Assembly (NCBI RefSeq): GCF_004340785.1
Contig: NZ_SLXS01000001.1
Location: forward strand, 496,001 to 560,000
DNA: 64,000 nucleotides
Direction: 5' to 3'
Origin: Tumebacillus sp. BK434
Lineage (GTDB): Bacteria; Bacillota; Bacilli; Tumebacillales; Tumebacillaceae
Shown: piece by piece, positions 1-64,000 of the stretch
How the letters are laid out: every line of letters begins with the position of its first letter
Position numbering within the stretch: position 1 is the first letter of the stretch
Notes under the pieces: generated by a model
Seen by the model: the letters and a program-made list of their open reading frames with translations, nothing else
The model's database searches: none
Told to the model about the DNA's origin: nothing
Program-made: the position numbers and the translations under genes

Positions 1-3000
1 CCAATGCCTCGCGGTTCAAACGGCCTTGCAGGCGCACCGCGCCCGGCATGTTGTAAACGGGATGGCCCGGCATCAGCTGATCGAGCAGCCACAAGCGGCG
101 CTGTGCAGAGGAAACGGGCAGGGAAGACGCAGCGGTTCTGACAAGCGGCGCAATGGCAAGCTCAGCTGCGGTGACACCGGTTTGGCCGGCCAGTTCTACG
201 CGCGCAGCCAATCCGGCAACGGTCGGATATTGGAACAGCTCGCTCATTTCCAACTCGATGCCAAACGTTTGGCGCAGGCGGGAGATGACTTGAGTCGCCA
301 GCAGCGAGTGTCCGCCGATGTCAAAGAAGGAGTCATGTACCCCGATCGATTCAAGCTGCAGCACCTGCGCCCAGATCGCGGCGACACGCGCCTCTGTCTC
401 GGTGCGCGGCGCAACAAATGCTTCTTCAGACAAAAATTCATTGGCCGGAGCCGGCAGCGCTTTGCGGTCGATTTTTCCGTTTGCGGTCACAGGCAGTCTG
501 GACAGCGTGACAAACACGCTTGGCACCATGTACTCCGGCAGCTTGTCTTGCAGGAAGCCGCGCAATTCCTGTTGCGTGATCTCTTCGCCCAAGGCAGGCA
601 CGAAGTAGGCGACCAGACGCTTCGAAACGCCGTATTCCTGCGCGGTCACCACCGCTTGCATGACACCCGGATGCTGATCGAGCAGCGCTTCAATCTCGCC
701 AAGTTCAACGCGGTAGCCGCGAATCTTGACCTGATGGTCGAGGCGGCCCATGAATTCCAGCGTGCCGTTCGCCAGCCAGCGCACCAGGTCGCCGGTGCGG
801 TACAGGCGCTCGCCCTCGGCAAACGGATGCGGGATATACTTCTCAGCAGTCAGTTCCGGACGGTTTAAATAGCCGATCGCAAGACCTGCGCCGCCGAGCA
901 ACAGCTCACCTGGCACGCCGACCGGGACAGGGCGGAGGTTCTCATCGAGCACATAAGCTTCGGTATTGGCAATCGGACGCCCGATGGAAACAGACTTGCC
1001 GATCAAGTCTTCGGTAAGCGTCGGCGCTGTGGCGAGGACGGTGCACTCCGTCGGCCCGTAGGCGTTGATCATCCGAACATGCGGCAACTCGCGCAGCACG
1101 GTGCGGACATGAGCCGGGGACAGCGCTTCGCCGGCTGCAAGCAATTGCTTCAAGCCGCACAGGGCATCCAACTGCTCATCGACCATCTGATGGAACACGA
1201 CTGCGGTCAACAGCGCCGTCGTCACCTGCTCATCGCGCAGCACGCGGCCGAGCTCTTCCAGCGAGAGATGCACACCCGGATACAGCACGAGTCGCCCGCC
1301 GTTCAGCAGGCAGCCCCAGATCTCAAACGTCGCTGCGTCAAACGAGATCGACGACACTTGCAACACGACTTCTTCTTCCGTAAGGCTTACGTAATCGGTG
1401 TCACGCACCAGGCGCGCCACCCCGCGATGCGGCACAAGCACGCCTTTGGGCTTACCGGTGGAGCCGGAGGTGTAGATCACGTAAACAGGATGATCGGCTG
1501 TGAGCACAGCAGGCGTCAGTTCAGTGCTTTCGCCTGCGAGCTCCGCGTTGTCCCCATCGAGGAGGATCACAGTCGCCGCATGCGCCGGGAGGCTGGCAGC
1601 CGTCTCTGTTTGCGCGAGAAGCACGGTGATTTTTGCATCTTCCAGCATGTAGCCTTGACGGTCTTGCGGATAGGCCGGGTCGATCGGCAGATATGCGCCG
1701 CCCGCCTTGAGGATCCCGAGCAGGCCGACGATCATCTCCGGCGAGCGCTTCATGCACAGGCCGACGAGCACATCCGGGCCGACTCCCTCGCGGCGCAAAC
1801 GGTTCGCCAATTGGTTGGCGCGCTCATCCAGTTCGCGATAGGTCAGGCTCTGATCGGCAAACGTCACCGCGACCTTTTGCGGCGTTTTGGATGCAACTTC
1901 TGCAAAAAGGGAAGGGATCGTCTGCGCACTCGGGTAAGGGGTCGCCGTCCGATTCCAGTCGACGAGCAGGGTTTGCAGCTCCTCGGCGGCAAGCATCGGC
2001 AGATCCTTGATCGCAGCGTTTGGATTCTTGGTGATGCCTTCCAGCAACTGCATGAAGTGGCCGGTCATTCTCGCCAGCGTCGACGCTTCAAACAGATCGG
2101 TGTTAAATTCCCACGCGCCGCGCAGGAAGTCTTTGCCGTCAACCATCGACAGCGTCACATCAAACTGCGCCGCTTCTTGTTGCAGAGCTATCGGCATCAG
2201 CGTCACGCCGCCGAGCTGCAGCTGCGCGCCGGTTGCGCCAAGCACGAAGTCCTCGGAGCCGTTTTGCTTGTGCGGCTTTTGCAGGACGAACATCGTCTGG
2301 AACACCGGGTTGTGGCTCGCATTGCGCGGTGCGCCGATCTTCTCGACGAGCAGCGGGAATGGATAGTCCTGATGCTTCAGCGCTTCGAGCACAGACACGC
2401 GCACCTTATGCAGGAAATCGCGGAAAGCCGGCCGTTCCGAAAAATCGGCGCGCATCACGACCGGGTTGACAAAATACCCGATCTGCTGCTGGAAGCGTGC
2501 CGAGCTTCTCCCCGCCGCCGGGGTGCCGACGAGGATATCGTCCTGACCGGTATAGCGGTGCAGGAACGCTTGATACGCCGCGAGCAGGACCACATAGAGC
2601 GTCGTGCCTGCTTCTTTGGCCATCTTTTTGAGTGCAAAGGTCAATTCGGACGTGAGCTCAAATGCGTGCGATGCGCCGCGATACGATTGGACAGCCGGGC
2701 GCAGGTGATCGGCAGGGAGCTCTAACACAGGCAGCGTGCCTTGCAAGCGCTGTTGCCAGTACGAAAGCAGCCGTTCGCCGTCCGCATTGTTGAGCAGTCC
2801 TTTTTGCCAGTCCACATAATCGGTGTATTGCAAATCAGGCACGGCCAGTTCGCGCGGCTGCCCCGACATGTGCGCGGCGTACAGGGTCCAGAGCTCGTCC
2901 ATCAGCACGGAGATCGACCAGAGGTCGACGGCGATGTGGTGGAAGGAGAGCAGCAGAACATGGTCGGCCGCCGAGTGGGACAGCAGGCACAGGCGGTAGG

Positions 3001-5446
3001 CAGGACCGTCTTGCAGGGCGAACGGCGCATAGGCGCGCGCTTGCAGCAATCGGGATACCTCTTGCTCCGAGAGTGCGGAAGTGTCGATCACTTCAAGCTG
3101 GGCAGGCCAGTGGGCATGCACTTTTTGGAACGGCTGTCCGTCGCGCTCGCCATAGGTCGTGCGCAGCACGGCATGACGCGCGATCATCTGCTCCCAAGCG
3201 GCTTGCAGAGCGGCCGTGTTCAGCTCTGAGGTGATGCGCATCGCAAACGGCACATGGTAGGCCTTGCTTTCCGGCTGGTAGCGATGCAAAAACCACATCG
3301 TCTGCTGCCCGTAGGAGAGCGGGTATTCGCCGCCCGCCTGCTGGCGCGTCATGACAGGCAGTTGTACGTTCGTTTGCTCGGCTTGCAATTGAAGCTGAAT
3401 CTGCTCGGCCAGTTGCAAGGCGTTCGCGTCTTGCAGGAAATCGACTTCTGCGATGCGGACGCCAAGATCGGTCTCGATGGCGTGTTTCAGCTCGATCGCC
3501 ATCAGCGAATCGAGGCCCAGCGTGCTTAGCGGCTGCTCATCTTCCAAACGGCTCGCCGGCATGCGCAAGGCGCGTCCGACTTGACCTTTTAGATAGCGGA
3601 CGAGCAAAGGAAGGCGCTCCGCATGCACGGTGCTTTCCCACATCTCGCGGCTCATGGCGACAGAGGGCTCCTCAGCCGCAGCGACGGTGTCAGCCGCGCC
3701 GGGCTTGCTGTCGCCGATCACTTGCAAGGTGCCGTTCAGGAACATTTCTTTACAGGCGCGGCGCTGAATCTTGCCGCTGGAAGTCTTCGGGATCGAAGCA
3801 GGCTTGATCAGCACGACCGCATGTGCCTGTAGTTCATGATGCGTGGCCACCGCCTGGCGAACGGCTGCGGTGACTTCCTCCACATTGACGCGCCGCCAAA
3901 CAGCGCGTTCGACTTCCTGTACGACCACGAGGCGTTCTTCACCGCTTACGTCAACAGAGAAGGCGGCGCCCGCACCCGGATTCAGCGCGGTATGGCACGC
4001 GCCGACCGTGCTTTCGATGTCCTGCGGGTAATGGTTGCGCCCGCGGATGATGATCAGGTCTTTCAAGCGTCCGGTGACATACAGTTCGCCTTCCAGCTGG
4101 AAGCCGAGGTCGCCTGTGCGCAGGAACGGGCCTTCTCCGGTATCGGTCAGGTGCGCGTGAAATGTGTATTCGGAGAGTTCGGGATTTTCCCAATACCCTT
4201 TGGCCACGCTCGGTCCTTGCACCCAGATCTCGCCGACCTGATCTTCGGGGCAGACGAGGCCGGTATCCGGGTTTACGATCAGCACGCGCTGCTCCATCCA
4301 CGATTTGCCGCTGCCGACGAACGGCTGCACGTTCTCATCGTTCGTGTCGGTCAGCACCACGCGGTTGAGGTTCATCGCTTCTTTATCCGCCAATTTGACA
4401 ACGGGCAGATCGGTTTGCAGACCGCCGGTCACAAACAGCGTCGCTTCGGCGAGACCGTAGCATGCATAAAACGCTTCTTTGCGGAATCCGGTGGAAGCGA
4501 ACGTGTCGGCAAACAAATCCAAAGTCGCCGGGTGAATCGGCTCGGCTCCGTTGAACGCGACCGACCACGAACTCAGGTCGAGCGTGGCGATCTGCTCCGG
4601 CGTGATTTTGCGCGCGCACAGCTCATAGGCAAAGTTCGGCCCGCCGCTGGTGGTCGCTTTGTAATCGGAGATCGCTTTCAGCCAGCGGTACGGATGCTGT
4701 AAAAAGTCGATCGGCGACATCAGGATGCAGGAAGTGCCGAGATACAGCGGCTGGAGCACGTTGCCGATCAATCCCATGTCGTGGTACAGCGGCAGCCAGC
4801 CGAGGATCAGCGAGTCTTTGCTTTGGTCAAACGCCTGCGCAATCATCTCTTCGTTGTGCAGGAGGTTTCCGTGACTGACCATGACGCCTTTCGGAGAGCC
4901 GGTCGAGCCGGACGTATATTGGATAAAGGCCAGCGTGTCGAGGCCGACTGCAGGAGGAAGCCACTCTGCGGCAAGCGCCTCATCGATCTGGTCGGTCGCG
5001 ATCCAGATCATTTTTTGCAGCTCCGGGGAGCCTTCCAGCAGCGGCTCGACCCGGTCCATGATCGCCGACGTGGTCAGTGAGAAGGAAGGCGTTGCGTCAG
5101 ACACGATCGACTCGAGGCGGATCATCTTGCGGTTCATTTTCGGCGGGTAGACCGGAACGGCTGTCACGCCTGCATATATGCAGCCAAAAAACGCGGCAAT
5201 AAAATCAAGACCCGGTTGATAGAGCAGCAGTGCGCGTTCGCCCTGCATGCCGAGCTTTTGCAATTGAGCGGCGAGGGCGCGCGCTTTGCGGTCGAGTTCT
5301 CCGTAGGTGAGACGGCCGTCTTCGATCTCGCCGTCGCGCAAAAACAGGTAGGCAATATGGTCAGGTTGTTGTTCTGTCCAGCGCCGCAGCAAGTCGACCA
5401 GCGACTTGTGCGGAGCGGACAGGCTTACGTTTGCAGAGTGGGTCAC
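1..5446 (-). CDS. Lipopeptide starter NRPS, FAAL-ACP-C-A-PCP-C (3' end outside window)
   Basis: About 1,815 codons are visible and the frame stays open at the left edge. The start is GTG at 5446, with AAGGAGG 8-14 bases upstream; GTG at 5448 is out of frame. Domains in order: fatty-acyl-AMP ligase (residues 1-580, motif QYTSGSTGSPKG near 180); acyl carrier protein (GLDSLM near 648); condensation domain with HHIAVDLWS near 838, a form usual after acyl-ACP donors; adenylation domain (YTSGSTGKPKG near 1327, specificity residues read as DAF-L-LA-A-VL, no confident substrate); PCP (GGHSLL near 1713); and the first residues of another C domain. The FAAL should activate a free fatty acid as acyl-AMP and load the ACP, and the C domain then N-acylates the first amino acid. 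It lies 31 bp downstream of the TE-bearing NRPS on the same strand, with no terminator between, so the two are probably cotranscribed. Confidence 0.93.
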   Translation of the reverse strand, partial: MTHSANVSLSAPHKSLVDLLRRWTEQQPDHIAYLFLRDGEIEDGRLTYGELDRKARALAAQLQKLGMQGERALLLYQPGLDFIAAFFGCIYAGVTAVPVYPPKMNRKMIRLESIVSDATPSFSLTTSAIMDRVEPLLEGSPELQKMIWIATDQIDEALAAEWLPPAVGLDTLAFIQYTSGSTGSPKGVMVSHGNLLHNEEMIAQAFDQSKDSLILGWLPLYHDMGLIGNVLQPLYLGTSCILMSPIDFLQHPYRWLKAISDYKATTSGGPNFAYELCARKITPEQIATLDLSSWSVAFNGAEPIHPATLDLFADTFASTGFRKEAFYACYGLAEATLFVTGGLQTDLPVVKLADKEAMNLNRVVLTDTNDENVQPFVGSGKSWMEQRVLIVNPDTGLVCPEDQVGEIWVQGPSVAKGYWENPELSEYTFHAHLTDTGEGPFLRTGDLGFQLEGELYVTGRLKDLIIIRGRNHYPQDIESTVGACHTALNPGAGAAFSVDVSGEERLVVVQEVERAVWRRVNVEEVTAAVRQAVATHHELQAHAVVLIKPASIPKTSSGKIQRRACKEMFLNGTLQVIGDSKPGAADTVAAAEEPSVAMSREMWESTVHAERLPLLVRYLKGQVGRALRMPASRLEDEQPLSTLGLDSLMAIELKHAIETDLGVRIAEVDFLQDANALQLAEQIQLQLQAEQTNVQLPVMTRQQAGGEYPLSYGQQTMWFLHRYQPESKAYHVPFAMRITSELNTAALQAAWEQMIARHAVLRTTYGERDGQPFQKVHAHWPAQLEVIDTSALSEQEVSRLLQARAYAPFALQDGPAYRLCLLSHSAADHVLLLSFHHIAVDLWSISVLMDELWTLYAAHMSGQPRELAVPDLQYTDYVDWQKGLLNNADGERLLSYWQQRLQGTLPVLELPADHLRPAVQSYRGASHAFELTSELTFALKKMAKEAGTTLYVVLLAAYQAFLHRYTGQDDILVGTPAAGRSSARFQQQIGYFVNPVVMRADFSERPAFRDFLHKVRVSVLEALKHQDYPFPLLVEKIGAPRNASHNPVFQTMFVLQKPHKQNGSEDFVLGATGAQLQLGGVTLMPIALQQEAAQFDVTLSMVDGKDFLRGAWEFNTDLFEASTLARMTGHFMQLLEGITKNPNAAIKDLPMLAAEELQTLLVDWNRTATPYPSAQTIPSLFAEVASKTPQKVAVTFADQSLTYRELDERANQLANRLRREGVGPDVLVGLCMKRSPEMIVGLLGILKAGGAYLPIDPAYPQDRQGYMLEDAKITVLLAQTETAASLPAHAATVILLDGDNAELAGESTELTPAVLTADHPVYVIYTSGSTGKPKGVLVPHRGVARLVRDTDYVSLTEEEVVLQVSSISFDAATFEIWGCLLNGGRLVLYPGVHLSLEELGRVLRDEQVTTALLTAVVFHQMVDEQLDALCGLKQLLAAGEALSPAHVRTVLRELPHVRMINAYGPTECTVLATAPTLTEDLIGKSVSIGRPIANTEAYVLDENLRPVPVGVPGELLLGGAGLAIGYLNRPELTAEKYIPHPFAEGERLYRTGDLVRWLANGTLEFMGRLDHQVKIRGYRVELGEIEALLDQHPGVMQAVVTAQEYGVSKRLVAYFVPALGEEITQQELRGFLQDKLPEYMVPSVFVTLSRLPVTANGKIDRKALPAPANEFLSEEAFVAPRTETEARVAAIWAQVLQLESIGVHDSFFDIGGHSLLATQVISRLRQTFGIELEMSELFQYPTVAGLAARVELAGQTGVTAAELAIAPLVRTAASSLPVSSAQRRLWLLDQLMPGHPVYNMPGAVRLQGRLNREAL

Positions 5447-5477
5447 ACCCGTTTCCTCCTTCTGTGCGTGCAGTTCC

Positions 5478-19037
<13,560 letters not shown>

Positions 19038-19158
19038 GTGCGACCTCTCTTTCCTTTGATACACAAGTGGTGAATTAAAATTTCAGTCGATTAAATATCA
19101 AACTCATGAATCAGTTCAGAATAGTTTAAATAGTACTACATTTTCGCTTTATACTCCC

Positions 19159-19187
19159 AATTTAGCCCAATAATGTAAGTGTGTCAA
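19159..19187 (-). promoter_or_regulatory. Candidate SigA promoter of the minus-strand NRPS operon
   Basis: On the minus strand TTGACA (19187-19182) is followed after 17 bp by TAAATT (19164-19159), about 120 bp upstream of the NRPS start at 19037. The -35 is perfect, the -10 is imperfect and the spacing is ideal. Confidence 0.5.
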
Positions 19188-19390
19188 TGAAATTGTTCAG
19201 TAACTCAAACAACAACTTATGAGACCGTTAAGATGTATCCGCAAAGGCGAGAAGCAGCGCCGTCTTTTGTTACTCAATGGAAGGGACTTCGATCGCTTGC
19301 ATTATCTATAGTTAAATTAAATTATTGCACGTTATTTGAAATATATTGACTATTTGATTCGAATGGGGGTACCATAATCTACGAAAGATT

Positions 19391-19418
19391 TTGATAAATT
19401 GGGAATTTATTCTACACT
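19391..19418 (+). promoter_or_regulatory. Candidate SigA promoter of the MFS exporter gene
   Basis: TTGATA (19391-19396), a 16 bp spacer and TACACT (19413-19418) lie about 40 bp upstream of the GTG start. A weaker alternative is TTGACT at 19346 with a suboptimally spaced CATAAT at 19373. Confidence 0.4.
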
Positions 19419-19458
19419 GAACCACTGACGGAACTTATTTTGCAAGGAGGATACCTCT

Positions 19459-20763
19459 GTGTCGAAAGTATCTACAGATGCAGCAGTCTCGGCTGCACAG
19501 CAAAAGAAACCTGGCATGTTCTCGGTGCTTCGCTATCGAGATTATCGCCTTTTGATCATCGGTCAGGTGATCTCCACGCTCGGGGACGCGTTTTATGCGG
19601 TCGCCATTCCTTGGTTGATTCTGGCCAGCGGCAGCGCCCGGGATTTGGGGCAAATGCTGCTGTTTTTCGGCATTCCGCGCATCGCAGGCGTGGTGCTTGG
19701 CGGCATGGGCAGCGACAAATACGGCCCGCGGCAGATCATGCTGCTGTCCGACTTCATGCGGATGATCTTTATCGGGCTGATGGCTCTGATGGCTTTTACT
19801 GGCCATATCGTCTTCTGGCAGTTCTGTGTGCTGGCCGGAGGGTTTGGATTTTTCACCGGCTTGTTCCGGCCGGCTTCCTTCTCGATCGCCAGAGATATTC
19901 TACCGCCGGAAGCGCTGCAGGCAGGCAATGGTTTGAACCAGGCTACGATGCAGACGGCGAGTTTGCTCGGCCCGGCTTTGGCCGGTGTGGTGGTGTCCAA
20001 TTTTGAATCATCGGGAGCCATGGCGTTTGATGCGCTCACCTACCTCATCTCCGGGATCACCCTTTTTCTCATGTACACCGGGCGTCGCGTGCAACTGAAA
20101 GGGATCGAGCAGGCGGAGGCACAGGCGAAAGACTCTTCGCAAGATGCTGCTGCACAGTCGGAAGAAAGGCTGAAGTTCTGGACGATGCTGCGCACGACGC
20201 GCATGCTGCAAGTGCTTTTGATCGTGTTTGCCTGTGTCAACTTGACGTGGGGCGGATTGATCGAGATCGCCCTGCCGGCGCTGGTCAACGGGCCTTTTGG
20301 ATCTGGTGCGGAAGGGTACGGTTTGATCCTGACGTCTGCGGGCTGCGGGGCACTGCTCGGCGGCATTCTCGGGGGGCGCATGGGTGGCACGAAGCGTCGT
20401 GGTATGTACGCGCTGCTGCTCGGCATGAGCGAAGGATTGATCATTTCGCTGGTGCCGCTCGCAGGCAGCGTGTGGCTGGCTCTGCCGATCTTCCTTGTGT
20501 TCGGGATCTGTATGGGAATTTCCAATGTCACGTTTATCACGATGATCCAGCAGCGAGTGCCGCACCATCTGCTCGGCCGCACGATGGGCATGGTGCAGTT
20601 TGCAGTGCTGGGACTGTATCCGTTGTCGGTGCTGATCGGCGGGTATGTGACGGACGTGTTTGGCCCGGCCGTCCTGTTCCCGATCAGCGGTGCGCTATTG
20701 TTTCTTTCTTTTGCAGCGGGTCTTTTGGAGCCTGAAGTCCGCCAGCCGAAACAACGAACTTGA
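19459..20763 (+). CDS. MFS transporter, probable peptide/metabolite exporter
   Basis: 434 aa from GTG at 19459, with a strong AAGGAGG upstream. The protein is a 12-TM-type major facilitator. It opens with a YRDYRLLIIGQVIS segment and a loop 2-3 GMGSDKYGPRQ typical of MFS_1/MFS_3 efflux members such as EntS-like and transmembrane secretion effectors. A hydrophilic Q/E/A-rich central loop separates the two six-helix halves. It sits between divergent NRPS genes, the usual place for a product exporter or self-resistance pump; that role is inferred from context only. It ends at TGA with no obvious terminator before the NRPS relic. Confidence 0.88.
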   Translation: MSKVSTDAAVSAAQQKKPGMFSVLRYRDYRLLIIGQVISTLGDAFYAVAIPWLILASGSARDLGQMLLFFGIPRIAGVVLGGMGSDKYGPRQIMLLSDFMRMIFIGLMALMAFTGHIVFWQFCVLAGGFGFFTGLFRPASFSIARDILPPEALQAGNGLNQATMQTASLLGPALAGVVVSNFESSGAMAFDALTYLISGITLFLMYTGRRVQLKGIEQAEAQAKDSSQDAAAQSEERLKFWTMLRTTRMLQVLLIVFACVNLTWGGLIEIALPALVNGPFGSGAEGYGLILTSAGCGALLGGILGGRMGGTKRRGMYALLLGMSEGLIISLVPLAGSVWLALPIFLVFGICMGISNVTFITMIQQRVPHHLLGRTMGMVQFAVLGLYPLSVLIGGYVTDVFGPAVLFPISGALLFLSFAAGLLEPEVRQPKQRT

Positions 20764-20777
20764 GATGAGATTCTTGA

Positions 20778-21000
20778 ATGTCTGACCACCGTTTAAAAGA
20801 TCACCTGTCGCGTGACCAGCAGGGTCCGGCAGAGCTGAAGGTGCAGGGTGCAGGGGACGGCCGGTAGCGCAGAGCCACAGCGGTGCCAGGGTGTTCTTTG
20901 AGGTGCCAACACGCTCGTGCTGCGTGGTGACTTCTCCGGGCGTCCCACGTTTGCGGAACTGTTGGCCCGCACCCACCGGGCGGTGATGGATGCCTTGCAA
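20778..21000 (+). pseudogene. Decayed NRPS gene fragment (N-terminus plus piece of a C domain)
   Basis: The stretch begins ATG with a readable MSDHRLKDHLSRDQQG. This closely resembles the MSANRLKDRLS start and the later RDEQGQ of the intact NRPS at 40072, with shared nucleotide runs such as CGTTTAAAAGATC. After a jump of roughly 300 codons the text resumes as a frameshifted AGR...FF segment. It then becomes a clean NTLVLRGDFSGRPTF followed by AELLARTHRAVMDALQ (20908-21000), the conserved part of an LCL-type C domain. Stops, frame changes and loss of the catalytic region make it non-functional. It probably marks an NRPS gene that once followed the MFS gene directly. Confidence 0.75.
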
Positions 21001-21477
21001 GCGATCTACAGGCTCGTTTGGCGGCTTGTATGATTTGCTATCTGACGAAGTTGGTGCGATAGACGGGGCCATGTCGTTACAGCAACTGGTCGATTTGATC
21101 CACGACAAGTCGCAAAAGCAGAGAAAAAGCTTTCGGCTCACATTCAGCGTCAACTCCAACAGTGGATTCCTTCTCTGCCCAATTACATTACATCAGGGCT
21201 TATCTGCCTATTTCATGCTGCGAAAGTTGAGTTACGAATAGTATGAAGGGATTGTGTTGTTTTCCTGAAAAGGAAATATTTTATTTTTCAGAAAGATACT
21301 TGTAGAAAATCACGATTTTGTATATAATAAATCGATTGTAAAATATAAATAATATATATTTTATAACATTGTTTATCTGATGAATTTCATTTGTGAATAT
21401 TTATTTAAATCAAGGGCGGATTCTGATCGCATAGCAAGTCGGAGAAAGTACGTTTCCAAGAAGGGAGCAGTCACAAA
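21001..21477 (+). other. Spacer upstream of the large plus-strand NRPS
   Basis: Bases 21001-21240 contain a short open frame but nothing I recognise. Bases 21241-21477 are strikingly AT-rich and include a good promoter (21300-21328) and the ribosome binding site for the NRPS at 21478. The change in composition here coincides with the entry into the AT-richer NRPS gene. Confidence 0.6.
21300..21328 (+). promoter_or_regulatory. SigA-type promoter of the plus-strand NRPS/PKS operon
   Basis: TTGTAG (21300-21305), 17 bp, then a perfect TATAAT (21323-21328) lies about 150 bp upstream of the NRPS start in AT-rich DNA. The long leader up to 21478 could carry regulation, but I see no defined structure in it. 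Confidence 0.6.
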
Positions 21478-24400
21478 ATGTCGGATAAACTACAGTCAAC
21501 TGCTCAGGTTACTGAACAGTTGATCTATTGGCAACAAAAATTAGGAGGAGATGTCGTGCGCCAGCAACTTCAGACTGACTTTCCACGCACGAACGACAAC
21601 CTTGAAAACGGGAAAATGTTGAGCTATGAATTGACTCCCAATCTACTCGATTCTCTTTCAAGGTACTGTATGGACGCATGTGTTGACCGGTCTTTACTGT
21701 TCATGACCACCTTCTTTATCCTGTTGCATCGATTGACCGACCATGATGTTGTTTGGATTGGAACCCGCATTCGTCTGTCACATGGTGCAGATGAACGAGG
21801 GGAGAATGATGTGGTGCTGCGTACGGACTTGGGCGGCAACCTCAGTTTTTGTGAATCCCTGTCCAGAGTTCGCGACACATGGGAACAGGCAAGCTGCCAC
21901 GGAGATGTGACGATTGAACAGATCAAGGAGCTGTTGCCGAGCGCGGGAGCTCAGGGCGGTGACCCGCTGTTTCAGTTCATGTATCGATACCATTCAAACG
22001 ATTGGGTAAACAACGAGAAGTTTACAATTGATCTCGCACTGCACGTTGTGGAGCATGGTGATACGCTCAAACTGTATTGGCAATACAATGGTAATTTATT
22101 CGAGGAGAGTACAATTAAAGGATTTGCGGAGCGGTATTGTAATCTCTTGCGGGATTATGTGAACAATCCACAGGCGAAAATGTCAGAAATTTCAATCCTC
22201 ACCACCGATGAGCGCCGCTTGTTGTTTGATGAATGGGTGCGGACAAGTGAGAAATATCCGGCAGACAAGTGCTATCACCAACTGTTCGAGGAACAGGCAG
22301 CACGAACTCCTGATGCAATCGCGGTGGAGTTTAATGGTCAACAACTCACTTATCGCGAATTGGACGAGCGTTCAAATCGGTTAGCTCATTACTTGCGTGG
22401 TAAAGGGGTCAAACTGGAAACATTGGTCGGTCTGTGCGTTGACCGTTCGCTCGAATTGATCGTTGGTGTGCTTGGCATTTTAAAAGCGGGAGGTGCCTAT
22501 ATACCGCTTGACCCGTCTTACCCAGTGGATCGACTCTCCTTCATGTTGGCAGATACAACAGCACCTGTCTTGATTATGCAGGAACAGTGGATTGGCCGTG
22601 TGCCTACTCAGGGGATTGAAGTCGTGCGAATTGATGGGGATTGGGACCTGATTGCGAAAGAAAGCGGTGAGCGATTGGCCCACCAATCTACCATCGACAA
22701 CGCTGCATATGTCATTTACACTTCGGGCTCTACAGGTCGTCCCAAAGGTGTAATCGTCACTCATGCAGGTCTTGGCAACTTGATGACAGAACAAGTGGCG
22801 CATTTTGAATTAGGACTGGGATTCCGTGTCTTACAGTTTAACTCGATTAGTTTTGATGTATTTGTCTGGGAATTGACGGCAAGTTTGCTGACCGGTGCAA
22901 CTTTATGCCTTACAGACCGAGAGACCTTGCTAGGACCAAACTTTGCCGATTTATTAGACGAGAAACAGATCACGACCGTCACGGTGCCACCTACATTCTT
23001 GTCGATGCATGAGCCAAAGGAAATGAAATACCTTCGTCATTTAATTGTAGGCGGAGAGGCGTGTTCGAAAAATTTGGTGCAACGTTGGGGACGAGGTCAA
23101 AAGTTCTTTAATGCTTATGGTCCAACCGAGACGACGGTGGTTTCAAACCTGTATCAATGCTCTGTCGAAGAAGAAACCAACCCAGCGATCGGTCGTCCAT
23201 TTCGCAATGTAGAGGGCTACGTTTTGGACAAGTACATGCAACCAGTGCCGATCGGTGTCCCAGGTGAACTGTATATCGGGGGAGTTGGTATCTCCCGTGG
23301 ATACTTAAATCGACCTGAGCTGACCCAGGAACGTTATCTCGAACATCCTTTCTCAGAGCAACCTGGTAAGCGTGTTTATAGAACGGGCGATTTGGTTCGT
23401 TGGAGAAAAGACGGTGAGATCGAATACATCGGTCGAATTGACAATCAAGTCAAGGTTCGTGGACATCGTATTGAACTTGGCGAGGTTGAAGCGGTGTTGG
23501 GAGATTGCCCCGGTGTCAAGGAAGCGGTCGTGATCGTACGTGAAGACCAACTGGATGATCAACGTTTAGTCGCTTACTTTACAGTTGATGAACAGGTTGA
23601 CGACGTGATGAAGATCCGTCATTGGTTGAAAGGCAAACTGCCAGCTTACATGATGCCGTCTGCATTTGTTTGCTTAGATGCATTCCCGTTAAATCCGAAC
23701 GGCAAGATCGAAAAAAGTTTGCTCCCAACACCGAACGTCGCTCAGAAAGTCGAGTGGGAAACGGGAAAGTTCCGCGATTCCCTTGAGGAGGGGATTGCGA
23801 AGATTTGGTGTGAAATTTTGCAGGTGCAGCAAGTCAGTGCGGAAGATAACATCTTTGATCTGGGCGCACATTCGCTGACGTTAACGCGAGTGGCTTCGCG
23901 TGTAAAAGAACGTTTCCAGATCGAGGTGCCAATCGGAATGCTGTTTAATGCGCCGACAGTGCCGGAGCTCGCAGACGTCGTTCGTGCCGCAGTTAAATCT
24001 GAAAAAGTGGAGTCGTTGTTCGCAAGACGTGGCGAAAGTGCGCCGTTGTCCTTCGCTCAAGAACGGCTTTGGTTCCTCGATCAGTATCTTGAAGATCCAT
24101 CGATCTACAACGAGCAGTTTGCGTTTTGTCTCGAAGGTACATTGAATCGAGCGGCTCTCGAGAAAAGTTTGAATGAGATCATTCGGCGCCATGATGTGCT
24201 GCGGACCACATTTGCGAACGTTGACGGTGTGGCGATACAAGTTGTGGCACCAGAATTGCACTTGGTTTTAAACGAAGTCGACTTCCAAGCATGTTCGTCG
24301 ACAGATGTATTGGCAGAAGTTGAACGATTTACACAGAGCGAATGTGCGCGTGCTTTTGATTTGAAGCAAGGGCCGTTAGTACGCGGTTTCCTGATTCAAT

Positions 24401-27400
24401 ATGCAGAAACGGGACATTTCCTGGTCTTGATACTGCATCACATCATTGTTGATGGTTGGTCGCTGGGCCTGTTGGTTGAGGAACTGAAAGCGCTCTACCC
24501 AGCGTTTGTACATCATCAAGTGTCTCCTTTGCCAGAACTTGCGATCCAATATTCCGATTTTGCTGCTTGGCAACGGGAATGGATGCAAGGAGATGCACTT
24601 CAACAGCAGCTGGACTACTGGAAGCAGCAACTAAGCGGGGAACTGCCTGTGTTGCTCTTGCCGACAGATCATCCGCGTCCGAATCTTCAAACCTATCGTG
24701 GTGGACAACAGAAAATTCAATTGCCCGTTGCACTTGGTCAGGCATTGCAAGAACTAAGCCGAAGAGAAGGTGTCACCTTATTTATGACGTTGCTGGCAGC
24801 CTTCAAGGTACTGCTGCACCGTTATACCGGGCAACACGACCTGCTCGTCGGCAGTCCGATCGCCAACCGAAATCGTCGGGAGATCGAAGAATTGATTGGA
24901 TTTTTTGTGAACACATTGGTCTTGCGTACGGATCTGTCGGAGCCACTTCGCTTCCGAGAACTGTTGCATCGTGTGCGTGCGGTCACAATCGAGGCGTATG
25001 CACATCAAGATGTTCCGTTTGAAAAATTGGTCGAAGAAGTAAGTCCTGATCGCAGTCTTGCTTATACTCCACTGTTTCAGATCATGTTCGTGTTGCAAAA
25101 TGCCTCGGGTGATGGATTAGGTCAGTTCCAAATGGACGACTTGCAAATGCAAGCCTATGAATTTGATCGGGGCATGACGATGTTTGATTTAACAATGCAA
25201 GTTCATGAATGGAGCGATCGTCTGCACGTATCGATTGAATACAATCGAGATTTATTTGAAGGTGCAACAATTAAGCGCATGCTGGAACATTTCCAACAGG
25301 TGCTCGAATCGGCCGTTCGCGAACCTGATCAGCAAGTTGTTCAATTGCCACTGTTGTCACCAGCCGAGCGGAACCAACTGTTTCAAGAATGGAACTGTGA
25401 GGTGGTCGACTATCCGGCCAAGACGTTCCAGGAACTGTTTGAATCGCAAGTGGAGTTAAGACCTGATGCGGTGGCGATTGAGTATACAGATGGTCAGATG
25501 ACATATCGCGAATTGGATGTGCAATCGAATCAATTGGCTAGATATCTCCGCGGGCAGGGAGTCGGAGTGGAAACATTGGTCGGTCTTAGCTTTGATCGTT
25601 CGCCTTCGATGATCGTTGGTGTGCTCGGCATCCTGAAAGCTGGTGGTGCGTATGTACCGCTTGATCCGAATTATCCAACGGATCGCCTGGCGTACATGAT
25701 AGAAGACTCGCAAGTTTCTGTGTTGGTCACAGAAGAGAAGTGGCTCCCTTCATTACCGACTTTTTCGGCGCGAACGATCTTGCTGGACGCAGATTGGGAA
25801 CAGATCGCGGAGCAGAGCACGGAACCGTTACCGCATGAAACACAACTCGACCATGCGGCGTATGTCATCTACACATCGGGTTCTACCGGTCGACCAAAAG
25901 GTGTCGTGGTCACCCATTCGGGGATCGGCAACTTGATGACCGAACACAAGCGCAGTTTTGGGGTGCAGGCGGGAGACCGTGTCTTGCAGTTTAGCTCGAT
26001 CAGCTTCGATGCGTTTGTATGGGAACTGGTGATGACGCTGTTAACGGGTGCCACCTTGTATCTGACCGATCGCGAGTCGTTGCTGGGAGCCGGTTTCGTT
26101 GACATGTTAAGGGAGAAGAAGATCACAGCGGCCCTGTTGCCTCCGTCGTTCTTGGCGATGCAAACGCCACAGGAGTTGCCAGACTTGCGCAATTTGATCG
26201 TCGGTGGCGAGGCTTGCACACAAGACCTGGTCAAACGCTGGGGGGAGGGCCGGAACTTCTTCAACGCGTATGGTCCGACCGAATCGACAGTATGCGCGAC
26301 ACTGTATGTCTGCAACCCTCAAGAGGAGAGCCATCCACCAATCGGCAAGCCGATCATGAACTCGCAGGTATACGTGCTCGATCAGCATCTGCAGCCGGTT
26401 CCAGTCGGTGTGCCAGGGGAGTTGTATCTAGGAGGTGTTGGGCTCGCACGCGGGTACCTGCATCAACCGGAACTGACGGCAGAGCGTTTCATCTCACATC
26501 CCTTCTCGGAGGAACCGGAAGCGCGTTTGTATAAGACGGGTGACTTGGTGCGCTGGGACAAAGCCGGAGTGATTGAATACTTGGGCAGAACTGACAACCA
26601 AGTGAAAATCCGCGGTCACCGGATTGAATTGGAAGAGATTGAAGCCGCCTTGAGCCTTTATGAAGGGATCCGACATGCGGTGGTGACCGTGCGTGAAGAT
26701 GGGGACAAGCGTCTGGTCGCATACGTTACAGGTGAAGTAACGGCTCATGAGGTACGCCAATGGCTCAAGGAGCAGATGCCAGAGTATATGATCCCGTCGC
26801 CGATTGTCGTGTTGGAAGCGATGCCTTTGTCTCCGAACGGGAAGGTGGATCGCCAAGCATTGCCAGTTCCAGTGCTGGAACTGGAGATGGCTACTCATGA
26901 AGAGTATGTGCCACCCGTTACGGACTTGGAAATTACGGTTTCCGAAATTTGGGCAAAGGTGTTGAATGTAGCGCAGATAAGCCGCAACCACAATTTCTTT
27001 GCATTAGGTGGACATTCGTTGCTCGCAACACAAGTCGTTTCCCGCCTACTGGAAGTTCTGAATTGGAGCATCCCAGTTCGCCTCCTGTTTGAAGCGGATA
27101 CTCTTGCTGCGTTCTGTATCAAGTGTGAACAACAACACCGTGAAGCAGCGTTGTCTACGTTACCGGTTCTGCAGGCAGTCGAGTCGAGGGAGAAACTGCC
27201 GTTATCCTTTGCTCAGCAAAGCCTCTGGTTCATCGATCAATTCTTGTCCGATCGTTTCGTTTATAACATGCCGGTGCTCTATCAATTGACTGGCATGCTG
27301 GATGCTTCGGTGTTAGAGTGTGCGCTGAATGAAATTGTTCGACGTCACGAGATATTGCGTACTGTCTTTGTCGAAGTCGATGGCATCGCCAAACAAGTGA

Positions 27401-30400
27401 TCCTGCCAGAACTGGACCTGAACATGACATGTACGGATTTGAGCGATATAACGGATCCGGAGCAACGTCAAGAACAATTGAAGCAGGTGCTCGCCACGGG
27501 AGTTCTTCATGAGTTTGACCTGCGTCACGCACCGTTGTTGGCCGTTTCCCTGGTCAAAATAGGCGAAGATGAACATGTGCTGCTACTGAACATGCACCAT
27601 ATCATCTCCGACGGTTGGTCGATCGGAGTACTGTTGGAAGAGCTGCATGTATTGTATGAAGCATTCTCCCAAGGTCGTCCTTCTCCACTCGTACAGTTGG
27701 AAGTTCAGTACGCGGACTTTGCCGTTTGGCAACGTGAGTGGCTACAAGGAAACATCAAGGATGAGCAGATGACCTATTGGAAGCAGAAATTGGGTGGCGT
27801 ACTGCCGATCTTGCAACTTCCGACAGATCATCTTCGACCAACCGAGCAGACCTACCGCGGCTCTCGTGAAACGATCATGCTGTCCAAAGAGATCACCGAG
27901 GGTTTGAAAGCAATCGGAACACGTGAAGGTGTTACGTTGTACATGACCCTGTTGGCGGCCTTCAAAACGTGGCTCTTCCGTTACACGGGAGAAGAGGACA
28001 TTTTGGTCGGTAGCCCGGTTGCGAACCGCAAATTCCCCGAGTTGGAAAAGTTGATCGGTTACTTTATCAATACACTCGTGTTGCGCACTGAGTTGTCAGG
28101 CGATCTCACATTCAACGAATTGTTAGGGCGCATCCGTGAGACCGTTTTAGAAGCTTACACGTATCAAGACGTTCCGTTTGAACAATTGGTTGACGAACTG
28201 AGTCCTGAACGAAGCACAGGTTATTCACCGCTGTTCCAAGTGATGTTTGTGTTACAAAACGCACATGGTGATCTGCAACAAATCGGTCATGTAAAAATTC
28301 GCTCATTGCCTGTAGAAATGGACATCGCCAAGTTCGACCTGACGTTGTCGATGCGTGAACAGGAGGGAGGATTGGCAGCTGAATTTGAATACAACAGCGA
28401 TATGTTCGACCGTGAGACCATTCTCCGCTGGGCTCGACATTTCGAAGCACTGCTCGTTGGTGTGACCGCCAATCCCAATGCTGAATTGTCACGGTTGCCA
28501 TTGCTCCTGGAAGCAGAAATGCAGGAAAAGTTGACACAAGGCGAGGGTCAATGGCAAGAGTTTGAGCGGGACTTATGCATACATCAGTGGTTTGAAGCAC
28601 AGGTCGTGCAAACTCCTGATGCGGAGGCAGTGGTGATGAACGACCAGCGCCTGACGTACCGTGAAGTAAATGAGCAAGCAAACAGACTGGCTCACTATCT
28701 ATTATCATTTGGCGTTGGTCCAGAAGTGAAAGTCGGAATCAGCTTCGATCGATCGATCGAAATCGTGATTGCCATTCTCGGGACGTTGAAGGCGGGAGGC
28801 GCCTATGTGCCACTCGACCCAAACTATCCACAGGACCGAGTCAAGTATGTGCTTGAGGACGCTCAAGTCGCCGTCTTGCTGACACAAGAGCATTTGTTAG
28901 ACAATTTGCCGGAGCATCAGGTTCCCGTGATTTGCCTCGACCGTGATGCTGATGTCATCGGCCGTCATGAGTCGGACAACTTGCCATGTGAAGCGAACGC
29001 TGACAGCCTGGCCTACGTCATCTACACGTCCGGTTCGACCGGTAAGCCAAAGGGTGTTTTGATTCCACATGGGAACGTAATCCGCTTATTCAAAGCAACG
29101 GAGCATTGGTATGGATTTCATGAACGGGATATTTGGACGCTGTTCCACTCCTATGCGTTTGACTTCTCAGTGTGGGAAATCTGGGGGGCACTGTTATACG
29201 GTGGTAAAGTCGTCGTCGTGCCGTATTGGGTCAGCCGTTCTCCTGAGGACTTCCTAGACCTATTGGTCAGCGAACGGGTGACGGTGCTCAACCAAACACC
29301 GTCTGCATTCCGCCAACTGATCCAAGCGGAGGAACGAAAAGGGGATGCAGCTCAGCCATTGGCACTGCGTTATGTGATATTCGGTGGGGAAGCACTGGAA
29401 TTGCAAAGTTTGAAATCGTGGTTCGAGCGTCATGGCGATGAACGGCCGACATTGCTCAACATGTATGGGATCACGGAAACAACCGTTCACGTCACGTATC
29501 GCCCGATCCGTTGGGTGGACGTGGTACGTGGAACGGGCAGCGTGATCGGTGCTCCGATTCCGGACTTGCAGGTCTTTGTGCTCGATCAATATCTCCAACC
29601 CGTACCCATCGGCGTGTGTGGGGAAATGTATGTCGGCGGTGCAGGTGTCGCCCGTGGTTATCTGAATCGTCCGGAACTCACCAACGAACGTTTCATTCAA
29701 CATCCATTCTCGTCCGACCCGGATGCACGTCTCTATAAAACAGGGGACTTGGCACGTTACTTGGCGGACGGGGACCTGGAGTATTTGGGACGCATCGACC
29801 ATCAAGTTAAGGTTCGTGGATTCCGGATTGAGCTTGGCGAAATCGAGTCCAGCCTCGTCGAGCATCCGCACGTACACGAAGCCGTCGTGCTGGTCCGGGA
29901 AGACACGGATGGTGAGAAGCGTTTAATCGGCTATCTGGTGACTGATGTCGATCAGCAACTAACTCCGCGTGAACTTCGAGAGTACCTGTTGCAGCGTTTA
30001 CCTGAGTTCATGATCCCAGCCGCATTTGTGATCCTCAAGTCTTTGCCGCTGACTGCAAACGGCAAGGTCGATCACCGTGCATTGCCGTCACCTGAAGAGA
30101 ACGGTCCCGAACAGATGCGCACCTATACAGCACCTCGCAATGAAGCTGAGGAAAAGTTGGCGGGCATTCTCACAAAGGTCTTGAAAGTGGAACGTATTGG
30201 GATTCAAGATAACTACTTTGAGTTGGGTGGCGACTCAATTCTGAGCATTCAGGTACTCGCGGAGGCACGAAAACAAGGCATTCAGTTCACTTTGCAAGAT
30301 TTGTTCCGTCACCAGTCGATTTATGAATTGACAGAATCGGGTGTCCTGGGCTTAGTGGATCGTGAAATGGAAAAACAGACCCCATTTTCGCTGATCACCG

Positions 30401-33400
30401 AAGCGGATCGTAAGCGGTTGCCGTCCAATCTGGACGATGCCTACCCACCGACCCAACTGCAATTGGGAATGTTGTTCCACAGTGAAAAAGAAGCTCAGCA
30501 AGCCATTTATCACAATGTGTCACTTCATCACCTGCGCGCACCATTTCAGCAAGATGCGATGGAGCAAGCGTTAGCGGTACTGGTGTCTCGTCACCCAATT
30601 TTGCGTACTTCGTTTGCCTTGACTGGTTACAGCGAACCATTGCAATTGGTACATCGTCATGTGGTCATTCCATTTGAAGTATACGATCTGCGTGATCTGC
30701 CAGCAGGTGAACGAGAACAAGCGCTGGATCGTTGGTTCGATGCAGAAGTGAAACGTCCGTTTGATTGGGATTGTCCGCCGATGCTTCGTGTCAGTATGCA
30801 TCGCATCGATGAGGAGACGTTCCAATTTGGTTTGACGGAGCATCACGCAATTTTGGATGGATGGTCGGTTGCTTCGTTGCTCACTGAAATTTTTGTAACC
30901 TACATGTCTTTGGTAAAAGGTGAAACACCGCATTCAGAAGCTCTGCAGTCGCAGTTCCACAAGTACGTCAAATTGGAACAGACTGCGCTAGGATCTGAAG
31001 AAACAAAAGCCTATTGGCAGCAAACGTTACAAGGCTTCACGTTTACCCAACTTCCGCGAATCGAAGGAAGAGATCGCACGAAGCCATCGCGGATGCATTT
31101 GACTCGAGTCGAAGTGCCGAGCGAGGTCTCGCATGGCTTAAAACGGCTGGCTCAGCAGGCGAATGTACCACTTAAGAGCGTTCTTTTGGCTGCACACCTT
31201 CGCGTGTTGAACGTGTTGGGGGCTCAATCGGATGTGTTGACCGGTATTGTCACCAACGGTCGGATCGAGGAAGTGGATGGAGAGCGAGTGCTCGGCTTGT
31301 TTTTGAACACGTTGCCATTGCGACTGGAATTAGCAGGGGGGACTTGGCGGGAACTGGTGCAAACGGTATTTGCCACCGAGCGTGACCTGTTGCCACACCG
31401 TCGTTATCCAATGGCGCAAATTCAGCAGGATTTAGGTGGGCAACAGTTGTTCGAGACTGCGTTTAACTACACGCATTTCCACGTTTATGAAGCGCTGTCG
31501 GGCATTCCAGAAGTGGAAATTCTCGGTGAGAGATCGATTGCGGATTCGAGTTTTGTGTTTGCCGTTGAGTTCGGATTGGATTCACAAAATGCGGAAGTGC
31601 AACTGTATCTGCGTTGGAATGAAGCGGAATTGACTCCTGAGCAGGCAGCGAGGTTCGGATCCTACTACCAGAACGTATTGGAACAGATCGCTTCGAACCC
31701 ATCGGGTCGCTACGAAATCCACTCGGTCCTGTCGGCGGATGAGCAGCATCAAATTCTGGTGGAATGGAATGAAACTTCGGTTGAATATCCGAAAGTTGAA
31801 CTCTTACACCATCTGTTTGAACAACAGGTGGAAAGGGCGCCTGATGATCTGGCCGTTTCGTTTGCGGGCTGTGAGGGCCTGACGTATCGCCAACTGAATG
31901 AGCGGAGCAATCGCCTCGCACACCGTCTGCAAAAGCAGGGTGTCGGACCGAATGTACTGGTCGGTGTCTGCATGGAACGCTCTTTGGAAATGGTGATCAG
32001 TCTCTATGCAATCTTGAAAGCGGGTGGCGCGTATTTGCCGCTGGACCCGTTCCTGCCAGCAGAGCGACTAGCTTTCATGTTAGAAGAGGCACAAGTCGCT
32101 GTCTTGTTGAGCCAATCGCATTTGCATGACAAACTGCCAGCATCAAGCGCAGAAGTGATGCACCTTGATCTGGAAGCCACATGGGCGAAGTTAGCCGATG
32201 AGCGTGTTGACAATCTTGTGACTGCAACGACGTCGAAGGATACCGCTTATGTGATTTACACATCGGGATCAACAGGAAAGCCCAAAGGCGTCATGGTACC
32301 ACATCGAGGGATCATCAACCGCCTGTTATGGATGCAAGAGGAATACAAACTCACCACTGCGGACCGGGTGTTGCAGAAAACACCATTTACGTTTGACGTT
32401 TCAGTATGGGAATTCTTCTGGCCGTTGTTCCTTGGAGCACGTCTGATTGTGGCGAAACCAGAAGGTCATAAAGACAGCGCGTATCTGGTTGAACTGATTC
32501 GAGAACAGGGGATCACAACCGTGCATTTCGTACCTTCCATGTTACAGATCTTCGTGGAAGAATCGCAGGTTCAGACTTGCACGTCGCTGCGCCTCGTATT
32601 CTGCAGTGGTGAAGCGCTGCCGTTCGAACTGCAAGAACGTTTCTTTGAAATCAGTCAGGCGCAACTTCACAATCTCTATGGACCTACAGAAGCTTCCGTC
32701 GATGTCACCTACTGGGCTTGTGAACCAAACAGTGACCGCCAATTCGTGCCAATCGGTCGACCGGTTGCCAACACCAACTTGTACATCCTGGATCCGTTCC
32801 TGCAACCAGTGCCGGCAGGTGTGGCCGGTGAACTGCATATTAGCGGTATTCAGGTAGCAAATGGATATTACAAACGTCCGGAACTGACGGCCGAGAGGTT
32901 TATCGCAGATCCTTTCTCCGCGATGCCGGGGGTGTCGATGTATAAGACAGGCGACTTGGTAAAATGGCTGCCAGACGGAACGATTCATTATTTGGGTCGC
33001 ATCGACAACCAAGTGAAGATCCGCGGTTTGCGTATCGAATTGGGTGAGATCGAAGCGGCGCTGGGCAGTTGTTCCGGCGTGCGGGAAGCAGTTGTCACCG
33101 TTTGGGAGGTTGTACCGGGTGATCAGCGTCTCGTCGCGTATTTGACAGCAGAGGAGCAAGCAACTGTAACAGACCTGGAATTGCGTGAACAGGTAAAAGC
33201 GCAATTGCCAGACTACATGGTACCGTCGGTCTTTTTCTGGCTGGAAGCAATGCCTCTGTCGCCAAATGGCAAGGTCGACCGCCGTGCTTTGCCGGCACCT
33301 GACTCGAATCTCATCCCGGCGATGAACGAGTATGAGCCACCACGCAATGAAATGGAGGTGTTGTTGGCTCGTATTTGGCAACAAGTCTTGTGTAGAGAAG

Positions 33401-33714
33401 GTGTCGGCCGGAACGATCACTTCTTTGAACTCGGTGGTCACTCTCTGCTGGCGATGCAGGTCCTTTATAAGCTGCGGGAGATCTACAGCCTGCCGCTCCC
33501 GATCGGCTTGATGTTTGAAAAACCGACTCCGGCGCTGCTCGCCGCCGAAGTGGAACGGCGCATCGCAGAGTCGGCCCGGCAAGTCGAACAACCGATGAAG
33601 CGGCAGACAGACGGGGAAAACGCGCTACGGCTGCTCGAGGAGCTGGAGTTAACGGATGAAGAGGTGGAGCTGCTGCTCCAACAAGCGTTACTGGAAGCGG
33701 AGGATGCACAATGA
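21478..33714 (+). CDS. Four-module NRPS, (truncated C)-A-PCP-C-A-PCP-C-A(Thr)-PCP-C-A(Ser)-PCP
   Basis: 4,078 aa; the start ATG follows AAGGGAG. Residues 1-245 are only the C-terminal half of a C domain with no HHxxxDG. A1 (core TSGSTG ~414) reads DVW-T-IG-A-VV; its PCP has GAHSL (~795). C2 HHIIVDG (~986). A2 (~1466) DAW-L-IG-A-VC; A1 and A2 look like recent duplicates. PCP2 GGHSLL (~1846). C3 HHIISDG (~2040). A3 (~2517) DFW-N-IG-M-VH, the canonical threonine code. PCP3 GGDSIL (~2916). C4 HHAILDGW (~3121), of the YPPTQLQLGM class. A4 (~3594) DVW-H-FS-L-VD, a serine code. PCP4 GGHSLL (~3984), then an acidic helical tail (TDEEVELLLQQALLEAEDAQ) suited to docking. Codon use is visibly AT-richer than in neighbouring NRPS genes until the final PCP. 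The gene overlaps the next by ATGA. Confidence 0.96.
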   Translation: MSDKLQSTAQVTEQLIYWQQKLGGDVVRQQLQTDFPRTNDNLENGKMLSYELTPNLLDSLSRYCMDACVDRSLLFMTTFFILLHRLTDHDVVWIGTRIRLSHGADERGENDVVLRTDLGGNLSFCESLSRVRDTWEQASCHGDVTIEQIKELLPSAGAQGGDPLFQFMYRYHSNDWVNNEKFTIDLALHVVEHGDTLKLYWQYNGNLFEESTIKGFAERYCNLLRDYVNNPQAKMSEISILTTDERRLLFDEWVRTSEKYPADKCYHQLFEEQAARTPDAIAVEFNGQQLTYRELDERSNRLAHYLRGKGVKLETLVGLCVDRSLELIVGVLGILKAGGAYIPLDPSYPVDRLSFMLADTTAPVLIMQEQWIGRVPTQGIEVVRIDGDWDLIAKESGERLAHQSTIDNAAYVIYTSGSTGRPKGVIVTHAGLGNLMTEQVAHFELGLGFRVLQFNSISFDVFVWELTASLLTGATLCLTDRETLLGPNFADLLDEKQITTVTVPPTFLSMHEPKEMKYLRHLIVGGEACSKNLVQRWGRGQKFFNAYGPTETTVVSNLYQCSVEEETNPAIGRPFRNVEGYVLDKYMQPVPIGVPGELYIGGVGISRGYLNRPELTQERYLEHPFSEQPGKRVYRTGDLVRWRKDGEIEYIGRIDNQVKVRGHRIELGEVEAVLGDCPGVKEAVVIVREDQLDDQRLVAYFTVDEQVDDVMKIRHWLKGKLPAYMMPSAFVCLDAFPLNPNGKIEKSLLPTPNVAQKVEWETGKFRDSLEEGIAKIWCEILQVQQVSAEDNIFDLGAHSLTLTRVASRVKERFQIEVPIGMLFNAPTVPELADVVRAAVKSEKVESLFARRGESAPLSFAQERLWFLDQYLEDPSIYNEQFAFCLEGTLNRAALEKSLNEIIRRHDVLRTTFANVDGVAIQVVAPELHLVLNEVDFQACSSTDVLAEVERFTQSECARAFDLKQGPLVRGFLIQYAETGHFLVLILHHIIVDGWSLGLLVEELKALYPAFVHHQVSPLPELAIQYSDFAAWQREWMQGDALQQQLDYWKQQLSGELPVLLLPTDHPRPNLQTYRGGQQKIQLPVALGQALQELSRREGVTLFMTLLAAFKVLLHRYTGQHDLLVGSPIANRNRREIEELIGFFVNTLVLRTDLSEPLRFRELLHRVRAVTIEAYAHQDVPFEKLVEEVSPDRSLAYTPLFQIMFVLQNASGDGLGQFQMDDLQMQAYEFDRGMTMFDLTMQVHEWSDRLHVSIEYNRDLFEGATIKRMLEHFQQVLESAVREPDQQVVQLPLLSPAERNQLFQEWNCEVVDYPAKTFQELFESQVELRPDAVAIEYTDGQMTYRELDVQSNQLARYLRGQGVGVETLVGLSFDRSPSMIVGVLGILKAGGAYVPLDPNYPTDRLAYMIEDSQVSVLVTEEKWLPSLPTFSARTILLDADWEQIAEQSTEPLPHETQLDHAAYVIYTSGSTGRPKGVVVTHSGIGNLMTEHKRSFGVQAGDRVLQFSSISFDAFVWELVMTLLTGATLYLTDRESLLGAGFVDMLREKKITAALLPPSFLAMQTPQELPDLRNLIVGGEACTQDLVKRWGEGRNFFNAYGPTESTVCATLYVCNPQEESHPPIGKPIMNSQVYVLDQHLQPVPVGVPGELYLGGVGLARGYLHQPELTAERFISHPFSEEPEARLYKTGDLVRWDKAGVIEYLGRTDNQVKIRGHRIELEEIEAALSLYEGIRHAVVTVREDGDKRLVAYVTGEVTAHEVRQWLKEQMPEYMIPSPIVVLEAMPLSPNGKVDRQALPVPVLELEMATHEEYVPPVTDLEITVSEIWAKVLNVAQISRNHNFFALGGHSLLATQVVSRLLEVLNWSIPVRLLFEADTLAAFCIKCEQQHREAALSTLPVLQAVESREKLPLSFAQQSLWFIDQFLSDRFVYNMPVLYQLTGMLDASVLECALNEIVRRHEILRTVFVEVDGIAKQVILPELDLNMTCTDLSDITDPEQRQEQLKQVLATGVLHEFDLRHAPLLAVSLVKIGEDEHVLLLNMHHIISDGWSIGVLLEELHVLYEAFSQGRPSPLVQLEVQYADFAVWQREWLQGNIKDEQMTYWKQKLGGVLPILQLPTDHLRPTEQTYRGSRETIMLSKEITEGLKAIGTREGVTLYMTLLAAFKTWLFRYTGEEDILVGSPVANRKFPELEKLIGYFINTLVLRTELSGDLTFNELLGRIRETVLEAYTYQDVPFEQLVDELSPERSTGYSPLFQVMFVLQNAHGDLQQIGHVKIRSLPVEMDIAKFDLTLSMREQEGGLAAEFEYNSDMFDRETILRWARHFEALLVGVTANPNAELSRLPLLLEAEMQEKLTQGEGQWQEFERDLCIHQWFEAQVVQTPDAEAVVMNDQRLTYREVNEQANRLAHYLLSFGVGPEVKVGISFDRSIEIVIAILGTLKAGGAYVPLDPNYPQDRVKYVLEDAQVAVLLTQEHLLDNLPEHQVPVICLDRDADVIGRHESDNLPCEANADSLAYVIYTSGSTGKPKGVLIPHGNVIRLFKATEHWYGFHERDIWTLFHSYAFDFSVWEIWGALLYGGKVVVVPYWVSRSPEDFLDLLVSERVTVLNQTPSAFRQLIQAEERKGDAAQPLALRYVIFGGEALELQSLKSWFERHGDERPTLLNMYGITETTVHVTYRPIRWVDVVRGTGSVIGAPIPDLQVFVLDQYLQPVPIGVCGEMYVGGAGVARGYLNRPELTNERFIQHPFSSDPDARLYKTGDLARYLADGDLEYLGRIDHQVKVRGFRIELGEIESSLVEHPHVHEAVVLVREDTDGEKRLIGYLVTDVDQQLTPRELREYLLQRLPEFMIPAAFVILKSLPLTANGKVDHRALPSPEENGPEQMRTYTAPRNEAEEKLAGILTKVLKVERIGIQDNYFELGGDSILSIQVLAEARKQGIQFTLQDLFRHQSIYELTESGVLGLVDREMEKQTPFSLITEADRKRLPSNLDDAYPPTQLQLGMLFHSEKEAQQAIYHNVSLHHLRAPFQQDAMEQALAVLVSRHPILRTSFALTGYSEPLQLVHRHVVIPFEVYDLRDLPAGEREQALDRWFDAEVKRPFDWDCPPMLRVSMHRIDEETFQFGLTEHHAILDGWSVASLLTEIFVTYMSLVKGETPHSEALQSQFHKYVKLEQTALGSEETKAYWQQTLQGFTFTQLPRIEGRDRTKPSRMHLTRVEVPSEVSHGLKRLAQQANVPLKSVLLAAHLRVLNVLGAQSDVLTGIVTNGRIEEVDGERVLGLFLNTLPLRLELAGGTWRELVQTVFATERDLLPHRRYPMAQIQQDLGGQQLFETAFNYTHFHVYEALSGIPEVEILGERSIADSSFVFAVEFGLDSQNAEVQLYLRWNEAELTPEQAARFGSYYQNVLEQIASNPSGRYEIHSVLSADEQHQILVEWNETSVEYPKVELLHHLFEQQVERAPDDLAVSFAGCEGLTYRQLNERSNRLAHRLQKQGVGPNVLVGVCMERSLEMVISLYAILKAGGAYLPLDPFLPAERLAFMLEEAQVAVLLSQSHLHDKLPASSAEVMHLDLEATWAKLADERVDNLVTATTSKDTAYVIYTSGSTGKPKGVMVPHRGIINRLLWMQEEYKLTTADRVLQKTPFTFDVSVWEFFWPLFLGARLIVAKPEGHKDSAYLVELIREQGITTVHFVPSMLQIFVEESQVQTCTSLRLVFCSGEALPFELQERFFEISQAQLHNLYGPTEASVDVTYWACEPNSDRQFVPIGRPVANTNLYILDPFLQPVPAGVAGELHISGIQVANGYYKRPELTAERFIADPFSAMPGVSMYKTGDLVKWLPDGTIHYLGRIDNQVKIRGLRIELGEIEAALGSCSGVREAVVTVWEVVPGDQRLVAYLTAEEQATVTDLELREQVKAQLPDYMVPSVFFWLEAMPLSPNGKVDRRALPAPDSNLIPAMNEYEPPRNEMEVLLARIWQQVLCREGVGRNDHFFELGGHSLLAMQVLYKLREIYSLPLPIGLMFEKPTPALLAAEVERRIAESARQVEQPMKRQTDGENALRLLEELELTDEEVELLLQQALLEAEDAQ

Positions 33715-36700
33715 GTTCGAACATCAAACAACTGGATCAAATGACGCCGGAAGAAAAGAGAGCGATGCTGGCACAGTTGATGCAAAAGAAAAACGGCGAT
33801 GTGAAAACCGCCCCGGTCTCTTTTGCTCAACAGCGCTTGTGGTTTGTCGAGCAGCTGTACCAAGGCAGCCCGATGAACAACGTTCCGCTGGTGCTCCGCC
33901 TGCGCGGCTTCCTCGATCTGGAGGCGTTGGAATGGTCGTTGCATGAAATTGTGAAGAGGCAGGCGGTGTTCCGCACCACGTTTGCTGCCGTCGAAGGTCG
34001 GCCCGTCCAGCGGATTCATCCGCCCAAACCGTTTGCCCTGCCGCTGATCGACTTGAGGGGTCTGCCCGAGGGGGAGCGGGAGGCGGAAGCGGAGCGACTG
34101 ATGACCGAAGAGGCGGCGCGCACCTTCGACCTCGGCCGCGACCTGCTGTTGCGCGCTGCGGTCATTCGTGTGGAGGACGAGGAGCACCGGCTGATGCTGA
34201 CCATGCATCACATCGCCACTGACGGCTGGTCGCGCGGGGTGCTGTTGAAGGAACTGATCCACTTTTACCGGGCCAGAACGCAAGGGGTAGAGGTGCAGTT
34301 GCCGGAGCTTGAGGTCGGCTACGTCGATTATGCGGTCTGGCAGCGCGATCATTTAAAAGACGAGTACCTGCACGGCCTGCTCGGGTATTGGAAGGATCAT
34401 CTCGCCGGTGCTCCGGCCCTGCTCGACCTGCCGCTCGACCGCCCCCGTCCCGGCAAAGAGAGCTTTGCCGGCGGTCAGGTGCGGATGCAGGGTTCTGCCG
34501 ACCTCCTGCAGCGGCTGAAGGAGCTGAGCCGCAGGGAAGAAGCAACGCTGTTCATGACGCTGCTCGCAGCCTACTACACGCTGCTCTGCCGCTACAACCG
34601 GCAGGAGAGCATCGTGATCGGCACACCGGTCGCCAACCGCACCCGACATGAGCAAGAAGGGCTGATCGGCTTTTTTGTCAACATGCTGCCGCTGCACCTC
34701 GATCTGTCGGGCGACCCGACCTTTTGCGAGCTGTTGCAGCGCATGAAAAAGGCGGCGCTCGGTGCGTTTGCGCATCAAGACCTTCCGTTTGAGCGGCTGG
34801 TCGACGAGCTGGATGTCGAGCGCAGCCTGAACCAGTCTCCGCTGTTTCAGACCACGTTCACGCTGCAAAACGCGCCGTCCACAGCACTGGAACTGCCCGG
34901 CTTGGTGCTGGACGTGTTCGAGCAGACCAACGGCACCGCCAAATTTGACCTCTCTCTGTTTCTGTGGGAAGCGGACGGGGGACTGGCCGGCGGATTTGAA
35001 TACAAGACCGACCTGTTTGAGGAGGGCACGGTCGAGCGGTTGTCCCGTCATTATATGACGCTGTTGGAAAGCATCGTCAACGCGCCGGACAGCAGAATCT
35101 CGGAGCTTCCGATCATGTCGGCACAAGAGCGAGCGCACCTGGTGCAGTTGGGTGAAACGGAGACGGTATCGGCGCGCGACGAGCTGCTGCATCAACTGTT
35201 TGAAGAGCAGGTGCTGCGCACCCCCGATCATCCGGCACTCGTGTTCGAAGGCCGGACGATGTCCTACCGCGAGCTGAACGAACGGGCGAACCGAGTGGCT
35301 CATCACCTCAAAGCGCAGGGGCTGGGCCGCGGTCAACTGGCCGCCATCTTCATGGAACGCTCTTTTGAGATGGTGGTAGCGGTGTTCGGCGTGTTGAAAT
35401 CGGGCGCGGCGTATCTTCCTCTCGATCCCGATTACCCGGCGGAGCGTCTGCAGTTCATGCTGGATGACTCCGCAGCCCGCTTTGTGTTGACGATGGAAAG
35501 GCTGGCCGGGAACATACCTGCAAACCGCGCCAATTTGCTCTGTCTGGACCGCGACTGGGCGGAGATTGCCCGCTCGAACGCCGACAATCCCCAGGGTGGG
35601 GCGCTGCCTTCCGATCCGGCGTACGTCATTTACACGTCGGGCTCCACCGGCCGTCCAAAAGGTGTCGTCACTGCGCATCGGGGCATCTGCAACACGATCC
35701 GCTGGTACCATGATGATTTCCCGATGACGACGGAGGATGCACAGGTGCTGAAGTCGCCGTTTAGCTTCGACGCTTCTGTGACGGAGTTTTTCGTTCCGCT
35801 GTCTTTAGGCGCGCGCATCGTCATCGCCCGTCAAGGCGCGCATCGCGACCCCGGCTATCTGGCCGGCTTGATGGCTCATGAGCGGGTGACGGTGGTACAG
35901 GTGGTGCCGACCCAGTTGCAAGTGCTGCTCGATGAGCCGCGATTTGCCGAGTGCGTGCACCTGCGTCAGGTCTACTGCGGGGCGGAGCTGTTGACAACCA
36001 GCCTGCTGGAGCGGTTTCATGCCGCATCGAAAGCCGATTTGATCAACATGTACGGGCCGACTGAAGTATCGGTCGAATGCACCTATTGGCTTTGCGAGCG
36101 CGGCGATGGGCGCCACGCCATCCCGATCGGACGTCCGATTCCGCGCATGCAGCTCTACGTGTTGGATGAGCGCATGGAACCTGTGCCGATGGGAGCGGTC
36201 GGCGAGATTTACATCGGTGGGATCGGGGTTGGTCTCGGCTATCTAAACCGGCCGGAAATGACGGCGGAGCGCTTCCTGCATAGTCCTTTTGCCGCCGCCG
36301 GAAGCGGGGAGCGGCTCTACAAGACGGGCGACTTGGCGCGCTGGAATGCGGAAGGGGCGCTGGAGATCATCGGTCGCGCCGACCATCAGGTGAAAATTCG
36401 CGGGCACCGCGTCGAATTGAGCGAGATTGAAAATCTGGTCCATGAGGCGGACGGCGTGCGCAACGCGGTCGCTCTGGCGAGGGAAGTGGAAGGCGACACG
36501 AGGCTGATCGTCTATATCACGCTCGACAAGAGCATCGCCAATCCGTTCGAAGCAGAAGCGCCGGGCAGAGAGACGCCGGCTCGCCAATTTGCTTTGTCCC
36601 TGCAGCAGCGTTTCAAAGAGCTGCTCCCAGCCTTTATGGTTCCTTCCGCGGTGATCCCACTCGAGGAGATGCCGCTGTTGCCGAGCGGAAAAATCAACCA

Positions 36701-37100
36701 TAAGCTGCTGCCGGAACCGAAGATCGAGCGCAACACGCACATTGAATTTGTCGTGCCGCAAAGCGAATCGGAGGTCTTGATCGCCGCGATCTGGCGTGAA
36801 GTGTTGAAGGTTGACAAGGTGGGCCTGCATGATAACTTTTTTGATCTGGGCGGGCATTCCCTGTTGGTGATCCAAGTGCACACCAAGCTGTGCCGAGAAT
36901 TGAACAGGGACATCGCGCTGGTCGAGATGTTTCAGCACCCGACCGTCTATGCGCTGGCCAAACTGCTGAGCGCTCCGGAAAATCACGACAGCCGTGACAG
37001 CCTGTCCATGCAACAGGCGGAACTGGCGGCGGAAGCGCGGAGCGACGCGATGCAGCGGCGCAAAGATGCCCGGCAGCAACGCCGCGATGCCAGACAATAA
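33711..37100 (+). CDS. Single-module NRPS, C-A-PCP
   Basis: 1,129 aa, translationally coupled to the preceding NRPS through an ATGA overlap. A short N-terminal helix (TPEEKRAMLAQLMQKK) looks like a docking segment. The C domain has MHHIATDGWS (~166). The A domain (TSGSTG ~642) reads DAT-Q-YG-M-VE, which matches no substrate I know. PCP GGHSLL lies near 1048. The C-terminus is a highly basic, Arg/Gln-rich helix (RRKDARQQRRDARQ). It should add one amino acid between the four-module NRPS and the PKS that starts 12 bp downstream. The basic tail is a candidate docking partner for the PKS. Confidence 0.94.
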   Translation: MSSNIKQLDQMTPEEKRAMLAQLMQKKNGDVKTAPVSFAQQRLWFVEQLYQGSPMNNVPLVLRLRGFLDLEALEWSLHEIVKRQAVFRTTFAAVEGRPVQRIHPPKPFALPLIDLRGLPEGEREAEAERLMTEEAARTFDLGRDLLLRAAVIRVEDEEHRLMLTMHHIATDGWSRGVLLKELIHFYRARTQGVEVQLPELEVGYVDYAVWQRDHLKDEYLHGLLGYWKDHLAGAPALLDLPLDRPRPGKESFAGGQVRMQGSADLLQRLKELSRREEATLFMTLLAAYYTLLCRYNRQESIVIGTPVANRTRHEQEGLIGFFVNMLPLHLDLSGDPTFCELLQRMKKAALGAFAHQDLPFERLVDELDVERSLNQSPLFQTTFTLQNAPSTALELPGLVLDVFEQTNGTAKFDLSLFLWEADGGLAGGFEYKTDLFEEGTVERLSRHYMTLLESIVNAPDSRISELPIMSAQERAHLVQLGETETVSARDELLHQLFEEQVLRTPDHPALVFEGRTMSYRELNERANRVAHHLKAQGLGRGQLAAIFMERSFEMVVAVFGVLKSGAAYLPLDPDYPAERLQFMLDDSAARFVLTMERLAGNIPANRANLLCLDRDWAEIARSNADNPQGGALPSDPAYVIYTSGSTGRPKGVVTAHRGICNTIRWYHDDFPMTTEDAQVLKSPFSFDASVTEFFVPLSLGARIVIARQGAHRDPGYLAGLMAHERVTVVQVVPTQLQVLLDEPRFAECVHLRQVYCGAELLTTSLLERFHAASKADLINMYGPTEVSVECTYWLCERGDGRHAIPIGRPIPRMQLYVLDERMEPVPMGAVGEIYIGGIGVGLGYLNRPEMTAERFLHSPFAAAGSGERLYKTGDLARWNAEGALEIIGRADHQVKIRGHRVELSEIENLVHEADGVRNAVALAREVEGDTRLIVYITLDKSIANPFEAEAPGRETPARQFALSLQQRFKELLPAFMVPSAVIPLEEMPLLPSGKINHKLLPEPKIERNTHIEFVVPQSESEVLIAAIWREVLKVDKVGLHDNFFDLGGHSLLVIQVHTKLCRELNRDIALVEMFQHPTVYALAKLLSAPENHDSRDSLSMQQAELAAEARSDAMQRRKDARQQRRDARQ

Positions 37101-37112
37101 GGAGGAGCCGGT

Positions 37113-40043
37113 ATGAATCAGTTTCATGGCCATGAGATTGCTGTCATCGGGATGACCGGACGGTTTCCCAGAGCGAAAGACATCGAACAATTTTGGGACA
37201 ATTTAAAACACGGCAATGAATCGATCTCTTTTTTTAGCAGAGAAGAGTTGCTGGCTGCCGGCATCGCGGCGGAGCAAGTCGACGATCCGAACTACGTGCC
37301 CGCCAAAGGGATGGTCGACGGCGCGGACATGTTTGACGCCGCTTTTTTCGGGTTCTCCAAGCGGGAGGCGGAAGTGACCGACCCGCAGCAGCGCCTGTTT
37401 CTGGAATGCTCGCATGAGGCGTTGGAACATGCCGGGTACGACCCGGAGCAGTACAGAGGCCGCATCGGCGTCTATGGCGGTTCCAACCTGAGCACTTATC
37501 TGTACTTTAACCTGTTTCCGAACCAAGAGATCATCAATGCGGTAGGTCTGACCAGCGTGGTGATGGGCAATGACAAAGACCACCTGGCCACCCGTGTTTC
37601 CTATAAGCTCAATCTGACCGGCCCCAGCGTCTCCGTGCAGACAGCCTGTTCGACGTCGCTGGTGGCGATACATACGGCTTGTCAGGCGATCATCAGCGGC
37701 GAGTGCGACATCGCCTTGGCGGGCGGCGTCTCCATCGGTGTGCCGCAGATTTCCGGCTATCAGTACCAGGAAGGCTCGATCGCGTCCCCTGATGGGCATT
37801 GCCGGGCCTTCGATGCCCGTTCGGGGGGCACCGTGAGCAGCAGCGGCGTCGGGGTCGTGGTGCTAAAGCTGCTCGAAGACGCGCTGGCCGACGGCGACAC
37901 GATCCACGCTGTGATCCGCGGTTCGGCGATCAACAACGACGGTGCCAATAAAATTGGCTACACCGCCCCCAGCCCGGAAGGCCAGGCTGCGGCGATCAGC
38001 GAAGCGATGGCGGTGGCCAAAGTGCCAGCCGACTCGATCTCCTACGTCGAAGCGCACGGCACCGCCACCAACCTCGGCGATCCGATTGAAATCCTCGGCC
38101 TGACCAAAGCGTTCCGCACCCGGACAGAAGCCAAAGGATTTTGCGCGATCGGTTCGGTCAAGACGAACGTCGGGCATCTCGATGCGGCGGCCGGCGTGAC
38201 CGGGCTGATCAAGACGGTGCTGTCGCTCAAGCATCAAATGCTGCCGCCGTCCCTTCATTTTGAGTTGCCAAACCCGAAGATCGATTTTGTCAACAGCCCG
38301 TTTTACGTAAATGACAAACTGTGTCCGTGGCTGAGCGAAAAAGGGCCGCGTCGAGCTGGTGTCAGTTCCTTTGGAATGGGAGGCACCAACGCGCATGCGA
38401 TCCTCGAAGAGGCGCCGGCAAGCGTTCCCTCAGGCTCTTCGCGCGGTCTGCAGCTCCTGATGCTGTCGGCGAAGACGGGCACAGCGCTGGAAGCGGTGAC
38501 CGAACGCCTGCTCCGGCACTTCGAACAGCACCCGCAAGTCTCGCTGGCCGATACCGCCTACACGCTGCAGGTGGGGCGCGCCTCTCACCCTTTTCGACGT
38601 CTCGTGCTCTGCCGCGATGTCGAAGAGGCCAAGCGAATGCTCCGCGATCGCCCTTCCGAACGCGTCATGAATGGTGTGGCCGATACGGCGCGCCGTCCGG
38701 TGGTGCTTCTGTTCTCAGGCAGCGGTGCTGAAGAGCTGCGGCGCACAGCACAGGAGCTGTATGCGTCCGAAGCGGCGTTTCGCCAACAGCTCGACAGGCT
38801 GCGGGAGGTATTCCTTGCTGTGACCGGACAGAACCTTGATCTCGCGCTGTCCGCCTCGCAACAGCAGACGGAGGACGCCGTCTTGTTCGTTCTCGAATAC
38901 GCGCTGGCGAAGCTCTGGCTGGACTGGGGGCTGCAGCCGGAAGCGCTGATCGGGCACGGCGTAGGCAGCTTTGTCTCGGCGGCTCTGGCACAAGTGTTGA
39001 CCGTACAGGATGCCTTGGTTTTGGTGACAGAACGGGCGCGGCTGCTCGGAGCGCTGCCGCAGGCGGCCGCGCTGGAAGTGCCGCTTTCGGCAGCCGAACT
39101 GACGCCGGTGCTCGGCAGTGAGTTGTCGGTGGTCGAAGAGGCGGGCCCGCACCGCACGATCATCGCCGGCCCGCAAGCGGCAATCGAGGAATTTCAGCGC
39201 GATCTGGCCGACTTCAATGTCAGCTGCACGGTGGTCACCGCACGCTTTACGCTTCCATCCACCATTACGGAAGCGACAGTCGGCGCTTTTTTGGAAAAAT
39301 TGCAGATGGTGCGCCTGCACGAGCCACAGTTGCCTGTGCTGTGCTCGACGATGCGTGACTGGTTGAGCGTGGAGCAGGCGACCGATGCCCGCTTCTGGGC
39401 GGAGCAGCTGCGAACCCCCGTGTCGTTCGCTGACGGTTTGCAGGCCTGGGCTAAGAAATCGGCGCATCTCTACCTGGAAATCGGCACGGCGGGCTTCCTT
39501 GGCGAGCAGGTCCGTAGCATGCTGCCGGCCGAGCAGGTCGGTGCTCTCTGGACGAATGTCCGCGTTGTGGATGCGCCATGGACAGCGGCCGAGCACCTGC
39601 AGGTGATCTGGGGCGAGATCTGGCTGCAAGGCGGCGAGGTCGACGGCACGGGTTACCACAGAGGGGAAGCGCGCCGCCGAATTCCACTGCCAACCTACCC
39701 GTTCGAACGCCAGTCCTACTGGGTTGAGCAAAACGTGCAGCCGTTCACGGCAGGCGTCAGCGCGAAAAGAACGGACGAGGAAGTGCTTTTGGACACAGAC
39801 AATGAGATCGAGCTGAACATTGCGAAAATCTGGTCGGAGTTGCTCGGCATCAAGCAAGTGACGGTAGATGACGACTTCTACCAACTGGGCGGAGACTCGC
39901 TCTTGTCGATCCAGATGATCGCAAGGATTAAAAAACTGTACCCGGTCGAACTCGACATGCGGCAGTTAGTCGAAGCGACGACGATCGGCGAATATGCCGA
40001 AATTGTGGAATTGGCCCTCATCGAAGAACTCGAGCGGCTTTAA
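37113..40043 (+). CDS. PKS module KS-AT(inactive)-ACP
   Basis: 976 aa, with GGAGGAG before the ATG. The KS is intact: Cys179 in TACSTSL, His315 in EAHGTAT and His355 in NVGHL. The AT region (~530-830) has the right length and ends in an LPTYPF linker, but the nucleophile motif reads GHGVGS. Gly616 (codon GGC) replaces the Ser that AGC would give. The HAFHS region is replaced by ARFTLPS, and the usual FPGQG is FSGSG. The AT therefore looks dead. The ACP (LGGDSLL ~926) is normal. No KR, DH or ER is present, so an unreduced beta-keto extension is expected if an extender is loaded. Loading would have to come from another AT, for example the intact one at 50946. Confidence 0.93.
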   Translation: MNQFHGHEIAVIGMTGRFPRAKDIEQFWDNLKHGNESISFFSREELLAAGIAAEQVDDPNYVPAKGMVDGADMFDAAFFGFSKREAEVTDPQQRLFLECSHEALEHAGYDPEQYRGRIGVYGGSNLSTYLYFNLFPNQEIINAVGLTSVVMGNDKDHLATRVSYKLNLTGPSVSVQTACSTSLVAIHTACQAIISGECDIALAGGVSIGVPQISGYQYQEGSIASPDGHCRAFDARSGGTVSSSGVGVVVLKLLEDALADGDTIHAVIRGSAINNDGANKIGYTAPSPEGQAAAISEAMAVAKVPADSISYVEAHGTATNLGDPIEILGLTKAFRTRTEAKGFCAIGSVKTNVGHLDAAAGVTGLIKTVLSLKHQMLPPSLHFELPNPKIDFVNSPFYVNDKLCPWLSEKGPRRAGVSSFGMGGTNAHAILEEAPASVPSGSSRGLQLLMLSAKTGTALEAVTERLLRHFEQHPQVSLADTAYTLQVGRASHPFRRLVLCRDVEEAKRMLRDRPSERVMNGVADTARRPVVLLFSGSGAEELRRTAQELYASEAAFRQQLDRLREVFLAVTGQNLDLALSASQQQTEDAVLFVLEYALAKLWLDWGLQPEALIGHGVGSFVSAALAQVLTVQDALVLVTERARLLGALPQAAALEVPLSAAELTPVLGSELSVVEEAGPHRTIIAGPQAAIEEFQRDLADFNVSCTVVTARFTLPSTITEATVGAFLEKLQMVRLHEPQLPVLCSTMRDWLSVEQATDARFWAEQLRTPVSFADGLQAWAKKSAHLYLEIGTAGFLGEQVRSMLPAEQVGALWTNVRVVDAPWTAAEHLQVIWGEIWLQGGEVDGTGYHRGEARRRIPLPTYPFERQSYWVEQNVQPFTAGVSAKRTDEEVLLDTDNEIELNIAKIWSELLGIKQVTVDDDFYQLGGDSLLSIQMIARIKKLYPVELDMRQLVEATTIGEYAEIVELALIEELERL

Positions 40044-40071
40044 CAACGGAGAGAGAGGAGGAGGTTCTTAT

Positions 40072-43000
40072 ATGTCTGCCAATCGTTTAAAAGATCGCCT
40101 GTCGAGTCTGACCCCGGAAAAAAGAGCACTCCTTGAACAGCTGAAAAAAGGCGGCTTCCAAGAGACTTCGGAGAGTGACGTCATCCGTCCCCGCGACGAG
40201 CAGGGTCAGGCTCCGCTTTCCTTTGCCCAGCAGCGGCTGTGGTTTCTCGACAAGCTGTTGCCCAATCGCAGCGCCTACAACATTCCAGGCGGCATCCGGC
40301 TGAAAGGCAACGTCAAAATAGAAGCATTGGGAAAAAGTTTCGAAGAGATCCTCCGTCGCCATGAAGTGCTGCGCACCCGCTATGCGACTGTGAACGATAT
40401 GCCGGTGCAGATCATCGAACCCGCAGGTCCCTATCATCTCGAAGTGGTTGATGTGCGCGAATTGCAGGGCGCGGCCCGGGATGCGGAGATCGACCGCTTG
40501 TATCAGGCGGTCAACAAAGGAGTTTTCTCGCTGGAAGAAAGCCCGTTTCTGCGCGCCCAACTGATTCAAACGGCCGACGATGAATATGTGCTGGCACTTT
40601 GTGTGCACCACATCGCTTTCGACGGCTGGTCGTCCGGTCTGCTGTTCAAAGAGCTGGCCGCTTTGTACCACAGCAATGTCCACGGGCTGCAGTCCACACT
40701 GCCGGAGCTGTCGATCCAATATGCCGATTATGCGCTTTGGCAGCGCAAGTGGCTGCAAGGAAAAGTGCTGCAGAACCAGCTCTCCTACTGGAAAGAGCAG
40801 TTTCAAGGCGCGCCGACACTGTTGCCGCTGCCGACCAATTTTCCTCGCCCGGCGGTGCAGTCCTACCAAGGGACGAGAACTTCGCTCGTGCTGCCATCGG
40901 AAATGGCGGTGCGGGTGAATGAGCTGTCCAAGCAGCTTGGGGTCACCCCGTTCATGACCTGGCTCTCCGTCCTCTACACGCTGTTGATGCGCTACAGTGG
41001 AGAGCAGGACATCATCATCGGCACACCGATCGCCGGTCGCAACCGCATCGAGCTGGAAAACTTGATCGGCTTTTTCGCTAATACGCTGGCGCTGCGCATC
41101 AACCCTGCCGAAGCGGTCAGCTTTGCTGATTTGCTGCGCCACGTGCGCACAGTTGCGCAAGGTGCTTACTCACATCAAGATCTGCCGTTTGACCGCCTGG
41201 TAGAAGAGCTGCAGCCGGACCGCGACCTCAGCCATCATCCGCTGTTCCAGGTCATGTTCGCGTACCACAACTATGAAAATCCGGATCTGGTGCTGGAAGA
41301 TGTCGTGCTGACGCCGACCGAGATCGACAGCAACACGACCAAATTCGACCTGTGGTTCTCCATGACTGAACACGCGGACGGCGTGTTCATCACGTTAGAA
41401 TACAACACCGACATCTTCGAGGCGGAGACGATCGAGCGTCTGAAAGGCCATTTCCAAGTGCTGGCCGAAGCCGCCCTGCAACAGCCGGAACGGCCGATTG
41501 CCAATCTTGAGCTGCTCACCGATGCGGAGCGTAAGCAACTGCTCGTCGAGTGGAACCGTACCGCCGTGGAGTACCCGCGCTTCGACAGCCTGCATCAGCT
41601 GGTCGAAGAGCAGGTCGAGCGAACGCCCGACGCCATCGCCTGTGTGTTCGAAGGCCGCGAGCTGACCTATCGCGAACTGAACACCCAAGCGAACCGACTG
41701 GCTCATCATCTTCGCTCGCTGCAGGTAACGGCCGACACGGTGGTCGGGATCTGTGCCGAGCGCTCCTTGGAAATGGTGATCGGGCTGGTAGCGGTCTTGA
41801 AAGCGGGCGGCGCGTATCTGCCGCTTGATCCGGGCTATCCGCAAGAGCGTCTTGCCTTCATGATCGAAGACGCCAACCTGAACATCATGCTCACCCAACA
41901 GCATCTGGCGGATGAACTGCCGCAGCATGACGCGCACGTCATCCACCTCGACGAACTTGACACCTTGCTCGCCGGACAAAGCGGGCAGAACCTGCCAAAC
42001 ATCGTCGCTCCGGACAATCTAGCCTATGTGATCTATACGTCCGGCTCAACCGGCAAGCCGAAAGGGGTGATGGTGTCGCATCGCGGTGTGATCAACCGCC
42101 TGCAGTGGATGCAGGCCGAGTATCGCCTCGATCAAAAGGACGCCGTCTTGCAAAAAACGCCGTTCAGCTTTGACGTTTCGGTCTGGGAGTTCTTCTGGCC
42201 GCTGATCACGGGCGCCAAACTGGTCGTCGCTCGTCCGGACGGCCACCGGGACAGCGTGTATCTGGTGCGTTTGATCGCCGAGCAGCAGATCACGACGCTG
42301 CATTTTGTACCTTCGTTGCTTCAAGTTTTCCTCGAAGAAAAAGACCTGTCCGCCTGCAAGAGTGTCAAGCGGGTCATCTGCAGCGGGGAGGCGCTGTCTT
42401 ATGAGCTGCAAGAGCGTTTCTTCTCGCGGATGTCGGCGGAGCTGCACAATCTGTACGGCCCGACAGAAGCGTCGATCGACGTCACCTATTGGGCGTGCTG
42501 TACGGACAGCAGACGCCGCTCGGTGCCGATCGGGCGTCCTGTCGCCAACACGCAGCTCTATGTGCTGGATGAGCATCTGCAGCCGGTGCCGATCGGAGTG
42601 CCGGGTGAGCTGCACATCGGCGGCGTCCAAGTGGCGCGCGGCTACTTGAACCGCCCGGAATTGGTCGCTGAGAAATTTATTGCCGATCCGTTTTCCGGCG
42701 ACTCTGGTGCCCGTCTCTACAAGACGGGCGACCTGGCTCGCTACCTGCTGGACGGCACGATCGAATATCTTGGCCGCATCGACCATCAGGTCAAGTTGCG
42801 CGGCCTGCGCATCGAGCTCGGCGAGATCGAGGCGGTGATCGCGCAGCACGAAGCGGTGCGCGAGGCGGTGGTGATGGTGCGCGAAACTGACAAAGAGGAT
42901 CAGCGTCTGATCGCCTATGTCACGCGAAACTCCGATTATCAGGCAGCAGAGGCGCCCGTCCAGGAAAGCTCACTCAAAGCAGAGCAAGTTGCAAACTGGC

Positions 43001-46000
43001 AGCTCGTATTTGACGAGACCTACAGCCAGACGACAGGCGAGGACGAATCGGAATTCAACATGGTCGGCTGGAACAGCTCCTACACGGGCGAACCATTAAG
43101 CCGCGACGAGATGAAAGAGTTTGTCGGCAGTACCGTCAACCGGATTTTGGAACAACGGCCGCGCCGGGTGATCGAAATCGGCTGCGGTACCGGGCTGTTG
43201 CTGTTCCCGATCGCGCCGCACGTCGAGCAGTACCTTGGCACCGACTTCTCTGCTGTCGGCTTGAACTTCATCCGGCAGCGTTTGGCGCGGATGGAGTGCA
43301 CACTGCCTGTCTCCTTGGAGCAGCTTTCCGCCGACCAACTGACGGAGCTGGAAGCCGGTTCGTTCGACACGCTGGTCATCAACTCGGTCGTGCAGTACTT
43401 CCCGGGTGTCGACTATCTGCTTCGCTTCCTCGACGGCGCCATGCGCCTGATCGCCCCGGGCGGCCGTATCTTCCTCGGCGACATCCGAAGCCTCCCGCTG
43501 CTCGAAGCGTTCCATACTTCGGTTCAGCTGCAGAAAGCGGCCGATGAGATGACAGTTGAGCAGTTGCGGATGCTGGTGCAAAAAATGCTGGCCGAAGACG
43601 AGGAGCTGAACCTCGACCCGGCGTTTTTCGATGCGCTGCTTCGCGTATACCCACAGCTGTCCGGTGTGGAAGTGCTGCTCAAGCGAGGACGTCACCACAA
43701 CGAGCTGAACCAGTTCCGCTATGACGTGATTCTCCGCGTAGGTGAAGGGACACAGGCACAGGATACGCTGTGGCTGGATTGGGAGGCCGACGGCTGGAAC
43801 GTCAGCCTGCTCGAACAGGCGCTGCAGGAATCGGCGCCGGACCAATTGGGTATGCGCGGAGTCCCGAATGCCCGGCTGGAAATGGAGCGCCGGGCGCTGA
43901 CGCTGTTGCCGAGGTTCGACGGCAGCAAGACGGTCGACGAACTGCGCCGGGTGATCGACGAACAGGTGGTTCCTTCCGCTGTCGATCCGGAATCGCTGTG
44001 GCAGCTCGCCGAAGCGTGCGGCTACGGGCTTGAGATCATGCCGAATGCCGTTCAGCCTGCGGCCTTCGATGTGCGGTTCACGAAGCGGGGGAGCGCCGCG
44101 CCGCAGCTTGTTTTCGAAGCGGCCGCCACGCGGGAGCCTGCTGCTCCTGCCGATTTCCGACAGTATGCGAACAACCCGCTGCACGCCAAGATCTCCCGCC
44201 AACTGCTGCCGGAGTTAAAAGCGTATGCCAAAGGGAGGCTGCCCGACTTCATGGTGCCGACCCACTATGTGCTGCTGGAGACGCTGCCGCTTTCTTCGAA
44301 CGGCAAAGTTGACCGCAAAGCGTTGCCGATGCCGGTGCTGACGCGGTCCGATACTGCGGTTGCCTACGAAGCGCCGCGAAACGAGATCGAGCAGACGCTG
44401 GTGCAGATCTGGGAAGACGTGCTGGGGGCGGAGCAGATCGGCATTCGTCAGAACTTCTTTGAGATCGGCGGCGACTCGATCAAAAGCATTCTCGTCATCT
44501 CCCGCGCCTACCGCGCCGGTCTGGAACTGACGCCGCAACAGCTCTTCCGCAACCAGACGGTCGCCGATCTGGCCACGGAGGCCGTCGTGCTGGAACAGGC
44601 GCAGGAGTCGGTAGCGACGGAGGATACGTCGTACGACTATCCGCTGGTCAAGCTCAACCGATGTGACCTGCACGAGGCGGTCGGAGCGGAGCTGGTCATC
44701 GAGGACGTGTATCCGCTGTCGCCGATGCAGCAGCACATGTTCGAAGAGCTCCATGCCAATCCGGAGCCCGGTCTGTTCTTTGTACACCGCTTTGGCGTGA
44801 TGCAAGGGGAACTGCGGCCGGATCTGCTGGCTCAAGCCTGGCAGATCACGGTGGACCGGCATGCCCACCTGCGCTCGCAGATCGCCTGGGAAGGGCTCGA
44901 GCAGCCGGTGCAAGTGGTGGCGAAGCACGCCGAGGTCGACTTTGAATACTTGGATTGGCGCCATCTCAGCGCGGAGGAACAGGAGGCCGGGATGCAGCGC
45001 TATCTGGAAGACAAGTGGAACCAGTGCATGGACTACTTAAAGCGGCAAACCCCGTGGTCGATGCTGTTCGTTCGAATCGGGGAAGACATGTACCGCGGAG
45101 TCTGGAGCAACTCCTACTTGTTCATGGACGGCTGGAGCTACACGATCCTGAACAACGAGGCGTTTAACAACTACAGCGCGCTGTGCGCAGGCAAGCCGAC
45201 CGAAGTATCGGAGGGGCGCCCCTACCTCGAATACGCCGTTTGGCGCATGAATCGCGACCTGACCCCGGCCCAAGCGTACTGGGTGGAACATCTCAACGGC
45301 TACACCGAGCCGGTGCCGTTTGCGGAAAGCATCCCGGGCAACCGGATCGGCAGCGAGGAAGGGTTCGGCCGTCAACAGCAGTTCCTGTCGCTTGCGACCA
45401 CTGAGCAGTTGCACCGTATGGCGCGCTCGCACAAAGTGACGGTCAACGTGCTGATCCAAACGGCATGGGCGCTGTTGCAAAGCCATTACAGCGGCAACCG
45501 CGACATCGTGTACGGCGTTGTCTCATCCGGACGTCAGCCTGCTTTTGCAGGCATCGAGACGGTCGTGGGTCAGCTGATGAACATGCTGCCGCTGCGCATC
45601 GTGATCGATGAGCAGCAGTCGGTGCAGGAACTGTTGCAGCACGTGCAGGAAAGCCAGCTTACATTGTCCCAGTTCGACATTACGCCTCAGCAGAAGATTC
45701 GCGAGTGGATCAACTGGCCGCATGAACGGCGCATGTACCAAAACTTTATGGTCTTCCAAAACCTGGGCTCCTTCGCCTCCACGCTGGACGGCTTCATGAA
45801 TGACCATGAGATCTACGGCTTGTCCTCTCCGCCGCAGAAGAACGATTTCATCGCTCGCATGGAGCATCCGCTGCGCTTTGACGTGTTTATTGGAAAGCAG
45901 ATCGAACTTCACATGTCGTATTACCGCCAGTACCTGACCGATGCCACCATCACCCGCGTGATCGGCGATCTCGAAGCGATGATCGAGCGCATGACGGCCG

Positions 46001-46047
46001 ACCCGGCACAGCCGGCGGGAGAACTGCTGAGGGATGGCAACGACTAA
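40072..46047 (+). CDS. NRPS C-A(Ser)-N-methyltransferase-PCP-C(atypical terminal)
   Basis: 1,991 aa; ATG 40072 follows GAGGAGG, so the longer frame opening at 39994 is not used. An N-terminal docking-like helix precedes C1 (HHIAFDGWS ~180). The A domain (TSGSTG ~656) reads DVW-H-IS-L-ID, a serine code. An N-methyltransferase is inserted before the A10 motif, with the SAM-binding EIGCGTG near 1040. A10 NGKVDRKALP lies near 1410 and PCP GGDSIKS near 1466. The last ~430 residues are a C domain of the YPLSPMQQ class. Its HHxxxDG motif is Ser1681-Tyr1682-Leu-Phe-Met-Asp1686-Gly, so the catalytic His is lost. The protein should add N-methylserine to the polyketide-extended chain. The terminal C may bind, release or hand over the chain. 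No TE follows. Confidence 0.95.
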   Translation: MSANRLKDRLSSLTPEKRALLEQLKKGGFQETSESDVIRPRDEQGQAPLSFAQQRLWFLDKLLPNRSAYNIPGGIRLKGNVKIEALGKSFEEILRRHEVLRTRYATVNDMPVQIIEPAGPYHLEVVDVRELQGAARDAEIDRLYQAVNKGVFSLEESPFLRAQLIQTADDEYVLALCVHHIAFDGWSSGLLFKELAALYHSNVHGLQSTLPELSIQYADYALWQRKWLQGKVLQNQLSYWKEQFQGAPTLLPLPTNFPRPAVQSYQGTRTSLVLPSEMAVRVNELSKQLGVTPFMTWLSVLYTLLMRYSGEQDIIIGTPIAGRNRIELENLIGFFANTLALRINPAEAVSFADLLRHVRTVAQGAYSHQDLPFDRLVEELQPDRDLSHHPLFQVMFAYHNYENPDLVLEDVVLTPTEIDSNTTKFDLWFSMTEHADGVFITLEYNTDIFEAETIERLKGHFQVLAEAALQQPERPIANLELLTDAERKQLLVEWNRTAVEYPRFDSLHQLVEEQVERTPDAIACVFEGRELTYRELNTQANRLAHHLRSLQVTADTVVGICAERSLEMVIGLVAVLKAGGAYLPLDPGYPQERLAFMIEDANLNIMLTQQHLADELPQHDAHVIHLDELDTLLAGQSGQNLPNIVAPDNLAYVIYTSGSTGKPKGVMVSHRGVINRLQWMQAEYRLDQKDAVLQKTPFSFDVSVWEFFWPLITGAKLVVARPDGHRDSVYLVRLIAEQQITTLHFVPSLLQVFLEEKDLSACKSVKRVICSGEALSYELQERFFSRMSAELHNLYGPTEASIDVTYWACCTDSRRRSVPIGRPVANTQLYVLDEHLQPVPIGVPGELHIGGVQVARGYLNRPELVAEKFIADPFSGDSGARLYKTGDLARYLLDGTIEYLGRIDHQVKLRGLRIELGEIEAVIAQHEAVREAVVMVRETDKEDQRLIAYVTRNSDYQAAEAPVQESSLKAEQVANWQLVFDETYSQTTGEDESEFNMVGWNSSYTGEPLSRDEMKEFVGSTVNRILEQRPRRVIEIGCGTGLLLFPIAPHVEQYLGTDFSAVGLNFIRQRLARMECTLPVSLEQLSADQLTELEAGSFDTLVINSVVQYFPGVDYLLRFLDGAMRLIAPGGRIFLGDIRSLPLLEAFHTSVQLQKAADEMTVEQLRMLVQKMLAEDEELNLDPAFFDALLRVYPQLSGVEVLLKRGRHHNELNQFRYDVILRVGEGTQAQDTLWLDWEADGWNVSLLEQALQESAPDQLGMRGVPNARLEMERRALTLLPRFDGSKTVDELRRVIDEQVVPSAVDPESLWQLAEACGYGLEIMPNAVQPAAFDVRFTKRGSAAPQLVFEAAATREPAAPADFRQYANNPLHAKISRQLLPELKAYAKGRLPDFMVPTHYVLLETLPLSSNGKVDRKALPMPVLTRSDTAVAYEAPRNEIEQTLVQIWEDVLGAEQIGIRQNFFEIGGDSIKSILVISRAYRAGLELTPQQLFRNQTVADLATEAVVLEQAQESVATEDTSYDYPLVKLNRCDLHEAVGAELVIEDVYPLSPMQQHMFEELHANPEPGLFFVHRFGVMQGELRPDLLAQAWQITVDRHAHLRSQIAWEGLEQPVQVVAKHAEVDFEYLDWRHLSAEEQEAGMQRYLEDKWNQCMDYLKRQTPWSMLFVRIGEDMYRGVWSNSYLFMDGWSYTILNNEAFNNYSALCAGKPTEVSEGRPYLEYAVWRMNRDLTPAQAYWVEHLNGYTEPVPFAESIPGNRIGSEEGFGRQQQFLSLATTEQLHRMARSHKVTVNVLIQTAWALLQSHYSGNRDIVYGVVSSGRQPAFAGIETVVGQLMNMLPLRIVIDEQQSVQELLQHVQESQLTLSQFDITPQQKIREWINWPHERRMYQNFMVFQNLGSFASTLDGFMNDHEIYGLSSPPQKNDFIARMEHPLRFDVFIGKQIELHMSYYRQYLTDATITRVIGDLEAMIERMTADPAQPAGELLRDGND

Positions 46048-46190
46048 AAGAACGGGAGTAACACCTCTCGTTCAGTGCGCTGGCTTTGTATCAAAAAATG
46101 TTGGAGATCCAGTGAAGAATCTGGAAACTGCGAAACCATCAAAGCGCTGAAACGTAAAAAATAGCATTACTGGCAGGGAGTGAGAGATGG

Positions 46191-46394
46191 ATGGGTGAAA
46201 AGGGATGTATCAAATGCGGAAGCAAAGAAGCAAAAACGAAGGAAGTCGCGATGACCGGCACAGGATTTTCCAAAATATTCGATATTCAGCACAATCAGTT
46301 TGTGGTCGTGTACTGCGTAAATTGCGGGTATTCCGAATTTTATAATAAACAGTCGTCAGCCGGGTCAAACGTTCTTGATTTCTTTTTCGGTTGA
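46191..46394 (+). CDS. Small zinc-ribbon protein
   Basis: 67 aa with two CxxC knuckles, CIKCG near residue 6 and CVNCGYSEFY near 42, the arrangement of the small DUF2082-like zinc-ribbon nucleic-acid-binding proteins found in Firmicutes. The middle (GTGFSKIFDIQHNQF) fits that family. A GGGAG lies ten bases upstream. A strong terminator follows directly, so it is separate from the spoVK operon. No link to the neighbouring biosynthesis can be shown. Confidence 0.75.
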   Translation: MGEKGCIKCGSKEAKTKEVAMTGTGFSKIFDIQHNQFVVVYCVNCGYSEFYNKQSSAGSNVLDFFFG

Positions 46395-46411
46395 TGAGGC
46401 TCATGCAAGAG

Positions 46412-46454
46412 AAACCGGATCACTCTCTACGTAGAGATGATCCGGTTTTTTTAG
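46412..46454 (+). terminator. Rho-independent terminator after the zinc-ribbon gene
   Basis: The AAACCGGATCA...TGATCCGGTTT inverted repeat, with a nested CTCT/AGAG stem and a T7 tract, closes transcription before the spoVK promoter. Confidence 0.88.
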
Positions 46455-46458
46455 GTAT

Positions 46459-46488
46459 TCACCCATTCCACCTTGCCTACATAGGCTA
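46459..46488 (+). promoter_or_regulatory. SigK-like (mother-cell) promoter upstream of spoVK
   Basis: CACC (46460-46463) is followed 16 bp later by CATAGGCTA (46480-46488). This matches the published SigK consensus mACm-16-CATAnnnTA of Bacillus at every fixed position. It lies 24-45 bp upstream of the two possible GTG starts and just after the preceding terminator. The match to a late sporulation sigma factor fits the gene family. Confidence 0.5.
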
Positions 46489-46523
46489 TACCACATTCTC
46501 TTCAAAGCGAGGTGGAAACCAAC

Positions 46524-47555
46524 GTGATTAAGAGCGGTCAGAAGCCGCCGCACCAACGGGACTCAGTCGATGTGATCGACCAGTACCGCAATGGCGAGGT
46601 GGCGCTGAACGAAGCATTGAGACGGCTATACGGGTCTGGAGGCACGCCTTCGGTCGTGCGCCGGGAGGGGAACCGCTCGACGCAGTCGGAGACGCAGCGC
46701 TTCCAGCAAATTTTGAACGAGCTCGATTCGATGATCGGCCTCAAACAAGTCAAGACGTTGGTCAAGGAGATCTACGCGTTTGTGCAAATTCAGCAAAAGC
46801 GCGCACAGGCGAAACTTGCCACGGAGCCGATCGTGTTGCATATGATCTTCAAAGGGAACCCGGGCACCGGCAAAACGACCGTCGCCCGCATTCTCGCCAA
46901 ACTGCTGCGCGAAATGGGCGTGCTGTCCAAAGGGCATCTGGTCGAAGTCGAACGCGCCGACCTGGTCGGGGAGTACATCGGACACACGGCGCAAAAGACC
47001 CGCGATCACATCAAAAAAGCATTGGGCGGTATTATGTTTATCGACGAAGCGTATTCTCTAGCACGCGGCGGTGAAAAAGATTTTGGCAAAGAAGCCATCG
47101 ATACGATGGTCAAAGGCCTGGAGGATCACAAAAATGATCTGATCATCATCCTCGCCGGGTACGGCTATGAGATGGATCTGTTCCTGCGCACCAACCCGGG
47201 CTTGCCGTCGCGCTTCCCGATCGTGGTGAACTTTGAGGACTACAGCGAATCGGAACTGATGCAGATCGCCGACACGATGCTGCGCAAGCGTGAATACAAA
47301 CTGTCGCCGGAAGCGGCGAGCAAACTGCGCACCTTCCTGCGCAACTCGGTAACGCAAGGTCAGCGCAATTTTAGCAACGCCCGCATGGTGCGCAATGTCA
47401 TCGAAAAAGGAATCCGTCTGCAAGCGGTGCGGCTGCTCGACGCAAGCCGCCCGTCGCGGGATGAACTGATGCGCATTGAGCCGGACGATTTGGTTTTGGG
47501 GGAGGGACTCAGACATGAGGAACTGTCTCGTGATTGGGAGAACCAACGTCGGTAA
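46524..47555 (+). CDS. spoVK: SpoVK-like AAA+ ATPase (CbxX/CfqX family)
   Basis: About 343 aa. GTG 46524 has AGGTGG eight bases upstream and is preferred over GTG 46512. Walker A is GNPGTGKTTVARIL, Walker B is GGIMFIDEAYSL, and a C-terminal AAA lid follows. Length and order match stage V sporulation protein K of Bacillus. Members are hexameric ATP-driven remodellers; SpoVK is needed for late spore maturation. It heads a run of four overlapping genes and overlaps the next by 41 bp. Finding it between NRPS/PKS genes, away from the hflX-glnRA neighbourhood known in Bacillus, is unusual. The family assignment is firm; the role in this locus is not known. Confidence 0.88.
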   Translation: MIKSGQKPPHQRDSVDVIDQYRNGEVALNEALRRLYGSGGTPSVVRREGNRSTQSETQRFQQILNELDSMIGLKQVKTLVKEIYAFVQIQQKRAQAKLATEPIVLHMIFKGNPGTGKTTVARILAKLLREMGVLSKGHLVEVERADLVGEYIGHTAQKTRDHIKKALGGIMFIDEAYSLARGGEKDFGKEAIDTMVKGLEDHKNDLIIILAGYGYEMDLFLRTNPGLPSRFPIVVNFEDYSESELMQIADTMLRKREYKLSPEAASKLRTFLRNSVTQGQRNFSNARMVRNVIEKGIRLQAVRLLDASRPSRDELMRIEPDDLVLGEGLRHEELSRDWENQRR

Positions 47556-48123
47556 GACGATCTTCTGCATCAACTTTGCAGAATTTTTAGGTCTCCGACG
47601 CATGGAAGTGTTTTTTCAACTGCCCGACGGCACCACCCGGCAGCGCAAACTGGACCTGGTCAGCGCCCGGCACGAACTGTCCGGCACCGGCCTGCACAAG
47701 ACGCGCAGCCTGCAGTCGATCCAGCTCGACCTGCCGCGCGGCAAAGGCACCCGGGCCTTTAAGCTCACCGACTCCACGGGACTGGCCGACGGCATTCACC
47801 CCGACCTCGAAATGCGCGAGGCGATGGCGCAAACGCTTCAGGAGCTGCGCCACGCCGACTGCATCCTGCACCTCGTCGACGCCAAAGAAGTCCAGCGCGC
47901 CGGCGGCCTGCAGGCGCTCGGCGAGCTCGACCTGCAGATCGCCGAAGTCGGCCAGCGCAAAAACGGCTATCTCTGCCTGGCGAACAAGACCGATCTGCCG
48001 GAAGGAAAAAGCGGCTTTCGGCTCCTGCAAAAAGAGCTGAAAGGGATGAACCTGCTGCCGATCTCCGCCCTCTACCGCCAAGGATTTCGGGAGGTGAAAG
48101 AGCATGTTTGGCGTCTGGTCTAG
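47515..48123 (+). CDS. Small TrmE/Era-like GTPase
   Basis: 202 aa, starting at ATG 47515 behind GGGGGAGG, inside the end of spoVK. The G domain motifs are complete: G1 GRTNVGKT (~7), G3 DSTG (~83) and G4 NKTD (~150). There is no KH or other RNA-binding domain, so it is not a full Era, EngA or HflX. A soluble regulatory GTPase is likely. Coupled overlaps with the ATPase upstream (41 bp) and the membrane protein downstream (20 bp) suggest that the three products act together. The target is unknown. Confidence 0.8.
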   Translation: MRNCLVIGRTNVGKTIFCINFAEFLGLRRMEVFFQLPDGTTRQRKLDLVSARHELSGTGLHKTRSLQSIQLDLPRGKGTRAFKLTDSTGLADGIHPDLEMREAMAQTLQELRHADCILHLVDAKEVQRAGGLQALGELDLQIAEVGQRKNGYLCLANKTDLPEGKSGFRLLQKELKGMNLLPISALYRQGFREVKEHVWRLV

Positions 48124-48712
48124 CCTGCTGGTCGAGTGGATCGGCATTGTGCTGGCCGGACTGACGATCAAACTGATGGATGACTGGCTGGACGTGGAAT
48201 ACGACCAGTGCGTCGGTCGGCACACCTTGGCGATCCGCTTGGGCCGCGCCTGTCTGCCGTACGCGCTGCTCGGATTCGGCCTGGCGACGACCTTGGCGCC
48301 GCAGGAAGCATTGGCCCTGTTTCTCGCCGCCTATGCGATCGGCATGGGCCACGACCTGCGGGAAAAAATGCCGACCAAACTGCCCGGCTGGGCGGAGTCG
48401 GTGATCGTGCTCGGCATCTCCGGCTGGGCGACGAGCATCGGCCTGACCTTGTGGGCGCTCTGCGTGATGGTGATGATTCAACTGCTCGACGACCTGATGG
48501 ACCTGCAACATGATCGCCGTTCCGGTCAGAATAATCTGGCAATAAGGTTCGGATTTGTCGAAGTGACGTTGGCGATGTTTATCGCCTTGCTGGTGGCGGT
48601 GCTGCTCTCCCCGCTGAAAACGGTGCAGGTGCTGCTCGCTGCACCGCTGGTGCATATGATCATGGCGCTGTTTGGCGGGCTCGGCATTCGGAAAAGGAGG
48701 GAAGAGGCGTGA
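48104..48712 (+). CDS. UbiA-like polytopic membrane protein with two Asp-rich motifs
   Basis: 202 aa, mostly hydrophobic, about six to seven predicted membrane segments. ATG follows GGGAGGTG. Two acidic motifs face the same way: DDWLDVEYD near 26-34 and LDDLMDLQHD near 126-135. This pair of DDxxD-type motifs is the hallmark of UbiA-superfamily prenyltransferases, which bind Mg-pyrophosphate of a prenyl donor. The protein is shorter than typical UbiA (about 280-300 aa), so the assignment rests on the motifs and membrane topology only. It ends in a basic tail (RKRREEA) and overlaps the next start by four bases. Confidence 0.6.
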   Translation: MFGVWSSLLVEWIGIVLAGLTIKLMDDWLDVEYDQCVGRHTLAIRLGRACLPYALLGFGLATTLAPQEALALFLAAYAIGMGHDLREKMPTKLPGWAESVIVLGISGWATSIGLTLWALCVMVMIQLLDDLMDLQHDRRSGQNNLAIRFGFVEVTLAMFIALLVAVLLSPLKTVQVLLAAPLVHMIMALFGGLGIRKRREEA

Positions 48713-48894
48713 CGACAGTATGGATCTCGGCGCTCGTATTGCTGCTCGCCCTCTTGGCCGGTTTTGCGTTTGGGCGGCGCAGCGGGCGCGTGGACGGCTT
48801 GCTGGAAGGGCGTGTGCTGTCGCGGATCGAGCTGCGCGAGGAGTCGCTGCGCAATGGCGCCTGCCCGATCTGTGACAAGTCGCATCTGCATTAG
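48709..48894 (+). CDS. Small membrane protein with C-terminal CPIC motif
   Basis: 61 aa from a GTG overlapping the upstream stop (GTGA). One N-terminal membrane helix (VWISALVLLLALLAGFAFG) is followed by a charged helix and ends CPICDKSHLH, which could bind a metal or be redox-active. It is the last gene of the spoVK operon, closed by a terminator. I do not recognise a family. Confidence 0.65.
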   Translation: MTTVWISALVLLLALLAGFAFGRRSGRVDGLLEGRVLSRIELREESLRNGACPICDKSHLH

Positions 48895-48911
48895 AGGTGA
48901 AAGGCGAGAGA

Positions 48912-48940
48912 AAAGGTACCCTGCACAGGGTGCCTTTTTC
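48912..48940 (+). terminator. Terminator of the spoVK operon
   Basis: AAAAGGTACCCTG, a short CACA loop, then CAGGGTGCCTTTTT: a compact hairpin with a T5 tract just after the stop at 48894. Confidence 0.8.
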
Positions 48941-49034
48941 GTGATGTGGGCTTGAAAGAGGAAAATTGTTACTGGGGGAGAATGGAAGGGGAGAGATCTT
49001 GAGTGGCAGATGGAAAGTTGGAGGTTGTGCAGAG

Positions 49035-50828
49035 ATGAGCGATCGATTGAAAAGAGCCCGTCTCGTCGAGCGGCTGGTGAAGGGGGCGAACACGCAGCAA
49101 GCGAAGGAAGAGCTCGCCGGGGAGATGACGTTCCGAAGTCTGGTGCTGGATGAAAGAGGGCTGGTCTCGCGCGCGAAGCTGTTGGTGATGCCGATCGAGC
49201 AGCGCGTCTCAGCTGTCCAATGGCTGCTCGGAGTGCGCCTCGCCGATGCGCTGCGCCAGCCGCAACTACGGGCGGATGCGGAGCAGTCCCTGTATGGATA
49301 CGGCCTCGATTCGCTGGCGGCGGCCGAGCTCAAGCAGTGGCTGGACGAGACGTTTGGTGTCAAGATGCCTTTGGCACGGCTGTTGGAGGGTCCCTCGCTG
49401 CAGGAGCTGGCTGCGGAAGCGGCCGCAGCGATCACGCCGGGCGAGCGGCGCTTGGCCGCGAGAAGCGAACGGTATACCGACACAGAAATCCCCATGTCGC
49501 ATGGGCAGCGGGCGATGTGGCGGATGCAGTGCAACGATCCGCAAAGTGCGGCGTTCCAGATCGCGAGGGCGGCAAAAGTAACCTCGGCGCTGAACGTGCC
49601 GGTCTTGCGGGATGTGGTGAAAGATCTCGTCAAGATGCACCCGCTCCTGCGTGCTTCGTTTGTGCTTCGAGACGGCGAGCCGGTGGCGGTGCTGCGGCCA
49701 GAGCCGACGATCACCTTCGTCATGCAAGGGGCGCAGTCGTGGAGCGAAGAACGGCTGCTCGAAGAAGTACGCAAGGAAGCCAACCGCCCATTCGATGTGG
49801 AAAAAGAGCCGCTGCTGCGCCTGCACGTTTACCAGACCGGCAACGAGGAGTATGTTCTGCTTTTTAACGTGCACAGGCTTGTCGCTGACTTCTGGTCGCT
49901 CGGGTTGTTGATGTTCGGACTGCAGCATGCGTACGCGGCGGCAGTTGGCGATATGGGAATTTCATTTTTCTCAACCGGAGCGGAATATGCGGATTTTGTG
50001 CAGGAGCAGGCGGAGCTCATCACCGGAGCACAAGGCGAAAAGCTGTCCCGCTACTGGGTCGCCAAGCTTGGAGGCGAAATGCCTGCGTTGAATCTGCCGA
50101 CCGATCACCCACGCCGCGCCGAACGGTTCGCAGCGGGCGGAGCGGTGCCGTTCCGGCTGTCGGAAGAGCTGTCGGCACAATTGCGCAAGCAGACCGAGCG
50201 CTTGGGCGTGACGATGAACACTTTGCTGCTGGCAGCGTTTCAAGTGCTGGTGCACCGCGCTACGGGGCAGGAGGACATTCGGATCGGGTCGCCGGTCAAC
50301 TTGCGGAATCCCTTGAAGTATCAAGGCGTGTTTGGTCCGTTCGACAACACGGTGGTTTTTCGGGCCGACCTGTCCGGCCAGCCTGCCTTTGCCGATTTTG
50401 TGCAGCAGGTGAAGGCGACGGTGATCGAAGGGCTGGAGCATCAGGACTACCCGTTCCCGCTGCTGATGGAAAAACTGGCTGTGGAATCTGACTCGGGCAT
50501 CCCGAGCTTGTTCCAGGCGATGTTTATGTCCCCAAAAGCGCAGTTTCCCGGTCTGGAAGCTTTGGCCGGGTATGCGCTGGGCGAGGCAGGGACGTTGCTT
50601 CAGCTGATCGAACTGGAGCTGGTCGCCCTGCCGGTGGCACAGGAAGCGGTGCAGATCGATCTGGCCTTGATGATCGCCGACACTCAGACCGGTCTCGCCG
50701 GGAAGTTTGAGTACAAACGCGATCTGTTCAACACCGAGACGATCGAGCGGATGGCTGGGCAGTTTGTCCAACTGCTGGCGAGCATCGCCGAAGATGCTTC
50801 CCGCTCGGTGGCGCGCCTGCCGATGTAG
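49035..50828 (+). CDS. ACP-C didomain protein with altered condensation motif
   Basis: 597 aa from ATG 49035 (GGAGG ten bases upstream); a TTG at 48999 behind GGGGAG is possible. An N-terminal helical region leads to a carrier domain with YGYGLDSLAA (Ser93). A C domain of about 430 aa follows (MSHGQRAMW ... RLPM) and is the C-terminus. Its core motif is H280-R281-LVA-D285-F-W-S. The second, catalytic His of HHxxxD is Arg, otherwise like the HHIVADFWS type used after acyl-ACPs. The carrier should be phosphopantetheinylated, but the C domain is unlikely to catalyse normal amide formation. It precedes a complete PKS module. It may be a scaffold, acyl-transfer or release partner. Confidence 0.88.
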   Translation: MSDRLKRARLVERLVKGANTQQAKEELAGEMTFRSLVLDERGLVSRAKLLVMPIEQRVSAVQWLLGVRLADALRQPQLRADAEQSLYGYGLDSLAAAELKQWLDETFGVKMPLARLLEGPSLQELAAEAAAAITPGERRLAARSERYTDTEIPMSHGQRAMWRMQCNDPQSAAFQIARAAKVTSALNVPVLRDVVKDLVKMHPLLRASFVLRDGEPVAVLRPEPTITFVMQGAQSWSEERLLEEVRKEANRPFDVEKEPLLRLHVYQTGNEEYVLLFNVHRLVADFWSLGLLMFGLQHAYAAAVGDMGISFFSTGAEYADFVQEQAELITGAQGEKLSRYWVAKLGGEMPALNLPTDHPRRAERFAAGGAVPFRLSEELSAQLRKQTERLGVTMNTLLLAAFQVLVHRATGQEDIRIGSPVNLRNPLKYQGVFGPFDNTVVFRADLSGQPAFADFVQQVKATVIEGLEHQDYPFPLLMEKLAVESDSGIPSLFQAMFMSPKAQFPGLEALAGYALGEAGTLLQLIELELVALPVAQEAVQIDLALMIADTQTGLAGKFEYKRDLFNTETIERMAGQFVQLLASIAEDASRSVARLPM

Positions 50829-50842
50829 GCTGCAGCGGAATC

Positions 50843-50871
50843 AACCCTCGACCAGTTGTCGGGGGTTTTTC
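50843..50871 (+). terminator. Terminator after the ACP-C gene
   Basis: AACCCTCGAC, a five-base loop and GTCGGGGGTTTTTC (one T-G pair) form a rho-independent terminator in the 117 bp before the PKS gene. It may separate or attenuate transcription between the two. Confidence 0.7.
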
Positions 50872-50945
50872 TGTTAATTTGATTAAAGGAAATAACTCCA
50901 ACGTGAAGTATTAAGTAGGTAACGAAGAAAAAAGGAGTGTGTCTC

Positions 50946-54119
<3,174 letters not shown>

Positions 54120-54150
54120 TCTAATTTCCACGGAAATGCGCAAACACGTC

Positions 54151-54156
54151 TATAAT
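54151..54156 (+). promoter_or_regulatory. Perfect -10 box upstream of the VUT transporter
   Basis: TATAAT lies about 50 bp before the ATG at 54204. The -35 is poor (TTTCCA, 20 bp spacing), so this is a tentative promoter. Confidence 0.35.
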
Positions 54157-54203
54157 AGGGAAAGAGGAAAAGCTTGACCTGTTTTTGGAGGTGTCTGTGC
54201 AAC

Positions 54204-54692
54204 ATGTATTTAGTACTTCTTTATCTGGCAGCCGTTGTGGCGGCCAACCTGTCTGTCGCGTATTTCGGACCTTCGTCCACGATCATAAACGCGTTTCTGT
54301 TCATCGGGCTCGACATCACGACACGCGATGCTTTGCACGAGCGCTGGCAAGGACGCAGGCTGTGGCTGAACATGGGGCTGCTCGTCTTGGTCGGCTCGAT
54401 CATCTCCTACCTGTTCAACCGCGATGCCGCACAGATCGCCATCGCATCGTTTGCGGCGTTTGCTTTGTCCAATATCGCGGACACAGTGGTGTACCACCTG
54501 CTGCGCCGCTATCCGAAGTTCGTCAAGATCAACGGTTCCAACGTTGCATCGGCGGCGGTCGATTCGATCACTTTCCCGACCATCGCCTTCGGAGTGTTCA
54601 TCCCGTGGGTGGTCGCGGGGCAGTTCTTGGCCAAAGTGCTGGGCGGCTACGTCTGGTCGCTGATCTTAGTACGGAAAAAAGGGAGACCTTAA
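54204..54692 (+). CDS. VUT-family (DUF165/YhhQ-like) membrane transporter
   Basis: 162 aa, about six membrane helices; the motifs DITTRDALHERWQG and SAAVDSITF are typical of the VUT/YhhQ family. The Escherichia YhhQ member imports queuosine precursors; other members' substrates are uncertain. The protein is shorter than most members (about 200-230 aa) and lacks the usual extra N-terminal segment. ATG 54204 follows GGAGG at 12 bases. The stop codon lies inside the terminator. It is a single-gene unit and appears unrelated to the PKS upstream. Confidence 0.75.
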   Translation: MYLVLLYLAAVVAANLSVAYFGPSSTIINAFLFIGLDITTRDALHERWQGRRLWLNMGLLVLVGSIISYLFNRDAAQIAIASFAAFALSNIADTVVYHLLRRYPKFVKINGSNVASAAVDSITFPTIAFGVFIPWVVAGQFLAKVLGGYVWSLILVRKKGRP

Positions 54693-54709
54693 GAGGTCTC
54701 CTGTTTTTG
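54682..54709 (+). terminator. Terminator overlapping the VUT gene stop codon
   Basis: GGAGACC...GGTCTCC, then TGTTTTTG; the TAA stop is in the loop. Confidence 0.8.
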
Positions 54710-54729
54710 TTCGGCCAGCTCCTTGCGCC

Positions 54730-54804
54730 CTAGAGCCGGTTCAGCAGCCCGGTGTCGATCCGGTTGGTGTCGATGTTGCAGGCCGTGCCTTTGATGCCGA
54801 ACTG
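54730..54804 (-). pseudogene. Possible C-terminal fragment of a lost gene
   Basis: On the minus strand, just past the terminator of the 54843 gene, 24 codons read QFGIKGTACNIDTNRIDTG then LLNRL and a TAG stop. The text looks protein-like but has no start and no upstream frame. I do not recognise the family. It could be chance. Confidence 0.3.
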
Positions 54805-54809
54805 CAATA

Positions 54810-54844
54810 AAGAAAAACTGCTGTGTCGAAGGACGCAGCAGTTT
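54810..54844 (-). terminator. Terminator of the exported membrane protein gene
   Basis: Minus strand AAACTGCTG, a 12-base loop, then CAGCAGTTTTTCTTT; it overlaps the gene's TAA stop. Confidence 0.8.
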
Positions 54845-55571
54845 AGGTTGCTTCACGGTTACGCAAGCGTTTGATGTAGTAGAGGGCGCTCATGAGAAAC
54901 GCACCGGCGCCGGCGAGGATCAGCCAGGTCTGGCCTGGGTCATACCACATGCGGACTTTGTACCAGAAGAGAGGCAGCTTCAGCCAGTCGAGGAAGCTGA
55001 ACGCCTCCTCGTCGCCGGTGGCGAGGACGTACTTGCCGGTGTTGCCCGCCGGGTCGTAGACGGCGATGTAGTACGTGCCGGGCTCCAGCGTTTTCGACAG
55101 CAGTTGGCGCTGGAGCAGGCTGGTCTGGGTGAACGGCTCGAAAAAAGCATCCTGCTCGCCGTTCCAGAGCAAGATGGCGCGGCCGAGGTCTTTGGGCAGG
55201 TCCAGCGGGTAATTCGGCGGCTCGTTGGTGGTCGCCAGGCCAGGGCCAAACACGACGAACGCCGGGGTGAACGTTTGCGCGGCGGGCTGGTCGGGCACGG
55301 AGATGCGGGCGTAGAACGGCGCTTTCTCGGTCAGCGTGACTTTGTAGACGTCGACCGCACCGCGCTTTTGCAACGCACCGTACATGGCATACGACACTTT
55401 CGGGTCGGGGATCTCAAATGCCTGCTCGTAGCCGCCGATCGCGCGCTCGACAAAAAGCGGCTTGTGCGCCATTGCCGAGGTAGGCAGGAACAAGGCGGCG
55501 ATGAGCAGGGCGAGCGCATAAAGGATGAGATGAGAGCGCTGCGGCAAAAAGCGGGAGCCGTTACGTTTCAT
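54843..55571 (-). CDS. Exported, C-terminally membrane-anchored protein of unknown function
   Basis: 242 aa from ATG 55571, behind AAGGAGGTG. A signal peptide (basic start, LILYALALLIAALFLP, then AMA-HKP as cleavage site) precedes a beta-rich extracellular region of about 160 residues (VYKVTLTEKAPFYARISVP; LEPGTYYIAVYDPAGNTGKY). One membrane helix follows near the C-terminus (TWLILAGAGAFLMSALYYI), with a short basic tail. The topology is type I, with the body outside the cell. I do not recognise a named family. It is a single gene between terminators. Confidence 0.75.
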   Translation of the reverse strand: MKRNGSRFLPQRSHLILYALALLIAALFLPTSAMAHKPLFVERAIGGYEQAFEIPDPKVSYAMYGALQKRGAVDVYKVTLTEKAPFYARISVPDQPAAQTFTPAFVVFGPGLATTNEPPNYPLDLPKDLGRAILLWNGEQDAFFEPFTQTSLLQRQLLSKTLEPGTYYIAVYDPAGNTGKYVLATGDEEAFSFLDWLKLPLFWYKVRMWYDPGQTWLILAGAGAFLMSALYYIKRLRNREAT

Positions 55572-55718
55572 CAGGACAATCACCTCCTTGTACCAGACAT
55601 ATGCGGGAGGAGCAGGGGACAGACGGGTTTTTGCAAGAATTGTCGGAGGACTGCAGATAAGGTAAGATGGAAGCAGTTCTCGTTTCGTGAACTTTACATA
55701 GAGATTGGTGGTTGGTTC

Positions 55719-56942
55719 ATGTCGAAAAAAATGCTGATGGTCTCCTACTACGCTCCGCCGATTTTGAACGCAGAGTCGATTTTGGTAGCGAAGACGTTGA
55801 AATTTTTAGCGGGGCACTATGAAGTCGACTTGCTGACGGTGGGCGATGAGACCGATTTTAAAGACGATCCGTTTTTGCTGGAAGAGATGGGGGCGCAGGT
55901 CAAGGCGATCCGCGTCGCCAATCCCAAGCCGACGTCGCGGGTGATGCGCAAGCTGTACCGCGAAGCGGTGGCGCGGCTGTCGGCGCTCGACAATCCGCTC
56001 TGGCTGCGCGGGGCGAAGAAAGCGCTGCAGGGGCTGGACGGGAAGTATGACGTGCTGTACAGCCGCTCGCAGCCGGGAGCGAGCCATGTCGTGGCGCTGG
56101 AAGCGAAGGCGCGCCTGGGCCTGCCTTGGGTGGCGCAGTTCAGCGACCCGTGGGGGCACAACCCGTACCATCTTTTGCACGGGAAGACGAAAGAGGTGGT
56201 CGGCCGCCTCGAGCGGCAGGTGATCGAGCAGGCGGACCACTTGATCTTCCCGACGCTGGAGATGCGCGACTTGTATGCGGAGGTCTATCCGAACGCAGGT
56301 GTTGCGGAGCGCTCGACCGTGTTGCCGCATCATTTTGACGCGGCGTTGTATCGCGGCGATGATGCCGGGCCGGGTGACGGCAAGATCGTGATGTCGTACA
56401 TCGGTGATTTCTACGGGTTGCGCTCGCCGGCGCCGCTGGTAAAAGGTCTGACCTTGCTGAAGGAAAAGCGTCCCGACTTGGTAGCGCGTCTGGAGCTGCA
56501 GGTGGTGGGGAATGTGGAGCGAACGTTCCATCCCCTGCTGGAAGAGGCGGAACGTTCCCTCGGCCTGCGCGTGAACCGGGTCGGGCAGGTGCCGTTCCGC
56601 CGAAGCTTGGAACTGATGGCCGCAAGCGACCTGCTGTTGCTGGTCGATGCGCCAAGTGACGTCAATCTGTTCCTGTCGTCGAAGCTGATCGACTACTTGG
56701 GCGCGTACCGCCCGATCCTCGGGATCACGTCGACAAAAGGCACCGCCGGACGGCTGTTGCAAGACTACGGTTGGCAGGTGCATCACCCGGATGACGTGGC
56801 GGGCATCACCGCCGCGCTGGAAACATACCTCAGCGAGCTCCCGCAGTTGCAGGAGCAGGCGCGCCGGATGGAGATCGACCGCTTCCGCTCGGAAAGCGTC
56901 GTCAGCGAGCTGGTCAAGATCTGCGAGCAGGTCATGCGTTAG
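55719..56942 (+). CDS. GT4-type glycosyltransferase
   Basis: 407 aa. The N-terminal Rossmann half starts KMLMVSYYAPPILNAES. The C-terminal nucleotide-sugar-binding half has the degenerate EX7E region (SSKLIDYLGAYRPILGI) and the VVGNVERTFHP and HHFD motifs seen in GT-B/GT4 enzymes. It probably transfers a sugar from a nucleotide donor in the cytoplasm to a cell-surface or secondary acceptor. ATG 55719 has only a weak GGTGG site; the much longer frame opening at 55104 is antisense to the neighbouring gene and rejected. Donor and acceptor cannot be read. Confidence 0.85.
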   Translation: MSKKMLMVSYYAPPILNAESILVAKTLKFLAGHYEVDLLTVGDETDFKDDPFLLEEMGAQVKAIRVANPKPTSRVMRKLYREAVARLSALDNPLWLRGAKKALQGLDGKYDVLYSRSQPGASHVVALEAKARLGLPWVAQFSDPWGHNPYHLLHGKTKEVVGRLERQVIEQADHLIFPTLEMRDLYAEVYPNAGVAERSTVLPHHFDAALYRGDDAGPGDGKIVMSYIGDFYGLRSPAPLVKGLTLLKEKRPDLVARLELQVVGNVERTFHPLLEEAERSLGLRVNRVGQVPFRRSLELMAASDLLLLVDAPSDVNLFLSSKLIDYLGAYRPILGITSTKGTAGRLLQDYGWQVHHPDDVAGITAALETYLSELPQLQEQARRMEIDRFRSESVVSELVKICEQVMR

Positions 56943-57040
56943 TTTTACGGGAGTCGCAACGGCTCGCGCAAGGTGTTCGTTGAGCCGGACGTGTGTTGAA
57001 CTTGGGTCTGAAGTGAAGTCAGGGAGAGGAGCCGGTGGTC

Positions 57041-58321
57041 ATGCGTGAGGAATTGACGTTGGAGTATGCGTTGCAGATGGATGCAGCGGATGAGTTGAAG
57101 GCGTTCCGGGAGCGGTTCTATCTGCAGCCGGGGACGATCTATCTGGATGGGAACTCGCTGGGGCTGATGTCGAAGGAAGCGGAGCAGGCGGCGCTGCAGG
57201 TGCTGAACGACTGGAAGACGCTCGGCATCGAAGGGTGGATGGATGCGGAGCAGCCGTGGTTTTATCTGGCCGAAGAGCTGGGGCGGTTGCAGGCGGAGCT
57301 CGTCGGGGCCAAGCCGGAGGAAGTGGTCGTCACCGGCTCGACGACGGTCAACCTGCACAATCTGGTCGCGACCTTTTTCGCGCCGCAGGGCAAGCGCACC
57401 AAGATACTCGCCGACGAGCTGAACTTCCCGTCCGACATCTATGCGCTGCAAAGCCAACTGTTCCAGAAAGGCCTCGATCCCGCTGCGCATCTTGTACAGG
57501 TGAAGAGCCGCGACGGGCGGATGATCGACGAAGACGACATCATCGCCGCGATGACCGACGAGATCGCCCTCATCGTGCTGCCCGCTGTGCTGTACCGCTC
57601 AGGGCAATTGCTCGACATCGAAAAACTGACCCGTGCCGCTCATGAACGGAACATTCTGATCGGCTTCGACTGCTGCCACTCGATCGGCGCGGTGCCGCAT
57701 CAGTTCTCCCGGCACGGAGTGGATTTTGCCTTCTGGTGCAACTACAAATACGTAAACGGCGGCCCCGGCTCGGCGGCCGGCCTGTATGTGAACGAGCGCC
57801 ATTTCGGCAGACGCCCCGGCTTGAGCGGCTGGTTTGGCTATCGCAAGGATAAGCAGTTCGACATGGTGCACGACTTCGAAGGCGCACCGTCGGCCGGCGC
57901 CTGGCAGATCGGCACGCCTCATCTGCTCAGCACCGCACCGATCCTTGGCTCCCTGCGCATCTTCCACGAGGCGGGCATCGAGCGCCTGCGGGCCAAGTCG
58001 CTGCGCCAGACCGGCTTTTTTATGAAGCTGGTCGAGGAATTACTCCCTGCCGCGCTCGGCTATTCGCTCGGCAACCCGCGCGCAGCGGAGCGCCGCGGCG
58101 GGCATATCTCGTTGGAGCATGCTGAAGCCGTGCGCATTTGCAAAGCGCTGAAAGCGCGCGGCATCGTGCCCGACTTCCGCGCACCGAACGTGGTGCGGCT
58201 CGCCCCGGTGGCGCTGTACAACACGTTTGAAGAGATCTGGCAGACCGTGCAGGCGCTCAAAGCGATCGTAGAACATAAAGAATATGAACAATTTGAACTG
58301 GGACGTAACGTCGTGGCTTGA
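57041..58321 (+). CDS. kynU: Kynureninase
   Basis: 426 aa, a normal kynureninase length. The PLP-binding Lys lies in [13 protein letters not shown]; the substrate/PLP pocket motifs [27 protein letters not shown] and [11 protein letters not shown] are all present. The enzyme converts kynurenine to anthranilate and alanine (or 3-hydroxykynurenine to 3-hydroxyanthranilate). ATG 57041 follows GAGGAG at nine bases. No tryptophan dioxygenase or kynurenine formamidase is next to it in the window, so the pathway must be encoded elsewhere. An anthranilate supply role for the NRPS loci is only speculation. Confidence 0.94.
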
Positions 58322-58340
58322 GTTGCGGCCAGATCGACAG

Positions 58341-58375
58341 AAAAGGCACCTCGCAGCGCGCGAAGTGCCTTTTTG
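58341..58375. terminator. Bidirectional terminator between kynU and the glutaredoxin-like gene
   Basis: AAAAGGCAC...GTGCCTTTTT is flanked by A and T runs, so it can serve both convergent genes. Confidence 0.85.
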
Positions 58376-58382
58376 CTGAGCC

Positions 58383-58622
58383 TTACAGAGCGTCCCAAGC
58401 GGATTTGATCTTGCCTTGGTCGTAGCCCATGATCACTTCGTCGCCGACGAGGAAGACCGGAGTGGCAGCAGCGCCGAGGTTGATCAGATCTTGCAGGTGC
58501 TTGTCGTCTTTGCGGATGTCGCGGTCTTCGAACGGGATGTTGCTGTTGGTCATCCATGCTTTCGCTTCAAAGCAGGGCGGGCAGGTCGGTTGGGTGTAGA
58601 TGATGATCTTTTTGTCAGCCAT
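58383..58622 (-). CDS. Glutaredoxin-family protein
   Basis: 79 aa with the thioredoxin-fold start IIIYTQPTCPPCFEAKAWM (active site CPPC), a cis-Pro in ATPVFLVGD and a Gly-Asp (MGYDQGK) near the end. It matches the small Firmicute glutaredoxin/NrdH-like group and probably reduces or delivers electrons to a small set of thiol targets. The Shine-Dalgarno is poor (GGAGCTGACACAAC before ATG). A single gene converging on kynU. Confidence 0.88.
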   Translation of the reverse strand: MADKKIIIYTQPTCPPCFEAKAWMTNSNIPFEDRDIRKDDKHLQDLINLGAAATPVFLVGDEVIMGYDQGKIKSAWDAL

Positions 58623-58799
58623 GTTGTGTCAGCTCCAAACGTTGTTTTTCTCTATCATACGCGCCGGACGCATCTGATTCTGTAAGCGGGCAGACGAAAA
58701 TTCGCTATGGTTTTTGTTAGGATGATCACATTCGGGGGAAAATATGTTGTGCTAGAATAAGTTTCGAAAATAAAGCGAGTTACCAGGGAGGAAATCAAC

Positions 58800-59495
58800 A
58801 TGGCGATGCAAGTGATCCCGGCCGAGCAGCGGTATCATTCGAAAATCGATTGGCTGGAGAGCTACTGGCATTTTTCGTTCGACCATTACTATGATCCGAA
58901 CAACATGAACTTCGGCAATCTGCGCGTGTTTAACGAAGACTGGATTCAGCCGAACCGCGGCTTTGGCATGCATCCGCACCGCGACATGGAGATCGTGACG
59001 TTTGTCGTGTCGGGGGAAGTGACGCATGAAGACTCGATGGGAAACAAAGGCGTGATCAAAGCGGGCGAAGTGCAGCGCATGACCGCCGGTACCGGGGTGT
59101 TTCACTCCGAGTACAATAACTCGCCGGACACGGTGGTGCACCTGCTGCAGATGTGGGTGATCCCGAACGAGGCCGGCTTGACCCCGTCGTGGGAGCAAAA
59201 GTCGTTTCGCGGCGAGGAGCGCAAAAACGTCTGGCTGCCGGTCGTGTCGGGCACGCCGAAAGGGGAAGCGCTCAGCATCCATCAGGACGTGACGTTTAAC
59301 GTGGCCTCGCTCGATGCGGATCATACGCTTGAAGCTGAACTGAACGGCCGTCCGGCCTATCTGTTCGTCATCGGCGGCTCAGTGAAGATGGGCGATACGA
59401 CCTTGTCCGCAGGTGATCAGGTGAAGATGGTCGAAGAAGACCGTCTCGTGCTGGAAGCCGGTACGGACAGCGAAATGATTCTGATCGAGTTGTAA
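58800..59495 (+). CDS. Pirin-family cupin protein
   Basis: 231 aa. The N-terminal cupin has the metal-binding HPHRDMEIVT and FHSEYNNS motifs, and a second, degenerate cupin half (AYLFVIGGSVKMGDTTLSAGD) follows. Size and motifs match the bacterial YhhW/pirin group; some members are quercetin 2,3-dioxygenases, but the physiological role is usually unknown. ATG 58800 has GGGAGG eight bases upstream. A single gene closed by a bidirectional terminator. Confidence 0.9.
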   Translation: MAMQVIPAEQRYHSKIDWLESYWHFSFDHYYDPNNMNFGNLRVFNEDWIQPNRGFGMHPHRDMEIVTFVVSGEVTHEDSMGNKGVIKAGEVQRMTAGTGVFHSEYNNSPDTVVHLLQMWVIPNEAGLTPSWEQKSFRGEERKNVWLPVVSGTPKGEALSIHQDVTFNVASLDADHTLEAELNGRPAYLFVIGGSVKMGDTTLSAGDQVKMVEEDRLVLEAGTDSEMILIEL

Positions 59496-59500
59496 TTGCA

Positions 59501-59542
59501 AAAAAGGGAGGCTGCACAGATGATGTGCAGCCTCCCTTTTGC
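59501..59542. terminator. Bidirectional terminator between pirin and lipoprotein genes
   Basis: AAAAGGGAGGCTGCAC, a short loop, then GTGCAGCCTCCCTTTT: a 16-bp perfect stem with A and T flanks, serving both convergent genes. Confidence 0.9.
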
Positions 59543-60094
59543 TTATTCTGTGATGGTGATCTGCGCTGTCGTCTCGATCACTTTCGGCGGTTCGGTGTTC
59601 ATCATGCCGTGGTCCATCGAGGTCAGGTTGACGCTGGTCAAGATGTCGTACGTCCCCGGTCGAACGTCTTGGGGCTTGAACTTGACGGTGTGGATGATCG
59701 TTTGGTTCGGCTTGAGCTCTTTCACGCCCAACGCCTCGGTGCACATCTGCGGTTCGCCGTTCTGAACGGGCACGAATGTGCCGCTCTTGGTCGGGATCGC
59801 AATGCGGACGCCCGGATCGCAGCCGTTGGTGGTCTGGACGAAGATCGTCTTGTCGGTGGTGTTGCGGATTTGCGCCTGTACGGCCAGCTCTTCATTCGGC
59901 TTGTACTTAATCTTGCTGGCTTTGACGATGATCTCGACACCGTCCGCTTCGGCTCTGTGGAACATGCCCGGCACTTCTTTGTCTTGCCCGGCGGCCGGCT
60001 TGTCGTTCTGGCCGGTCGTCGCGTCCTTGGCGCCGCAGCCTGTGAACGCGAACAGCATCGCGCAGCTGAGCAGGACGGTCAACGTTTTTTTCAT
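59543..60094 (-). CDS. Lipoprotein with BsuPI-like domain
   Basis: 183 aa. A lipoprotein signal peptide (MKKTLTVLLSCAMLFAFTGC, lipobox FTGC, mature Cys20) is followed by a short Gly/Gln/Asp linker. A beta-sandwich domain of about 130 residues follows (EIIVKASKIKYKPNEELAVQ ... PGTYDILTSVNL), resembling the BsuPI intracellular proteinase inhibitor fold. It is anchored on the outer face of the membrane, so it is not the cytoplasmic inhibitor itself; function unknown. The start follows GGAGGTG. Confidence 0.72.
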   Translation of the reverse strand: MKKTLTVLLSCAMLFAFTGCGAKDATTGQNDKPAAGQDKEVPGMFHRAEADGVEIIVKASKIKYKPNEELAVQAQIRNTTDKTIFVQTTNGCDPGVRIAIPTKSGTFVPVQNGEPQMCTEALGVKELKPNQTIIHTVKFKPQDVRPGTYDILTSVNLTSMDHGMMNTEPPKVIETTAQITITE

Positions 60095-60172
60095 GGTGTT
60101 TCACCTCCAGAGTAGCTCTCGTTGTTCTATATGACGCGCAGAATCTGCGTGAAGTTTCAATATGACGCAATG

Positions 60173-60204
60173 AAAAGGAGCCCAGCTTTTCATAGCGGGC
60201 TCCT
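60173..60204 (-). terminator. Terminator of the DJ-1/PfpI gene
   Basis: Minus strand AGGAGCCC...GGGCTCCTTTT hairpin, 40 bp past the gene's stop. Confidence 0.75.
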
Positions 60205-60244
60205 GTTGTAGTATAACACGTCAGGCGTGTCGTATGCGGATGTA

Positions 60245-60772
60245 TTATTTGGGTTCGGCCAGCGCGTCGGCGAACGCTTTCGCGTACGGCGGCAAGTCGG
60301 GCGGACGGCGGGATGAGATGATGTGGCCGTCGATGACGACCGGCTCGTCCAGCCAAACCGCGCCTGCGTTTTCCATGTCGTCGCGGATGCCCGGGGTGGA
60401 AGTGACTTTGACACCGTTGAGGATCTTCGCAGAGATCAGCACCCAACCGGCGTGGCAGATTTGGCCGATCGGCTTCCTGGCGGCGTTCATGTCTTTGACA
60501 AGGCGCAGCACGTCCGGGTAACGGCGAAGTTTGTCTGGTGACCATCCGCCGGGGACGAGGATCGCGTCATAATCGGCGGCGTCGACATCGGTGAAGGCGA
60601 GGTCAGATTGGATCGGTACACCGTATTTGCCTGTGTAGGTCTCGCCGGCACTCGGACCGACGATCTGTACGTCCGCGCCTTCTTCGCGCAGGCGCAGCAC
60701 GGGATACCAGAGTTCGAGATCTTCAAATTCATGCTCGACCAGCTGGATGACTTTTTTGCCTTGGAGTCGCAT
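60245..60772 (-). CDS. DJ-1/PfpI-family protein
   Basis: 175 aa. The nucleophile elbow is GQICHAGWVL (Cys followed by His), the strand before it is DAILVPGGWSPD, and the opening is KVIQLVEHEFEDLELWYP with the conserved Glu. This matches the PfpI/YhbO subgroup, reported as stress-protective proteins with disputed protease or deglycase activity. GAGGAGG precedes ATG 60772 at a good distance. A single gene. Confidence 0.92.
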   Translation of the reverse strand: MRLQGKKVIQLVEHEFEDLELWYPVLRLREEGADVQIVGPSAGETYTGKYGVPIQSDLAFTDVDAADYDAILVPGGWSPDKLRRYPDVLRLVKDMNAARKPIGQICHAGWVLISAKILNGVKVTSTPGIRDDMENAGAVWLDEPVVIDGHIISSRRPPDLPPYAKAFADALAEPK

Positions 60773-60897
60773 GGGGGTTCCTCCTCGTGTGTTGATGACA
60801 AGTCAAACTCTAACACAAGTGGGCCAATTGTTCCATTTTCGGCTATTATTTACTTCACTAATAATTTAAAATAATTTGAAATTGACACTTGTAATCT

Positions 60898-60928
60898 TTG
60901 AGTAAATATATTAGTCTGAAAATATAAT
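60898..60928 (+). promoter_or_regulatory. Candidate promoter of the secreted protease gene
   Basis: TTGAGT (60898-60903), 19 bp, then a perfect TATAAT (60923-60928), about 30 bp before the ATG. TTGACA at 60882 lies further upstream and could be used with an AT-rich alternative -10. Confidence 0.4.
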
Positions 60929-60960
60929 AGATTTCGATCCTATCAAAGGGGGCATCTCTA

Positions 60961-62337
60961 ATGAAAAAGACTACCGTATGGTTAGCCGCGATGGCACTTG
61001 GCGTGACTACTTTAGTCGGCGTCAATCCGGGCACAGCACCGGCGCAAGCAGAGCAAGGCGAACAAAAATATCTGGTGGTATTCCAAAATGCATCGAGTCT
61101 GCCGAGCAACTATGAAAGCTTGCTGCAGCAGGCGGGCGGCAAGGTGACCAAGAAGCTGTCCAACCTGGGTGCGGTGCAAGTGGTGAGCAGCAACCCGAAT
61201 TTTAACTCGGCGATGCAATCTTCGCCGTATGTACAAGCGGTGAATCGCGAAGGGTCGGTCTATCCGGATTCGGTCGCAGGAGAAGTGGCAGAAGCGTTCA
61301 ACCCGGAGCAAACGGCAGTCGGCACGGCCGATCTGTATGATACGTACCAATGGGACATCAAGCAGGTGACGAGCAACGGTGAGTCCTGGAACCTCAAAGG
61401 CGGCACCGGGAAGAGTGCAGACGGCAAAAACATCGTCGTCGGCGTCATCGACACCGGGATCGACTACAACCATCCGGATCTGAAAGGCAACTACCTCTAC
61501 GGCAAATCGTTTGTGCCGGGCATCACCGATGCGATAGACGAAAAGGGCCACGGCACACACGTCGCAGGCGCGATCGCGGCGAACGGCCGTGTGATGGGGG
61601 TCGGCCCGAACTTGAAGCTGGCGTCGTACCGCGTGTTCGGCCCGACCGGCAGCGCAGCGACGTCCGATATCGCAGCAGCGTTGGAAGCGGCAGGCAATGA
61701 CAACGTGGACGTTGTCAACATGTCGCTCGGCGGCTATAACTGGATCCAAGACCCGGACTACACGCCGGATGAAGTGATCGCAGACCAACTGCTGTTTGAG
61801 CGCGCGATCGCTTATGCGACGAAAAAAGGTGTCACCGTGGTCGGTTCGGCCGGCAACAACGGGATGAACATCTCCAATCCGTGGCAGCTGACGAAAGACC
61901 TGTTCGGCCCGGACGCAGAAGGGATCACGCTGCGCAGCCCGAGCTCCCCGCAGATGCTGCGCGTGGCGTCGAACGGCATCGGCCTGAACCGCGCGTACTA
62001 CTCGAACTACGGCGCGCTGCACATCCACGTCTCCGCACCGGGCGGCGACTACGGTCCGCTCTGGGCACCGGGTCTCGATCCGGCGCTGCGTGACGGCAAT
62101 GCGCGCACCTTGTCCACCTACATGGGCGGCGGCTATGCGTGGATGATCGGCACCTCGATGGCTTCCCCGAAAGCGGCAGCCGTCGCCGGCGTGGTCATCG
62201 CCAAAGCGGGCAAAGACAAGCTGACCCCGGCGCAGGTCAAATTGCAAGTCATGGGGACTGCGACCGATATTCAGGATGCCGGGTTCGACAAGTACTCCGG
62301 ATTTGGTCTGGTCAACGCGAAGAAAGCTCTGAAATAA
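60961..62337 (+). CDS. Secreted subtilisin-like serine protease (S8)
   Basis: 458 aa. A signal peptide (KKTTVWLAAMALGVTTLVG, cleavage after AQA) and an I9-type propeptide of about 110 residues (YLVVFQNASSLPSNYESL) precede the catalytic domain. The triad is Asp in VIDTGIDYNHPD, His in GHGTHVAGAIA and Ser in GTSMASPKAAAVAG; the oxyanion Asn is in GSAGNNG. It should be exported, self-process and degrade extracellular protein. AAAGGGGG lies eight bases before ATG. A single gene with its own promoter and terminator. Confidence 0.96.
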   Translation: MKKTTVWLAAMALGVTTLVGVNPGTAPAQAEQGEQKYLVVFQNASSLPSNYESLLQQAGGKVTKKLSNLGAVQVVSSNPNFNSAMQSSPYVQAVNREGSVYPDSVAGEVAEAFNPEQTAVGTADLYDTYQWDIKQVTSNGESWNLKGGTGKSADGKNIVVGVIDTGIDYNHPDLKGNYLYGKSFVPGITDAIDEKGHGTHVAGAIAANGRVMGVGPNLKLASYRVFGPTGSAATSDIAAALEAAGNDNVDVVNMSLGGYNWIQDPDYTPDEVIADQLLFERAIAYATKKGVTVVGSAGNNGMNISNPWQLTKDLFGPDAEGITLRSPSSPQMLRVASNGIGLNRAYYSNYGALHIHVSAPGGDYGPLWAPGLDPALRDGNARTLSTYMGGGYAWMIGTSMASPKAAAVAGVVIAKAGKDKLTPAQVKLQVMGTATDIQDAGFDKYSGFGLVNAKKALK

Positions 62338-62345
62338 CGGCAGGA

Positions 62346-62378
62346 GGCACGCTTCAAGCAGAAGCGTGCCTTTTGTTT
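62346..62378 (+). terminator. Terminator of the protease gene
   Basis: GGCACGCTT...AAGCGTGCC followed by TTTTGTTTG. Confidence 0.88.
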
Positions 62379-62447
62379 GTTGCAGGAAATGAGCGGCGGG
62401 GCAAGAATAGGTTCAGGGCGGATCTCAGATGGAAATGAGGGAACTTG

Positions 62448-63074
62448 GTGGAAGACATTCGCAACATTTATTGTGTAGGGCGCAATTATCGTTTGCACGC
62501 GGCTGAACTTGGCAATGAAGTGCCGAAGTCGCCGTTTTTGTTTTCCAAGCCGACGCATGCGCAGGTCGCAGCGGACGGCGGGGAGATCGTGCTGCCGGCC
62601 GGGCAGGGCGAGATTCACCATGAGCTGGAACTGGTCGTGCAGGTGAGCCGGCCGTTCGAGCCTGGCATGAAGGTGGATGACGCGGTGGGCTCGTTTGCGC
62701 TGGGGCTGGATCTGACCTTGCGCGACGTGCAGTCCGAGCTGAAGCAAAAAGGCCACCCGTGGCTGCGGGCAAAAGGGTTTAAGAACTCGGCGGTGCTGAC
62801 CGCCTCCCGTCCTTTCCCGGGCGTGGAAGCTGCCTTGCAGACCGAGTTTTACATGCTGAAAAACGGCGTGGAAGTCCAGCGCGGCAACATCGGTGACATG
62901 GTGTTCGACCTGCAGGCGCTGTTTGATTTTACCGCTGAGCATTTCGGTCTCAGCACCGGCGACATTCTCTTTACCGGCACCCCGGCCGGTGTCGGTCCAT
63001 TGGCGGACGGCGACCTGCTGGAGCTGTTTTGGGGCGGGGAACGACTGGGCAGCTGCGCGATTCGGCTGCGTTAG
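62448..63074 (+). CDS. Fumarylacetoacetate hydrolase (FAH) family protein
   Basis: 208 aa. The opening is NIYCVGRNYRLHAAELGNEV; metal ligands lie in HHELELVVQV and LGLDLTLRDVQ; the C-terminal motif is GDILFTGTPAGVGPLADGD. All are typical of FAH-fold enzymes (YcgM/FAHD1-like acylpyruvases, oxaloacetate decarboxylases and related hydrolases); the substrate is not predictable. GTG 62448 has GAGGG six bases upstream and is preferred over the TTG three bases earlier. A single gene. Confidence 0.92.
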   Translation: MEDIRNIYCVGRNYRLHAAELGNEVPKSPFLFSKPTHAQVAADGGEIVLPAGQGEIHHELELVVQVSRPFEPGMKVDDAVGSFALGLDLTLRDVQSELKQKGHPWLRAKGFKNSAVLTASRPFPGVEAALQTEFYMLKNGVEVQRGNIGDMVFDLQALFDFTAEHFGLSTGDILFTGTPAGVGPLADGDLLELFWGGERLGSCAIRLR

Positions 63075-63087
63075 AGTTTGGAAGGGG

Positions 63088-63124
63088 AATCCCTTGTGCG
63101 CATATGGCACAAGGGATTTTTTTA
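63088..63124 (+). terminator. Terminator of the FAH-family gene
   Basis: AATCCCTTGTGC, a six-base loop, GCACAAGGGATT then a T7 tract. Confidence 0.92.
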
Positions 63125-63162
63125 TTAGTCTGTTGTATTAGTTCAGAAATTGGTCTCATCAG

Positions 63163-63192
63163 TTGAATTCAGTGTTTCAAAGACTGTATAAT
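63163..63192 (+). promoter_or_regulatory. SigA-type promoter of the right-edge FAAL gene
   Basis: TTGAAT (63163-63168), 18 bp, perfect TATAAT (63187-63192), about 50 bp before the ATG at 63246. Confidence 0.65.
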
Positions 63193-63245
63193 TATAAATA
63201 AATTGAACTTCATTCGGGTTTTGTTTCTCTTCGGGAGGGCTGGAG

Positions 63246-64000
63246 ATGATTGATCATACTTTGGTCGGCTTGCTGCTGCGGCGGGCCGGGGAACAGCCGG
63301 GGTTGGCGGGCTATACGTTTTTGACGGATGACGGCGGGGAAGAGCGGTTGACGTACGCGGCTTTGGACCGCAAGGCGCGGGCGGTGGCCGCTTGGCTGCA
63401 GAACATCGGAGCTGCGGGTGAGCGGGCGCTGCTGTTGTACTCGCCGGGGATCGACTATCTTGCGGCGTTTTTCGGCTGTCTGTATGCGGGCGTGCTGGCG
63501 GTGCCGGCTTATCCGCCGCGACAGAATGGCAATCTGGAGCGGCTGCAGGCTGTGGCAACGGACGCCGACGCCCGCTTCGTGCTGACCACGTCAGGCATCG
63601 CTGCGGCGGTGGAGGAACGGTTTCACGGGGTGACTTGTGTGGTGACTGACGTGCTGAGTGAAGACCTGGCCGAGCTGTGGCTGATGCCGGATGTGGGCCG
63701 GGAGTCGCTGGCCTTTTTGCAGTATACGTCCGGGTCGACCTCGGCGCCGAAGGGCGTGATGTTGTCGCACGGGAACCTGCTGCACAACTTGAGCCTGATC
63801 GAGCAGCGCTTTGGCACGACAAAAGACAGCCGGGGCGTGGTCTGGCTGCCTCCTTATCATGACATGGGGCTGATCGGCGGGATCTTGAATCCGCTGTATA
63901 CGGGCTACCCGATGTCCCTGATGGCGCCTGTGTCGTTCATTCAGAAACCACTGCGCTGGCTGGAGGCGATCTCCAAGACGGGAGCGACGGTGAGCGGCGG
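63246..64000 (+). CDS. Fatty-acyl-AMP ligase (FAAL) N-terminus, probably of a second lipopeptide or PKS/NRPS starter
   Basis: 251 codons are visible before the window ends. Motifs YTSGSTSAPKGVM and WLPPYHDMGLIGG are characteristic of FAALs, and the PAYPPRQN segment matches the fatty-acid-binding group rather than amino-acid A domains. It resembles the FAAL opening of the synthetase at 5446 but is clearly a different gene. It should activate a fatty acid and load a carrier domain, either fused downstream or separate. A GGAGGGCTGGAG site precedes ATG, and a good promoter lies upstream, so this is the first gene of its unit. Confidence 0.88.
   Translation, partial: MIDHTLVGLLLRRAGEQPGLAGYTFLTDDGGEERLTYAALDRKARAVAAWLQNIGAAGERALLLYSPGIDYLAAFFGCLYAGVLAVPAYPPRQNGNLERLQAVATDADARFVLTTSGIAAAVEERFHGVTCVVTDVLSEDLAELWLMPDVGRESLAFLQYTSGSTSAPKGVMLSHGNLLHNLSLIEQRFGTTKDSRGVVWLPPYHDMGLIGGILNPLYTGYPMSLMAPVSFIQKPLRWLEAISKTGATVSG

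Follow-up and report, generated by a model that had tools for sequence, protein, structure and literature searches.

The passage from built-in to borrowed acyltransferases (ATs) is an open question of PKS evolution, and the PKS module P0001 raises it at a single locus. If the AT of a module has lost its catalytic residues while the neighbouring domains have kept theirs, what loads the carrier protein, and why is the AT still there? Here, we address this question in a stretch of 64,000 nucleotides (the window, meaning the whole stretch of DNA that was analysed) and in related genomes, among them G001 and G002, both of the same genus. The features of the locus are collected in Table 1.

Table 1. 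Features of P0001 and of the assembly line around it (window positions).
Feature	Positions	Strand	Evidence
25-kb block shared with G002, 94.3% DNA identity, one colinear alignment	21012..46062	+	
NRPS P0004, four matches each for A, PCP and C; opens the assembly-line gene order of the block	21478..33714	+	
Upstream NRPS P0002, C-A-PCP	33711..37100	+	
PKS module P0001, KS - KS/AT linker - dead AT - post-AT linker - ACP, 976 aa	37113..40043	+	ORF, translation, Pfam, model (pLDDT 87, pTM 0.85)
KS domain, aa 8-430	37134..38402	+	Pfam, motif positions, KS tree
KS catalytic residues Cys179, His315 and His355, present	37647-37649, 38055-38057, 38175-38177	+	Motif positions
Full-length AT domain, aa 526-830; catalytically dead, judged by sequence	38688..39602	+	PF00698, catalytic columns
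GHGVG replacing GHSxG, aa 614-618	38952..38966	+	Gly616 codon GGC at 38958-38960
RFTLPS replacing the HAFHS region	39243..39260	+	Pro715 (39255-39257) in the catalytic-His column
Post-AT linker (LPTYPFERQSYW), retained	39603..39797	+	Translation, alignment with active ATs
ACP, GGDSL, Ser929 at 39897-39899	39798..40040	+	PF00550, motif
Downstream NRPS P0003, C-A-MT-PCP-C	40072..46047	+	Pfam, motifs, orthologue start

Catalytic losses and predicted fold of the AT

The initial annotation of this locus claimed that the AT of P0001 carries GHGVG in place of GHSxG and ARFTLPS in place of the HAFHS region, in a module whose KS and ACP active sites are intact. Both replacements are borne out: Gly616 is encoded by GGC, and the second motif lies at aa 710-716, where Pro715 occupies the column of the catalytic His. 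The interval given for the first motif, 38955-38966, opens on the His, one codon after the true start at 38952. KS Cys179, His315 and His355 and the ACP Ser929 (GGDS) are all present.

Alignment of the AT with its relatives (alignment A1) places both losses at invariant positions. Specifically, the Ser616 column holds Ser in 34/34 relatives and Gly in P0001, and the His715 column holds His in 34/34 relatives and Pro in P0001. Furthermore, position 619 is Glu in 33 of the 34 relatives and Ser in P0001, position 677 is Asn in 33 and Ala in P0001, and position 540 is Gln in 32 and Glu in P0001. Arg641, which in active ATs binds the malonyl carboxylate, is Arg in all 34 relatives and is retained. 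The domain scores 89.6 bits against PF00698 (Pfam cut-off 32.7). With its catalytic dyad and several conserved neighbouring residues gone, the AT of P0001 is, judged by sequence, dead.

In the genome that contains the window, the AT census returned 16 AT-family matches, 15 of them besides the P0001 AT. When G001 and G002 were searched as well, Ser was present in 42 of 45 AT-family loci across the three genomes, a count that leaves out L111 and two 11-bit matches, all below the family cut-off. The three loci without Ser are the P0001 AT, its G002 orthologue and L110, which is one fragment of an AT whose Ser sits on the other fragment, L107. Among the named genomes, both Ser and His were found in all 40 AT HSPs that span the site; these came from 34 of 40 loci, the remaining six having given no site-spanning HSP. 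The initial annotation explained the loss of Ser by a single change from AGC to GGC. The GGC codon stands, and AGC ancestry is one possibility, given that Ser codons vary among active ATs (TCG in 24, AGC in 14, AGT in 2 and TCT in 1 of 41).

The genome that contains the window is a draft of 32 contigs, as might befit a sequencing or assembly artefact, but the window sits within a 1.22-Mb contig and the orthologue in the single-contig G002 (93% amino-acid identity) carries the identical GGC codon and the identical His-to-Pro state, so that an artefact is already refuted for both residue losses and has practically no probability left. The initial annotation had likewise denied a sequencing error, on account of the degenerate second motif, and the G002 orthologue is the stronger evidence for the same conclusion. 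An adjacent residue differs between the two proteins, Ser716 of P0001 being Pro in the orthologue (RFTLPP). Among 398 genomes sampled from the class, no further P0001 orthologue was found beyond G002 (E 1e-260); the next best match by score after the G002 orthologue is at 48% and has Ser and His intact. In a plasmid collection, three records match over 2% of the query.

The comparison with the G002 orthologue also indicates how selection has acted on the dead domain. dN/dS is 0.12 for the KS and 0.16 for the ACP, 0.38 for the AT (aa 526-830) and 0.50 for the 65-residue post-AT stretch. Restricting the calculation to the 258 codons of the AT that Pfam matches gives 0.286 and rejects neutrality (Fisher p = 5.9e-5); by this codon-level measure, purifying selection acts on the dead AT in this pair of genomes. 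Active modular ATs from the three genomes, compared in 20 pairs of which some share a member, give 0.069-0.279; the dead AT lies above all of them, but at a dS of 0.13 versus 0.46-1.71 in these controls. This excess hints at relaxed constraint but at nothing beyond that, and the AT/KS dN/dS ratio in P0001 (2.3) falls inside the control range.

The AlphaFold model of P0001 (35 rows; overall scores in Table 1) gives pLDDT values of 71-96 across ten-residue blocks of the AT, and the nearest solved folds are KS-AT proteins, namely colibactin ClbI, CurL, Lsd14 and DEBS. Purifying selection and this confident model of a complete AT agree with the earlier suggestion that the AT fold is retained. Together, they favour a kept AT shell, while stopping short of proving a scaffold role.

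A shared assembly-line block and the candidate loaders

P0001 belongs to an assembly line with the gene order P0004, P0002, P0001, P0003. It is the sole PKS module of this line, and Pfam assigns a KS or AT to no other protein of the block. From this order, P0002 would pass its chain to the P0001 KS. The listed ORF of P0003 starts at 39994 and overlaps P0001; its G002 orthologue starts 26 residues later, and 40072 is the likelier start. The whole block aligns to G002:C1:2569423-2544377 in a comparison that covered 100 kb of G002, and similarity ends 15 bases after the stop codon of P0003. G+C content is about 50% at 20-32 kb and 56-62% elsewhere in the window, a composition shift that falls inside the block.

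Between the two genomes that carry the block, dS is 0.149 for P0001, 0.137 for P0002 and 0.116 for P0003, compared with 0.56 for an rpoB domain, 0.86 for recA and 0.93 for FabD in the same genome pair. G001 is closer to the window's genome (dS 0.26 for rpoB and 0.29 for recA), and orthologues of P0001 and P0002 are both absent from it, the best full-length match to P0001 being 51% (at most 57% over KS-only stretches) and the best match to P0002 48%. Because dS of the block is low relative to rpoB and recA and the block is missing from the nearer G001, recent horizontal movement is strongly suggested by these sequences: in the simplest reading, the block moved between lineages with its AT already dead and no working AT aboard. 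P0001, P0002 and P0003, the genes covered by the codon-level analysis, are open in both genomes with overall dN/dS of 0.17-0.26.

The surroundings of the block contain further elements. An AAA-ATPase gene at 46457-47113 comes after it, and AAA-ATPase-related stretches flank the cluster region in G002 (G002:C1:2522104-2521452 and 2570094-2569712), as if at a recombination hot spot. A separate, divergent NRPS cluster with A, C and PCP domains occupies window positions 2-19064 on the minus strand; a thioesterase match lies at the end of its 4528-aa protein, and no match of at least 400 bases at 78% was found between this cluster and 100 kb of G002. What is apparently a third cluster, at 48966-54119, consists of a PCP-C protein and a KS-AT-ACP module whose AT is intact. 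At gathering scores, Rfam matched nothing in the window.

Which enzyme could load the ACP? The window contains two ATs by the genome AT census, both within PKSs (P0001 and the PKS at 50937-54119), and neither the census nor Pfam scans of the larger surrounding ORFs found one that is discrete, whether inside the block or in the rest of the window; a loader would therefore have to be supplied from another locus of the cell. The free-standing malonyltransferases of the window's genome are a FabD of 323 aa on contig C10 and a discrete AT of 445 aa on contig C3 (positions 595785-597020), which both exceed the NCBIfam FabD cut-off; G002 also has matching proteins of equal lengths (323 aa and 445 aa). 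Since both occur in both block-carrying genomes, we infer that FabD or the 445-aa AT is the most likely loader.

Beyond P0003, G002 contains different genes: P0007 (an AMP-ligase, taken as FAAL-like, followed by three C-A-PCP modules), P0006, an MFS transporter and a discrete AT, P0005. The latter lies about 20 kb beyond P0003, beside another KS module, and looks like part of a neighbouring cluster. No close match to P0005 was found in the window's genome (the best by score has 37% identity; FabD, 42%). With the block thus present in one genome that lacks P0005, a loader common to both genomes is the economical choice.

P0006 (G002 L117:4035-10967, minus strand) consists of a KS, a shortened AT-like region, an ACP and C-A-PCP-C. 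Its AT-like remnant (L117:8733-9455, minus strand) reads GLGIGD at the nucleophile motif, with Ser absent; the region aligns to the A1 profile (hhalign 98%, E 1.6e-13), and Pfam returns no AT there at E 0.001. It represents a second dead AT of the genus, of different KS ancestry and with an intact discrete AT nearby. The last C domain of P0006 reads HQTTTDG (aa 2007), and Pfam found no thioesterase in P0006 or P0003.

Proposed loading in trans and its alternatives

The reading that we favour, and consider reasonably probable from the sequence evidence, is that another cellular enzyme malonylates the P0001 ACP in trans, while the AT persists as a scaffold. Specifically, the P0001 KS would take the peptide from the carrier domain of P0002 and condense it with malonyl carried on the ACP of P0001 itself, after FabD or the resident 445-aa malonyltransferase had placed that malonyl there in trans. 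The AT, in turn, would be kept because its fold, together with the KS-AT and post-AT linkers, holds P0001 together. Continued elongation, the identity of the loader and the scaffold role are each put forward here by inference. The lack of a discrete AT in the block and the window, unlike the situation in typical trans-AT clusters, counts against loading in trans.

That same lack of a loading enzyme in the block, along with an AT that is dead by sequence, would suit a module that elongates no more, in which the KS either hands the peptide on to the ACP or is skipped, without addition of malonyl. We consider this unlikely, given that the KS has kept the Cys and both His residues required for decarboxylative condensation and evolves at a low dN/dS of 0.12.

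Less probable again is that the entire cluster is a decaying, non-functional line, with the dead AT among its symptoms. In both genomes, SYLFMDG replaces the HHxxxDG motif in the last C domain of P0003 (window 45106-45138, aa 1705 of the listed ORF), and Pfam found no thioesterase among the block proteins; on these grounds the line could be partly decayed. Decay of the whole is at odds with three genes, P0001, P0002 and P0003, that have stayed open in both genomes under dN/dS of 0.17-0.26.

The second PKS of the window (50937-54119, KS-AT-ACP), which begins about 11 kb downstream and has an intact AT (GHSLGE), might instead donate malonyl via its own AT, for which the donor arrangement proposed for irumamycin modules M11/M12 offers a precedent (PMC11672594, as far as its account of these modules goes). 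This is improbable to a still greater degree: the gene lies outside the block, which ends at 46062, it is unmatched in the 100 kb of G002 compared, and it belongs to an orthologous pair with the block-less G001 (L012-L091, KS 91% identical).

A broader possibility, more tentative and less likely than not, is that this is a travelling line devoid of any AT activity, whose AT would be purely a scaffold and whose loading would be borrowed from the FabD or discrete AT of each host, enabling its spread between species. If this were true, the genus would hold, with the P0006 remnant, two steps of a passage from cis-AT to trans-AT systems. P0001 furthermore offers a natural test of two matters: whether loading by a housekeeping FabD is sufficient, and whether the module requires the AT fold as a scaffold. 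Additionally, substrate predictors that read the AT would return a meaningless call for this module.

Comparison with known systems

P0001 has the layout of a cis-AT module, with KS, full-length AT and ACP in a single protein, and its KS groups with those of cis-AT modules. In the KS tree, it falls in a clade of 69 of the 76 rows (support 100/93, midpoint root), the tree fixing membership of this clade and not the position within it. Sixty rows of the clade are labelled as having an AT with Ser, six as having none and three are unlabelled; these labels come from a crude motif scan, and 'noAT' is partly wrong, two L060 rows carrying GHS. A trans-AT origin of the KS was considered and is unsupported by the tree, though KSs of AT-less modules are among the PDB sequence matches of P0001, the best of which, for the whole protein, covers the KS part alone. 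In departure from the cis-AT class, the catalytic Ser-His dyad is missing (Gly616, Pro715). As in AT-less modules, the module by its sequence contains no catalytic AT, but the domain is full length and neither missing nor trimmed; and, unlike in trans-AT systems, no discrete AT is encoded with the module.

The initial annotation described P0001 as an unusual intermediate state. This is fair, although the state is not unique, a Ser-to-Gly dead AT being known from irumamycin module 12. There, the Ser of GHS is likewise replaced by Gly in the AT of a cis-AT-type module, with the whole AT retained as in P0001, and the authors, in the portion of the article concerned with this module, propose a structural role for it and consider the AT of the preceding module active (PMC11672594). 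Unlike irumamycin, where that active AT is the proposed donor, P0001 is the sole PKS module of a block without any other AT.

Loading in trans has itself been described in several forms. According to the relevant passages of the cited work, an S. coelicolor malonyl-CoA:ACP transacylase can rescue AT-null DEBS module 6, as can discrete ATs (PMC6164871), and FenF loads MycA in trans (PMC3039948). The mycosubtilin/iturin system resembles P0001 in that the PKS module lies in an NRPS-rich line; malonyl loading in trans is described there and would apply here. Its transacylase, FenF/ItuD/BmyD, is reported as the first ORF of its cluster, unlike in the P0001 block, which has no transacylase gene, and no AT is listed for MycA in the text consulted, whereas P0001 retains a full-length dead one (PMC3039948).

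Unlike AT-less modules, P0001 has a KS from a clade mostly of KSs with an active AT, and its AT is complete in length where theirs is a trimmed remnant. The non-catalytic region after the KS in AT-less modules is AT-derived. Leinamycin is named among the AT-less modules with proposed AT-docking regions, and modules of this type share with P0001 a KS followed by a non-catalytic region, with ACP loading in trans that is described for them and would hold for P0001 (PMC6164871, in its treatment of such modules).

Colibactin ClbI is the best fold match of P0001, at 39-40% identity. Two further colibactin proteins, ClbC and ClbK, are said to have degenerate ATs. The structures compared were those of ClbI, ClbC and ClbK (PDB 8xju, 8xbl and 8cjh). 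ClbG transfers aminomalonyl to ClbK, as stated in the cited excerpt (PMC10924459), and lies within the colibactin gene set, whereas the P0001 block has no discrete AT. Inactive first ATs are, furthermore, described for tandem discrete ATs in the corresponding section of PMC5764310. Within the genus, P0006 of G002 is likewise a KS module whose AT-like region has no Ser, but this region is shortened, an intact discrete AT lies close by, and its KS is only distantly related to that of P0001.

We did not encounter, in the sampled literature on inactive or trans-served ATs, the combination of a sole PKS module, a full-length dead AT and an apparently mobile block free of working ATs. Its individual parts are known, and P0001 is, as measured against the portions of these publications cited here, a variant of the published dead-AT phenomenon. 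Taken together, these comparisons make P0001 a cis-AT module by descent and probably an AT-less-like one by function, lacking a defining feature of each class.
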